Shown: piece by piece, positions 1 through 35,743 of the stretch
How the letters are laid out: each line of letters begins with the position of its first letter
Position numbering within the stretch: the first letter of the stretch is position 1
DNA from: a virus
Length of the DNA: 35,743 nt
Virus record (IMG/VR): IMGVR_UViG_3300049446_000001
Location: 1-35,743 of that record
Strand: one strand, 5' to 3'
Made by a program: the position numbers and the translations under genes
Notes under the pieces: generated by a model
What the model was told of the DNA's origin: nothing
The model's database searches: none
The model's input: only the letters and a program-made list of their open reading frames with translations

Positions 1-39
1 TGTGGTCAGTTGGCAGATCGAGGAAGTGAACCACGCGCC

Positions 40-534
40 ATGATCGGTCTAGGCAGACTCTATGCGGTCAGCTTCGCGGCGGTCTCTGTGACGGCCCAGC
101 AGGACTTCTTCTACGTCAAGCCAGCCACGGACAAGATCTGCATCATCGAGGCCATCTATCTCTCGAACGTCGGCATCGGCGCTGATGCGGGTGACGCTCA
201 GGAGGAACTCTACGCACTGGCACTCTCCTATCTTCCTTCCACGGTCACGGCAGGGACCGGCGGATCCTCGGTGACGCCAGCTCCTTTATCGGTGAATGAT
301 GCCGCGGCTGGATTCGCGGCTTGCGTGAATGACACGGGGAAGGCGACGACGAACGGAACTGCGATCACGCGGCACTCCGACGGTTGGAATGTCCGCGTGC
401 CGTACATCTGGCTTCCACCGCCTGAGCATCGGACGATCGTGGCCAACGCTGCGGCTATCACGTTGCAGTTGAACTCCACACCGACCGACGCAATCCTGAT
501 CAGCGGGACGATGCTCGTGAGAGAGATGCCGTGA
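40..534 (+). CDS. Conserved phage virion-type protein
   Basis: This 164-residue protein is rich in beta-prone segments and has no signal peptide or membrane segment. The N-terminus (YAVSFAAVSVTAQQDFF), the central glycine/proline loop and the C-terminal SGTMLVREMP resemble a family of small phage proteins encoded near head genes. Their exact role is not known to me. The frame stays open to the left edge and a TTG lies at 10. I chose ATG 40 because it places the first family-like strand about eight residues in. AGGAAG at 21-26 is a distant ribosome site. It overlaps the next small ORF by 4 bp. A capsid decoration or head-surface role is inference from its place in the operon. Confidence 0.65.
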   Translation: MIGLGRLYAVSFAAVSVTAQQDFFYVKPATDKICIIEAIYLSNVGIGADAGDAQEELYALALSYLPSTVTAGTGGSSVTPAPLSVNDAAAGFAACVNDTGKATTNGTAITRHSDGWNVRVPYIWLPPPEHRTIVANAAAITLQLNSTPTDAILISGTMLVREMP

Positions 535-653
535 GCGGTGTCTATCGTCGTGCCTGGTTCCGTCCTCAGCGCGTATTGCGTCGGAGGACTTGGGTTGGCA
601 CGAAGACGGCGGTCGTCAAGACGTTCATCATCTGGATCCAAGACCGCTTCTAG
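531..653 (+). CDS. Small basic protein (40 aa), hypothetical
   Basis: A GTG start overlaps the preceding stop (GTGA), which suggests translational coupling. The product is 40 residues, very basic in the first half (RR and RRR clusters) and more hydrophobic in the second (KTFIIWIQDRF). It fills the gap up to the strong ribosome site of the next gene. I recognise no family. It could be a real short peptide or a chance ORF. Support comes from the overlap and from a gap otherwise empty in an operon with almost no free space. Confidence 0.35.
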   Translation: MSGVYRRAWFRPQRVLRRRTWVGTKTAVVKTFIIWIQDRF

Positions 654-670
654 GAAAAGAGGAGGAGACT

Positions 671-994
671 GTGGCAACGTACACCCCGAAAGAGCTCAGG
701 ATCCCGACGGCCATCACGGCCTCGTACGCCACGGTCTACACGGCGACCGCAGTAACCGGCATCATGCGGAGCTACGCATTCACCGTCACGACCACGACGC
801 ACAACGCGTTCCTGTCGCGTGAGGCCGGAGCTTCGGGCACGCTGATCGTGGCGAACCAGGCGATCCCGATCACCGCGCCGCTGAAGGACAACGGCTGGTG
901 GGTCGTTCCGGCGTCGGGCATCCTTCAGGTGAAGGCCGACTCGATCGCCACCGACATCCCTAACTTCGGTGCATGGGGCTACGAGTTTGTCTAA
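671..994 (+). CDS. Putative virion protein, beta-rich
   Basis: The 107-residue protein starts at GTG 671, preceded by GGAGGAG at 661-667 at ideal spacing. A longer frame reaches back to 590 but has no ribosome site. The sequence is dominated by short beta-like, Thr/Ala/Val-rich segments (TAITASYATVYTATAV, TLIVANQAIPI) and ends in GAWGYEFV. There are no cysteines, signal peptide or membrane segments. This fits a small structural or decoration protein, as does the position at the start of the head gene run. No specific family is recognised, so the role is inference. Confidence 0.6.
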   Translation: MATYTPKELRIPTAITASYATVYTATAVTGIMRSYAFTVTTTTHNAFLSREAGASGTLIVANQAIPITAPLKDNGWWVVPASGILQVKADSIATDIPNFGAWGYEFV

Positions 995-1385
995 AGAAGA
1001 GCCGTTCGCAACGCGGGAAGATCTGGCTTGGGCAGGTGGCTTGTTCGAGGGGGAGGGCTGCCTAGCTATGTACGTCAAACCGAAGCGAAACGGGACAGGA
1101 CGATGCGTCCCGGCCATCCATGCACAACTCGGCTCTACCGACCTGGATGTGCTGGAGAAGTTCGCCTCGATTGTTGGAGTCGGCCACCTCACTGGACCGT
1201 ACGCCCATAAAGGTCGCAAGACGAGTTGGACATGGCAAACAGGTAAGTTCGAGCACGTTCAGGCGCTCGTTGCGATGCTGTGGCCCTGGCTTGGGCGACG
1301 ACGTCGGGTTCGTGCGCGGGAGATCATTCGTGCCCGAATAGAGCATGGTTGGTTCAATCAGCGCGGCCGAGTAACGGTGCAGTAG
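969..1385 (+). CDS. LAGLIDADG-type homing endonuclease
   Basis: Single-motif LAGLIDADG protein of 138 residues. The signature AWAGGLFEGEGC lies near residues 21-32 and carries the acidic residue of the metal-binding helix. Single-motif members act as homodimers, cleave long DNA sites and promote their own copying. The C-terminal half is basic (GRRRRVRAREIIRARI), fitting DNA contact. The GTG 969 start overlaps the preceding gene by 26 bp. TTG 987 is an alternative that shortens the protein by six residues. No intron or intein boundary is visible, so it looks free-standing. Its small size could alternatively mean a domesticated regulator. Confidence 0.75.
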   Translation: MHGATSLSKEEPFATREDLAWAGGLFEGEGCLAMYVKPKRNGTGRCVPAIHAQLGSTDLDVLEKFASIVGVGHLTGPYAHKGRKTSWTWQTGKFEHVQALVAMLWPWLGRRRRVRAREIIRARIEHGWFNQRGRVTVQ

Positions 1386-1388
1386 CTG

Positions 1389-1580
1389 ATGACTGTGCCG
1401 ATCCTCGGTGAGCCCGACCGACCCGGCGTCACGGTCATCAAGCGCGGCGTCTTCGTCTACGAGTGTCCGACCTGCCGCAAGCGGGAGCGGTTCGATGACG
1501 CCTACGGGCCTGCATGCACGGGTCCTGGTGCGACGGATCAGCACCCGATGCGGCTCATGGCGTTGCTGGGTCGGACATGA
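1389..1580 (+). CDS. Small zinc-ribbon-like protein
   Basis: A 63-residue protein containing YECPTC near residues 24-29 and a later PACTGP followed by HP. This is the spacing of a small zinc ribbon or knuckle with three cysteines and possibly a histidine. Small Cys-motif proteins of this kind are common among phage neck and head genes and are sometimes annotated as FmdB-like. It starts three bases after the homing endonuclease stop and overlaps the glycosyltransferase start (ATGA), so it is probably translated in the same operon. Zinc binding and function are inferred. Confidence 0.6.
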   Translation: MTVPILGEPDRPGVTVIKRGVFVYECPTCRKRERFDDAYGPACTGPGATDQHPMRLMALLGRT

Positions 1581-2674
1581 GGCTGCACGTCGTCAGCCTG
1601 CCCCATAGTCAGACCACTCGCGAGTACGACACGTGTGCGTTCACGGCGAAGGTCCGCAAGTTCGCGGACATGATGACGAGCCTCTCGCACGAGGTTTACC
1701 TCTATGCAGGGGATGAGAACGACGCCGAAGTCACCGAGCTCGTGATCTGCATCACGCGGCAGGAGCAGCGGGATCTCGGCATCCCGGGCCCTGAGCGTGT
1801 GTTCGATGCGTCGTTCGACATACGCGAGCCGCAGTGGCAGCTGATGAACGCTCGAGCGATCGAGGGGATCGAGGAACGCAAGCAACCAGGTGACCTCTTG
1901 TGTGTCATGGCGGGCTGGAACCACAAGCCGATCATGGATGCAACGGGGCTTCGGACGGTGGAGTTCGGGATCGGGTATCCGGGAAGCTTCGCGCCGTTCC
2001 GGGTGTTCGAGTCCTTCGCATGGATGCACGCCACCTACGCGGCCCAGCAAGGACTGTCGCAGGCCGATGGCCGCTTCTACGACGTCGTCATCCCGTCCTA
2101 CTTCGAGGCGGATGCGTTCCCGATGGGCGATGGTTCGGGAGGTTACCTCCTCTACATCGGCCGGCTGACGCAGCGCAAAGGCCTCGCCGTGGTCAAGGAT
2201 CTCGCCGAGCGAACCGGCCTACCGTTGGTCGTGGCTGGCGACGGTGAGCCAGAGTGGATCCCACCCGAGTGCACCTACATCGGACACGTCAACCCTGAGC
2301 AACGGGCCAAGGCCATGGGCGATGCGATCGCGACCGTGGTGCCGACCCTCTACCTAGAGCCGTTCGGGTCGGTGGCCTGCGAGTCGATGATGTGCGGAAC
2401 GCCCGTCCTCACGACCGACTGGGGAGCCTTCACCGAGACTGTGGTTCAGGGCAGGGACGGATGGCGCTGTCGGACCCTTGGCGAGTTCGAGTGGGCCGCG
2501 CTGCACGCCACCGAGCTCGACCGACACGTGATCCGAGCCAACGCCATGGCACGATTCTCCACCGAGAACGTCCGTTGGCAGTATGACCGCTACCTCCGAA
2601 AGATCGCTGCGCTGGATGATGTCGGTTGGTACGAAGCGGCCACTCCTCCGATGCCTGAGCTGATAGGAGCCTGA
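1577..2674 (+). CDS. GT4-family glycosyltransferase (GT-B fold)
   Basis: 365 residues starting at ATG 1577, which overlaps the previous stop by 4 bp. The C-terminal half has the hallmarks of a retaining GT4 enzyme: the donor-domain opening YIGRLTQRKG at residues 193-202 and an EX7E motif, E261-P-F-G...E269, followed by MMCGTPVLTTDWGAF. These bind the nucleotide-sugar diphosphate. The N-terminal Rossmann-like domain (MRLHVVSLPHS) would bind the acceptor. There is no membrane segment. Its place among head genes suggests glycosylation of virion protein or of a host surface glycan. It may cooperate with the fucose cassette at 9250-14004. Sugar and acceptor cannot be read from sequence. Confidence 0.85.
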   Translation: MRLHVVSLPHSQTTREYDTCAFTAKVRKFADMMTSLSHEVYLYAGDENDAEVTELVICITRQEQRDLGIPGPERVFDASFDIREPQWQLMNARAIEGIEERKQPGDLLCVMAGWNHKPIMDATGLRTVEFGIGYPGSFAPFRVFESFAWMHATYAAQQGLSQADGRFYDVVIPSYFEADAFPMGDGSGGYLLYIGRLTQRKGLAVVKDLAERTGLPLVVAGDGEPEWIPPECTYIGHVNPEQRAKAMGDAIATVVPTLYLEPFGSVACESMMCGTPVLTTDWGAFTETVVQGRDGWRCRTLGEFEWAALHATELDRHVIRANAMARFSTENVRWQYDRYLRKIAALDDVGWYEAATPPMPELIGA

Positions 2675-3312
2675 TGGACCCCTTCATCTCCTCCGAGGAC
2701 CTCGCCGCGTTCATGGGGGGAGCGACCATCGAACCGGCACTCGAGGCGATCGCCTTGGATGCGGGTTGTCAGTTGGTCAGGGACTACCTCGAGCAGACGG
2801 TCAACCTCGTCCGCGACGACATCGAGTTTCACGATGGCACAGGTCGAGAAGGCCTGCTACTCAAGGAGCTCCCTGTCATCGAGGTCACGTTAGTCTCCGA
2901 GGATGCCACCGACCTCGCCGAGGACACCGACTACATCGCCTGGAAGGGTGGAGGGATCCTCTGGCGCCAGGGTGGTCAGACCATCCCCTCGAAGTGGGCC
3001 TCGGGTCGACAGAACGTCGAGGTGATTTACGACCACGGATGGGCGATCTCCCAGGATGACGTGGTCGAGACCTCAGAGGGCTTCGAGGTCGACTTGGTGC
3101 CCTCCTCTATCCGACTGGCGGCCTTGGAGGCTGCGGCCCGGATCGTGAGGGCGCCTTCTCTGGCTGCTGTTGCCTCCGGGATCACGGGGGAGACGATCGG
3201 TGCCTACTCGTATACGGCGAGCCTCGGAGCCATGTCCTCAGTCATCGCGGCTGGCCTATTGGCCGAGGAGAAGCTGAGCCTGGATCGGTATCGGCCTGGA
3301 GGACGGGCATGA
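2674..3312 (+). CDS. Head-tail connector protein (gp6-like)
   Basis: 212 residues. The helical N-terminus (ISSEDLAAFMG, then a helix with CQLVRDYLEQTVN), a central beta part (LLLKELPVIEVTLV, DYIAWKGGGILWR, NVEVIYDHGW) and a helical C-terminus match gp6-like/YqbG-type head-tail connectors. These form a ring under the portal and gate the packaged DNA. The start overlaps the glycosyltransferase stop by one base and GGAG lies at 2666-2669. Finding it upstream of the terminase, rather than after the capsid gene with the other neck proteins, is a gene-order departure. The fold assignment rests on pattern alone. Confidence 0.7.
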   Translation: MDPFISSEDLAAFMGGATIEPALEAIALDAGCQLVRDYLEQTVNLVRDDIEFHDGTGREGLLLKELPVIEVTLVSEDATDLAEDTDYIAWKGGGILWRQGGQTIPSKWASGRQNVEVIYDHGWAISQDDVVETSEGFEVDLVPSSIRLAALEAAARIVRAPSLAAVASGITGETIGAYSYTASLGAMSSVIAAGLLAEEKLSLDRYRPGGRA

Positions 3313-3419
3313 GCAGGAGGGGGAGGGTCGGATTCTTCGGCCGCTCGCGCAGTTCCCTGGGGTCTAGCGAGCACATTCCGGAACGATTTCGCGTTTCCGC
3401 GACCGCAGAGGCCGGATAG
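3309..3419 (+). CDS. Possible 36-aa basic peptide
   Basis: A 36-codon frame starts at ATG 3309, overlapping the connector stop by 4 bp, and ends five bases before the small terminase gene. The product is rich in Arg and Ser, with no motif. The overlap is typical of genuine genes here. However, the stretch is also where a packaging recognition site could lie, and the peptide may be incidental. Confidence 0.25.
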   Translation: MSRRGRVGFFGRSRSSLGSSEHIPERFRVSATAEAG

Positions 3420-3424
3420 TCGAA
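3309..3424 (+). other. Short gap before terminase; possible packaging-site region
   Basis: Stretch upstream of the small terminase. It contains an 8-bp palindrome TTCCGGAA at 3376-3383 and a CGCG-TTTC-CGCG inverted repeat at 3390-3401. Small terminases often recognise sites in or next to their own gene, so this is a reasonable place to look for cos or pac. Nothing in the sequence proves it. Confidence 0.2.
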
Positions 3425-3898
3425 ATGGGCCGTCCTTCCAAGTTCACGACCGACCGTCGCCAGAAACTGTTGGACGGCAGGCGGCTCGGGCTCTCAGGAG
3501 AGACGTGCGCTGGTCTGGCCGGGATTGGTGAGACGACGCTCCGAGAATGGCTCGAACGTGGTCGGAACGAGGATGTTGGTCCCTACGCCGACTTCCACGT
3601 CGAGTGGCTCCGAGCGTCGGCCCAGCCGCGGCAATACCTCGCGGCGATCGTCTACGATGCGGCTCGGGACCGCCCGGAACTCGCGCTCAAGGCCCTCGAA
3701 CGGCTTGAGCCGAACTATCGACTGCCCGATCGAAACGCTCCCGTCTTCGCACCCGTCACGATGATCGAGCTGGACCTCGGTGACCGGCCTCGGTCGGGAG
3801 AACTGGTCGAAGGCAGGGTGATCGATGTCACGCAAGAGTCAAGCCGCCCGGGTCGTCTACCAGCGGGGTCAGGACCAGCCGCCGGTAAGGCTTCCTAG
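3425..3898 (+). CDS. terS: Terminase small subunit
   Basis: 157 residues. The N-terminus GRPSKFTTDRRQKLL is followed by a helix-turn-helix (ETCAGLAGIGETTLREWLERG, residues about 26-46), typical of phage small terminases that bind the packaging site and recruit the large subunit. A helical middle (YLAAIVYDAARDRPELALKALER) would form the oligomerisation part. The C-terminus is Pro/Gly-rich and overlaps the large-subunit gene by 74 bp in another frame. Its position directly before an unambiguous large terminase supports the call. Confidence 0.8.
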   Translation: MGRPSKFTTDRRQKLLDGRRLGLSGETCAGLAGIGETTLREWLERGRNEDVGPYADFHVEWLRASAQPRQYLAAIVYDAARDRPELALKALERLEPNYRLPDRNAPVFAPVTMIELDLGDRPRSGELVEGRVIDVTQESSRPGRLPAGSGPAAGKAS

Positions 3899-5102
3899 CC
3901 TCCATCCGCTCCAGAACGAGATCAAGGAGGATGACGCCCGGTTCAAGGTCGTCGTCTGCGGGCGCCAGTTCGGCAAGACGACACTTGGCGTGGTGATGTG
4001 CCTCGAGGAGGCCTTACTCGGCGGGGATGTGTGGTGGGTGGCGCCGACCTTCCCTCTCGCCGATGAGGGCTGGCGGGATATCGAGAAGCTGATAGCCCAG
4101 ATCCCGGGATCGAGGACCGAGGGTCGGCCGATCTGGCGGGCTACGTTGCCGGGAGGCGGGACGATCCAGGTCAAGTCCGCCGACAACCCGGACTCGCTCC
4201 GGGGCGCAACCTTGGACGGGTTGGTCCTCGACGAGGCTGCGATCGCGAAGCATGAGACATGGCCGACCCTCCGTCCGACGCTGACGATCCGTGAAGGCTG
4301 GGCGATGTTCATCTCGACCCCTCACGGGACGAACTGGTTCTACGATCTCTACGAGGGGGTTCCGAAGCAGGAAGGCTGGAAGCGGTGGACCTTCCCATCC
4401 GTGGGTTCACCGTTCGTTTCGCCAGAGGAGGTCGAGAAGGCTCGCCGCGGAGGCATGTCGTCTCTGCTGTTCGCTCAGGAGTTCCTGGCCGAGTTCATCA
4501 GCTACGCGAGCGGCGTCTTCCGGGCGGATTGGTTCAAGCACTACCGCCTCGACCCGACCTCCGAAGAACCGATCTATATGCTCGGTGATGAGGCGGTCCT
4601 GCTTTCGGATTGCGAGGTTTTCCATACGGTCGACCTGGCGTTCAGCAAGGCCGAGGACGCCGACTACACGGTGGTCTTGTCGTGGGCCCAGACGCCCAAG
4701 CAGCACCTGATCCTGCTGGACATGCAGCGGGATCGCTATGAGGGGTTCGACATCTTGCCGGTGCTCCGGCGCACCTATGACCGCTGGGGCGGAGTCATCG
4801 TTGTCGAGCGGGTCCAGCGGGGGATTCAGATCATCGAGGAAGCGAACCGGACGGGCCTGGTTCTCAAGGAAGTCCGAGCCGAGAAGGACAAGAAGATCCG
4901 GGCCCAACTGGCCTCAGCCCGCATGGAGTCGGGTCGGCTCTGGTTCCCGCCGGCATCCACGCCGTGGTTCTCCGAGGTTGAGGACGAGATGCTCGCGTTC
5001 CCCGAAGGAAAGCATGACGACATCGTGGACTGCGTGAGTTATGCCGTCGCGCATGCGGCCAAGCGGAGCGTGTACGAGTCAAGGGGCATCGTGAGTGTCT
5101 AG
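3825..5102 (+). CDS. terL: Terminase large subunit
   Basis: 425 residues, normal length. ATPase domain: Walker A GRQFGKTT at residues 46-53, Walker B LVLDE at 133-137, and a coupling motif FISTPHG at 162-168. RNase H-like nuclease domain: acidic residues D270 (TVDLAF), E328 (VVERV) and D398/D399 with D402 (HDDIVD). The enzyme pumps DNA into proheads through the portal and cuts the concatemer. The start lies inside the end of the small terminase gene. The portal gene follows after nine bases. All key residues are present, so it should be functional. Confidence 0.95.
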   Translation: MSRKSQAARVVYQRGQDQPPVRLPSLHPLQNEIKEDDARFKVVVCGRQFGKTTLGVVMCLEEALLGGDVWWVAPTFPLADEGWRDIEKLIAQIPGSRTEGRPIWRATLPGGGTIQVKSADNPDSLRGATLDGLVLDEAAIAKHETWPTLRPTLTIREGWAMFISTPHGTNWFYDLYEGVPKQEGWKRWTFPSVGSPFVSPEEVEKARRGGMSSLLFAQEFLAEFISYASGVFRADWFKHYRLDPTSEEPIYMLGDEAVLLSDCEVFHTVDLAFSKAEDADYTVVLSWAQTPKQHLILLDMQRDRYEGFDILPVLRRTYDRWGGVIVVERVQRGIQIIEEANRTGLVLKEVRAEKDKKIRAQLASARMESGRLWFPPASTPWFSEVEDEMLAFPEGKHDDIVDCVSYAVAHAAKRSVYESRGIVSV

Positions 5103-5111
5103 AGGAGCCAG

Positions 5112-6614
5112 ATGGCCGAACGACGACTGAGGCTCTTCAGACGTAAGGCACGGACCAAGGCAGCGGGCGAAGCTATCGCCACGCCTGCGCTGATGCAGGT
5201 GCTGGCGGGCCTCGACGGTTCCGCCGCCGGTTACGGAACCGTCTACCGCAAGGTGACTCCGGTCCGCACGGTGATCGACTACCTCGCGGATGCGATCGCC
5301 TCGACGCCCCTCAAGGTCTACCGTCGCGCTCCGAACGGTCGGCCGGAGGCCTTCGACCATCCGCTCGCAGTGCTGCTTCGCAACCCGAACCCAGACCTGT
5401 CGGCCTACGACCTGATCTGGCGCCTCGCTGCGGACCTCGCGATCTACGCGAACCATTACTGGCTCATGGGCGCTCGGGGCGGGAAGCCTCAGATCACGCC
5501 GTTGCCGCCGTTCCGCGTGACGCCGCGTGGCGGGGACCTGCTTCGTGCCGCAACCTACGACTTCTTCTCACAGACTGGACTGCCGCCAGCCTCGTACAGC
5601 GCGAGCGAGATCATCCACTTCCGGCTCTACGACCCCGAGGATCCACGGATCGGATCGTCGAAACTCGAAGCGCTCCGAACGACGGTCCTCGAGGAGGTCG
5701 AGGCCTCGAAGTACCGGCTCGGCCTGTGGAAGAACAACGCGAAGATCGGCGGGGTGCTGACGCATCCTGAGCACTTGTCCTCAGAGGCCGTGACCCGGCT
5801 CCAGACGAGCTTCGACAACACGTACGCCGGCCCGGAGAACTCGGGGAAGACCGCGGTCCTCGAGGAAGGCGCAAGGTGGACCCCCACCGCATCGACCGCG
5901 AGGGAATCGGAGTTCATCGAGGGCCGGGAGTTCGTCCTCGAGGCCACGGCCCGGGCATACAACATCCCGCTCGCGCTCCTGGGCCTCTCGCAGACCGCGA
6001 CCTACGCCTCGATGCGTGAGGCCCACAAGCAGCTCTACATGGACGTGCTGCCCCCCTGGTACGAGCGGATCCAGGCGGCCATCGAGCTTCAGCTGCTTCC
6101 GTTCTTCGGCGATCAGAACGTCTACGTGGAGTTCGTCGTCGACGGGAAGCTGCGCGGCGACTTCATCGATCGGATCGACGTGTTGAACAAGGCCATCGGA
6201 CGCCCTCACATGACCGTCCGCGAGGGACGAAAGCTGGAGAACCTCGACGACCGTCATGTCCCCGAAGATGACGAACTCGTCATCCCGGTCGGGCCGAACT
6301 TCGCGCTCGAAGGCATGGCCGTCGCGGCGCCAGCGTCCCCACCCGCCTTGGCTCCCGTGACCGCGCTACCGACGGCACAAACCGCTGCCTCGCAACTATC
6401 CGCGTTCTTTGCCCGCCAGGAGCGGTCGGTGATCCCGCGCCTCGCGGCGGGGCATGAGAAGGCGTTCGACCGTGAACGGTGGGACCGCGAACTTGCGGCG
6501 CTCGTCGGCCCCGAGCGAGCCGCAGAGATCAACCTGCGGACGCAGGTGCTGCTGATCACGGGATCTGATCCGCGTGAAGTGTTCGCCGAACTGAAACAGG
6601 TCCAGGTCGCCTAG
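5112..6614 (+). CDS. Portal protein, HK97 family
   Basis: 500 residues preceded by AGAGGAG at 5101-5107. HK97/SPP1-type portal features are visible: the N-terminal segment with a conserved helix (VRTVIDYLADAIASTPLKVYRR), the strand region around LMGARGGKPQITPLPPFRVTPR, the HFRLYDPEDPRIGSS segment, and the clip/crown part near residues 280-300 (AYNIPLALLGLSQTATYASM). Twelve copies form the channel vertex for DNA entry and exit. About 100 Ala/Pro-containing C-terminal residues after residue 400 extend past the core. The protease gene follows with a strong AGGAGG site. Confidence 0.92.
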   Translation: MAERRLRLFRRKARTKAAGEAIATPALMQVLAGLDGSAAGYGTVYRKVTPVRTVIDYLADAIASTPLKVYRRAPNGRPEAFDHPLAVLLRNPNPDLSAYDLIWRLAADLAIYANHYWLMGARGGKPQITPLPPFRVTPRGGDLLRAATYDFFSQTGLPPASYSASEIIHFRLYDPEDPRIGSSKLEALRTTVLEEVEASKYRLGLWKNNAKIGGVLTHPEHLSSEAVTRLQTSFDNTYAGPENSGKTAVLEEGARWTPTASTARESEFIEGREFVLEATARAYNIPLALLGLSQTATYASMREAHKQLYMDVLPPWYERIQAAIELQLLPFFGDQNVYVEFVVDGKLRGDFIDRIDVLNKAIGRPHMTVREGRKLENLDDRHVPEDDELVIPVGPNFALEGMAVAAPASPPALAPVTALPTAQTAASQLSAFFARQERSVIPRLAAGHEKAFDRERWDRELAALVGPERAAEINLRTQVLLITGSDPREVFAELKQVQVA

Positions 6615-6622
6615 GAGGACCG

Positions 6623-7891
6623 ATGTCAACCAAGATGCTCGAACAGGCGGAACTCAAGGCGGCCGTGGTCGCCGACCAGCACACGCTCGGTTTCTACATG
6701 CTGGCGTTCTCGAAGACGCCGGACAAGCAGGGCGACGTGATCGCGCCCGACGCGGCGGACGAGTGGCTGAAGTCCTTCTACGCAGCTGGCAATCCGCTGC
6801 CGATTTCCTTCACCCATTCGGCGGTGACCGATGCTGGCGATCCCTTCAACATCATCGGCTACGCCCCAGCAGATCCGCAGCACGTGTTCAAGGACGCTCA
6901 CGGCATCAAGGTGATCGCGAACCTCGACACGGCCGACAACCCCACGGCTCAGCAGGTCTACGCCTTGGCGAAGCGTGGCATCGTGACCGGGGCCTCGGTG
7001 GCGTATTTCACGACCCAAGCGGGGCAGATGCTTCAGAAGGACGGCTCGACGCTCATCACGAAGATCGAGGACATCATCGAGTGCGGTCCGTGCTTGGATC
7101 CGGCGAACGAGGACGCCTTCATCTTCGCCGTGAAGGCCTACACCGAAGAGCCGCTCCCGAGCACCACCCAGGCCCTGAAGGCGCATCTGGAAGGCCCCGT
7201 ACCCGCGGGACACGCTATGGCTACAGGGGCGGTGGACAAGGAGCCGCCGACGTTCCTACCGAACACCCACAAGCGTCTGCACGCAGCGGGGAATGCCGGT
7301 CATAGCCATCCCGGCTTGTCCGCGCAAACCAAAGCCGCCACGCTAGATGAGTCATCCTGGGACAAGGACGTGGCATTAGCTGCGTGCAACTCTGCCGGCG
7401 ATTACGGGCAGATCTGCGCGGGAGAGGTGGCCGCCGGAACGCCCGATCAACGGCAGCACTGGCGTCTCCCCCATCACTACCTCGGCAAGTCTGCCAACCA
7501 TGATGGCGTCATCGCTGCGCGGCAACGGTTCGACCAGACGCAAGGACTGACGAACAGCGCGGAGGCTCGGCGACACCTCTTCGAGGTGCATCGTCTTCCT
7601 TCCGATGCGACCCAGGCATCGCACGATCCAAAGGAGTTGCAGCTGACCTCGCTTGAGTTCATCGAGGCCACCGTCGTCTCGATGAAGGCCGGGCGCGTGA
7701 TCTCGGCCGCGAACCTCGCGAAGCTGCGCGCAGCGCAGGAAGTCATCAACGAACTTCTCGCCTTTGGCGAGTCTGAACTCGCTGCACCCAAGCAGAAGGC
7801 CGATGCCAACGGGGAAGAGCCACAGGCCAACCCGGATGAGCAGGGTCCAGACGCGGAGTTGCGGCGCCAGCTGGCTTCGTTCCTGACGTAG
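6623..7891 (+). CDS. Prohead protease (S78-like) with long C-terminal extension
   Basis: 422 residues, about twice a minimal HK97 prohead protease. Residues 1-175 form the protease: QGDVIAPDA, H65 in ISFTHS, S125 in VTGASVAYF, and a closing ECGPCLDPANEDAFIFAVKAY segment, consistent with the His/Ser dyad of the herpes-protease-like fold. Residues about 230-325 hold a separate conserved block (SSWD..., YGQICAGE, HWRLPHHYLG, TQGLTN) also seen in other phage protease fusions. The tail after 335 is helical and probably acts as scaffold. The protease matures the capsid by cutting the delta domain. AGGAGG lies at 6613-6618. Confidence 0.85.
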   Translation: MSTKMLEQAELKAAVVADQHTLGFYMLAFSKTPDKQGDVIAPDAADEWLKSFYAAGNPLPISFTHSAVTDAGDPFNIIGYAPADPQHVFKDAHGIKVIANLDTADNPTAQQVYALAKRGIVTGASVAYFTTQAGQMLQKDGSTLITKIEDIIECGPCLDPANEDAFIFAVKAYTEEPLPSTTQALKAHLEGPVPAGHAMATGAVDKEPPTFLPNTHKRLHAAGNAGHSHPGLSAQTKAATLDESSWDKDVALAACNSAGDYGQICAGEVAAGTPDQRQHWRLPHHYLGKSANHDGVIAARQRFDQTQGLTNSAEARRHLFEVHRLPSDATQASHDPKELQLTSLEFIEATVVSMKAGRVISAANLAKLRAAQEVINELLAFGESELAAPKQKADANGEEPQANPDEQGPDAELRRQLASFLT

Positions 7892-7937
7892 CCGGCCCCA
7901 GGCCCAGGGTTACGGGCGTACCCCGAAAGGAGATGGC

Positions 7938-9230
7938 ATGGATGCCATCAAGATGCTCGAGGTCGACCTCAAGCACGAGCAGGAGGCCGCCCTCTCGATC
8001 CAGGAGACCGCCGATGCCAGGGGCGAAGGCTTCTCCGACGCCGAGCGAGCGACGCTCAGCGAGCACCTGAAGAACATGGAGCGCCTGACGATCCGGATCG
8101 CGGACGAGAAGGACAAGCAGTCGTTCCGTGAGAAGGTCGAGGGCTTCAACCTTCACGTGAACGGACAGATCGACCCGAACCCCGTTCGCAACGAGGCCCA
8201 GGCCGATGCGTCGTTGAAGGCTCGTTCCCTCGGTGAGGCGTTCGTCTCTTCGGCGACGTTCAAGGCATGGCAGGCCGCGACGAAGGAGAACGGCAAGCCG
8301 CCACGGTTCCAGACCACGTCGGTGTTCGTGCCGGAGAGCCGGTTCCGTGGCGGGATGAAGACGGCCGGCGACCCGGTCCTGGAGTCCGACAACGCGACCG
8401 TGTTCGCTGGCGGGCCTGGGCCACTCACCACGTTCCTCGGGCTCGAGACACCGGGGTTCCTGCAGTTCCGGCTCGCGATCGAGGATCTGCTGACGACGAT
8501 ACCGATCACCACGGGCAACTCGGTCACCTACCCCGTCGTCAAGACGCGGACCCAGATCTCGGGGACGTCACAGGTAGAAGGTGCCGCGAAGCCGGGTGGT
8601 GAGTACGAGTTCGACATGGTCACGAAGACCTTGGAGACCAAGGCAGGCTGGGTCAAGCTCTCGACGCAGTTCATCGAGGACGCGCCCGGACTCGTGGCCT
8701 ACATCAACTCGGACCTCCCGTTGCAGATCCGTCAGAACGTGCAGGCGTACCTCGCCGACGCGCTCTGGGACGCTGCACAGAATCCGGGCGGTGGCGGTGC
8801 AGTCGCGGGTGCTGGAATCGGTGGGACGAACGGGTTCGACGCGATCCTGGAAGCCATCACGGTGATCCAGGAGAACGGTGGAGAGCCGAACGCGATGGTC
8901 ATCGCGCCAGCGGACTGGGCAGCCCTGCGGGCCCTGAAGAACACCGGCGGCGACGAGGACTACGTCGGCGGTGGCCCATTCACGCCTACGAACAACCCGT
9001 GGGATCTGCGAGTGGTGATCACGCCGTCGGCGGTTCCTGGTGAACCGCTCGTCGGGGACTTCGCCCGTGGCGCCAAGATCTACAGCCGCGGCGGATACTC
9101 CGTCGACTCCACGAACACGGATCAGGACGACTTCATCAAGAACAAGTTCACGGTGCGTGCCGAGCGACGTCTCGTCGTCGGCGTGACGTACCCCGAGCTG
9201 TTCGCGGTCGCCCAGACCGGCACCTCGTAG
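7938..9230 (+). CDS. Major capsid protein, HK97 fold
   Basis: 430 residues with an AAGGAG ribosome site at 7926-7931, the clearest in the head region, fitting high expression. Residues 1-75 form a charged coiled-coil delta domain (LEVDLKHEQEA, LSEHLKNMERLTIRIADEKDKQ) expected to be removed by the upstream protease. The rest matches HK97 capsids: FLQFRLAIEDLLTTIPITTGNSVTYP, then E/K-rich strands ending TKAGWVKLSTQFIED (spine helix region), and a C-terminal P-domain with DPWDLRV-like and EERLVVGV-like strands. It builds the icosahedral shell. A hairpin directly follows its stop. Confidence 0.93.
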   Translation: MDAIKMLEVDLKHEQEAALSIQETADARGEGFSDAERATLSEHLKNMERLTIRIADEKDKQSFREKVEGFNLHVNGQIDPNPVRNEAQADASLKARSLGEAFVSSATFKAWQAATKENGKPPRFQTTSVFVPESRFRGGMKTAGDPVLESDNATVFAGGPGPLTTFLGLETPGFLQFRLAIEDLLTTIPITTGNSVTYPVVKTRTQISGTSQVEGAAKPGGEYEFDMVTKTLETKAGWVKLSTQFIEDAPGLVAYINSDLPLQIRQNVQAYLADALWDAAQNPGGGGAVAGAGIGGTNGFDAILEAITVIQENGGEPNAMVIAPADWAALRALKNTGGDEDYVGGGPFTPTNNPWDLRVVITPSAVPGEPLVGDFARGAKIYSRGGYSVDSTNTDQDDFIKNKFTVRAERRLVVGVTYPELFAVAQTGTS

Positions 9231-9237
9231 CAGGGGA

Positions 9238-9280
9238 TGTGGGGGTGGGATGGCTGGGGAGTCGCTGTCCCACCCCCGCG
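9238..9280 (+). promoter_or_regulatory. Inverted repeat covering the gmd start codon
   Basis: GGGGGTGGGA at 9241-9250 is perfectly complementary to TCCCACCCCC at 9268-9277, with a 17-base loop. Wobble and G-C pairs extend it to 13 bp. The 5' arm contains the only plausible ribosome site of gmd and the first base of its ATG at 9250, so the folded RNA would hide the start. There is no U-run, so it is a poor intrinsic terminator. A role in damping translation or stopping read-through after the capsid gene is inferred. Confidence 0.55.
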
Positions 9281-10218
9281 CTCTCATCACGGGGATAACA
9301 GGCCAGGATGGTTCCTACCTCGCCGAACTCCTCCTCGAGCAGGGGTACGAGGTCCACGGGACAGTCCGCAGGTCGTCCCTGCCGAACCTCAGCCGCCTCG
9401 ACGGCATCAGGGATCGGCTGCACCTTCACCACGTCGATCTGACCGACGCCACCGGCCTCGCAGGAGTGATCGCGGCCTCGGATCCCGACGAGGTCTACAA
9501 CCTCGCAGCACTGTCGGACGTGAGGATCAGCTTTGAGGCCCCGGAGTTCTCCGGGAACGTCACGGGACTCGGCTGCACCAGGATCCTGGAACTCTTGCGG
9601 CGCATGAAGCCTGAGGTGCGGTTCTACCAGGCTGGCTCCTCGGAGATGTTCGGGATGTGTCCGAACGTCCCCACGTCGGAGACGGATCCCTTCCTCCCGG
9701 CCTCTCCCTATGCGGTCGCGAAGGTCTACGCGCACCACATGACCAGGCTCTATCGCGACGGGTACGGGATGTTCGCGGCCAACGGCATCCTGTTCAACCA
9801 CGAATCCGAGCGCCGCGGCATCGACTTCGTGACCCGGAAGATCACCGTCGGTCTGGCTGAGATCGTGGCAGGACGCTCGAACGAGCTCGTGCTGGGGAAC
9901 CTCGATGCATCTCGTGACTGGGGATGGGCACCCGACTTCGTAAAGGCGATATGGCTCATGCTCCAGGTCGACCAGCCAGCCGACTACGTCATCGCGACAG
10001 GGGAAACACATTCAGTCCGAGAGTTCCTGGCCGCCGCGTTCGATGTGGTCGGCCTGGACTGGCGGGACTACGTGAAGACCGATCCACGCTACCTCCGCCC
10101 GCTGGATCCTCCGGTGCTGCTGGGCGATGCATCGAAAGCCCAGCGCGAGCTCGGTTGGAAGCCGGAGGTCAGCTTCTCCGAGATCGTTCACATGATGGTT
10201 GCCGCAGATCTGAAGTGA
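9250..10218 (+). CDS. gmd: GDP-mannose 4,6-dehydratase
   Basis: 322 residues, slightly shorter than the usual 340-370. It converts GDP-D-mannose to GDP-4-keto-6-deoxymannose with bound NADP. The Rossmann glycine motif GITGQDGSYLAE lies at residues 15-26, followed by NLAALSDV (84-91), the catalytic SSE at 130-132 and the Tyr-Lys pair Y154-A-V-A-K158. LFNHESERRG (181-190) is a family hallmark, as is DWGWAPDFVKA in the C-terminal half. It is the first gene of the sugar cassette and lies directly after the capsid gene. The start codon sits in a strong hairpin. The product feeds the synthase at 10802. Confidence 0.93.
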   Translation: MAGESLSHPRALITGITGQDGSYLAELLLEQGYEVHGTVRRSSLPNLSRLDGIRDRLHLHHVDLTDATGLAGVIAASDPDEVYNLAALSDVRISFEAPEFSGNVTGLGCTRILELLRRMKPEVRFYQAGSSEMFGMCPNVPTSETDPFLPASPYAVAKVYAHHMTRLYRDGYGMFAANGILFNHESERRGIDFVTRKITVGLAEIVAGRSNELVLGNLDASRDWGWAPDFVKAIWLMLQVDQPADYVIATGETHSVREFLAAAFDVVGLDWRDYVKTDPRYLRPLDPPVLLGDASKAQRELGWKPEVSFSEIVHMMVAADLK

Positions 10219-10805
10219 TGGCGCCTCGCTTCGTCATCACAGGGACCGGCAGACACGGCTCGCGCTACGTCGCGGATGTCCTCACGGCCTCGGGTATCCG
10301 GACCGGACACGAGAAGTGGTGGAACAGCGTCGGCGCAGAGAACGACGGCTATGTCGGGGAATCGTCGTGGCTTGCGGCACCGCATCTGGCCGAGTTCGAC
10401 GGCGTCGTGTTCCATCAGCTCCGTAACCCTTTGCTGGTGGTGAACTCTCTCGTCAAGTTCCCCGAGCCATCACGCGAGGATGCGGTACGCCGTCGGACGG
10501 TGTCGTTATGCGGAGACCCGATCGAGCAGGCGATCCAGATGGTGCTTCATTGGCGCCGGATCTGTGATGCCGCGAGCAGCGCTCGGTGGCGCCTTGAGGA
10601 CTTCTCGGGCGAGATCGTGATGATGATCGCCAAGCGCGTCTGGTGTCCGGTGCTTCCTACCGACGTCGTCGAGGCGATCACGATCACGCCGAGGGATGTC
10701 AACGCTCACACGAGCAGGCCGCGTCTGGAGTGGAGCGACCTCCCTGCGGGGCCCGAGACGACCGCCTTGCGGAGGGCCGCGGAGAAGGACGGGTACTACC
10801 CTTGA
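10218..10805 (+). CDS. Sulfotransferase-like P-loop protein
   Basis: 195 residues starting at ATG 10218, one base overlap with gmd. The N-terminus FVITGTGRHGSRYVADVL (residues 5-22) has the glycine/serine loop that binds the 5'-phosphosulfate of PAPS in sulfotransferases. QLRNPLLVVNSL (67-78) matches the 3'-phosphate-binding R...S segment of that fold. Residues GESSWLAAPHL between them are also typical of small phage and bacterial members. Its place between the two GDP-fucose genes suggests it modifies the same glycan. A nucleoside kinase-like P-loop activity is the main alternative, since the substrate cannot be read from sequence. Confidence 0.65.
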   Translation: MAPRFVITGTGRHGSRYVADVLTASGIRTGHEKWWNSVGAENDGYVGESSWLAAPHLAEFDGVVFHQLRNPLLVVNSLVKFPEPSREDAVRRRTVSLCGDPIEQAIQMVLHWRRICDAASSARWRLEDFSGEIVMMIAKRVWCPVLPTDVVEAITITPRDVNAHTSRPRLEWSDLPAGPETTALRRAAEKDGYYP

Positions 10806-11731
10806 GATGCTTGGTGACCGGTGGAGGCGGGTTCCTGGGCAGGGTGGTCGTGCGTCAGCTGATGACGTTCGGCCACGAGGTCCACTCGCCGCGGAGTTGG
10901 GTCTACGACCTGCGGAAGCGGCAGAAGGTCGAGCAGATGCTCCAGGACATCTCCCCGGAGATCGTCGTGCACCTCGCTGCGGTCGTGGGGGGGATCGGGG
11001 TCAACCAGGCCCGCCCCGGTCGGCTGTTCTACGACAACGTCATCATGGGCGTCGAGCTCATGGAGCAGGCGCGCCGCGCAGGGGTGAGCAAGTTCGTCAC
11101 GATTGGGACGGCGTGCGAGTACCCCGCAGACGCCCCGGTGCCGTTGACGGAGGAGGGCATCTGGGACGGCTACCCCGCCCTTGCCACCGCTCCGTACGGG
11201 ATGGCGAAGAAGGCTCTTCTGGTTCAGGGCCAGGCGTACCGGCAGGAATACGGGCTCAACGCCATCCACCTCATCCCGACGAACCTCTACGGGCCTGGGG
11301 ACAACTTCGACTCGGACACCGGCCATGTCGTCGCCGGCATGATCCGCAAGCTCTCCGACGCCGTCGACAACAAGGACTCCAGCGTCACCCTCTGGGGGAC
11401 TGGTCGTCCCACGCGGGATTTCCTCTACGTCGACGATGCCGCTCGAGGGATCGCCTTGGCGACGGAGGACTACGACGACCCCGAACCGCTCAACATCGGC
11501 ACCGGCGAGGAGCTATCGATCGGTGAGCTCGCTCTCATGGTGTCGCAGTTGTGCGGGTTCTACGGGGAGATCGTGTGGGATGCCAGCTTCCCCGACGGGA
11601 CGCCTCGGCGTTGTCTCGATACCTCGCGAGCCCGAACGTTGATCGGGTTCGAGCCGGTGGTGCTGCTGGACGAGGGGCTTCGGAGCACCGTGCAGTGGTA
11701 TCAGGCGAAAGACCGCAGCCCTGCGGTCTGA
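10802..11731 (+). CDS. fcl: GDP-L-fucose synthase
   Basis: 309 residues. It epimerises and reduces GDP-4-keto-6-deoxymannose to GDP-L-fucose using NADPH. N-terminal TGGGGFLG (residues 6-13) binds the cofactor; TACEYP (103-108) carries the family cysteine C105, with Thr in place of the usual Ser. The catalytic Y132-G-M-A-K136 pair, NLYGPGDNFD (161-170), H175 in GHVVAGMIRK and WGTGRPTRDFLYVDD (198-212) are all present. The start is TTG 10802, whose last two bases are the first two of the preceding stop TGA. No ATG is available in frame. This strict coupling supports a stoichiometric pathway with gmd. Confidence 0.9.
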   Translation: MRCLVTGGGGFLGRVVVRQLMTFGHEVHSPRSWVYDLRKRQKVEQMLQDISPEIVVHLAAVVGGIGVNQARPGRLFYDNVIMGVELMEQARRAGVSKFVTIGTACEYPADAPVPLTEEGIWDGYPALATAPYGMAKKALLVQGQAYRQEYGLNAIHLIPTNLYGPGDNFDSDTGHVVAGMIRKLSDAVDNKDSSVTLWGTGRPTRDFLYVDDAARGIALATEDYDDPEPLNIGTGEELSIGELALMVSQLCGFYGEIVWDASFPDGTPRRCLDTSRARTLIGFEPVVLLDEGLRSTVQWYQAKDRSPAV

Positions 11732-11734
11732 CCG

Positions 11735-12487
11735 GTGATCTCGCTCTGCTGTCCGACTCGGGGCAGACCGGGACGGTTCGCGACGATGCTTCGCTCGGCA
11801 AGGGCCACCGCCAAGCGGCCCTTCGAGGTCTGCGCCTGGCTGGACGACGACGATCCGTCGGTCTATCCCACCGATCCGATCGTCCGATACGGTTCGGGGC
11901 CGCGCCCGTACGTCGACGGGAGCCTCTGTACGTCGGGACTCTGGACGAAGGCATGGGATCTCGCCACCGGGGACATCGCGATGCTCGCCGCCGATGACAT
12001 CCTGTTCCACACGCCGGGCTGGGACGTCGCGGTGGAAGAGGCGATGGCGGCGGTTCCGGACCGGATCGTCATGGTCTACGCGGACGACGGGACGAGGCGG
12101 AAGGCGCCCGTCAACCCGTTCGTGCATCGTCGTTGGATCGAGGCCGCTGGGTTCACGCCCGACGGGTGGCAAGGGTGGTTCGCAGACGAGTGGGTGTGGA
12201 CCTTGGCCGCCAACCTCGGCCGCGTGAAGTTCCTCAAGCAGGTGCGGATCGCGCATTTCCATCGACCGAGGTCGGATGCCACCTATCGGGATGGTGAGGC
12301 AGCGCGGGAGGCTGTGGGAGGTTGGCGGGGGATGCGCGAACGGTTCTACGAGCCCGACATGGTCAGACGGCGTGACGTGCAGTTGGAACACCTGGCGTCG
12401 CTGATGACCTCCGGGCCGTTGCCATTGCCGGATCCCGTTCCTGATTGGTTGAGTGAATCGGTGACGCTGTCCCTGGCGGCGCGGTGA
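11735..12487 (+). CDS. GT-A-like glycosyltransferase
   Basis: 250 residues from GTG 11735, four bases after fcl. The N-terminus ISLCCPTRGRPGRF is typical of GT2-type enzymes. WLDDDDPSVY at residues 35-44 and AADDILF at 85-91 are the two acidic motifs that bind the metal and nucleotide-sugar; the second is the DXD-like site. W180-region WFADEWVW may hold the catalytic acid. There is no membrane segment, so a soluble acceptor such as a phage protein is possible. It overlaps the next glycosyltransferase by 4 bp. Donor identity is unknown; GDP-fucose is a guess from context, although most fucosyltransferases belong to other fold families. Confidence 0.75.
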   Translation: MISLCCPTRGRPGRFATMLRSARATAKRPFEVCAWLDDDDPSVYPTDPIVRYGSGPRPYVDGSLCTSGLWTKAWDLATGDIAMLAADDILFHTPGWDVAVEEAMAAVPDRIVMVYADDGTRRKAPVNPFVHRRWIEAAGFTPDGWQGWFADEWVWTLAANLGRVKFLKQVRIAHFHRPRSDATYRDGEAAREAVGGWRGMRERFYEPDMVRRRDVQLEHLASLMTSGPLPLPDPVPDWLSESVTLSLAAR

Positions 12488-14004
12488 ACGATGACACGCT
12501 CGTCGCCGTCCATTGTTACAGCGGCGACGCTGACAACGTCCGTGCTTTCATGCCCCAGTATCTGCACCACGGTTGTCCGGTTGTGGTGCTCTCGCCCCGA
12601 GACGCACCCGTGCGTATCGAAGGCGTCGACTGCCGTTCCGCCGGCAGGCGCGGCTACTACGGTCAGGCCTCGCTCGACCGCCAGCGCGAGCACCTGAAGA
12701 TCCTGCTGGAGTATCCACAGCGATACTTCCTGCTGAACGATGCGGATTCGTTCTGCCTCTCACCGGAGATCCCCAGGTACCTCTATGAGAACGCCGAAGG
12801 GACGATCTGGTCGACGGAGGTCAAGGAACCCAGGCCCCATCCCTCGCCCTATCCGAAGCTCGGCTTTCACCCGCCGTACTTCATGACCCGGGAGGTCATC
12901 GAGCGGCTGCTGGCCGTGGGGCCGATCAAGGCGCACCCGATCACGCCGTTCATCGACTGGATGATGGTCGCGCTCGCGTGCGAGGCCGGCGTGGCGCACA
13001 GGTCGTTCCCGGACGGTCGCTCGTTCCCCGCGTGGAAGCACGGCCCGATCCCCGAGACCACCGAACTCGGACACAACTACGTCCACCGCGAGGACACACG
13101 CGGGATGGATGGGGCGCGTCGGATGGTCCAGCAGGTCCAGCGGGGCGTCGTGTTCGTCCATTCGGTGAAGCATCCTCACGTCCGCGACCAGCTCGTCCAC
13201 GCCTACGAACTTCGTCAGCGCAGGGAGGCCTTGAGACCGCCCAGGCTGCGACCTGCCCCCCGGGCCCCGTCTACCCCCCCAGACGGCCAACTGAGCGTCT
13301 TGGTGGCCTTCAGGGACCAGAGCCCCGACGGGCACCGTACGAGGCTCTGGGACGTGATCCGGGGGCTCCTGCGCCAGCAGATGCCGGGCGCCGAGGTGCT
13401 TGTCGGGACCGACGACCACGTCCCGTTCTGCAAGACGATCGCGATCAACCGAGCCGCGGCGCAGGCGTCGGGAAACGTCTTCTACATCCTCGATGCGGAT
13501 TCATGGGTCCCCGCTTGGCAGGTACGTGAGGCTCACGCCTGGGTGGACAGCGTGGCCTGGGCGAAGCCGTGGAGCATGAAGTACAAGCTCGGTCCTGAAG
13601 CGACCGCGACCGTTCTGCGGGGGGGATGGGACGGGACCTTCCGCGATGAGTGGCGCCGGGAGCTCGAGCACAGGGGCGGATACATCCCTGCGCCCCCGCT
13701 GGTCGTGTCGCGGGCAGCCTTCGAGGCGGTCGGCGGGATGGACGAGCGGTTCAAGGGCTGGGGCTCGGAGGACGTCGCGTTCTCCCAGGCCCTCTCGGCG
13801 TTGTTCGGTCGGCCGAAGATCATCCGGGGGAACTGCGTGCATCTGCATCACCCCCGGATCGGTCGCTCGGGACGCGATCTGTGGGAAGGGCAGGAAGGGT
13901 ACGCCCACATCGCCCCGCTCGCCGCCGAATACCGCCGCGCCTCCCACTCCGCCGCAGCGATGCGCGAGCTCATCCAGGCACGCGGGGTCAAGGAGATGGC
14001 ATGA
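12484..14004 (+). CDS. Two-domain glycosyltransferase
   Basis: 506 residues from GTG 12484. Two catalytic-looking GT-A units are joined by a proline-rich linker (RPPRLRPAPRAPSTPP, near residue 250). Unit 1, residues 1-240, carries LLNDADSF with D86/D88 as the DXD motif. Unit 2, from about residue 269, begins LSVLVAFRDQSPDG, has ILDADSW near 335-341 and GGMDERFKGWGSEDVAF near 416-432, the signature of the galactosyltransferase-type GT-A C-terminal domain (Glyco_transf_7C). The protein could add two successive sugars. It shares ATGA with the neck gene downstream, so the cassette is welded into the virion operon. Confidence 0.8.
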   Translation: MNDDTLVAVHCYSGDADNVRAFMPQYLHHGCPVVVLSPRDAPVRIEGVDCRSAGRRGYYGQASLDRQREHLKILLEYPQRYFLLNDADSFCLSPEIPRYLYENAEGTIWSTEVKEPRPHPSPYPKLGFHPPYFMTREVIERLLAVGPIKAHPITPFIDWMMVALACEAGVAHRSFPDGRSFPAWKHGPIPETTELGHNYVHREDTRGMDGARRMVQQVQRGVVFVHSVKHPHVRDQLVHAYELRQRREALRPPRLRPAPRAPSTPPDGQLSVLVAFRDQSPDGHRTRLWDVIRGLLRQQMPGAEVLVGTDDHVPFCKTIAINRAAAQASGNVFYILDADSWVPAWQVREAHAWVDSVAWAKPWSMKYKLGPEATATVLRGGWDGTFRDEWRRELEHRGGYIPAPPLVVSRAAFEAVGGMDERFKGWGSEDVAFSQALSALFGRPKIIRGNCVHLHHPRIGRSGRDLWEGQEGYAHIAPLAAEYRRASHSAAAMRELIQARGVKEMA

Positions 14005-14375
14005 CCATCGACACCTCAAGGTATCGGGAGAACCTGGCCCGTCTTCCGCTGGCGTTCCCGTCGCTGGTGACCATCGAGATCCCCACGATCAGCCGGGACC
14101 TCGAGGGAGGCGAAGACGACACCGGAGGAAGGACCGTCCGCTATGCCGACGTTCCCTGTCAGTTCGCCGATACCGGTGCCACCTTCACCGATGAGAACCG
14201 CGTCATCACGGGCACGTTCGAGGACAGCTACCGGTCCGTCTTCCTCCTGGGTGACTGGGCGATCGAGCTGAGCGATGTCCTCGTGCACGACGCGGAGGAA
14301 TGGGACATCCGAGCGGTCCGCCGTGATGATTGGGCAATCGTCACGCATCTGGAGATCGAGAAGAGGAACCCGTGA
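14001..14375 (+). CDS. Head closure (neck) protein
   Basis: 124 residues, starting at ATG 14001 with a 4-bp overlap to the glycosyltransferase. The beta-rich sequence has YADVPCQFADTGA, a middle loop, VFLLGDWAIELSDVLVHDAEEWDIRAV and a closing beta strand. This fits the small beta-barrel head-closure/stopper proteins that dock on the head-tail connector. Such genes commonly precede the gp10-like and terminator genes, as here. The family call is from pattern and order, not from a specific motif. Confidence 0.6.
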   Translation: MTIDTSRYRENLARLPLAFPSLVTIEIPTISRDLEGGEDDTGGRTVRYADVPCQFADTGATFTDENRVITGTFEDSYRSVFLLGDWAIELSDVLVHDAEEWDIRAVRRDDWAIVTHLEIEKRNP

Positions 14376-14740
14376 TCTCGATCAGCGTCGAAGGACTCAC
14401 GAACGCGCTCGAAAGGATCGGAGCGATCGAGGCCCGCGTTGCCCTGGCTGCAAAGCCGATGGCTGAGGCCGTTGCGGATCCGGTCCTGGCTCGTGCCCAA
14501 GCGCTGGTGCCGGTCGATACCGGACACCTTCACGACTCCTTGCAGACGAGACCTGACCCCGAGGATCCGACCGCGGTCCTCGTTGGGACAGATGTGGAGT
14601 ACGCACGCTTCCCCGAGTACGGGACGGTGAACATGGCCGCCGAGCCCTATCTCCGACCCGCCGCTGAAGCTGGTTCCGCGTCCGCAGGCAAGCTCGCTGG
14701 GCTCGTGCTGCTCCGAGCGATAGGACGGTTCGGGCTATGA
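14372..14740 (+). CDS. HK97 gp10-like neck/tail completion protein
   Basis: 122 residues from GTG 14372, which overlaps the previous stop. The family signature is clear: a helix (GLTNALERIGAIE), then ARAQALVPVDTGHLHDSLQT, VGTDVEYARFPEYGTVNMAAEPYLRPA. The VDTG...YA...EYGT...PYLRPA series is diagnostic of HK97 gp10-like proteins, which act at the head-tail joint or tail completion. The next gene overlaps by 4 bp. Confidence 0.88.
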   Translation: MISISVEGLTNALERIGAIEARVALAAKPMAEAVADPVLARAQALVPVDTGHLHDSLQTRPDPEDPTAVLVGTDVEYARFPEYGTVNMAAEPYLRPAAEAGSASAGKLAGLVLLRAIGRFGL

Positions 14741-15108
14741 CGCTCGAGTCGGACATCGTCGACCAGATGGAGATTGACCTCGGTCACTCGCGCATCTTCC
14801 CGGCACCGTTGCCTCAAGGGACCGTGCTTCCTGCCGTGGTCTACCAGCGGATCCTCACAGGACGGTTGCGGGGTCACGAGGGCACGGTGCTCGTCGGTCC
14901 CCTGATCCAGTTCACCTGCTGGGGTCATAGCGCCAGAGACGCCAATGAGCTCGGGCGCGAGGTCACGGCCTCGTGGGAGAACCGTCTGGGCGAAGCCCTG
15001 GTGGAGGACACCCGCGACTCGTACGAGCCCGCAGCGAAGCTCTACCGCCGTGACGTCGACGTCCGGCTGTGGGCTTCGCTCGAAGAAGAACTCGCCGAGC
15101 TGAGCTAA
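14737..15108 (+). CDS. Tail terminator-like protein
   Basis: 123 residues. N-terminal helix (TLESDIVDQMEIDL), then LPAVVYQRI, LVGPLIQFTCWGHSARDANELGREVTASWENRLG and a final beta strand (LYRRDVDVRLWASL). This alpha/beta arrangement and its place between a gp10-like gene and the tail tube gene match tail terminators, which cap the tail tube at the head end. The assignment rests mostly on order and fold pattern. Confidence 0.65.
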   Translation: MTLESDIVDQMEIDLGHSRIFPAPLPQGTVLPAVVYQRILTGRLRGHEGTVLVGPLIQFTCWGHSARDANELGREVTASWENRLGEALVEDTRDSYEPAAKLYRRDVDVRLWASLEEELAELS

Positions 15109-15198
15109 CCGCTCGGCACGCTCTCAAGGAGGGACCGCCTATCGCGTGAGCCTGTAGTGCCGGGGTACTGACAGCACGGACAGAAAGGGGAACACCAG
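15109..15198 (+). other. Short gap before the tail tube gene
   Basis: 90 bases with no ORF of note. They hold AAGGAGGGA at 15128-15136, a ribosome-site-like sequence with no usable start nearby, and the tail tube ribosome site. I see no clear -35/-10 pair. Confidence 0.25.
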
Positions 15199-15618
15199 AT
15201 GGGTGCATCATTGGCACAGGGCTGCACGATCGACTTCAACGGAGCGGTGGCCTTCGTCACGAACATCCAGGGTCTTGGCCCGGAGAACTCCGACGTCGAC
15301 GTGACGTCGCACTCGAGCATGAACCAGACCCGCGAGTTCATCGCTGGTCTGATCGACCCGGGCGAGGTCACACTGGACCTCGACTTCGACTACGCCGACG
15401 GGGGCCAGCAGGGGCTATTCGACAATGCGCTCGCTGCTGCGTCGGACCCGACCGGTTCCACGCAGACGCTCACGATCACGCTTCCCGACGGCTCCTCGAC
15501 CTTCACGGTCGACGCCTACGTGAAGAGCTTCAAGATCTCACTGCCGGCCGATGGTTCGGCGCAGACGGCCGTGGCCGTTCTGAGGACTACCGGTCCGGTC
15601 GCGGCTGGCTTCAGCTAG
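15199..15618 (+). CDS. Major tail (tube) protein
   Basis: 139 residues, preceded by AAAGGGGA at 15184-15191. The compact beta-rich sequence has DVDVTSHSSMNQTREFIAGLIDPGEVTLDLDFDY and KSFKISLPADGSAQTAVAVLRTTG. That combination, with a conserved T...H...R.....GL.D.G.V...L.F, is typical of siphoviral tail tube proteins. Hexameric rings stack to make the tube on the tape measure. It has its own upstream gap (15109-15198) and a terminator-like hairpin afterwards, both fitting a highly expressed gene. There is no C-terminal Ig domain. Confidence 0.85.
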   Translation: MGASLAQGCTIDFNGAVAFVTNIQGLGPENSDVDVTSHSSMNQTREFIAGLIDPGEVTLDLDFDYADGGQQGLFDNALAAASDPTGSTQTLTITLPDGSSTFTVDAYVKSFKISLPADGSAQTAVAVLRTTGPVAAGFS

Positions 15619-15640
15619 GCCAGACGGGATTAGGAAATCG

Positions 15641-15677
15641 GGAGGGCTCACGGCTTACCGCAGGCCGTGGGCTCTCC
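15641..15677 (+). terminator. Terminator-like hairpin after the tail tube gene
   Basis: GGAGGGCTCACGGC at 15641-15654 pairs with GCCGTGGGCTCTCC at 15664-15677 over 14 positions, two of them G-U, with a 9-base loop. It is followed by TTGCACTT, only weakly U-rich. It lies 23 bases after the tail tube stop, where partial termination would keep tube mRNA far above that of downstream tail genes. Confidence 0.6.
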
Positions 15678-15751
15678 TTGCACTTCCCGCACTACCAGCA
15701 CGTCCAGCACGTCCCGCGAGAGGCCCGCTGAGGCCGGATCGGAGTTGCACC

Positions 15752-16210
15752 ATGGGAAGGTTCCTCACCCGCGAGGACATCCTCGCTGCCTCGGACATCA
15801 CGACGGAGATCCTCGAGGTCCCCGAGTGGGATGGATCGGTACGCATCCGGGGATTGACCGGCAACGAGCGCGACGTCTACGAGCAGTCGATCGTGACGAT
15901 GCGCGGCAATAGGGTCCTGCCGAAGTTCGCCGGAGCCCGGGCTCGCCTCGTGGCGCTGTCGATCGTCGATGACGACGGCAAGCTCCTGTTCTCCGAGACC
16001 GACGTCGCCGAGCTCGGGAAGAAGTCGGCATCGGGACTCCAGCGGGTCTACGAGGCCGCCCGCAAGCTGTCGGGTCTGACCGAGGAGGACGTCGACGAGC
16101 TCGTAAAAAACTCCGACGGCGTCCAGAGCGAGCCTTCTACTTCCGTCTCGCGCTCGCCCTCGGACGCCCGGTTGCCGAACTCCTCCAAGCCATCTCCAGT
16201 CGCGAGCTAG
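15752..16210 (+). CDS. Tail assembly chaperone, short form (G-like)
   Basis: 152 residues, zero-frame product. The N-terminal half (FLTREDILAASDITTEILEVPEWDGSVRIRGLTGNERDVYE) is the usual opening of siphoviral tail chaperones that coat the tape measure before tube assembly. Its last 32 residues after the slippery site are Ser/Pro-rich and low-complexity, as expected where the real coding continues in the -1 frame. GGAG lies at 15741-15744. It overlaps the long form described separately. Confidence 0.85.
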   Translation: MGRFLTREDILAASDITTEILEVPEWDGSVRIRGLTGNERDVYEQSIVTMRGNRVLPKFAGARARLVALSIVDDDGKLLFSETDVAELGKKSASGLQRVYEAARKLSGLTEEDVDELVKNSDGVQSEPSTSVSRSPSDARLPNSSKPSPVAS

Positions 16211-16431
16211 CAGAGTGGATGGCCTTCGAGCAGATCGAGGGTCCGGTCTTCGGACCTCGCCGCGACGACCTGCGTGCCGGCGTGATCGCGGCGACGATCG
16301 CCAACGTCAACCGTGGCAAGCGCGACCGGGCGATGAGCCCAGAGGACTTCGCGTTGCGTTTCGAGCGTGCCCGCGAGATGACGCCCGAGGAGCAGGCAGA
16401 AGCGATCCGCAGCGTCCTCGGTGGTTCCTGA
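15752..16431 (+). CDS. Tail assembly chaperone, -1 frameshift product (GT-like)
   Basis: 226-residue fusion made by a -1 shift at AAAAAAC (16105-16111). After the shift the frame from 16111 reads LRRRPERAFYFRLALALGRP, then ELAEWMAFEQIEGPVFGPRRDD and ends EQAEAIRSVLGGS. The W-M-x-F/Y-E pattern is typical of the T domain that recruits the tube protein. No good start exists for the downstream frame alone: the first ATG, at 16219, would omit the conserved N-terminal part. This matches the G/GT strategy of long-tailed phages. Confidence 0.85.
16105..16111 (+). promoter_or_regulatory. -1 programmed ribosomal frameshift site
   Basis: The heptamer A AAA AAC is in the correct phase (zero frame GTA AAA AAC). 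It is a classical slippery sequence allowing both tRNAs to re-pair one base back. The zero frame runs 99 bases further before its stop. No obvious pseudoknot was worked out downstream, though GC-rich sequence follows. Confidence 0.85.
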
Positions 16432-16432
16432 T

Positions 16433-16465
16433 CCCTCCGGTCTTCGGACCGGGGGGTCTTGATTT
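16433..16465 (+). terminator. UUCG-loop hairpin between chaperone and tape measure genes
   Basis: CCCTCCGGTC (16433-16442), TTCG loop (16443-16446), GACCGGGGGG (16447-16456), then TCTTGATTT. The 10-bp stem with one G-U pair and an extra-stable tetraloop followed by a T-rich stretch reads as a rho-independent terminator. It starts one base after the GT stop and 25 bases before the tape measure GTG. Partial termination or RNA-end protection are both possible. Confidence 0.65.
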
Positions 16466-16480
16466 GCGTGGGGACCTGGC

Positions 16481-19400
16481 GTGAGCACGGTCGCGTCGTT
16501 GTGGGTGAAGGTCAACGGGGACGTCTCCGGTCTGACCAAGTCTCTGGCGGTCGCCAACGCCGCGCTGGCCGGGTTCGGGACGAAGTCAAACTCCTCGGCG
16601 GTCAAGGCATCTTCGGCCTTCCGCGTAGCTCAGGTCGCCGCGGTGGGCCTCGGGATCGTGGCCGCAAAGGGACTCGAGGCTGCTCTACACGCGACCGAGG
16701 AGTGGGCCGCGCAGACGCGCCAGCTCGAGCTGACCACTGGGCTCGCTGCCGAGCAAGCCTCGGCCCTGCTCTTCGCTGGGCAGTCCCTGGGGGTCGGGAC
16801 CGATCAGCTCTCTCGGGGGTTCGGCCTGCTCGATAAGAACATCATCAACAACACGACGAACTTCGCGAAGTACGGGATCGCGACTCGGGACGCGCAGGGA
16901 CAGCAACTCGGCTTCATTCCGATCCTGAAGAACGTCGCCGACCAATACACGGCCCTTGGCGGCGGGATCGCGGGAGCGGCCCTGGTTCAGAACGTGTTCG
17001 GTCGGAGTGGCCGATCGCTCCTTCCGATCCTGGCGAGAGGTTCGGCAGGGCTCCAGCAGCTCCTGGATCAGGCGAAGGCATACGGGGCGGTAATCGGCGA
17101 CGACACGGTAGCCGCGGCCAAGAGACTCGCGGTCGCCCAACGTCAACTGGGCCTGTCGTTGCATGGGGTGGCGATCCAGGTCGGTGTGGAGGTACTCCCT
17201 GTCGCCTCAGCCTTCATCTTCGCGCTAACGAAACTCGTCGGTGTCTTGCACCTCATCCCCGGCCCGGTGGTTGCCATCGGCGCCGGCTTCCTCGTGCTGA
17301 CGGGTCTCGTCGCGGGGGCGCAGCTTGTCTTCGGATTCTTCACACAGACCTGGGGCAAGCTCGTCGGAGCGTTCACTGCCAGCGGGGCAGCATCGGGGGC
17401 CGCTGCCGGGGAGATCGGGTCACAGGTGGCCTCTGTGACCGCGCTCGCAGCCTCTGTGGACGCGCTGTTGCCCTCGTTGCAGGCTCTGGCTGGCGTGGAG
17501 GGAGAGGTGGCCCTCTCTGCCTCTGCTGCCGCCAAGGCGATCGGCTTCCAAGCGAGCCAGTCGGGCCTGCTTGTGCCGGAATCGGCTGCGCTGGGAGCCG
17601 CAAACAAGTCGATCATCAGTACGACGGGTGGACTCGGCGGTCTCTCGGCAGCTGCCAGCACCGCTGCGCTCGGTGTGGGTGCTATCGCGGTAGCCCTTGG
17701 GTTCGCGGCCATCCAGGCACGCGATGCCCGTGCTGCCGTCGCCCGCTTCAACGCCTCCGTCTCCTCGAAGCTGACGCAGTTGACTCAGGGAGGGCCTGGG
17801 GCAGCTATCGTCAGGGCACAAGCAGCGACCCCCCTTCCGACGCGGGCTCTCCCCGGATCGATCGCTCTGGGGGGCGGACTGTTCAACCAGGCGCAGGCGA
17901 CCAAGGCCGCTCGGGCCGCCATGGCTCAGTTGGCAGCAGTCCAAGCCCTCGCTGCGAAGTCCTCGACCGCGCTCTCGGCCAGCATCGCTAAGACCGTGGC
18001 CGAACTCGGCGACCTCGGTGCAGCGGCGAGCCTGCCGACCGACTTCTTCGATCAAGCCGTCACGGCCGTCTCGAAGATTCAGGGCGGCTTGGATCAGTTC
18101 ACGAAGGTCTCGGGGATCGACTCAAGCTCGATCGTCTCAGACTTCTCCTCGGCCTCGGCGTCGATCCAGAAGGATCTGGACTCCGGCAAGATCTCTGCCG
18201 TCGAGGCCACGGCTGCGCTGCACGCCGCCGCGTCACAGGCGCTCACTTCGGCCCGGGGTCTCTACAAGCAATGGCACGATCAGATCGTCCAGACCTTCGG
18301 CGGTGCAGGGTCCGCGCTCGACCAGTTCGCGAACAAGTCCAACGTCGACCTCGCCAAGGCGACGCAGAATATCGACCAGTACACAGGCCAGATCCACTCC
18401 TTCGGCTCGGACATCCGCACGATCACGGACGAGTTCGGGAAGCGGTCCAAGGACTTCGTCCAGTTCGCGACGTCGCAGGGACTCGCACAGGCGGGGCTCA
18501 CTCACGCCATCGCTGGCGCATCGAAGAAGGACGCGGCAGCGTTCATCGACAGCTGGAACAGGGCTCAGGGAGCGACGAGTTCGCTCGCTTCCCAGATCCA
18601 GAAGGCCCTGGACCCGATGTTCAACCGGATCATCCTGCAGCTGAAGAACGTCGCCCGAGCGTTCCTGGGTCTTCCGCCGATCACGGCAAAGGACCACGCC
18701 TCCCCGGTGATCGCACGAATCCAGCGCGAGCTCGCGGCACTGCACAGTAAGGCGATCAGCGTCGACGTGACCTACATCCCCCACTCGAGGGATCGTCCGC
18801 CCGTGGTTCCGCATGGTGGTGGACTGATCCGTCACGAGGGTGGGCCGATCGGCCACGCGCAATCGGTGGCACGGATGCACTCGGGCGGCCTCAAGCCCGA
18901 CGAGGTCCCCGCGGTCCTGCAGCGCGGCGAGTACGTGATCCGCCGACAAGCCGTCGCGAAGATCGGGATGCCGGTCCTGGACTCGCTGAACCGCCTGCAC
19001 TCGGGCGGGGACATCGGGGACATGCTCTCGAAGATCCCGACGGCGATCTCCAAGGTCTCGAACCCGGCGCCGTCATCGACGGCCGCGGGGGCATCGCGGA
19101 CCATCGAGCGCTTCCACACCGGGGGCACGACCGAACGGACCCGAGAGGTCTCGCGAACCATCGAGCGCTTCCACACGGGCGGGAACGCCGAGCGCACGTT
19201 CCGATCGATCGAGAAGCTTCACACGGGTGGGATGGCAAGGATGGACCTGGAGGTCCGCGGGCCTCGGGGAGTCCCGCAAGTCTTGCACCTCGGCGGTGCC
19301 GCGAGTGTGCCCGCGATCGCGATGAGCATGTCCCAGGTCGCTCCTGTGTTTCATGCTGGCGGGGTGGTCCTTCACTCCGGCGGCCTGCTTCGTCAGTTCG

Positions 19401-19819
19401 TGGTACTGCACTCAGGAGGGACCCGGACCGCGCCCGCGATCCACGTCCACGTCCCTTCGCTGTCGGTGGCCCAGCACCAGCACCGGGTTCTCCGCTTCCA
19501 CTCCGGCGGGCGGATGCGTGAGGTCCGGGTCATCGAGCGGATGCCCATCTTCCACGCCGGCGGGATGACCCCTCAGCTCGCCAGGCTGATCCCGTTGCTG
19601 GTGGCTGGCTCGCTCTCGGTCTTCCACCACGGAGGGCTCCGCGGGCTCGCACGACAGGTCCTTCACGACGGCGGCTACGCGGTGCCCACCGAGGCTGGCG
19701 TTCGCGTGAGGGGCCTGTCCCAGGCTGCAAGCCAGGGGGACGTCAACCTCAAGGTCTCGCTTGACCGCCGCCGGTTCGGCCGCGACCTCGAGTGGGCGCA
19801 GGCCGACTTCGGTCCATAG
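16481..19819 (+). CDS. Tape measure protein with C-terminal HxGG repeats
   Basis: 1112 residues from GTG 16481. It sets tail length and is probably injected with DNA. The N-terminus SLWVKVNGDVSGLTKSLAVA is a standard tape measure opening, followed by TGLAAEQASALLFAGQSLG and RGFGLLDKN. A hydrophobic stretch near residues 257-287 (PVVAIGAGFLVLTGLVAGA) may span the membrane. Ala-rich helical sequence follows to about residue 740. The segment GGLKPDEVPAVLQRGEYVI near 804-822 is the conserved closing motif of many tape measures. Here about 300 more residues with repeated HxGG motifs follow. At roughly 1.5 A per residue the tail would be about 165 nm; this is an estimate. Confidence 0.9.
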   Translation: MSTVASLWVKVNGDVSGLTKSLAVANAALAGFGTKSNSSAVKASSAFRVAQVAAVGLGIVAAKGLEAALHATEEWAAQTRQLELTTGLAAEQASALLFAGQSLGVGTDQLSRGFGLLDKNIINNTTNFAKYGIATRDAQGQQLGFIPILKNVADQYTALGGGIAGAALVQNVFGRSGRSLLPILARGSAGLQQLLDQAKAYGAVIGDDTVAAAKRLAVAQRQLGLSLHGVAIQVGVEVLPVASAFIFALTKLVGVLHLIPGPVVAIGAGFLVLTGLVAGAQLVFGFFTQTWGKLVGAFTASGAASGAAAGEIGSQVASVTALAASVDALLPSLQALAGVEGEVALSASAAAKAIGFQASQSGLLVPESAALGAANKSIISTTGGLGGLSAAASTAALGVGAIAVALGFAAIQARDARAAVARFNASVSSKLTQLTQGGPGAAIVRAQAATPLPTRALPGSIALGGGLFNQAQATKAARAAMAQLAAVQALAAKSSTALSASIAKTVAELGDLGAAASLPTDFFDQAVTAVSKIQGGLDQFTKVSGIDSSSIVSDFSSASASIQKDLDSGKISAVEATAALHAAASQALTSARGLYKQWHDQIVQTFGGAGSALDQFANKSNVDLAKATQNIDQYTGQIHSFGSDIRTITDEFGKRSKDFVQFATSQGLAQAGLTHAIAGASKKDAAAFIDSWNRAQGATSSLASQIQKALDPMFNRIILQLKNVARAFLGLPPITAKDHASPVIARIQRELAALHSKAISVDVTYIPHSRDRPPVVPHGGGLIRHEGGPIGHAQSVARMHSGGLKPDEVPAVLQRGEYVIRRQAVAKIGMPVLDSLNRLHSGGDIGDMLSKIPTAISKVSNPAPSSTAAGASRTIERFHTGGTTERTREVSRTIERFHTGGNAERTFRSIEKLHTGGMARMDLEVRGPRGVPQVLHLGGAASVPAIAMSMSQVAPVFHAGGVVLHSGGLLRQFVVLHSGGTRTAPAIHVHVPSLSVAQHQHRVLRFHSGGRMREVRVIERMPIFHAGGMTPQLARLIPLLVAGSLSVFHHGGLRGLARQVLHDGGYAVPTEAGVRVRGLSQAASQGDVNLKVSLDRRRFGRDLEWAQADFGP
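18811..19677 (+). repeat. Array of HxGG peptide repeats in the tape measure C-terminus
   Basis: Thirteen copies of [F/L/M]-H-x-G-G, plus HGGG and HEGG, lie between residues about 778 and 1066. Examples are MHSGG, LHSGG, FHTGG (twice), LHTGG, LHLGG, FHAGG, FHSGG, FHHGG and LHDGG. Spacing is irregular, from 6 to about 40 residues. Many follow an Ile/Val-Glu/Arg lead such as RTIERFHTGG. The repeats look like amplification of the single H-x-GG seen before the DEVPAVLQRGEYVI motif. Confidence 0.85.
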
Positions 19820-19828
19820 GAGGTCTGG

Positions 19829-22654
19829 ATGACCCAAGCTCTCGTCAAGGGCCTCGGCCTGCGCGGCAAGGTGAACTCACTGCCGACGAACGTCAGCTTC
19901 ATGACTGTCGAGGTGACGCACGCCGAGCTCCAGGCGTCTGCGGGCGCAGCCATCGGCGGAACCGGCAAGGCGAAGATCGATGCCGCGATCGCGTCAGGCA
20001 TCCCCTTCAGGGTGCGGATCGACCACGGCATCCACGCTGCGCCGTGGGCGAAGACCGCCATCGGCACCGTCCACGTGATCAACCCGCAATCGGGGCAGTC
20101 CGGGGACACGATCAAGTTCTGGCTGCCCGGTGCTTTGGACATCTACGAAGATCTGATGATCAAGGTCGAGGCCGCCTACCCCGACGGCACCTTGGCGTGC
20201 ATCTTCGAAGCGTTCCTGATGACCATCTTCGCCGAGCCGTTCATCAAGGGCATCCGCTCCGGCTCCAACCCGTCTCAGGCACAGGCCAACTGCACCACGC
20301 TCTGGAACGCCGGGTACCGCTTCGACGACATCTCCAAGCCCGGCGACGAGGTACGGGCCCAGGAACGCGTGCTCACGATCATATCGGGCCTGTTCACCGA
20401 CACGCGGATCGCGATGGCGTACTCGACCATGGAGCACATCACCTCGGCGACGTCGGCGAGCGCCGATGAGGCGTACACGAAAGCCCGGATGCTCGCATGG
20501 CGTGCGGCACTGCCTTCGCACATCCTCCAGAACAACTCGCTACGAGATAGCCAGATCGCAAACGCCTCTCGGCCTTACCGACCGTCGGGCCAGCTCTTCC
20601 AGGACATGATCGCGGTCGGCAAGCCGCTCTCGTTCCAGACCGGCGCGAAGGTCGGCGTAACACCGGGGTTCACCGACCTGAAGAAGACCGGGGACTTCGC
20701 GGCAGACATGGGCGCTCACGCCATGGAGGCGCCCGGCGGGGCGTACAGCTCGTCCTGGGGAGGGATGACCACCACCCAGGCCGGTATCGTCGACACCGAG
20801 CTCAAGGCGAATGACAGCGGCTCCCCGCCGGCGGCAACGAAGCTCCGCGTCGTCTCGGTCAACGGTGGGGTGAAGCCCGGACAGAACGTCGCTTTCGACG
20901 TGGTGATCGAATCAGACGATGCCTCGGACATCCCGGCCGACGTCTCCGCATCGACCGGAGTCACGCTCAGCGTTCACACCGGCACCGGCGCGCTCTCGGG
21001 GATGGTCTCCGGATCGATCGCGTCGGGTTCCAGCAGGCTCACGCTCTCGGTGAGTTACGACACGGTGGAGTCAGGCGTTGTCCTTCGGGCGACCCGGACT
21101 TCGGGGGACTCCCTGTCCCTCGGTGATTCGGACCCTTTCGATGTGGACACCGTCGCGGATCCACCACCTCCCCCTGACCCCGACCCGCCCCCGGTAGCCG
21201 CCGCTGTCGCAACGAAGCTCCTGATCTCCGTCAACGGCGTCGCGCCGGTCCATGTTTCGGAGTCGTTCTTCGCCCTCGTCCACTCGGCGGATGACTCCGG
21301 GATCTACCGCGACGTCCTGGTCGACACCGATATCGTGCTCACCCTCGCCGCGGGGTCGGGGGCGCTGTCCGGAACGCTCACCGGGACGATCCCGGCTGGC
21401 AGGCATGTCCTCACGATCTCGGGGATCCTGTACGACACGGCCGAGTCCGGCGTGGCGCTCTTGGCCGATGCGACCGTGGGTGATGATCTCGCGTCGGTGA
21501 CCTCGGCCCCTTTCGATGTCACGGCGGCCGCCAGCCCTAGTCCTTCGACGGAGCCCTGGCACGTCTCGATCCACGAGCTCGACGGCACTGAAACGATCGC
21601 CGAGCTCCCGCTGCGGGACTGGTCGTTCATGCACGAGCTCAACGGTCCCGGGAGCTTCGAGGCCGAGATCAACATGGCCGGGCCGTGGCAGGTGCTGCGT
21701 TCCGACGTGGAGCCCGGCCAGAAGGAGTATCGGTGCTTCGAGGGTGATGTGCTCCGGGCTGCGGGCAGGATCTGGGCGGCGCGTGTGGACCCCGGACAGG
21801 ACACCCGCAAGGTCAAGCTCGTCGGCAACGGCCACTGGAGCGTCATCCAGCGCCGGGGGGTGGACTGGGAGGTCCGCTACGAACCCGATCCGGAGGATCC
21901 CCCCAATCCGTCCACGGCCTACGGCTACGACCAGTCCGAGATCGTCTTCGACCTGATCGACCGCAGCCAGTCCGAGCCCGGGGGGGACATCGGCATCACG
22001 GACGGTATCCACGAGGGCGATCCGATCACTCGACGGCGCTGGTACTGCGTCGAGGACGGGGTCAAGGTCTCCGACGTCGCGGAGGAGTTCGAGGCCCTGT
22101 CCGAGGGGATCGACTACGCGATCACCCCGACGCTCACCGACGACTCGCTCAAGCAGTTCGTGACGTGGCAACCCAAACGCGGAACGGACCTCTCGGGCTC
22201 GATCGTGTTCAACCCCGAGGACTATCTCGACACCCTGAACTATGAGATCGACGCCGGGAACCTGATCACTCGCGCTCACTCCCGCGGCGAGGGGGACTGC
22301 GAACCTCCGACGGCCGACATCACGGACGACCTCGCGCTCGCCGGGTACGGGCTGCTCGAGGACTTCGACAGCGTCTCGAGCGAAGACCAGGCCGACGTGA
22401 CCGAGGACGCCCAGGAGATGCTCGCCTCGCGGAGGGATGCGCTCGGGGCCTTCGACGTCTACTACTGGCTCCCCAACGGGCCCGCGATCGGGGACTTCGA
22501 CATCGGGGACCTCGTGCGATTCATCGACGACCGCGATGGGTGGGGCATGGACGAGGTCCTGCGGGTGAACGAGGTCGAGGTCACGATCCAGATGCCCCAG
22601 ACGCCTTTCGTGAGGGTGAACCTCGGGCCCTATAGCGATGAGCTCGCCTCATGA
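19829..22654 (+). CDS. Chimeric baseplate protein: hydrolase-like domain, Ig-like repeats, Gp37-like tail domain
   Basis: 941 residues after AGGAGG at 19818-19823. Residues 1-320 are an alpha/beta domain (IDAAIASGIPFRVRIDHGIH, ACIFEAFLMTIFAEPFIKG, RIAMAYSTMEHI) that resembles a barrel-type glycosidase; catalytic residues are uncertain. Two tandem Ig-like units of about 100 residues follow (about 334-435 and 462-565), each with GTGALSG/GSGALSG and Y-D-T-x-ESGV, joined by a PPPPPDPDPPP linker near 446-456. Residues 575-941 match Gp37-like siphoviral tail proteins (HELNGPGSFEAEINMAGPW, GRIWAARVDPGQD, PEDYLDTLNYEIDAGNLITRA). The protein probably sits at the tail tip and contacts surface polysaccharide. 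Confidence 0.75.
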   Translation: MTQALVKGLGLRGKVNSLPTNVSFMTVEVTHAELQASAGAAIGGTGKAKIDAAIASGIPFRVRIDHGIHAAPWAKTAIGTVHVINPQSGQSGDTIKFWLPGALDIYEDLMIKVEAAYPDGTLACIFEAFLMTIFAEPFIKGIRSGSNPSQAQANCTTLWNAGYRFDDISKPGDEVRAQERVLTIISGLFTDTRIAMAYSTMEHITSATSASADEAYTKARMLAWRAALPSHILQNNSLRDSQIANASRPYRPSGQLFQDMIAVGKPLSFQTGAKVGVTPGFTDLKKTGDFAADMGAHAMEAPGGAYSSSWGGMTTTQAGIVDTELKANDSGSPPAATKLRVVSVNGGVKPGQNVAFDVVIESDDASDIPADVSASTGVTLSVHTGTGALSGMVSGSIASGSSRLTLSVSYDTVESGVVLRATRTSGDSLSLGDSDPFDVDTVADPPPPPDPDPPPVAAAVATKLLISVNGVAPVHVSESFFALVHSADDSGIYRDVLVDTDIVLTLAAGSGALSGTLTGTIPAGRHVLTISGILYDTAESGVALLADATVGDDLASVTSAPFDVTAAASPSPSTEPWHVSIHELDGTETIAELPLRDWSFMHELNGPGSFEAEINMAGPWQVLRSDVEPGQKEYRCFEGDVLRAAGRIWAARVDPGQDTRKVKLVGNGHWSVIQRRGVDWEVRYEPDPEDPPNPSTAYGYDQSEIVFDLIDRSQSEPGGDIGITDGIHEGDPITRRRWYCVEDGVKVSDVAEEFEALSEGIDYAITPTLTDDSLKQFVTWQPKRGTDLSGSIVFNPEDYLDTLNYEIDAGNLITRAHSRGEGDCEPPTADITDDLALAGYGLLEDFDSVSSEDQADVTEDAQEMLASRRDALGAFDVYYWLPNGPAIGDFDIGDLVRFIDDRDGWGMDEVLRVNEVEVTIQMPQTPFVRVNLGPYSDELAS

Positions 22655-24825
22655 CGACGAGCCGCAAGCCCCGGGGCGACAGCGCCACCGAGCGCAAACG
22701 CAGTCGTCGGCACCGGCGGGAATATCGCCACCACAAGCAGAACCCATGCCCGCACGGCCCCGCCACTCCTTCGGGTCTCGCGGGGGAGTTCAAGCGTCAC
22801 CCCGGGCGGCGTCGGCACAACCGGTGGCACGCCGAGATCCGCTGGAAGGACGTGCGTCTGGACGATGAGGGGCTGCCGATCCTCGTCAAGGACTACCGCG
22901 TCGAGGTCTACTACTCGGCTTCCGAGGGGACCTTCGACGCCGTCTCGAAAGATGACGGCAGCTGGTTCCTGCATGACCGGTACAAGGTCCGGGACAAGGA
23001 GTCGACCGACGACCCGCTGAAGTTCCACAAGCGCGTGAACGGCATCCACGGGCGCCTGTGGTACGGATTCAGGGTCCAGGCGCAGAGCCAGAGCGGCTGC
23101 GACTCGGACTGGGGCTACTACTCGCTCGACCGCCCGAACGACGGACCCCCGGCACCGCAGAACGTCCAGATCCTGCGTGCCTCCCACGCGATCCGTCTTC
23201 GCTGGGAATCTCCCCCGCTGCCGACCGATGACGAACTTCTGGACGAGAACGTCACGCACTACATCGCCCAGCTGTGGACGAATGCAGACTTCGGACCCAG
23301 CCTCGACTTCACCGCGAACGCGGGAACGGATGTGTTCACCGCCTCGGGTCACGGATTCGACAACGGTGACCACGTGATGCTGTCCCAGACGCCGGGGTCC
23401 CCGAGCCTGCCGGGCGGGACGCATCCCTGGCGGCCGTATCTCATCACGAACAAGACGACCGACACGTTCAAGCTCGCCCGGCTCGAGGACTCAGCCGCGA
23501 TTGGTCTGAGCACAGACGGGGACGGGGTCGTGCACTGGGGACTCGTCCGCGCCTCGCGTCACGTTCACCGGACCCATCACCTGTTCCGGATCGACGTTCA
23601 GGACTTCGACGAGGACGAGCTCTTCTATGGCCGCGTGGAGTCGGTCTCCGGTGATCACACGAAGTCGGCGTGGATCCCGGCCACTGCCCCGGTCGGCAAC
23701 GACGACCCGGACGCCACCCCGACGGCGAAGCGTCCGCTCTGGCACCGTCACGGTGGTCTGACGTTCACGATCCCCGGTCGCGTACAGCAGAAGGTCTACC
23801 ACGTTCCCCACCGCATGGACGACGACTACGTGATCCGCCGAGTGACTGCCGCATGCGATCGCTCGGGCTCGGGTGGGTCGACACACTTCGATATCAAGAT
23901 CAACGGTGGACCGTACGTCTTCGACTTGAGCGGCCCCGATCAGGTTCACCTCGGCGCCGGAGATCACGACGGCTCGTCCAAGGACATCACGAACGGCCTG
24001 CTGTCCCGCGGTGATCACATCCGAGTGCGATGCACGCAAGTCGCGTCCACACCGCCGCGAGATGTGACCGTTTCGGTGGTCGCGGATCGCTACCGTGCTC
24101 TTACGACGGCCGATGAAGAGGCCGATATCGTGGACTCTGGTGGCGGTGGCGGGAGCACGTCAGTCCTACTTGCAGCCAAGGGACGCTCATCCACAACCAG
24201 CGATCTCTATTCGGTCGACCCGACCACGGGGAACGTCACATCGATCGGTGCCACTGGATTCGCGCTGACCTCGATAACACAGGACCCGACGACCGGAATC
24301 ATCTACGCATCGACATCGAACAACAGCACGGCACACCCTCATTCCCTGGTCACGCTTGACCCCGTAACAGGCGCGGGGACATTCGTAGCAGCCTTCTCTG
24401 GGGGCAAGCCGATGCCGGGATTGGCGTTCGATGCTACCGGCACCCTGCTCGGCAGAACCTCAGACTTCGTTGCCAACACTGACTTCGTCTCCATCGACTT
24501 GGCCACTGCTGTCGAAACGGTGCTGGGGTCGAGTGGGTCAACTGCCGGCGCATCCAACATGGCGTTCGATGATGCGGGAACGCTCTGGGCAGCGGTGGGC
24601 GCCGACGTCGGAACGATCGATCCCGTGACGGGTGCGTTCACCGCCGTCTACTCGAGCGCCGTCCCGGACGGCACGTACGCTGCCACATTCGATAGTGGGC
24701 TCCTGTGGGTCATCTATTTCACCGGTAGCAACCTCTGGACGGTCGACCTTGCGACGGGCGACACGGTAGACATCGGCGCGCTCGGGACGAGCAATCTCGA
24801 TGCTCTTGGGTGGGTTGAGCTTTGA
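22651..24825 (+). CDS. Tail tip/adhesin protein with FN3-like and propeller-like parts
   Basis: 724 residues, 4-bp overlap with the previous gene. The first 60 residues are very basic and His-rich (ERKRSRRHRREYRHHK). FN3-like sequence follows (WHAEIRWKDV, then PPAPQNVQILRASHAIRLRWESP), interrupted near residues 215-300 by a segment TASGHGFDNGDHVMLSQTPG that occurs in phage tail surface proteins. Near residue 496 a SGGGGGS linker leads into repeating beta units (LYSVDPTTGNVTSIGATGF, LVTLDPVTGAGTFVA, VGTIDPVTGAFTAVY, LWTVDLATGDTVDIG), read as a beta-propeller-like domain of about 220 residues. Receptor binding is inferred. Confidence 0.7.
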   Translation: MTTSRKPRGDSATERKRSRRHRREYRHHKQNPCPHGPATPSGLAGEFKRHPGRRRHNRWHAEIRWKDVRLDDEGLPILVKDYRVEVYYSASEGTFDAVSKDDGSWFLHDRYKVRDKESTDDPLKFHKRVNGIHGRLWYGFRVQAQSQSGCDSDWGYYSLDRPNDGPPAPQNVQILRASHAIRLRWESPPLPTDDELLDENVTHYIAQLWTNADFGPSLDFTANAGTDVFTASGHGFDNGDHVMLSQTPGSPSLPGGTHPWRPYLITNKTTDTFKLARLEDSAAIGLSTDGDGVVHWGLVRASRHVHRTHHLFRIDVQDFDEDELFYGRVESVSGDHTKSAWIPATAPVGNDDPDATPTAKRPLWHRHGGLTFTIPGRVQQKVYHVPHRMDDDYVIRRVTAACDRSGSGGSTHFDIKINGGPYVFDLSGPDQVHLGAGDHDGSSKDITNGLLSRGDHIRVRCTQVASTPPRDVTVSVVADRYRALTTADEEADIVDSGGGGGSTSVLLAAKGRSSTTSDLYSVDPTTGNVTSIGATGFALTSITQDPTTGIIYASTSNNSTAHPHSLVTLDPVTGAGTFVAAFSGGKPMPGLAFDATGTLLGRTSDFVANTDFVSIDLATAVETVLGSSGSTAGASNMAFDDAGTLWAAVGADVGTIDPVTGAFTAVYSSAVPDGTYAATFDSGLLWVIYFTGSNLWTVDLATGDTVDIGALGTSNLDALGWVEL

Positions 24826-25814
24826 CGCTCACGTTCGAAGAGGTCGCGTTCTTCACGGGGAACATGACCGGGACGTTCGTCTCACCCGGTGTTTACGATT
24901 ACTCCTCGTACACGACCCAGGACGTGACTATGCCCGCCACGGTCGATGCGGGCGACGTGCTGTTCGCTGCGATCGATCGAGCTGACCAGCTTGGAACCCC
25001 GCCGAGTGGGTGGACATTACTTTCCTACGAAGGTAACGCCCCGATGGCGATGTACGGGCGGATAGCGGATGGTGCCGAAGACGGGGCGACCGTCACGTTT
25101 CCGCTCTCATTCGCGGCAACACAGGGCACATCAACGCTTCCGTTTGCGCACGCGGTAGCGAGATACTCCCGGAGTGATTCGGGCACGTTCGGCACTGGCT
25201 TCAACCAGTTCGAGCTGAGCCCGACCGAGTTCGACTTCTCAAGTTCTGGCACTGACTATCGCTCGGGGATCGGTGCCACGTACGCCTACGCGGACGTCGG
25301 AGGGCCCCCGACCGTTGGTATCGGTGGCGATGGAACCTCCAGAGACACAGCTACGTCCGGTGATCGTCCCCTGGTCTGGTGGGATGACCTCAATTTCGGC
25401 CTCGCCTCCTCGACCGTCACGATCACCAGTACAGGGCCCGATGCCATCCCGTCGCTGGGCACGCTCTACGTCTCCACCGTTTACGACCTCCTCGTTGCAG
25501 CCTTCACCTTCGCCCCGAACGGCGCCACTGCCCCGGCCACGGTGAACTTCACCGATACCAGCACCGACGCCCCCGATCAATGGGCATGGGACTTCGGGGA
25601 CGCTGGGACCTCCACGAGCGAGAACCCAAGTCACACGTATGCCAGTCCAGGTGAGTACGAAGTCACTCTGAGCGTCACCCGAACCGCGACGAGCAGCACG
25701 GACTCCGTCAGCCATTTCGTCACGGTGAATGGGCCAGAGGTGCCAGGCAGTCCGAACCCCGTCGATGGCTACTGGGGCATCCTCGCCGAAGGCACAGATA
25801 CCGACGCGCCTTAG
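24822..25814 (+). CDS. Tail protein with C-terminal PKD domain
   Basis: 330 residues from TTG 24822, which overlaps the preceding TGA by three bases. The first 220 residues are beta-rich (ATVDAGDVLFAAIDRA, PPSGWTLLS), resembling phage fibre-associated domains often found with glycan-binding modules. Residues about 227-305 are a PKD domain: FTFAPNGATAPATVNFTDTS, WAWDFGDAGTSTSENPSHTY, GEYEVTLSVT. PKD modules mediate protein or carbohydrate contacts on surfaces. Codon use stays high-GC but less extreme than in the head genes. Probably a fibre or tip component. Confidence 0.7.
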   Translation: MTLTFEEVAFFTGNMTGTFVSPGVYDYSSYTTQDVTMPATVDAGDVLFAAIDRADQLGTPPSGWTLLSYEGNAPMAMYGRIADGAEDGATVTFPLSFAATQGTSTLPFAHAVARYSRSDSGTFGTGFNQFELSPTEFDFSSSGTDYRSGIGATYAYADVGGPPTVGIGGDGTSRDTATSGDRPLVWWDDLNFGLASSTVTITSTGPDAIPSLGTLYVSTVYDLLVAAFTFAPNGATAPATVNFTDTSTDAPDQWAWDFGDAGTSTSENPSHTYASPGEYEVTLSVTRTATSSTDSVSHFVTVNGPEVPGSPNPVDGYWGILAEGTDTDAP

Positions 25815-25859
25815 CACCTGACCGATCCGCATCCGAGTTTCTCGACCGAGGAGGTCGCC

Positions 25860-26546
25860 ATGCCCGAAGGCTTCCAGGTTCGTCGTGTCGGCAATCCGTG
25901 GGCCAAGGTCCACGACCAGCTGTCCGATGCGATCGTCGTTTGGTCAACGGAGCTGGACAAGCTGACCGAACCCGTCGAACTCTACAACCCGTCGAGCGGG
26001 GATTGGTCGAGTGGCATGACGGCCAAGGATGCCCAGGAGAAGACCCGTCTGCGGCTGCAGAACGGTCCGATCGGGGAGAAGGTCCGCGCTCGAGGCAGCG
26101 ACCCGGACCTCAAGTTCGCCATCCGCCGGACGTTCGCCTCCAACGGTCCGGACATGATCCAGGCCGCCTACTCTCAGATCGGCGTTCCCTACGTCTGGGC
26201 GGATGAGGATCCTCGGGGGGGAGGTTCATCAGGCTTCGACTGTTCCGGCCTGACGAAGTGGTGCGCGGAACAGGAAGACGTGGGCCTGCCGCACTCGGCG
26301 AACGCGCAGATGCGTGACCCTCAGATGAGGCTGTTCAAGGACTCCGGCAAGCTGAAGGAGGGCGACTTCATCTTCTACAACTACGGCCGGCTCGCCTGGG
26401 ATCAGGCCGACCACGTGGGCCTGAACATCGACGGGAAGAAGACCATCGACACCCGCTCGGTATCTGAGCCGGTAGCGGTTCGGCCGATCGACTTCCCCAA
26501 CGTCCTGTCCTATGGCTACATCCCGGCCATCACGGGCTCGCACTGA
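25860..26546 (+). CDS. NlpC/P60 peptidoglycan peptidase
   Basis: 228 residues with GAGGAGG at 25848-25854. The catalytic domain spans residues 95-228: MIQAAYSQIGVPYVWADEDP, GFDCSGLTKW with C128, and ADHVGLNI with H185; D197 in TIDTRS is a candidate third residue. It cleaves peptide stems of peptidoglycan. The N-terminal 90 residues have no recognised wall-binding motif. No signal peptide is visible, so it is either carried on the tail to help entry or released by a holin. Its place at the tail/lysis boundary allows either. Confidence 0.85.
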   Translation: MPEGFQVRRVGNPWAKVHDQLSDAIVVWSTELDKLTEPVELYNPSSGDWSSGMTAKDAQEKTRLRLQNGPIGEKVRARGSDPDLKFAIRRTFASNGPDMIQAAYSQIGVPYVWADEDPRGGGSSGFDCSGLTKWCAEQEDVGLPHSANAQMRDPQMRLFKDSGKLKEGDFIFYNYGRLAWDQADHVGLNIDGKKTIDTRSVSEPVAVRPIDFPNVLSYGYIPAITGSH

Positions 26547-26547
26547 G

Positions 26548-27093
26548 ATGACGGAGTCGAACGGCGACCCGCTCTTCGAAGACAAGTTCGCCCGCGTCTA
26601 TGCCGAGGTTCGCCGGATCGACCAACTTCGACAGACGGACTCCGCCGCCACCAAAGACCTAGCTCTCGAGCGAGATCGCCATCTGTTCGACATGCTGCAA
26701 GCGCAGAAAGAGGCTGTCGCCGTTGCACTCGCACAGGCGGAGAAGGCCAGCGACAAGGCTGCAGCGGCACAAGAGGCCGTCAATCGGGGCCAGAACGAGT
26801 TCCGTGGATCGCTGAACGATTACGTGAAGGAACTCGTTCCCCGCAAGGAGAACGACCAGATCATCGCGGAGATCCGAGGGCTCGTCGCGGCCCTTGCGAA
26901 CCAACTCACGGATCTACGTTCCCGCATCGACGTCGGCCCCCCATCGCTCTCCACGCTCCAGGCCCGCTCCGACGAAGGGATCGGGCGTAGAGGCGGGATG
27001 ATCGAGCAACGTGCGCTGATCTTCGCTGCCATCGCCGCTTGCGTCGGGGTCGCCGGGATCGTGCTCGCCCTTGCCGCGTTTGTCACGAAGTAG
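26548..27093 (+). CDS. Coiled-coil protein with C-terminal membrane anchor
   Basis: 181 residues from ATG 26548, one base after the peptidase stop. Residues 35-95 form an Ala/Lys/Glu-rich coiled coil (LFDMLQAQKEAVAVALAQAEKASDKAAAAQEAV). A single hydrophobic helix lies at 156-179 (LIFAAIAACVGVAGIVLALAAF), followed by TK. Proteins of this build are frequent in actinophage lysis cassettes. It may assist the holin or form an envelope-bridging element. The family role is not established to me. Confidence 0.65.
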   Translation: MTESNGDPLFEDKFARVYAEVRRIDQLRQTDSAATKDLALERDRHLFDMLQAQKEAVAVALAQAEKASDKAAAAQEAVNRGQNEFRGSLNDYVKELVPRKENDQIIAEIRGLVAALANQLTDLRSRIDVGPPSLSTLQARSDEGIGRRGGMIEQRALIFAAIAACVGVAGIVLALAAFVTK

Positions 27094-27110
27094 GTCTCCG
27101 GGGAGGTCCC

Positions 27111-27938
27111 TTGAAGCGATTCCTAGCTCTGCTGTGCCTGCTCGCCCTCGCAGCTATCCCCGGGACCGCTCAGGTCGGCTCGTCCCTATATGCGCGGCGG
27201 AAGGTACAGAGTGCGAGTAAAGCGTTGCAGAGCGGTCCTGTCGGTATCGCGCAGCGGGACTTCGCTGTTGAGCACTGGTCGGGCATCCCGCAGTCGTCGG
27301 ATCCCGCCGACTGGGTCCACAACCCGAATGGATGTCTGTGGGACCCCGATGACCGGGACATCGCATTGGGGAAGGGCTACTTAGACGCGGGGGCCTCTGC
27401 AACACTTCACGGTTGTATCAATGCCGTCCCGAACCCGGTGTTCGGCATCTCGTGGGCTCCCTATCCGAATCTCGGCTTCTGGGTCAACTCTTCAAGTCCC
27501 CGACTCACCGTCACGCTCTGTTATCAGCCGCAGGCTCAGTGCATCTCGCTGCATCCCGTGCTGCAATCCGACGGAACGTACACCCAGGACGCCTGCGTGG
27601 TCGGACCGATCTACACCTCGAACGCATCCGAGCTTCAACTGCTCGCCACTTCATCGAACGGTACACACACCGGGTACGGCGTTCCCACTGCCTACTCGAT
27701 GATGGTCGTAAATCCAACGGGACGGCGCATCAGGAACATCTCGGAATCGGTGAACGGCGGCAGCGACATGAGTTGCCTCGGGGGTCTTAGCCCGACGTAC
27801 ATCCAGGGGTCGGATTACCGCATTGGCTTCGCTTCGGCTGGGGGGGTAGCGCGTGTGATGGTGGGGTCGTTCACGCAAGGAACCTGTAAGCGTCCTGGTC
27901 CGTTCGTCGATGACTACCCGTTCCAAGTGGCGGTCTGA
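27111..27938 (+). CDS. Secreted Cys-containing protein, function unknown
   Basis: 275 residues from TTG 27111, with GGGAGG at 27101-27106. The N-terminus KRFLALLCLLALAAIPGTAQ is a clear signal peptide (basic start, hydrophobic core, small-residue cleavage site). The mature part has seven cysteines (for example NGCLWD, HGCINA, TLCYQPQAQC, DACVVG, MSCLGG, GTCKRPG), suggesting disulfides outside the cell, plus beta-prone stretches. No family recognised. Position between a coiled-coil membrane protein and a lysozyme-like gene would fit a wall-facing lysis or exclusion factor, but it could also be a virion protein. Confidence 0.6.
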   Translation: MKRFLALLCLLALAAIPGTAQVGSSLYARRKVQSASKALQSGPVGIAQRDFAVEHWSGIPQSSDPADWVHNPNGCLWDPDDRDIALGKGYLDAGASATLHGCINAVPNPVFGISWAPYPNLGFWVNSSSPRLTVTLCYQPQAQCISLHPVLQSDGTYTQDACVVGPIYTSNASELQLLATSSNGTHTGYGVPTAYSMMVVNPTGRRIRNISESVNGGSDMSCLGGLSPTYIQGSDYRIGFASAGGVARVMVGSFTQGTCKRPGPFVDDYPFQVAV

Positions 27939-28405
27939 TGGCTCGGCACATTCGGGGTCGGTTCGCTTCCGATGTCTTACGCGGGATCGATGGCTGCGCT
28001 CCCGGTCCGACCAACTACCGCAAGACGCGACGCCGGCTGATCGCGCTGCTGGCCTGGATGCGGGCCGAATCAGGCAACGAGATCAACGACGGCACCCACC
28101 CGGGGGGAGGTGCGGCGTTCAACCCGCTCGGCTCGACCTATCCCTACGACTACCCCACGTACAACGAGGTCGGCGTCCGCAACTACCCCGAGTTCGCGAT
28201 CGGCGTGCTCTGCACGTTGCAGACGCTCTTCCTACCTGACCACAAGTATGAGCCGATTATCGCCGCGCTGCAGGCCGCACGTCCTCACGACGTCGCTGTG
28301 GCTGTCGCCGAGTCGGAGTGGGGCACCGGGATGGGGGTGCTGAACACGATTTCGTACGTGAAAGCCAACTACCGCCAGGAATTCCTCCGGCAAGTCGGCT
28401 CCTGA
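27938..28405 (+). CDS. Lysozyme-like endolysin candidate
   Basis: 155 residues, one-base overlap with the preceding gene. LLAWMRAESGNEIN near residues 37-50 carries a candidate catalytic Glu in a lysozyme-like context. FNPLGSTYPYD, YNEVGVRNYPEFAIGVLCTLQTL, IIAALQAARP and SEWGTGMGVLN follow, a pattern shared with phage lysozyme/transglycosylase-like domains of this length. It would cut the glycan backbone, complementing the NlpC/P60 peptidase. No signal peptide, so export would depend on the holin encoded next. Confidence 0.65.
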   Translation: MARHIRGRFASDVLRGIDGCAPGPTNYRKTRRRLIALLAWMRAESGNEINDGTHPGGGAAFNPLGSTYPYDYPTYNEVGVRNYPEFAIGVLCTLQTLFLPDHKYEPIIAALQAARPHDVAVAVAESEWGTGMGVLNTISYVKANYRQEFLRQVGS

Positions 28406-28436
28406 CGTCCTAACAGTTCCAACGAAAGGAGAAGCC

Positions 28437-28778
28437 ATGGGTGGCTTTGCTGTGCTGCTCGGTACACTCGGCGCGCTCAGTCTGACGGTCACGAAGATCG
28501 TCGACTTCGCCCGCAACGCCTTCGACAAGGAGGATACGTTTCCGTACTGGACGTGGAACGTAGTCGCCCTAGCGGTTGGCCTTGCGTTCGCGCTCGGCTG
28601 GCAACTCAACCTCGCCGGGCAGGCCGCTGCGCTCGTGCCGGCTTTGGCCGGGACCGGACGCCTGGACGGGATCGCGGGTCAGGTGCTCACGGGGCTCCTG
28701 ATCGGAGGAGGCTCTGGCTTCTTCCACGAGCTGCTCGACGCGCTTTCTGGCGTGGCTGCGAAGAACCGCGCTACCTAG
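28437..28778 (+). CDS. Holin-like membrane protein
   Basis: 113 residues with AAGGAG at 28424-28431. Three hydrophobic segments: residues 2-22 (FAVLLGTLGALSLTVTKIV), about 42-61 (VALAVGLAFALGWQLNLAG) and about 80-100 (GQVLTGLLIGGGSGFFHELL). A short polar tail ends KNRAT. Small size, multiple helices and position after the lytic enzyme fit a holin that permeabilises the membrane at a set time. It is the last gene of the rightward late operon. Confidence 0.75.
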   Translation: MGGFAVLLGTLGALSLTVTKIVDFARNAFDKEDTFPYWTWNVVALAVGLAFALGWQLNLAGQAAALVPALAGTGRLDGIAGQVLTGLLIGGGSGFFHELLDALSGVAAKNRAT

Positions 28779-28842
28779 AACCGAACCGTGGCGGTGCGGG
28801 CTGCCGCGAGCCGAAACCGGGAGCAACCTCTCTTCCTCCCTT

Positions 28843-28880
28843 GCGCCCCCGTTCACCTTCCGAGGTGGCGGGGGCGCTTT
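28843..28880 (+). terminator. Late operon terminator (rightward)
   Basis: GCGCCCCCG (28843-28851) pairs with CGGGGGCGC (28869-28877), and an inner CACCT/AGGTG stem (28854-28858 with 28863-28867) closes a TCCG loop. TTTC follows. The stem is very stable and ends the late transcript 65 bases after the holin stop. Confidence 0.85.
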
Positions 28881-28889
28881 CGGCGTGGA

Positions 28890-28946
28890 AAAGCCCCCGA
28901 CCCCCCTCTCGCTTCTGTCGAAGGAAGGGAGGCGGGGGGCCGGGGG
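28890..28946 (-). terminator. Leftward terminator for the integrase operon
   Basis: On the minus strand CCCCCGGCCCCCC (28946-28934) pairs with GGGGGGTCGGGGG (28906-28894) with one mismatch, followed by CTTTTCC. A T-run on this strand only marks it as the end of leftward transcription from the repressor promoter. It faces the late terminator, keeping the two opposing transcripts apart. Confidence 0.75.
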
Positions 28947-28989
28947 AACTCGCGAGGAGCCCGAGAATCCCTGAACCGGAGGTGGCCCT

Positions 28990-29073
28990 GTGACTCTCAC
29001 CTACAACGCATTCAGTATCCCGGCCCCTCGCGACTCGCCATCGAAGCGTAGAAGCTATCGATGGCTCGATTGA
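28990..29073 (+). CDS. Possible 27-aa peptide
   Basis: A GTG frame with GGAGG at 28978-28982 encodes 27 residues ending YRWLD. It opposes the end of the minus-strand small gene and lies past the late terminator, so there is no obvious promoter. Listed for completeness only. Confidence 0.15.
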   Translation: MTLTYNAFSIPAPRDSPSKRRSYRWLD

Positions 29074-29212
29074 GCGCCGCGTCCAAGTCACGGGGATTCT
29101 CGGCCCCGTGACACCCACACTCGCAGGGCTTGACAGTCGAGTAGACCAGCGGGGCGACGTAGCCGTAGCACGGCGAATGGTCCGCCTCGCCGCAGAGGAT
29201 TGTCGTTGCCAT
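29012..29212 (-). CDS. Small CxCGCH-motif protein
   Basis: 66 residues on the minus strand. AGGAGG sits seven bases before its ATG, one of the better ribosome sites in the leftward operon. Cysteines at CGEADHSPC and KPCECGCHG suggest a small metal site, as in short actinophage proteins with the CxCGCH signature. The C-terminal 25 residues are helical (DLDAALNRAIDSFYASM). It follows the integrase by 35 bases in the same direction, so it would be made in lysogens. Function unknown. Confidence 0.65.
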   Translation of the reverse strand: MATTILCGEADHSPCYGYVAPLVYSTVKPCECGCHGAENPRDLDAALNRAIDSFYASMASREGPGY

Positions 29213-29247
29213 GTCCTTGCCTCCTTCTTCCTTCGACTGAGCCCAGC

Positions 29248-30171
29248 CTAGACTCCCTCAGCCGAGAAGGCAATAGCCCCTCCCATGACCTGCACCGCCT
29301 CTCGGGTGTCGTGACGCCGGCCGATGGACAGGTACGCCGTGGTCGTCGACACCGACTGGTGCCCCAGTAGCCTCGAGACGACCTGGATCGGCACGTTGTC
29401 GTCGGCCAACATGGAGGCGAAGGTTGACCGGAGGGTGTGAGAACGCTGCTTGCGCCCGGGTGGAAACCCGCAGTCCTTGGCCGCTTCGTGGACCCACATG
29501 GTGAACGTGTTCGGGGCGATCGGCAGGAGCCGGTCCCCAGCCGATAACTTGAAAAGCTCGCCCAGTGCCTCGGCAGCCCACGGCCCGATATCCACCTCCC
29601 TCGGCCGGCGTCCCTTCGTGCACCTCAGCACGACCACACGGCGCTCCCAGTCGATGTCGCGGCACCGGATACCGACGAACTCCGAACGGCGCGTACCGAG
29701 CGCCAGGGAGCTCAAGATGGCCCACCCCCTTCGAGGATCCCGCCACGCCGCAGCGATCAAGAGCCTCACGAGTTCGTCGATCTCGAACCGCTCCGGGGGT
29801 GCCCGGTGCACCTTGCGGGGCCGGATGAGACCCACCGGGGAGGTCAGCAGGTAGCCGCGGTGCACGGCCCAGTCGTAGAAGCTCCGGATGCCCTTGGCGT
29901 AGTGCTCCTTCGATGAGGCCTTGTCCCCCAGCGAGGCGAGGAATAGGGCGATGTGTCCCTCCGTCATCTCGAGCAGGTGAACCCGGAACCCGGTCGAGTC
30001 GGCGAGCCGATACAGCGCGTACGTGTACTGGCGGATCGTGGCCGCGCCGAGGTCGTTGGCCCCCAAAAGGGTGACCCACTCGGCGATGAGCGCAAAGCAG
30101 TCATCGGCTCCCATACAAGGATTGTGGGGCGCTGTAGCTTCTTCGGGGAACGGTCGGACGGCCGCATTCAC
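29248..30171 (-). CDS. int: Tyrosine recombinase integrase
   Basis: 307 residues. The core-binding N-domain spans about 22-120 (ATIRQYTYALYRLADSTGF). The catalytic set is complete: R161 in LGTRRSEFVGI, K186 in CTKGRR, H245-T-L-R248, H271 in LLGHQSVSTTT, and nucleophile Y280 in AYLS. It integrates and, with a partner, excises the phage. The absence of a long N-terminal arm-binding domain makes it a compact, XerC/D-sized enzyme. The first ATG overlaps the repressor stop by 4 bp, so both are expressed together. M20 is an alternative start. Confidence 0.93.
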   Translation of the reverse strand: MNAAVRPFPEEATAPHNPCMGADDCFALIAEWVTLLGANDLGAATIRQYTYALYRLADSTGFRVHLLEMTEGHIALFLASLGDKASSKEHYAKGIRSFYDWAVHRGYLLTSPVGLIRPRKVHRAPPERFEIDELVRLLIAAAWRDPRRGWAILSSLALGTRRSEFVGIRCRDIDWERRVVVLRCTKGRRPREVDIGPWAAEALGELFKLSAGDRLLPIAPNTFTMWVHEAAKDCGFPPGRKQRSHTLRSTFASMLADDNVPIQVVSRLLGHQSVSTTTAYLSIGRRHDTREAVQVMGGAIAFSAEGV

Positions 30172-30470
30172 GCGAGCGCGGGGACTAGGACTTCGGCCTC
30201 GGCAGCGCTCCCCCAGTCGGGCGGAGTGAGGTACTCCAGCGTAGAACGCTTCCTAAAACGCCCGAGGACGACCAGCTCCGGGAAGGCCGCCTCGATCACC
30301 TCTGACCCGAGAGCCTTCGCGAGCGCTTCAAGGGTCTCACGCCCGGGGTCCTTCTCATCGCTCTCCAGATAGGCGATCTGCCTAACCGAGATGTCCGAGA
30401 GGTCTTCGAGGTCCCGGCGCGTCATCCCCCGGTCCTCTCGCAGTTGGCGAAGCCGCTGCCCAAAGGTCAT
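30168..30470 (-). CDS. Xre-family repressor (CI-like)
   Basis: 100 residues. The N-terminal Xre helix-turn-helix covers about 3-58 (LRQLREDRGMTRRDLEDLSDISVRQIAYLESDEKDPGRETLEALAKALG). The 40-residue tail has no peptidase-like LexA/CI cleavage domain, so induction would not be by self-cleavage. No ribosome site precedes the ATG at 30470, and a weak promoter predicts a near-leaderless transcript. It faces a Cro-like gene across 114 bases holding two matching operators, the arrangement of a lysogeny switch. Autoregulation is inferred. Confidence 0.8.
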   Translation of the reverse strand: MTFGQRLRQLREDRGMTRRDLEDLSDISVRQIAYLESDEKDPGRETLEALAKALGSEVIEAAFPELVVLGRFRKRSTLEYLTPPDWGSAAEAEVLVPALA

Positions 30471-30584
30471 GGCGGGAAGTGTGGTGCAGGCACAGGCGTG
30501 CCGTCAGTACGCGGGTGAACGTACAGCAGGAATATCGCCGGATGGGCTTGACGGCTCCTGAGTGCCTGCACTATGGTGCCACTC
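30471..30584. promoter_or_regulatory. Lysogeny switch: divergent promoters and paired operators
   Basis: Rightward promoter: TTGACG (30548-30553), 18 bp, TATGGT (30572-30577). Leftward promoter: CTGACG (complement of 30502-30507), 18 bp, CACACT (complement of 30478-30483), weaker. Operator 1 GTGCAGGCAC (30484-30493) and operator 2 GTGCCTGCAC (30562-30571) are the same palindromic site GTGC-AG-GCAC in opposite orientation. Each lies in the promoter spacer directly beside the -10 box. Two further inverted repeats are present: GGCAC-N4-GTGCC (30489-30502) and GTACG-N8-CGTAC (30507-30524). Predicted transcripts start at or within a base or two of the two start codons. Confidence 0.75.
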
Positions 30585-30785
30585 GTGCTCAACATCACGG
30601 AACACCGCAAGCGCAAGGGCCTCACGCGGGAGCAGCTCGCCTTCAAGGCCGGCGTGACCACCCGGACGATCGTCTACATCGAGGCCGGGCGTGACTGCCT
30701 GCTCTCGACGGCGCTCGACATCGCTGCCGCTCTTGGTGTCCCGCTCAGCCGTCTCTTGGCTACCAACGGGAAGAAGGCCGCATGA
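30585..30785 (+). CDS. Cro-like Xre-family regulator
   Basis: 66 residues from GTG 30585. The Xre helix-turn-helix covers about 3-58 (ITEHRKRKGLTREQLAFKAGVTTRTIVYIEAG, ALDIAAALGVPLSRLL). An ATG at 30573 would add four residues, but it lies inside the -10 box, so translation more likely begins at GTG 30585, at the predicted transcript end (leaderless). It opens the rightward early operon and probably opposes the repressor. It overlaps the next gene by 4 bp. Confidence 0.75.
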   Translation: MLNITEHRKRKGLTREQLAFKAGVTTRTIVYIEAGRDCLLSTALDIAAALGVPLSRLLATNGKKAA

Positions 30786-31252
30786 GACTCCGTCGCAGCA
30801 AGACCCACGTCCCGATGGCCGCCTACCTCCAGTTGAACGAGAAGGACCCGGAGTTCCGCTACGAGTTGATCGTCACGCCGTTCGAGCGGGGGATGGGCCA
30901 GCACGCCGATCGGGCGCTGGGGTCTACGCACCCTGATCCCGAGTCCCCCGCTCGACGCATCTCGCGGCGCCTGATCCTGGCCGAGCTCTTCGTCACCGTC
31001 GTGGTGCTGTTCCTCGTCGGTCCGATCGTCCCCGCCCAGGCTCACGTCCCGAACGCCTGCCACTCCGGGGGACTGTTCGGCAACTACCCGCCGAGCCCGT
31101 GCACGACTCCGGTCGCCCCTCCCCCCGTTGAAGCCTCGACTCCGGTGACGGGTTCTGACGTCGGCGTGCCGCTTCTGTCGGCCGGATTCCTGATCGTGCT
31201 CGGCGGAGCCCTGCTGTGGGTCCGTGTGCTCTATCGGAAGAAAGACGCATGA
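30782..31252 (+). CDS. Membrane protein with sortase-signal-like C-terminus
   Basis: 156 residues, ATGA overlap with the Cro-like gene. A 60-residue cytoplasmic-looking basic/acidic N-part is followed by a hydrophobic helix at 64-84 and a cleavage-site-like VPAQAHVP. A short Pro-rich outside segment with two cysteines (C93, C107) follows. Then TPVTGSD at 120-126, a second hydrophobic helix at 129-149 and the tail YRKKDA. This end copies the order of a cell-wall sorting signal, but with Thr where LPxTG has Leu. It may be wall-anchored or simply a two-helix membrane protein. An exclusion role is inferred. Confidence 0.6.
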   Translation: MRLRRSKTHVPMAAYLQLNEKDPEFRYELIVTPFERGMGQHADRALGSTHPDPESPARRISRRLILAELFVTVVVLFLVGPIVPAQAHVPNACHSGGLFGNYPPSPCTTPVAPPPVEASTPVTGSDVGVPLLSAGFLIVLGGALLWVRVLYRKKDA

Positions 31253-31341
31253 GGCGCCTGCTGTTCCGTCTCCGTCACCCTCGCCTGTCCCGTCTGACCC
31301 GAGCTTGGCTTCGTGAACTTCAAGGACTGCCCACTCGATAG
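31249..31341 (+). CDS. Small basic amphipathic peptide (30 aa)
   Basis: ATG 31249 overlaps the previous stop by 4 bp. The 30 residues include eight arginines (RRLLFRLRHPRLSRLTRAWLREL) with regularly spaced leucines, an amphipathic helix pattern. No family recognised. Overlap and operon position are the only support. Confidence 0.35.
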   Translation: MRRLLFRLRHPRLSRLTRAWLRELQGLPTR

Positions 31342-31371
31342 CCCGTTTCACTTCAAGGGGGGGAACCGAAC

Positions 31372-31608
31372 ATGCTCGCGACCGCCGCGACCTTGGCAAC
31401 GGTGAGCCTGATGTTGCTTTCGGGCGCCGGCGGGTTCGTCGCGGGAGTCGCCTATGCGATCTGGTGGGCGAAGCATGAGCGCGAACGTAAGGACAACTTC
31501 CAACGCCTTCGCAAGCACCAGCTCGACCGCATCACGATCCACGGTGACGGCGCGGCGATCGTCTCGGTCCGTTCTTCGGCGATGCCCTTCGACCAGGAGG
31601 CGTCGTGA
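31372..31608 (+). CDS. Small single-span membrane protein
   Basis: 78 residues with a purine-rich AAGGGGGGGAA site at 31354-31364. Residues 3-32 are hydrophobic (ATLATVSLMLLSGAGGFVAGVAYAIWW), followed by a basic KHERERKDNFQRLRKHQ segment that would stay inside the cell. The remainder is short and polar. The 3' end overlaps the regulator gene by 4 bp. No family recognised. It and the protein at 30782 make two membrane proteins at the head of the early operon. Confidence 0.55.
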   Translation: MLATAATLATVSLMLLSGAGGFVAGVAYAIWWAKHERERKDNFQRLRKHQLDRITIHGDGAAIVSVRSSAMPFDQEAS

Positions 31609-31994
31609 AGACGCTCAGCCCGGCCGAGAGCCAGATCATGCGACTCGTCGCTCAAGGCTTCTCAACCGAGGAGATCGCCGAGATCCGGGGCAACGCGTTC
31701 CACACCGTGAGGACGCATCTGCAGAACATCCTCGGCAAGCTCCACGCCCGCAACCGCGCCCACGCCGTCGCGATCTGGTTGAGCAAGGGACGGCCCGAGG
31801 CATCGGTTCGGATCGTGGGCGTCATCGGGGAGACGAAGCTGGCCGGCGACTTCTCCCACCCTGTGCAGCTGTTCGAGAACAGGGACGGGCTGTTGGCTCG
31901 CTGCACGCGTTGTGGGGAAACCCTCCCGATCGACACGTCGAGACAACTCGTCGAGTTCAACGATCAGCACGAGCACATGGGGGTGAGCGCATGA
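31605..31994 (+). CDS. LuxR-type HTH regulator with C-terminal Cys knuckle
   Basis: 129 residues from GTG 31605. Residues 4-55 form a GerE/LuxR helix-turn-helix: LSPAESQIMRLVAQGFSTEEIAE, FHTVRTHLQNILGKLHARNRAHAVAIWL. The C-terminal part has LLARCTRCGETLPID and ends with two histidines (QHEHMG), possibly a metal-binding knuckle. There is no response-regulator receiver domain. It probably controls later phage genes or a host gene. Next gene overlaps by 4 bp. Confidence 0.8.
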   Translation: MKTLSPAESQIMRLVAQGFSTEEIAEIRGNAFHTVRTHLQNILGKLHARNRAHAVAIWLSKGRPEASVRIVGVIGETKLAGDFSHPVQLFENRDGLLARCTRCGETLPIDTSRQLVEFNDQHEHMGVSA

Positions 31995-32188
31995 CCGTCG
32001 ACCAGTCCCTTCTGACCTTGCGTCCCGGAGACATGATTCGCGTCGACGGCGACTGGCCTGAGACGAAGGGCCGAGTCTTTCGAGTCCTGTTCATCCGCGA
32101 GCACGACGGAACGCTCGTCTGTCGAGGTTCGGATCAGAAGGCCCGCACCTTCCCGTTGCACGACGTTTCCCGTGAGCCGTTGAGATGA
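31991..32188 (+). CDS. Small beta-rich protein, hypothetical
   Basis: 65 residues starting at ATG 31991 within the regulator's last codons. Sequence LRPGDMIRVDGDWPETKGRVFRVLFIREHDGTLVCRG reads as a short beta-barrel (SH3- or KOW-like). No catalytic motif. Overlaps both neighbours by 4 bp, so it is firmly within the operon. Confidence 0.6.
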   Translation: MTVDQSLLTLRPGDMIRVDGDWPETKGRVFRVLFIREHDGTLVCRGSDQKARTFPLHDVSREPLR

Positions 32189-32310
32189 GCGACGAGCCGA
32201 TCGACTCCATGCCCGTCACCGATGAGGAGTTGGAACGCGCCTCATTGGTCGAACCTCCCGAAGACGATGAGGAGTTCGAGTTGACGAGGGGGTCGCATTG
32301 GAAGATATGA
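32185..32310 (+). CDS. Small acidic protein (41 aa)
   Basis: ATG 32185 overlaps the previous stop, and its own stop overlaps the next ATG at 32307. The product is strikingly acidic (DEELE, PPEDDEEFE), with about 15 Asp/Glu in 41 residues. Acidic phage peptides sometimes mimic DNA or inhibit host enzymes, but nothing specific is recognised here. Confidence 0.5.
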   Translation: MSDEPIDSMPVTDEELERASLVEPPEDDEEFELTRGSHWKI

Positions 32311-32690
32311 GCATCCCCGAGTCGTGGCAGCCGTTCACGAAGGAACAGAAGGCCGCGAAGCGTGGCACCGCACGGGCTCTGCCCCCCCAGCGCAAGTGGA
32401 CCCGTTGCGTCATGCCGACGCAATCGAACGCCGTCTACTGCGGGCGGCCTGGCCAATGGGATGAAGAGTTCGGCGCAACCCTGTGCGAATACCACTCCGA
32501 ACGCGAGGCATTGAAGCGCCACCTCAAGGCCGAAGAGATCGCCGAACACCTCCCCGAACAGGTCGCCTTGAACACGCTGCTCGACTCCATGCGTGCTCAC
32601 CCGTCGATGTATCGACGCGAGATGAGACGTCAATGGTACGGCGACGATCCCTACGAAATGGACGCCGATTACAACCGGGGGGACAAGTGA
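32307..32690 (+). CDS. Small Cys-motif protein, hypothetical
   Basis: 127 residues. I chose ATG 32307 (4-bp overlap) over TTG 32298. Cysteines and histidine at RCVMPTQSNAVYCGRPGQW and TLCEYH form a C-x11-C...C-x2-H arrangement that could bind zinc. A helical, charged middle (EREALKRHLKAEEIAEHLPEQVALNTLL) and a Tyr/Asp-rich end follow. Small early-region phage proteins of this type are common; function unknown. Confidence 0.6.
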   Translation: MSIPESWQPFTKEQKAAKRGTARALPPQRKWTRCVMPTQSNAVYCGRPGQWDEEFGATLCEYHSEREALKRHLKAEEIAEHLPEQVALNTLLDSMRAHPSMYRREMRRQWYGDDPYEMDADYNRGDK

Positions 32691-32703
32691 GAAAGGTGGA
32701 GGA

Positions 32704-33318
32704 ATGGCAGAACTGATTCGCAAGACCTGGGCCGAGATCCTCGAGGGCGGGTTTAAGACGCTCTGGGTCACGATGGATGACGACCAGAAGTTAAAGCTCG
32801 TCCGTTACGTGAAGGGCTTCATCGGCAAGACCACATCCGATGGCGTACGGATGACATGGGACCGTTTCGGTTCTGCCGTGGGTTCGACGGGCAAGGCACT
32901 GAGTGAGCATTATCGCAGGTCAGAGGCTAAATCTACCGCCTTGCGCGCAAACGGCTTAACCCCGGCAGAGGCATCGACTGTTCGATCCGCTAAGACGGTC
33001 CTGAGGGATCGGCCCGAGATTATTCACGAGCTCCTCAGCGACCCTGAGATTCGTCGCGCCGTAGTCGACGAGTTATCTCATAAGGGCGAGACGGCAGTTG
33101 CCCGAGAGATCGCGAAGGTCCGCTCGATCGGTGAGGAGTGGCATGCCTGGCTGAATCGACTGAACGGACTACTGATGGATGGAGCGGGGCTCGCCGAGCG
33201 CGGTGGACGTCTCGATGCTCATGCTCTGGGTGCTCGCTCATTCTACGAGCGGCTAACGGAGCGTCGTCTCGATGCGGAGATTAGAGAACTCTTCGAGCGA
33301 GAGGCGGCGATGGACTGA
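32704..33318 (+). CDS. Helical protein of unknown function
   Basis: 204 residues with GGAGG at 32698-32702, hence its own initiation. Almost wholly helical: N-terminal MAELIRKTWAEILEGGFKTLW, then SEHYRRSEAKSTALRANGLTPAEASTVRSAKTVLRDRPEIIHELLSDPEIRRAVVDEL, which resembles DNA-partition or regulator helices, and a basic C-terminus. Codons such as TTA, ATT, AAA, TCT occur more often than in neighbours. The next gene overlaps by one base. DNA binding is a weak inference. Confidence 0.6.
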   Translation: MAELIRKTWAEILEGGFKTLWVTMDDDQKLKLVRYVKGFIGKTTSDGVRMTWDRFGSAVGSTGKALSEHYRRSEAKSTALRANGLTPAEASTVRSAKTVLRDRPEIIHELLSDPEIRRAVVDELSHKGETAVAREIAKVRSIGEEWHAWLNRLNGLLMDGAGLAERGGRLDAHALGARSFYERLTERRLDAEIRELFEREAAMD

Positions 33319-33893
33319 TGGCCAGCAAGAAAGGCTGGCACGAAACACATCGGATTCATGTACCAGAGATGGCTCTTCCAGCCTCAGTAGCTCGACAGTT
33401 CAAGGCCCAGGCCGCTATCGAGTTCCTCATCGGGCAGAACGAGTTCTGGCCTGGGACGAAGAATGACTTCGCAGCTGCGATGGAGTGGCTCACACGCGAC
33501 GGGAAACCAGACCGCCATCTGGTCGAAGAAGTGTGCAGTCTCACTCGTGATCAGGAGAGCCTTGGGCTTACTGAGTTCTTCGGCGGGTTCGTGATCTCTT
33601 ACGCCCCTTCCCGTGGTGGGATGGTTCTCTGGACGGATGAGGAAGCGCCGCTCGACCATTACGTCCACATGTTCGCGGGTGACATGCAACGTGAACGTCA
33701 GCACCGTACGGAGAACCGCAGACGCTTGCCGTACTGGCACAAGGCGGGAGACGTTGCGTCGAACATGGGCGATACCGAAGTGGCACGGCTCTGCTACCAA
33801 GCGGAGAACGAGATCAACTCCACTGGCTTCGTGTCCGAGCACATCGGCGCACAGCTCATGCGAGTGTTGGCATCGCGGGGGTTCCTCAGTTGA
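33318..33893 (+). CDS. Protein of unknown function
   Basis: 191 residues. N-terminus is basic with KGWHETHRIHVPEMALPASVARQFKAQAAIEFL. A middle alpha/beta part follows (FFGGFVISYAPSRGGMVLWTDEEAPLDHYVHMFAGD) and the end is helical (EIGAQLMRVLASRGFL-like). No motif of a known enzyme is visible. Codon use is less GC-biased, like its partner upstream, and the two genes overlap, suggesting they were acquired together. The TGA stop overlaps the TTG start of the Rad52-like gene. Confidence 0.6.
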   Translation: MASKKGWHETHRIHVPEMALPASVARQFKAQAAIEFLIGQNEFWPGTKNDFAAAMEWLTRDGKPDRHLVEEVCSLTRDQESLGLTEFFGGFVISYAPSRGGMVLWTDEEAPLDHYVHMFAGDMQRERQHRTENRRRLPYWHKAGDVASNMGDTEVARLCYQAENEINSTGFVSEHIGAQLMRVLASRGFLS

Positions 33894-34609
33894 GTTACCT
33901 CGACGACCCGAAGATGCGGACTTCGCTTCGCGAGCCGTTCCCTCCCGAGCAGATCAGCAAGTTGCCGGCGACAGCCAAACGCCCCGCATTGGACTACGTC
34001 GGCCACGCCGCGGTGACAGATCGCCTGAACCACGCCTGCCCCGACTGGTCCTACTCGGTCGACCCGATCACGGTCGAAGGCAACGACGGCTGGCCCCATG
34101 TCATCGGCGTGTTCGGTTCGATGACGATTGGCGGCGTCACACGTCAAGAGGTCGGCGCGGTCGACTCCCCGTCGAGCTACGGCCAGGAGATGAAGGAAGC
34201 CATCTCCGACTTCATCCGCCGCGGAGCGATGCGCTTCGGAGTCGCGATCGATCTGTGGAGCAAAGAGGACTTGAGCAAAGCAACCAAGGACTCGGGGGAG
34301 GTTCGATCTAACCGAAGCGATGAGGGGAAGGCTCGGACGGTCGAACCTTCTCCCGAGCCTCCTTCCGACGAGCCGGAATCGGCGGCAGTTGCCTCGGGCG
34401 AGGTAACCGATAGTCCCTCGTCGGATGGGGAGGAGGGAGTGGGAGGAGCCCCTTCTTCGCCCTCCTCCCCGAATCCTGAGCACGTTCATGTCCATGAATG
34501 GGTCGAGAGCTACGTCTCCTCCGAAGGCAAGACGATCCGCAACCGCTCCCCCGATTGGGTCGTGTGTGAGTGCGGTGCCGGGATCCAACGCTCGAAGGTC
34601 CATGCCTGA
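33890..34609 (+). CDS. Rad52-like single-strand annealing protein
   Basis: 239 residues from TTG 33890. Residues about 30-130 match the Rad52/Sak-type annealase core: LDYVGHAAVTDRLNHACPDWSYSV, VIGVFGSMTIGG, VGAVDSPSSYGQEMKEAISDFIRRGAMRFGVAIDLWS. It anneals complementary strands for phage recombination and replication. Residues 130-195 are a Ser/Pro/Glu-rich disordered linker. The final segment HVHVHEW and VVCECGAG holds clustered His and Cys, possibly a metal site or a contact for a helicase or SSB. Usual partners such as an exonuclease are not seen here; they may lie outside the window. Confidence 0.8.
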   Translation: MSYLDDPKMRTSLREPFPPEQISKLPATAKRPALDYVGHAAVTDRLNHACPDWSYSVDPITVEGNDGWPHVIGVFGSMTIGGVTRQEVGAVDSPSSYGQEMKEAISDFIRRGAMRFGVAIDLWSKEDLSKATKDSGEVRSNRSDEGKARTVEPSPEPPSDEPESAAVASGEVTDSPSSDGEEGVGGAPSSPSSPNPEHVHVHEWVESYVSSEGKTIRNRSPDWVVCECGAGIQRSKVHA

Positions 34610-34980
34610 TGCCGGGGACGAGCGAATGGAACCGTCAACTCCTCGACGCTTCGGTGAAGCTCGACGAAGCCCACGAACAACTCGACACCAGGGTTCGCAA
34701 CGCCGCCGAATCGAACCGGAAGTGGCGACTGGCACGAGCCGAGGCCTACGTCCGGATGAAGGGCAAGCCCGGCACCGTCCCGGAGAAGCAATCCCTGATC
34801 GAGATGGAGACGGCGACCGAGCAGTACGAGGCCGAGCTCAACGAGGGACTGCACCGGGCCGCGTCCGAAGCCGTGAAGTCACGCCGGCAACAGCTGAGCG
34901 CCGTTCAGAGCCTCGTGTCTCTGGCGAAGTCTGAAGCGGATCTTGCCAAGTGGGGACCGAGCGAGGGGAACGCAGCATGA
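34609..34980 (+). CDS. Coiled-coil protein, hypothetical
   Basis: 123 residues from ATG 34609, one-base overlap with the annealase. Nearly all helical and charged: ASVKLDEAHEQLDTRVRNAAESNRKWRLARAEAY, EMETATEQYEAELNEGLHRAASEAVKSRRQQLSAVQSLVSLAKSE. Such proteins often follow recombinase genes in actinophages and may load or protect the recombination machinery. No motif proves this. It overlaps the next small gene by 4 bp. Confidence 0.6.
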   Translation: MPGTSEWNRQLLDASVKLDEAHEQLDTRVRNAAESNRKWRLARAEAYVRMKGKPGTVPEKQSLIEMETATEQYEAELNEGLHRAASEAVKSRRQQLSAVQSLVSLAKSEADLAKWGPSEGNAA

Positions 34981-35114
34981 GTCCAACTGTGGACGCACGG
35001 TGTCTGGTCTGCGGGGGCTGGCTTCTGTTCCGAGCGGGCAAGTGGACCCACCGAGACATCCCCGCGAGAGGGCATGCGCCGAAGCCGGATCGTTCTGTCG
35101 CGAAGGGGAAGTGA
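34977..35114 (+). CDS. Small CxxC protein (45 aa)
   Basis: ATGA overlaps on both sides. The 45 residues contain RCLVCGGW, a single CxxC knuckle, then a basic C-terminus (HRDIPARGHAPKPDRSVAKGK). Too short for a full zinc finger; it could dimerise around a metal or bind nucleic acid. Function unknown. Confidence 0.5.
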   Translation: MSPTVDARCLVCGGWLLFRAGKWTHRDIPARGHAPKPDRSVAKGK

Positions 35115-35401
35115 TGGCGCCCACCGGTCAACTCGCCCTTGCCCTACAAACCGACCAGGCAGCCGAACGCGCCGAGGACTGGACCCGTAAGGCCGTTCAG
35201 CTTGTCCGAGAGTTCGACTTCGGACCGTTCACGGCTGACTCACTCACCGCCGTCATCGGTCGCCCCCCCGGTTCAGGCAACGCCGTAGGAGCCCTGTTCC
35301 ACCAACTCGCCCGTGAAGGTCTCATCGAAGCGGTGGGGTGGACCACCTCGAGCCGTCCCGAGCGGCATGGGGCAGCGATCAGGATCTGGCGGGCGCGGTG
35401 A
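35114..35401 (+). CDS. Winged-helix-like protein
   Basis: 95 residues. Helix-rich start (QTDQAAERAEDWTRKAVQLVREF), then FTADSLTAVIGRPPGSGNAVGALFHQLAREGLIEAVGWTTSSRPERHGAAIRIWRA, which reads as a winged helix with its recognition helix and a beta wing. Similar small proteins in phage early regions act at Holliday junctions or origins, but this cannot be settled here. Its stop overlaps the replication gene start by 4 bp. Confidence 0.6.
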   Translation: MAPTGQLALALQTDQAAERAEDWTRKAVQLVREFDFGPFTADSLTAVIGRPPGSGNAVGALFHQLAREGLIEAVGWTTSSRPERHGAAIRIWRAR

Positions 35402-35743
35402 GCGTTCACATCCACCGTCGCAAGGGTGCTGGCTGGACGCAGCTCTCCAACGACTTACTACGCGATCCCCGTATGAGCTTCAAGGCCCGCGGTGTCCTAG
35501 TGACGCTTCTCAGCCATGAGGACGGCTGGCAGCAGTCCGTTGCATACACGCTGACTGAGGCCACGGACGGCAGGGACGCGACTCGTACTGCGCTCGTGGA
35601 ACTTGAGCGCCTGGGCTATGTGGAACGGCTCCGAACCCAGTCCAAGGCCGGACGTTGGGTGACGGATATCCATGTGTACGACCACCCGAAACGTGCGGAA
35701 TCTCCGGCGTCGGATGCTCCGACTACGGACGAACCGACTACGG
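35398..35743 (+). CDS. Phage replication initiator, N-terminal part (truncated by window)
   Basis: GTG 35398; the frame is open to the window end, giving 115 residues. The start reads HIHRRKGAGWTQLSNDLLRDPRMSFKARGVLVTLLSHEDGW, followed by TLTEATDGRDATRTALVELERLGYVERLRTQ and a strand WVTDIHVYDHP. This is the winged-helix N-terminal domain of actinophage replication initiation proteins: a strand, a recognition helix and a wing. A linker rich in Pro/Thr/Ala begins at the edge. The origin is often inside or beside this gene. Confidence 0.75.
   Translation, partial: MSVHIHRRKGAGWTQLSNDLLRDPRMSFKARGVLVTLLSHEDGWQQSVAYTLTEATDGRDATRTALVELERLGYVERLRTQSKAGRWVTDIHVYDHPKRAESPASDAPTTDEPTT

What the first reader, a model, noticed from the sequence alone, without database searches (positions are those of the whole stretch)
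9250..14004. A GDP-fucose pathway and glycosyltransferases inside the capsid-neck operon
Gmd and Fcl with all key catalytic residues (one Ser-to-Thr change in Fcl), a sulfotransferase-like protein and two glycosyltransferases lie in one overlapping run between the major capsid gene and the head-closure gene; another GT4 enzyme sits at 1577. The overlap with head genes at the right boundary argues that the cassette is a settled part of virion production. Glycosylated capsids and tail tubes have been described for some mycobacteriophages with glycosyltransferases near virion genes. Making the donor sugar itself, and possibly sulfating it, would be a step further. Host wall modification is the competing explanation.
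Basis: partly seen in the sequence, partly recalled or inferred. Interest (0 to 1): 0.85.

Follow-up and report, generated by a model that had tools for sequence, protein, structure and literature searches.

The report
Sugar-making cassette in phage head operon
This uncultured phage carries, inside the block of genes that builds its head, enzymes predicted to make an activated sugar (probably GDP-fucose) and attach it to something, and other phages carry the same set in the same kind of place, so it most likely sugar-coats its own particle.

Summary
The cassette is real. Between the major capsid gene (ends 9230) and the neck genes lie Gmd, an unassigned protein, an Fcl-like epimerase/reductase and two glycosyltransferases (GTs), joined by overlaps of 1-4 nt or gaps of 3 and 19 nt. 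Fcl keeps its catalytic residues except Ser-to-Thr at 107. The last GT models as two fused GT-A domains. The 'sulfotransferase' has no support from any search.

Nine further IMG/VR contigs carry all or part of the cassette. Their Gmds and the window's form one clade (SH-aLRT 100), and all ten have head, neck or tail-connector genes beside it. Window and L162 share 56-83% in the cassette, but BLAST no longer links their capsid proteins. Purifying selection is strong (dN/dS 0.05-0.17, L086 against L087). The gene between Gmd and Fcl is swapped: unassigned, extra GT, methyltransferase-like, or absent.

Best explanation (0.6): late-expressed glycosylation of the phage's own virion with a phage-made deoxyhexose. 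Closest tailed-phage model: the methyltransferase/GT run between portal and protease of Corndog-type mycobacteriophages. Chloroviruses already make GDP-fucose for capsid glycans. No chemistry is shown, and the phage has an integrase, so host-surface modification remains a rival. New variant of a known kind.

The parts
1574..2674 (+). GT4-type (group 1) glycosyltransferase; possible extra member, not part of the conserved cassette
   Evidence: PF00534 2e-15, phrog_3408 3e-62; no hit in the related loci at E 1e-4
7938..9230 (+). major capsid protein (HK97 type), candidate acceptor
   Evidence: PF05065 7.8e-23, phrog_10
9250..10218 (+). Gmd, GDP-mannose 4,6-dehydratase
   Evidence: PF16363 5e-119; solved GMDs; alignment A2
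10218..10805 (+). unassigned 195-aa protein in the variable slot (reader: sulfotransferase-like)
   Evidence: no profile or sequence match; poor model
10802..11731 (+). Fcl-like GDP-4-keto-6-deoxymannose epimerase/reductase, TTG start overlapping the previous stop
   Evidence: NF047922 262 bits, below cut-off; PDB GDP-L-fucose synthases; residues; junction
11735..12487 (+). GTa, glycosyltransferase
   Evidence: phrog_14945 2.4e-20; alignment A1
12484..14004 (+). GTb, two-domain GT-A glycosyltransferase
   Evidence: phrog_1721 8e-16; model pLDDT 80 and fold matches
14001..14375 (+). unassigned gene at the head-closure position, ATGA overlap with GTb
   Evidence: position only; no credible profile match; overlap
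14372..14740 (+). HK97-gp10-like neck / tail completion protein
   Evidence: PF04883 3.7e-9, phrog_5 1.1e-16 (run from 14375); GTG start at 14372 read from the sequence
15199..15618 (+). major tail (tube) protein, second candidate acceptor
   Evidence: phrog_158 4.7e-12

Best explanation
A virion-glycosylation cassette with its own donor supply, built into the late head operon. Inferred steps: Gmd takes host GDP-mannose to GDP-4-keto-6-deoxymannose; Fcl epimerises and reduces it to GDP-L-fucose (or a close GDP-6-deoxyhexose); GTa and the two-domain GTb (perhaps with the GT4 enzyme at 1574) build a short glycan on a virion protein made from the same operon, most likely the capsid or tail tube protein. 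The gene between Gmd and Fcl is a swappable finishing step. Shown: gene order, overlaps, homology, active-site residues, the predicted GTb fold, selection, and recurrence beside head genes. Inferred: every reaction, the acceptor, and the benefit.
For: Overlapping gene run with no promoter-like site in 7500-16500. The same core in nine further contigs beside capsid, protease, neck or tail-connector genes. One Gmd clade, SH-aLRT 100. Capsid match 79-2044 bp from the cassette in 5 of 5 clade records with a recognised capsid gene, at least 3.3 kb in the 14 other Gmd/Fcl records with one. dN/dS 0.05-0.17. The GTb C domain is homologous to Dylan gp34, in a methyltransferase-GT-GT-GT run between portal and protease; cluster O enzymes of this kind are reported to modify capsid and tail tube (PMC11600133, passages). 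GTa is nearly absent from bacterial genomes. Viral precedents for a viral Gmd and glycosylated virions (PMC4691112, PMC6105669, passages).
Against: No experiment. Fcl is well below the curated GDP-L-fucose synthase cut-off. No GT has a known donor or acceptor. Adjacency in one clade is one ancestral arrangement, not ten independent ones. The phage has an integrase. No shared acceptor motif: the idea of a Ser/Thr capsid C-terminus failed.
Confidence: 0.6

Rival explanations
1. Host-surface modification: the enzymes change an envelope glycan of the host during late infection or lysogeny (superinfection exclusion, freeing progeny from receptor debris).
For: Integrase in the window; cyanophage Gmd and fucose synthase are read as cell-wall genes (PMC9602691, passages).
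Against: The cassette proteins and the GT4 show no membrane-like segment (highest 19-residue hydropathy 1.48); the cassette is interlocked with head genes; GTa is nearly absent from bacterial genomes. An integrase was found in 0 of 14 related records searched, mostly fragments.
Confidence: 0.22
2. The pathway serves the virion but the sugar is not L-fucose: another GDP-6-deoxyhexose (for example D-rhamnose-like), because the Fcl-like enzyme has diverged.
For: Fcl scores 262 against a cut-off of 500; Fcl is the least conserved cassette enzyme between window and L162, 56%; PBCV-1 Gmd also makes GDP-D-rhamnose (PMC4691112, passages).
Against: C109, Y136, K140, H179 and R209 are kept; nearest solved chains are GDP-L-fucose synthases.
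Confidence: 0.12
3. DNA modification: the GTs put sugars on phage DNA.
For: Phage GTs of other families do this (stated in PMC12619734 and PMC4691112, passages).
Against: No base-modifying enzyme among the window proteins scanned, though the window is a fragment and not every ORF was scanned; position in the head operon.
Confidence: 0.04
4. A passing insertion of host genes without function in the phage.
For: The slot gene varies between phages; L083 GTa appears frameshifted.
Against: Purifying selection, composition like the head genes, recurrence in a clade.
Confidence: 0.02

Closest known systems
Virion-glycosylation genes of Corndog-type (cluster O) mycobacteriophages, e.g. Dylan gp32-gp35
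   Same: Several GTs plus a sugar-modifying gene (O-methyltransferase) embedded in the head operon; gp34 is homologous to the GTb C domain (27%)
   Different: No Gmd or Fcl in the run shown; placed between portal and protease; GTa and the GTb N domain have no counterpart at E 0.01
Chlorovirus PBCV-1 GDP-L-fucose pathway
   Same: Viral Gmd plus epimerase/reductase supplying fucose for a capsid glycan (PMC4691112, passages)
   Different: Eukaryotic large DNA virus; its sequences were not compared here; the reactions are experimentally shown there
Sulfolobus filamentous virus 1
   Same: Encodes a Gmd (51% identical) and putative GTs; virion proteins are glycosylated (PMC6105669, passages)
   Different: Archaeal filamentous enveloped virus; the link between Gmd and the glycans is not shown in the passages read
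Gmd and fucose synthase of T4-like cyanophages (e.g. S-SCSM1)
   Same: Gmd and GDP-L-fucose synthase in one phage
   Different: Large phages, read as cell-wall metabolism; Gmd 53% and Fcl at most about 43% identical to the window in the rows listed; distance to head genes not examined here

Membership tests
GDP-mannose 4,6-dehydratase (Gmd) | profile membership | tested here: met
   PF16363 398 bits, cut-off 27; TIGR01472 409.2 bits, just under its cut-off of 415
GDP-mannose 4,6-dehydratase (Gmd) | catalytic Ser/Thr-x-Glu and Tyr-x3-Lys (roles recalled) | tested here: met
   S130/S131-E132 and Y154/K158 invariant in 7 cassette Gmds and aligned with solved GMDs
GDP-L-fucose synthase (Fcl) | S107/C109/Y136/K140/H179 (roles recalled) | tested here: met
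   C, Y, K, H kept, Thr for Ser107; Thr in 52 of 81 phage homologues
GDP-L-fucose synthase (Fcl) | curated NCBIfam equivalog cut-off | tested here: not met
   262 bits against 500, so it is called Fcl-like, not a proven GDP-fucose synthase
GDP-L-fucose synthase (Fcl) | makes GDP-L-fucose | not testable with these tools
   needs an enzyme assay
Sulfotransferase | profile or fold match | tested here: inconclusive
   no profile or PDB sequence match; model too poor for a fold search
GT-A glycosyltransferase (GTb) | GT-A fold and DxD-type motif | tested here: met
   both halves match GT-A enzymes at Z 14-17; invariant NDAD and DAD
Phage virion-glycosylation cassette | GTs embedded in the virion gene block | tested here: met
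Phage virion-glycosylation cassette | sugar on virion proteins | not testable with these tools
   needs mass spectrometry
Lysogenic-conversion (Gtr-type) modification | membrane-bound flippase and GT proteins (recalled) | tested here: not met
   no membrane-like segment in the five cassette proteins or the GT4; highest 19-residue hydropathy 1.48; other window ORFs were examined only in part

The most novel reading that the evidence does not exclude
Tailed phages with several capsid types share a self-sufficient, exchangeable glycan module that lives inside the head operon: it makes its own GDP-deoxyhexose, carries a swappable finishing enzyme (extra GT, methyltransferase-like protein, or the unknown protein of the window) and sugars the particle, while capsid sequences turn over around it. 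Podovirus-like contigs L173, L180 and L215 may have recruited Gmd, Fcl and the GTb N domain to their own capsid region separately.
Probability: 0.45. Interest if true: 0.75.

Novelty: new variant of a known kind. Interest (0 to 1): 0.6.

Why it matters
In the tailed-phage case read here (Dylan), the virion-glycosylation run carries GTs and a methyltransferase but no donor pathway. A donor pathway fixed in the head operon would show that the particle's sugar coat is worth nearly 5 kb of a small phage genome, would let the sugar be predicted from sequence, and offers a natural experiment: the same core with different finishing genes.

Tried and rejected
An early idea that Fcl lacks His179 (I took the H of GPHDNF for it) was wrong; with 1e6u numbering H179 is kept. 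A common Ser/Thr C-terminus of capsid proteins as acceptor: window, L162, L083, L086 and L087 end in S or T, but L176 and L170 do not, and many capsid relatives in loci without the cassette do. The four tail tube proteins or tail-tube-like ORFs looked at (window, L162, L085, L082) all end in S, too few to use.

The slot protein 10218-10805: profile, PDB-sequence, IMG/VR, INPHARED and PLSDB searches gave nothing, and phmmer over 8413 ORFs of the held loci had a best E of 0.18. Its fold was not searched because the model is poor.

No close relative lacking the cassette was found. The 80 kept capsid relatives (of 302) are 25-40% identical and show no Gmd or Fcl in the DNA held, which is often short; this says little about gain or loss. 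Host: not determined. In podovirus-like L180 the portal-, scaffold- and capsid-like ORFs are named by eye; they have no credible profile match and the capsid-like one no INPHARED match, so this group is not counted as evidence.

Literature: searches listed no paper that I recognised, from titles, abstract starts and the passages read, as describing Gmd/Fcl in a tailed phage's head operon. The library lacks most subscription papers. Freeman 2023 is not held; its content is known only from papers that cite it (passages).

Rows dropped: the Gmd tree left out loci L001, L163, L164, L168, L169, L171, L187, L194, L212 and L241 by hand; L194 and L212 were not true duplicates (they hold the Gmd of the L127 and L130 records). 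Rows also had to reach E 1e-60 and 200 aligned residues (128 kept, plus the window). 'Other' rows in the tree were not all checked for head genes. The capsid-distance test used 100 records: 47 of the 80 Fcl-scan loci, L162, L165, L166, and 50 of the 79 new Gmd-scan loci; 80 of the 100 had no recognised HK97 capsid gene and say nothing.
Full report
What is there. The window is an IMG/VR virus record of 35,743 bases. From left to right it carries a GT4-type glycosyltransferase, a head-tail adaptor, terminase, portal, S78 protease and an HK97-type capsid gene. Then comes the cassette, followed by an unassigned gene, an HK97-gp10-like neck protein, tail terminator, major tail protein, chaperone, tape-measure-like and minor tail genes. 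An integrase lies on the minus strand at 29248-30171, so the phage is probably temperate.

The cassette. Gmd (9250-10218), an unassigned 195-aa protein (10218-10805), Fcl-like (10802-11731), GTa (11735-12487) and GTb (12484-14004) are joined by overlaps of 1-4 nt or a gap of 3 nt. The capsid-Gmd gap is 19 nt, and GTb overlaps the following gene by 4 nt. No promoter-like site was found between 7500 and 16500 (0.9 expected by chance); the four terminator-like sites (2.9 expected) all lie beyond 16100. GC and GC3 are like those of the head genes.

The enzymes. Gmd is clear, though 6 bits under the strict NCBI cut-off. Fcl keeps C109, Y136, K140, H179 and R209, with Thr for S107; Thr is the commoner residue in the phage homologues aligned, 52 of 81. 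It scores well below the curated GDP-L-fucose synthase cut-off, so GDP-fucose is the likeliest, not a proven, product. GTb models well (pLDDT 80, pTM 0.52) as two GT-A domains. The N half is nearest to beta-1,3-galactosyl and N-acetylglucosaminyl transferases (Z about 16), the C half to beta-1,4-galactosyltransferases (Z about 16). Foldseek's best whole-chain matches are two-domain chondroitin polymerases, but with low TM scores (about 0.3), so the domain arrangement is not matched. A bifunctional, glycan-extending enzyme is plausible (inference). The 'sulfotransferase' is not supported by any search made.

Relatives. A scan with Fcl kept 80 loci. Tblastn with the window's proteins showed Gmd, Fcl, GTa and GTb matches together in L082, L083, L085, L086, L087 and L095 (details; in L087 the contig ends in GTa and the GTb match is the extra GT). 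Scans with GTa added L162 and with Gmd L170 and L176. Some are cut by contig ends, some have GTa and GTb parts fused (L082, L095, L170), and L083 GTa appears frameshifted. L162 is the most telling. It has TerS, TerL (57%), a portal match, S78 protease, a capsid protein that BLAST does not link to the window's at E 1e-3, then Gmd (78%), GTx, Fcl (56%), GTa (83%), an HNH-like ORF (by eye), GTb (72%), then neck, terminator, tail tube, chaperone and tape measure in the window's order. In L083 and L176 the capsid gene is directly before Gmd; in L086 and L087 portal, protease and capsid come before it; in L082 and L085 neck and tail genes follow; in L095 the S78 protease follows (PF04586 8.7e-14); in L170 the capsid gene comes before and a protease-like gene after.

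The variable slot. Between Gmd and Fcl: an unassigned protein (window); a GT homologous to the N half of GTb (L083, L085, L086, L087, L162); a methyltransferase-like protein in L082 and L176 (69% identical to each other; Methyltransf_23 6e-4 and 0.034, both below cut-off); nothing (L095, L170). This suggests a finishing step that is exchanged while the core stays.

Is the position more than chance? In a tree of 129 Gmds, the ten head-cassette Gmds form one clade with SH-aLRT 100; 0 of 500 label shuffles did as well. An HK97 capsid gene was recognised in 20 of 100 Gmd/Fcl/GTa-bearing records. The capsid match lies 79-2044 bp from the cassette in 5 of 5 clade records, 3.3-45 kb from Gmd or Fcl in the 14 other such records, and 2.2 kb from GTa in one GTa-only record, L166. 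The five are related, so this shows persistence at the site, not five independent insertions. Capsids in the clade fall into three sets: window, L170, L176 (29-46%); L162, L086, L087 (42-92%), linked to L170/L176 only at about 25%; and L083, linked to none at E 1e-3. Cassette proteins other than Fcl are more alike between window and L162 than their terminase, tail tube or chaperone are: either the module moves between phages into the same place, or capsid and tail genes change faster around it.

Selection. For L086 against L087, where dS is below 1, dN/dS is 0.17 (Gmd), 0.10 (Fcl), 0.06 (GTx) and 0.05 (GTa, 145 codons), against 0.17 for the capsid (simple Nei-Gojobori). The enzymes are being kept working.

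Function. GTa looks almost confined to viruses: one weak hit (27%) in a pattern scan of 84,980 prokaryote genomes (a scan of this kind misses distant relatives), and 47 INPHARED phages, all under 60% identity, 45 of them Streptomyces phages. More distant GTa homologues lie near a capsid gene in L166 and a capsid-like gene (by eye) in L165. The GTb C domain is homologous to gp34 of Mycobacterium phage Dylan, in a run O-methyltransferase, GT, GT, GT between portal and protease. Enzymes of this cluster are said to modify capsid and tail tube (PMC11600133, passages, citing Freeman 2023), and glycans to sit at the C-termini of both (PMC12619734, passages, same source). By analogy I commit to virion glycosylation at 0.6. 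Host-surface change is the main rival: the phage has an integrase, and cyanophage Gmd and fucose synthase are read that way (PMC9602691, passages); but enzymes without membrane-like segments, the place in the head operon and the near-absence of GTa from bacteria speak against it.

Precedents. Chlorovirus PBCV-1 makes GDP-L-fucose with its own Gmd and epimerase/reductase, and fucose is in its glycan core (PMC4691112, passages). Sulfolobus filamentous virus 1 encodes a Gmd and has glycosylated virion proteins (PMC6105669, passages). The idea is thus known in other viruses; a donor-to-glycan module fixed in the head operon of tailed phages was not recognised in the listings of searches. Hence: new variant of a known kind.

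Noticed in passing
L173, L180, L215: Podovirus-like contigs with Gmd, Fcl and a homologue of the GTb N domain (39-49%) between a scaffold-like and a capsid-like ORF (named by eye); their Gmds lie outside the head-cassette clade.
   Followed up: partly
L125, L126, L132, L158, L199, L209, L216: Another phage group with Fcl and Gmd side by side, in most a few kb upstream of a portal match.
   Followed up: partly
29248-30171 (-): Tyrosine-type integrase (PF00589 5e-18); none found in 14 related records.
   Followed up: partly
2674-3312: Head-tail adaptor (phrog_442 1e-22) encoded upstream of the terminase genes rather than after the capsid.
   Followed up: no
L162:8942-9490, L083:8422-8955, L086:2953-3453: HNH-endonuclease-like ORFs (by eye) inside or beside the cassette, a possible route for its movement.
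   Followed up: no
L083:9857-10606: GTa of L083 is broken by an apparent frameshift (4 stops in the starting frame); sequencing error not excluded.
   Followed up: no
969-1385: ORF that looks by eye like a homing endonuclease; no Pfam match.
   Followed up: no
24822-25814 and 25860-26546: Tail-region protein with a PKD domain, and an NlpC/P60 protein.
   Followed up: no
33890-34609: Single-strand annealing protein (PF04098 6e-5; phrog_3290 1e-25).
   Followed up: no

What the first reader, a model, noticed from the sequence alone, without database searches (positions are those of the whole stretch)
30471..30584. Symmetric lysogeny switch with leaderless transcripts
The same palindrome GTGC-AG-GCAC occurs twice in opposite orientation, each directly beside the -10 box of one of two divergent promoters. 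Both promoters have 18-bp spacers, and predicted starts fall on ATG 30470 and near GTG 30585. Thus both regulators may be made from leaderless mRNAs. The GTACG-N8-CGTAC repeat midway could be a third site.
Basis: partly seen in the sequence, partly recalled or inferred. Interest (0 to 1): 0.65.

Follow-up and report, generated by a model that had tools for sequence, protein, structure and literature searches.

The report
Paired operators in leaderless phage switch
In a temperate phage, the genes for the lysogeny repressor and its rival Cro-like protein face away from each other, each with the same protein-binding site inside its promoter and, very probably, mRNA that starts directly at the start codon; this is a tidy example of a known kind of switch rather than a new one.

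Summary
GTGCCTGCAC occurs only twice in the 35.7-kb phage contig, once in each of two divergent promoters, in opposite orientation, between the -35 and -10 boxes. Each copy ends exactly 13 nt before a start codon (ATG 30470 for the repressor, GTG 30585 for the Cro-like protein). The matched promoter arms (23 nt, 18 paired) were reached by 0 of 500 shuffles. The repressor has the weakest Shine-Dalgarno match of all the genes listed, while most other genes have a good one, and both -10 boxes lie 7 nt from their start codon. This supports leaderless mRNAs. In 15 other actinophages with the int-repressor/Cro order, 10 of 30 starts have a -10-like box at exactly 7 nt (0.9 expected), so leaderless regulators look usual there. 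PY54 cI and cro mRNAs are experimentally leaderless, and in phage BPs the operator also sits inside the early promoter. The GTACG-N8-CGTAC "third site" is no more than chance would give. Identical operators alone cannot make a two-state toggle, so some asymmetry must exist. No relative with the same operator pair was found, so conservation is untested. New member of a known kind.

The parts
30484..30493 (-). Operator copy in the repressor promoter (GTGCCTGCAC on the - strand), between -35 and -10
   Evidence: Exact match, one of only two in the window
30562..30571 (+). Operator copy in the Cro-side promoter (GTGCCTGCAC), between -35 and -10; extended dyad AGTGCCTGCACT
   Evidence: Exact match
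30478..30507 (-). Leftward promoter P-rep: CTGACG (30507-30502), 18 bp, CACACT (30483-30478)
   Evidence: Sequence; one of only 4 YTGAC-N19-YANNNT matches in the window, both strands; weak -10
30548..30577 (+). Rightward promoter P-R: TTGACG, 18 bp, TATGGT
   Evidence: Only promoter-like hit in 29500-31500, 0.1 expected
30168..30470 (-). Repressor gene, 100 aa, HTH_3; start ATG 30470 = predicted +1
   Evidence: Pfam HTH_3 3.2e-12, PHROG transcriptional regulators; Shine-Dalgarno score +1.4, weakest of the genes listed
30585..30785 (+). Cro-like gene, 66 aa, HTH_3; start GTG 30585 = predicted +1 (ATG 30573 lies inside the -10 box)
   Evidence: Pfam HTH_3 9.7e-11 for the longer frame from ATG 30573; homologs in Streptomyces phages, 39-45%
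29248..30171 (-). Tyrosine integrase, GTGA overlap with the repressor stop, no Shine-Dalgarno: probably translated by coupling in the rep-int operon
   Evidence: Pfam Phage_integrase 5.4e-18; Shine-Dalgarno score +0.5
30507..30524 (.). GTACG-N8-CGTAC inverted repeat just upstream of the P-rep -35 box; not above chance
   Evidence: 19% of shuffles
30489..30502 (.). Extra half-site, GGCAC-AGGC-GTGCC, present only on the P-rep side; possible source of asymmetry
   Evidence: GTGC/GCAC six times in 117 bp against 1.0 expected from the window's density

Best explanation
This is the immunity switch of a temperate, probably actinobacterial, phage. P-R makes the Cro-like early operon and P-rep makes repressor plus integrase, back to back; both mRNAs begin at the first base of the start codon. 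A dimer of the 100-aa repressor binds GTGCCTGCAC in the spacer of each promoter and blocks RNA polymerase: at P-R it holds the lytic genes off, at P-rep it limits its own synthesis. The Cro-like protein, whose recognition helix is similar (VTTRTIVYIE against ISVRQIAYLE), probably binds one or both of the same sites and shuts P-rep during lytic growth. The preference that makes two states possible would come from bases around the sites: a 12-bp dyad at P-R against 10 bp plus an extra half-site at P-rep. Shown: sites, promoter and start-codon geometry, protein families, absence of Shine-Dalgarno sequences. Inferred: transcript ends, which protein binds which site, direction of the regulation.
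For: Site pair and identical 13-nt distance to both starts; significance; HTH and integrase families; no Shine-Dalgarno at the repressor or the Cro-like gene in a phage where most genes score about -8 to -13; -1 base is C at both, the base preferred in mycobacterial leaderless mRNAs (PMC4633059); same gene order in Whack, IdentityCrisis, BruceB, Charlie and others with a -10-like box peaking at 7 nt from the start (10 of 30 starts, 0.9 expected); operator between -10 and -35 of P-R in phage BPs (PMC4557955); leaderless cI and cro mRNAs in PY54 (PMC4488713).
Against: P-rep's -10 (CACACT) is weak. Half-sites only 6 bp apart are closer than the one-turn spacing of most HTH operators (own knowledge). 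No homologous switch region was found, so no conservation test. The host is not known, so common leaderless translation is assumed, not shown. Equal operators cannot give a toggle by themselves.
Confidence: 0.66

Rival explanations
1. Only the Cro-like protein, or a host factor, binds the two sites; the repressor acts elsewhere, for instance at GTACG-N8-CGTAC.
For: Both small proteins have an HTH_3 domain and nothing in the sequence assigns the site to one of them. A second inverted repeat lies next to the P-rep -35 box.
Against: The GTACG repeat is at chance level. A site in the spacer of P-R that does not bind the repressor would leave the lytic promoter open in a lysogen.
Confidence: 0.17
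2. The repressor is made from another promoter (a P-RE-like establishment promoter or read-through), with a normal leader; CACACT is not a -10 box.
For: CACACT matches only 3 of 6 consensus bases; the promoter fails the consensus scan.
Against: CTGACG-18-CACACT mirrors the good P-R promoter around the operator and has the same 7-nt distance to the start; no Shine-Dalgarno sequence for a leadered mRNA to use.
Confidence: 0.15
3. Integration-dependent immunity as in phage BPs: attP lies in the repressor gene, the free-phage repressor is degraded through its C-terminal tail (...LVPALA), and integration cuts the tail off.
For: Same order int-rep/cro, 100-aa repressor, tail ending in -ALA resembling ssrA-like tags.
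Against: No tRNA-like T-loop core lies in the repressor gene or tRNA fragment near it, whereas IdentityCrisis and Brujita repressors carry tails that look tRNA-derived and end in -AA. No host genome to test attB.
Confidence: 0.12
4. The inverted pair is a chance or duplication relic without regulatory role.
For: No relative with the same pair.
Against: 0 of 3000 and 0 of 500 shuffles; identical placement in two divergent promoters of two HTH genes.
Confidence: 0.04

Closest known systems
Mycobacteriophage BPs immunity cassette (int 32 - rep 33 / cro-like 34), PMC4557955
   Same: Gene order; divergent Prep and PR; operator palindrome between -35 and -10 of PR and a second site at the repressor side; ~100-aa active repressor; in the BPs-type phage BruceB a TACAAT box lies 7 nt from the rep ATG
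   Different: Operator sequence (CGACATATGTCG) and arrangement differ: the second BPs site overlaps the Prep start rather than the spacer and is degenerate; BPs attP is inside rep, not found here; the proteins were not compared with those here
Telomere phage PY54 cI/cro switch, PMC4488713
   Same: Both regulator mRNAs are leaderless, shown by RACE; small Cro-like protein and a palindromic operator between divergent genes
   Different: Cro binds a single operator next to cI; not the same operator in both promoters; enterobacterial host
Rhodococcus phage Whack and Mycobacterium phage IdentityCrisis switches
   Same: int-rep/HTH order, (Whack) 4-bp rep-int overlap, -10-like boxes 7-8 nt from both start codons
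   Different: Different repressor and Cro proteins; no shared inverted operator pair of 8 bp or more
Cluster O mycobacteriophages PL1/PR2, PMC4351075
   Same: Divergent SigA-like promoters both predicted to give leaderless mRNAs
   Different: Not the repressor/cro region of a described switch; different palindrome

Membership tests
CI/Cro-type divergent lysogeny switch | Divergent HTH repressor and Cro-like genes next to an integrase | tested here: met
CI/Cro-type divergent lysogeny switch | Operators for the regulators within both promoters | tested here: inconclusive
   Sites present and beyond chance; binding not testable
CI/Cro-type divergent lysogeny switch | Mutual repression with two stable states | not testable with these tools
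   Model only
Leaderless mRNA | +1 at the start codon, no 5' UTR or Shine-Dalgarno | tested here: inconclusive
   -10 boxes 7 nt from both starts, no Shine-Dalgarno; 5' ends not mapped
BPs-type integration-dependent immunity | Order int-rep/cro with rep and int in one leftward operon | tested here: met
BPs-type integration-dependent immunity | attP core inside the repressor gene | tested here: inconclusive
   No tRNA-like core found in rep; non-tRNA attB cannot be excluded without the host
BPs-type integration-dependent immunity | Degradation tag at the repressor C-terminus | not testable with these tools
   Tail ends ...VPALA; suggestive only
LexA/CI-type self-cleaving repressor | C-terminal S24 peptidase domain | tested here: not met
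   100 aa, HTH only in Pfam

The most novel reading that the evidence does not exclude
The two operators are truly equivalent for both proteins, so DNA binding only sets the total output and the choice between lysis and lysogeny is made by other features: AUG against GUG leaderless starts, -10 strength, and turnover of a repressor with an -ALA tail.
Probability: 0.1. Interest if true: 0.55.

Novelty: new member of a known kind. Interest (0 to 1): 0.32.

Why it matters
It gives a compact, uncharacterised switch with one clear operator and two clean start points, easy to test with reporters. The wider pattern seen on the way, -10 boxes 7 nt from the start codons of repressor and Cro genes across actinophages, suggests that leaderless regulators are common in these switches, which is testable with public transcript-end data.

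Tried and rejected
Relatives of repressor, integrase and portal in viral contigs: none; the four distant Cro relatives (39-45%) lie in unrelated regions. Integrase in bacterial genomes: none. The two-operator pattern in viral contigs (2 hits) and bacterial genomes (16 hits): the viral hits are not flanked by divergent regulators, no ORF near the genome hits resembles the repressor or Cro, and 14 of the 16 lie inside longer reading frames, so all are taken as chance. Phages sharing terminase (54%, L009, L010) or capsid: no comparable switch in those checked. GTACG-N8-CGTAC as third operator: chance level. tRNA-type attP in the repressor or integrase region: none seen. A first inverted-repeat script had an error and was replaced.

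Full report
What is there. The window is a 35,743-base virus record with terminase, portal and other structural genes on the left and early genes on the right. At 29248-30785 lie a tyrosine integrase and a 100-aa HTH repressor, both leftward, and a 66-aa HTH Cro-like protein rightward. Between them, in 114 bp, are two divergent promoters. Written 5' to 3' toward each gene they read CTGACGGCACGCCTGTGCCTGCAC-CACACT-TCCCGCC-ATG (repressor) and TTGACGGCTCCTGAGTGCCTGCAC-TATGGT-GCCACTC-GTG (Cro side). Both have 18-bp spacers, and in both the same 10 bp, GTGCCTGCAC, fill the -10 end of the spacer. The distance from operator to start codon is 13 nt and from -10 to start codon 7 nt, in both.

Is it more than chance? 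GTGCNNGCAC occurs nowhere else in the window. Dinucleotide-preserving shuffles of the intergenic region never gave two palindromes of this form with the same half-site (0 of 3000) and never a 23-nt inverted repeat with 18 pairs (0 of 500; none of 119 other stretches of the phage). With start codons aligned, the upstream 45 nt share 24 bases (6 of 20000 random pairs reach this). YTGAC-N19-YANNNT occurs four times in the window on both strands, and two of the four are these promoters. The GTACG-N8-CGTAC repeat is real but ordinary: 19% of shuffles of that stretch have a repeat as good.

Leaderless mRNAs. A duplex score of the 22 nt before each start with the 16S tail gives about -8 to -13 kcal/mol for most genes, +1.4 for the repressor (the weakest of all those listed) and -5.1 for GTG 30585, about the mean of random 22-mers (-4.6). 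ATG 30573 of the Cro frame lies inside TATGGT and cannot be the start if that box is used. The base before both starts is C, the preferred -1 base in mycobacterial leaderless mRNAs, where ATG and GTG at +1 both work (PMC4633059). As a comparison I took 16 actinophages with an integrase, a repressor and a divergent gene in the same order (two other fetched phages did not fit the order); one near-duplicate was left out of the count. Of 30 starts, 10 have YANNNT exactly 7 nt upstream and 14 have it at 6-8 nt; 0.9 per position is expected from the sequence further upstream. The BPs-type phage BruceB has TACAAT 7 nt from its repressor ATG. So the layout seen in the window is common among such phages. 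PY54 shows by RACE that both cI and cro mRNAs can be leaderless (PMC4488713), and cluster O mycobacteriophages have a divergent leaderless pair by prediction (PMC4351075).

How it probably works. Binding of a dimer inside the spacer beside the -10 box would block RNA polymerase at either promoter, as the BPs repressor does at O_R, which also lies between -10 and -35 (PMC4557955). The repressor has no S24 self-cleavage domain. Its recognition helix and that of the Cro-like protein are alike at several positions (ISVRQIAYLE, VTTRTIVYIE; sequences), so both may read the same site; this is inference. A simple model shows that if both proteins bind both operators equally there is one steady state only, for every affinity tried and by the general argument that both synthesis rates then keep a fixed ratio; two states appear with reciprocal preference. 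Candidate sources of preference are the flanks (AGTGCCTGCACT at P-R against a 10-bp dyad at P-rep), an extra half-site GTGCC at 30498-30502 on the P-rep side and one at 30576-30580 on the P-R side (six GTGC/GCAC words in 117 bp, 1.0 expected), the stronger -10 of P-R, and other layers such as repressor turnover or integration.

Relation to known systems. It works like a CI/Cro divergent switch and, in gene order and operator placement, most like the BPs group. It is not filed as integration-dependent immunity: no tRNA-like attP core was found in the repressor gene, whereas the IdentityCrisis and Brujita repressors carry tails of that kind (reading of the sequence); but a non-tRNA attB cannot be excluded. 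The matched operator in the same place in both promoters was not seen in the 16 comparison phages (shared inverted words of 8 bp occur in a few, not in matching places).

Limits. No relative of this switch was found in phage records, viral contigs or bacterial genomes, so conservation could not be used. The host is unknown; the best integrase hits by coverage and most Cro hits are in actinophages. No transcript or binding data exist for this phage.

Noticed in passing
L123-L141 (16 actinophage switch regions): YANNNT boxes peak at exactly 7 nt before repressor and Cro start codons (10 of 30 starts, 0.9 expected), suggesting leaderless regulators are common in such phages.
   Followed up: partly
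window 30168-30171: Repressor stop and integrase start overlap (GTGA) and the integrase has no Shine-Dalgarno, so it is probably translated by coupling; Whack has a similar 4-bp overlap.
   Followed up: partly
window 30168-30200: Repressor ends in ...EVLVPALA, resembling an ssrA-like degradation tail.
   Followed up: no
window 1514-2674 and 9250-14004: Glycosyltransferases, a GDP-mannose 4,6-dehydratase and a second sugar epimerase lie among the structural genes: a possible capsid- or tail-glycosylation set.
   Followed up: no
window 29012-29212: Small Cys-rich leftward ORF with a strong Shine-Dalgarno (-12.6), downstream of the integrase, no Pfam match.
   Followed up: no
window 31605-31994: Early gene with a LuxR-type (GerE) HTH domain, matched also by a phage sigma-factor family.
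   Followed up: no
L009, L010: Two viral contigs share a 54% identical terminase but show no integrase; L010's contig has only a weak HTH match and L009's none.
   Followed up: partly
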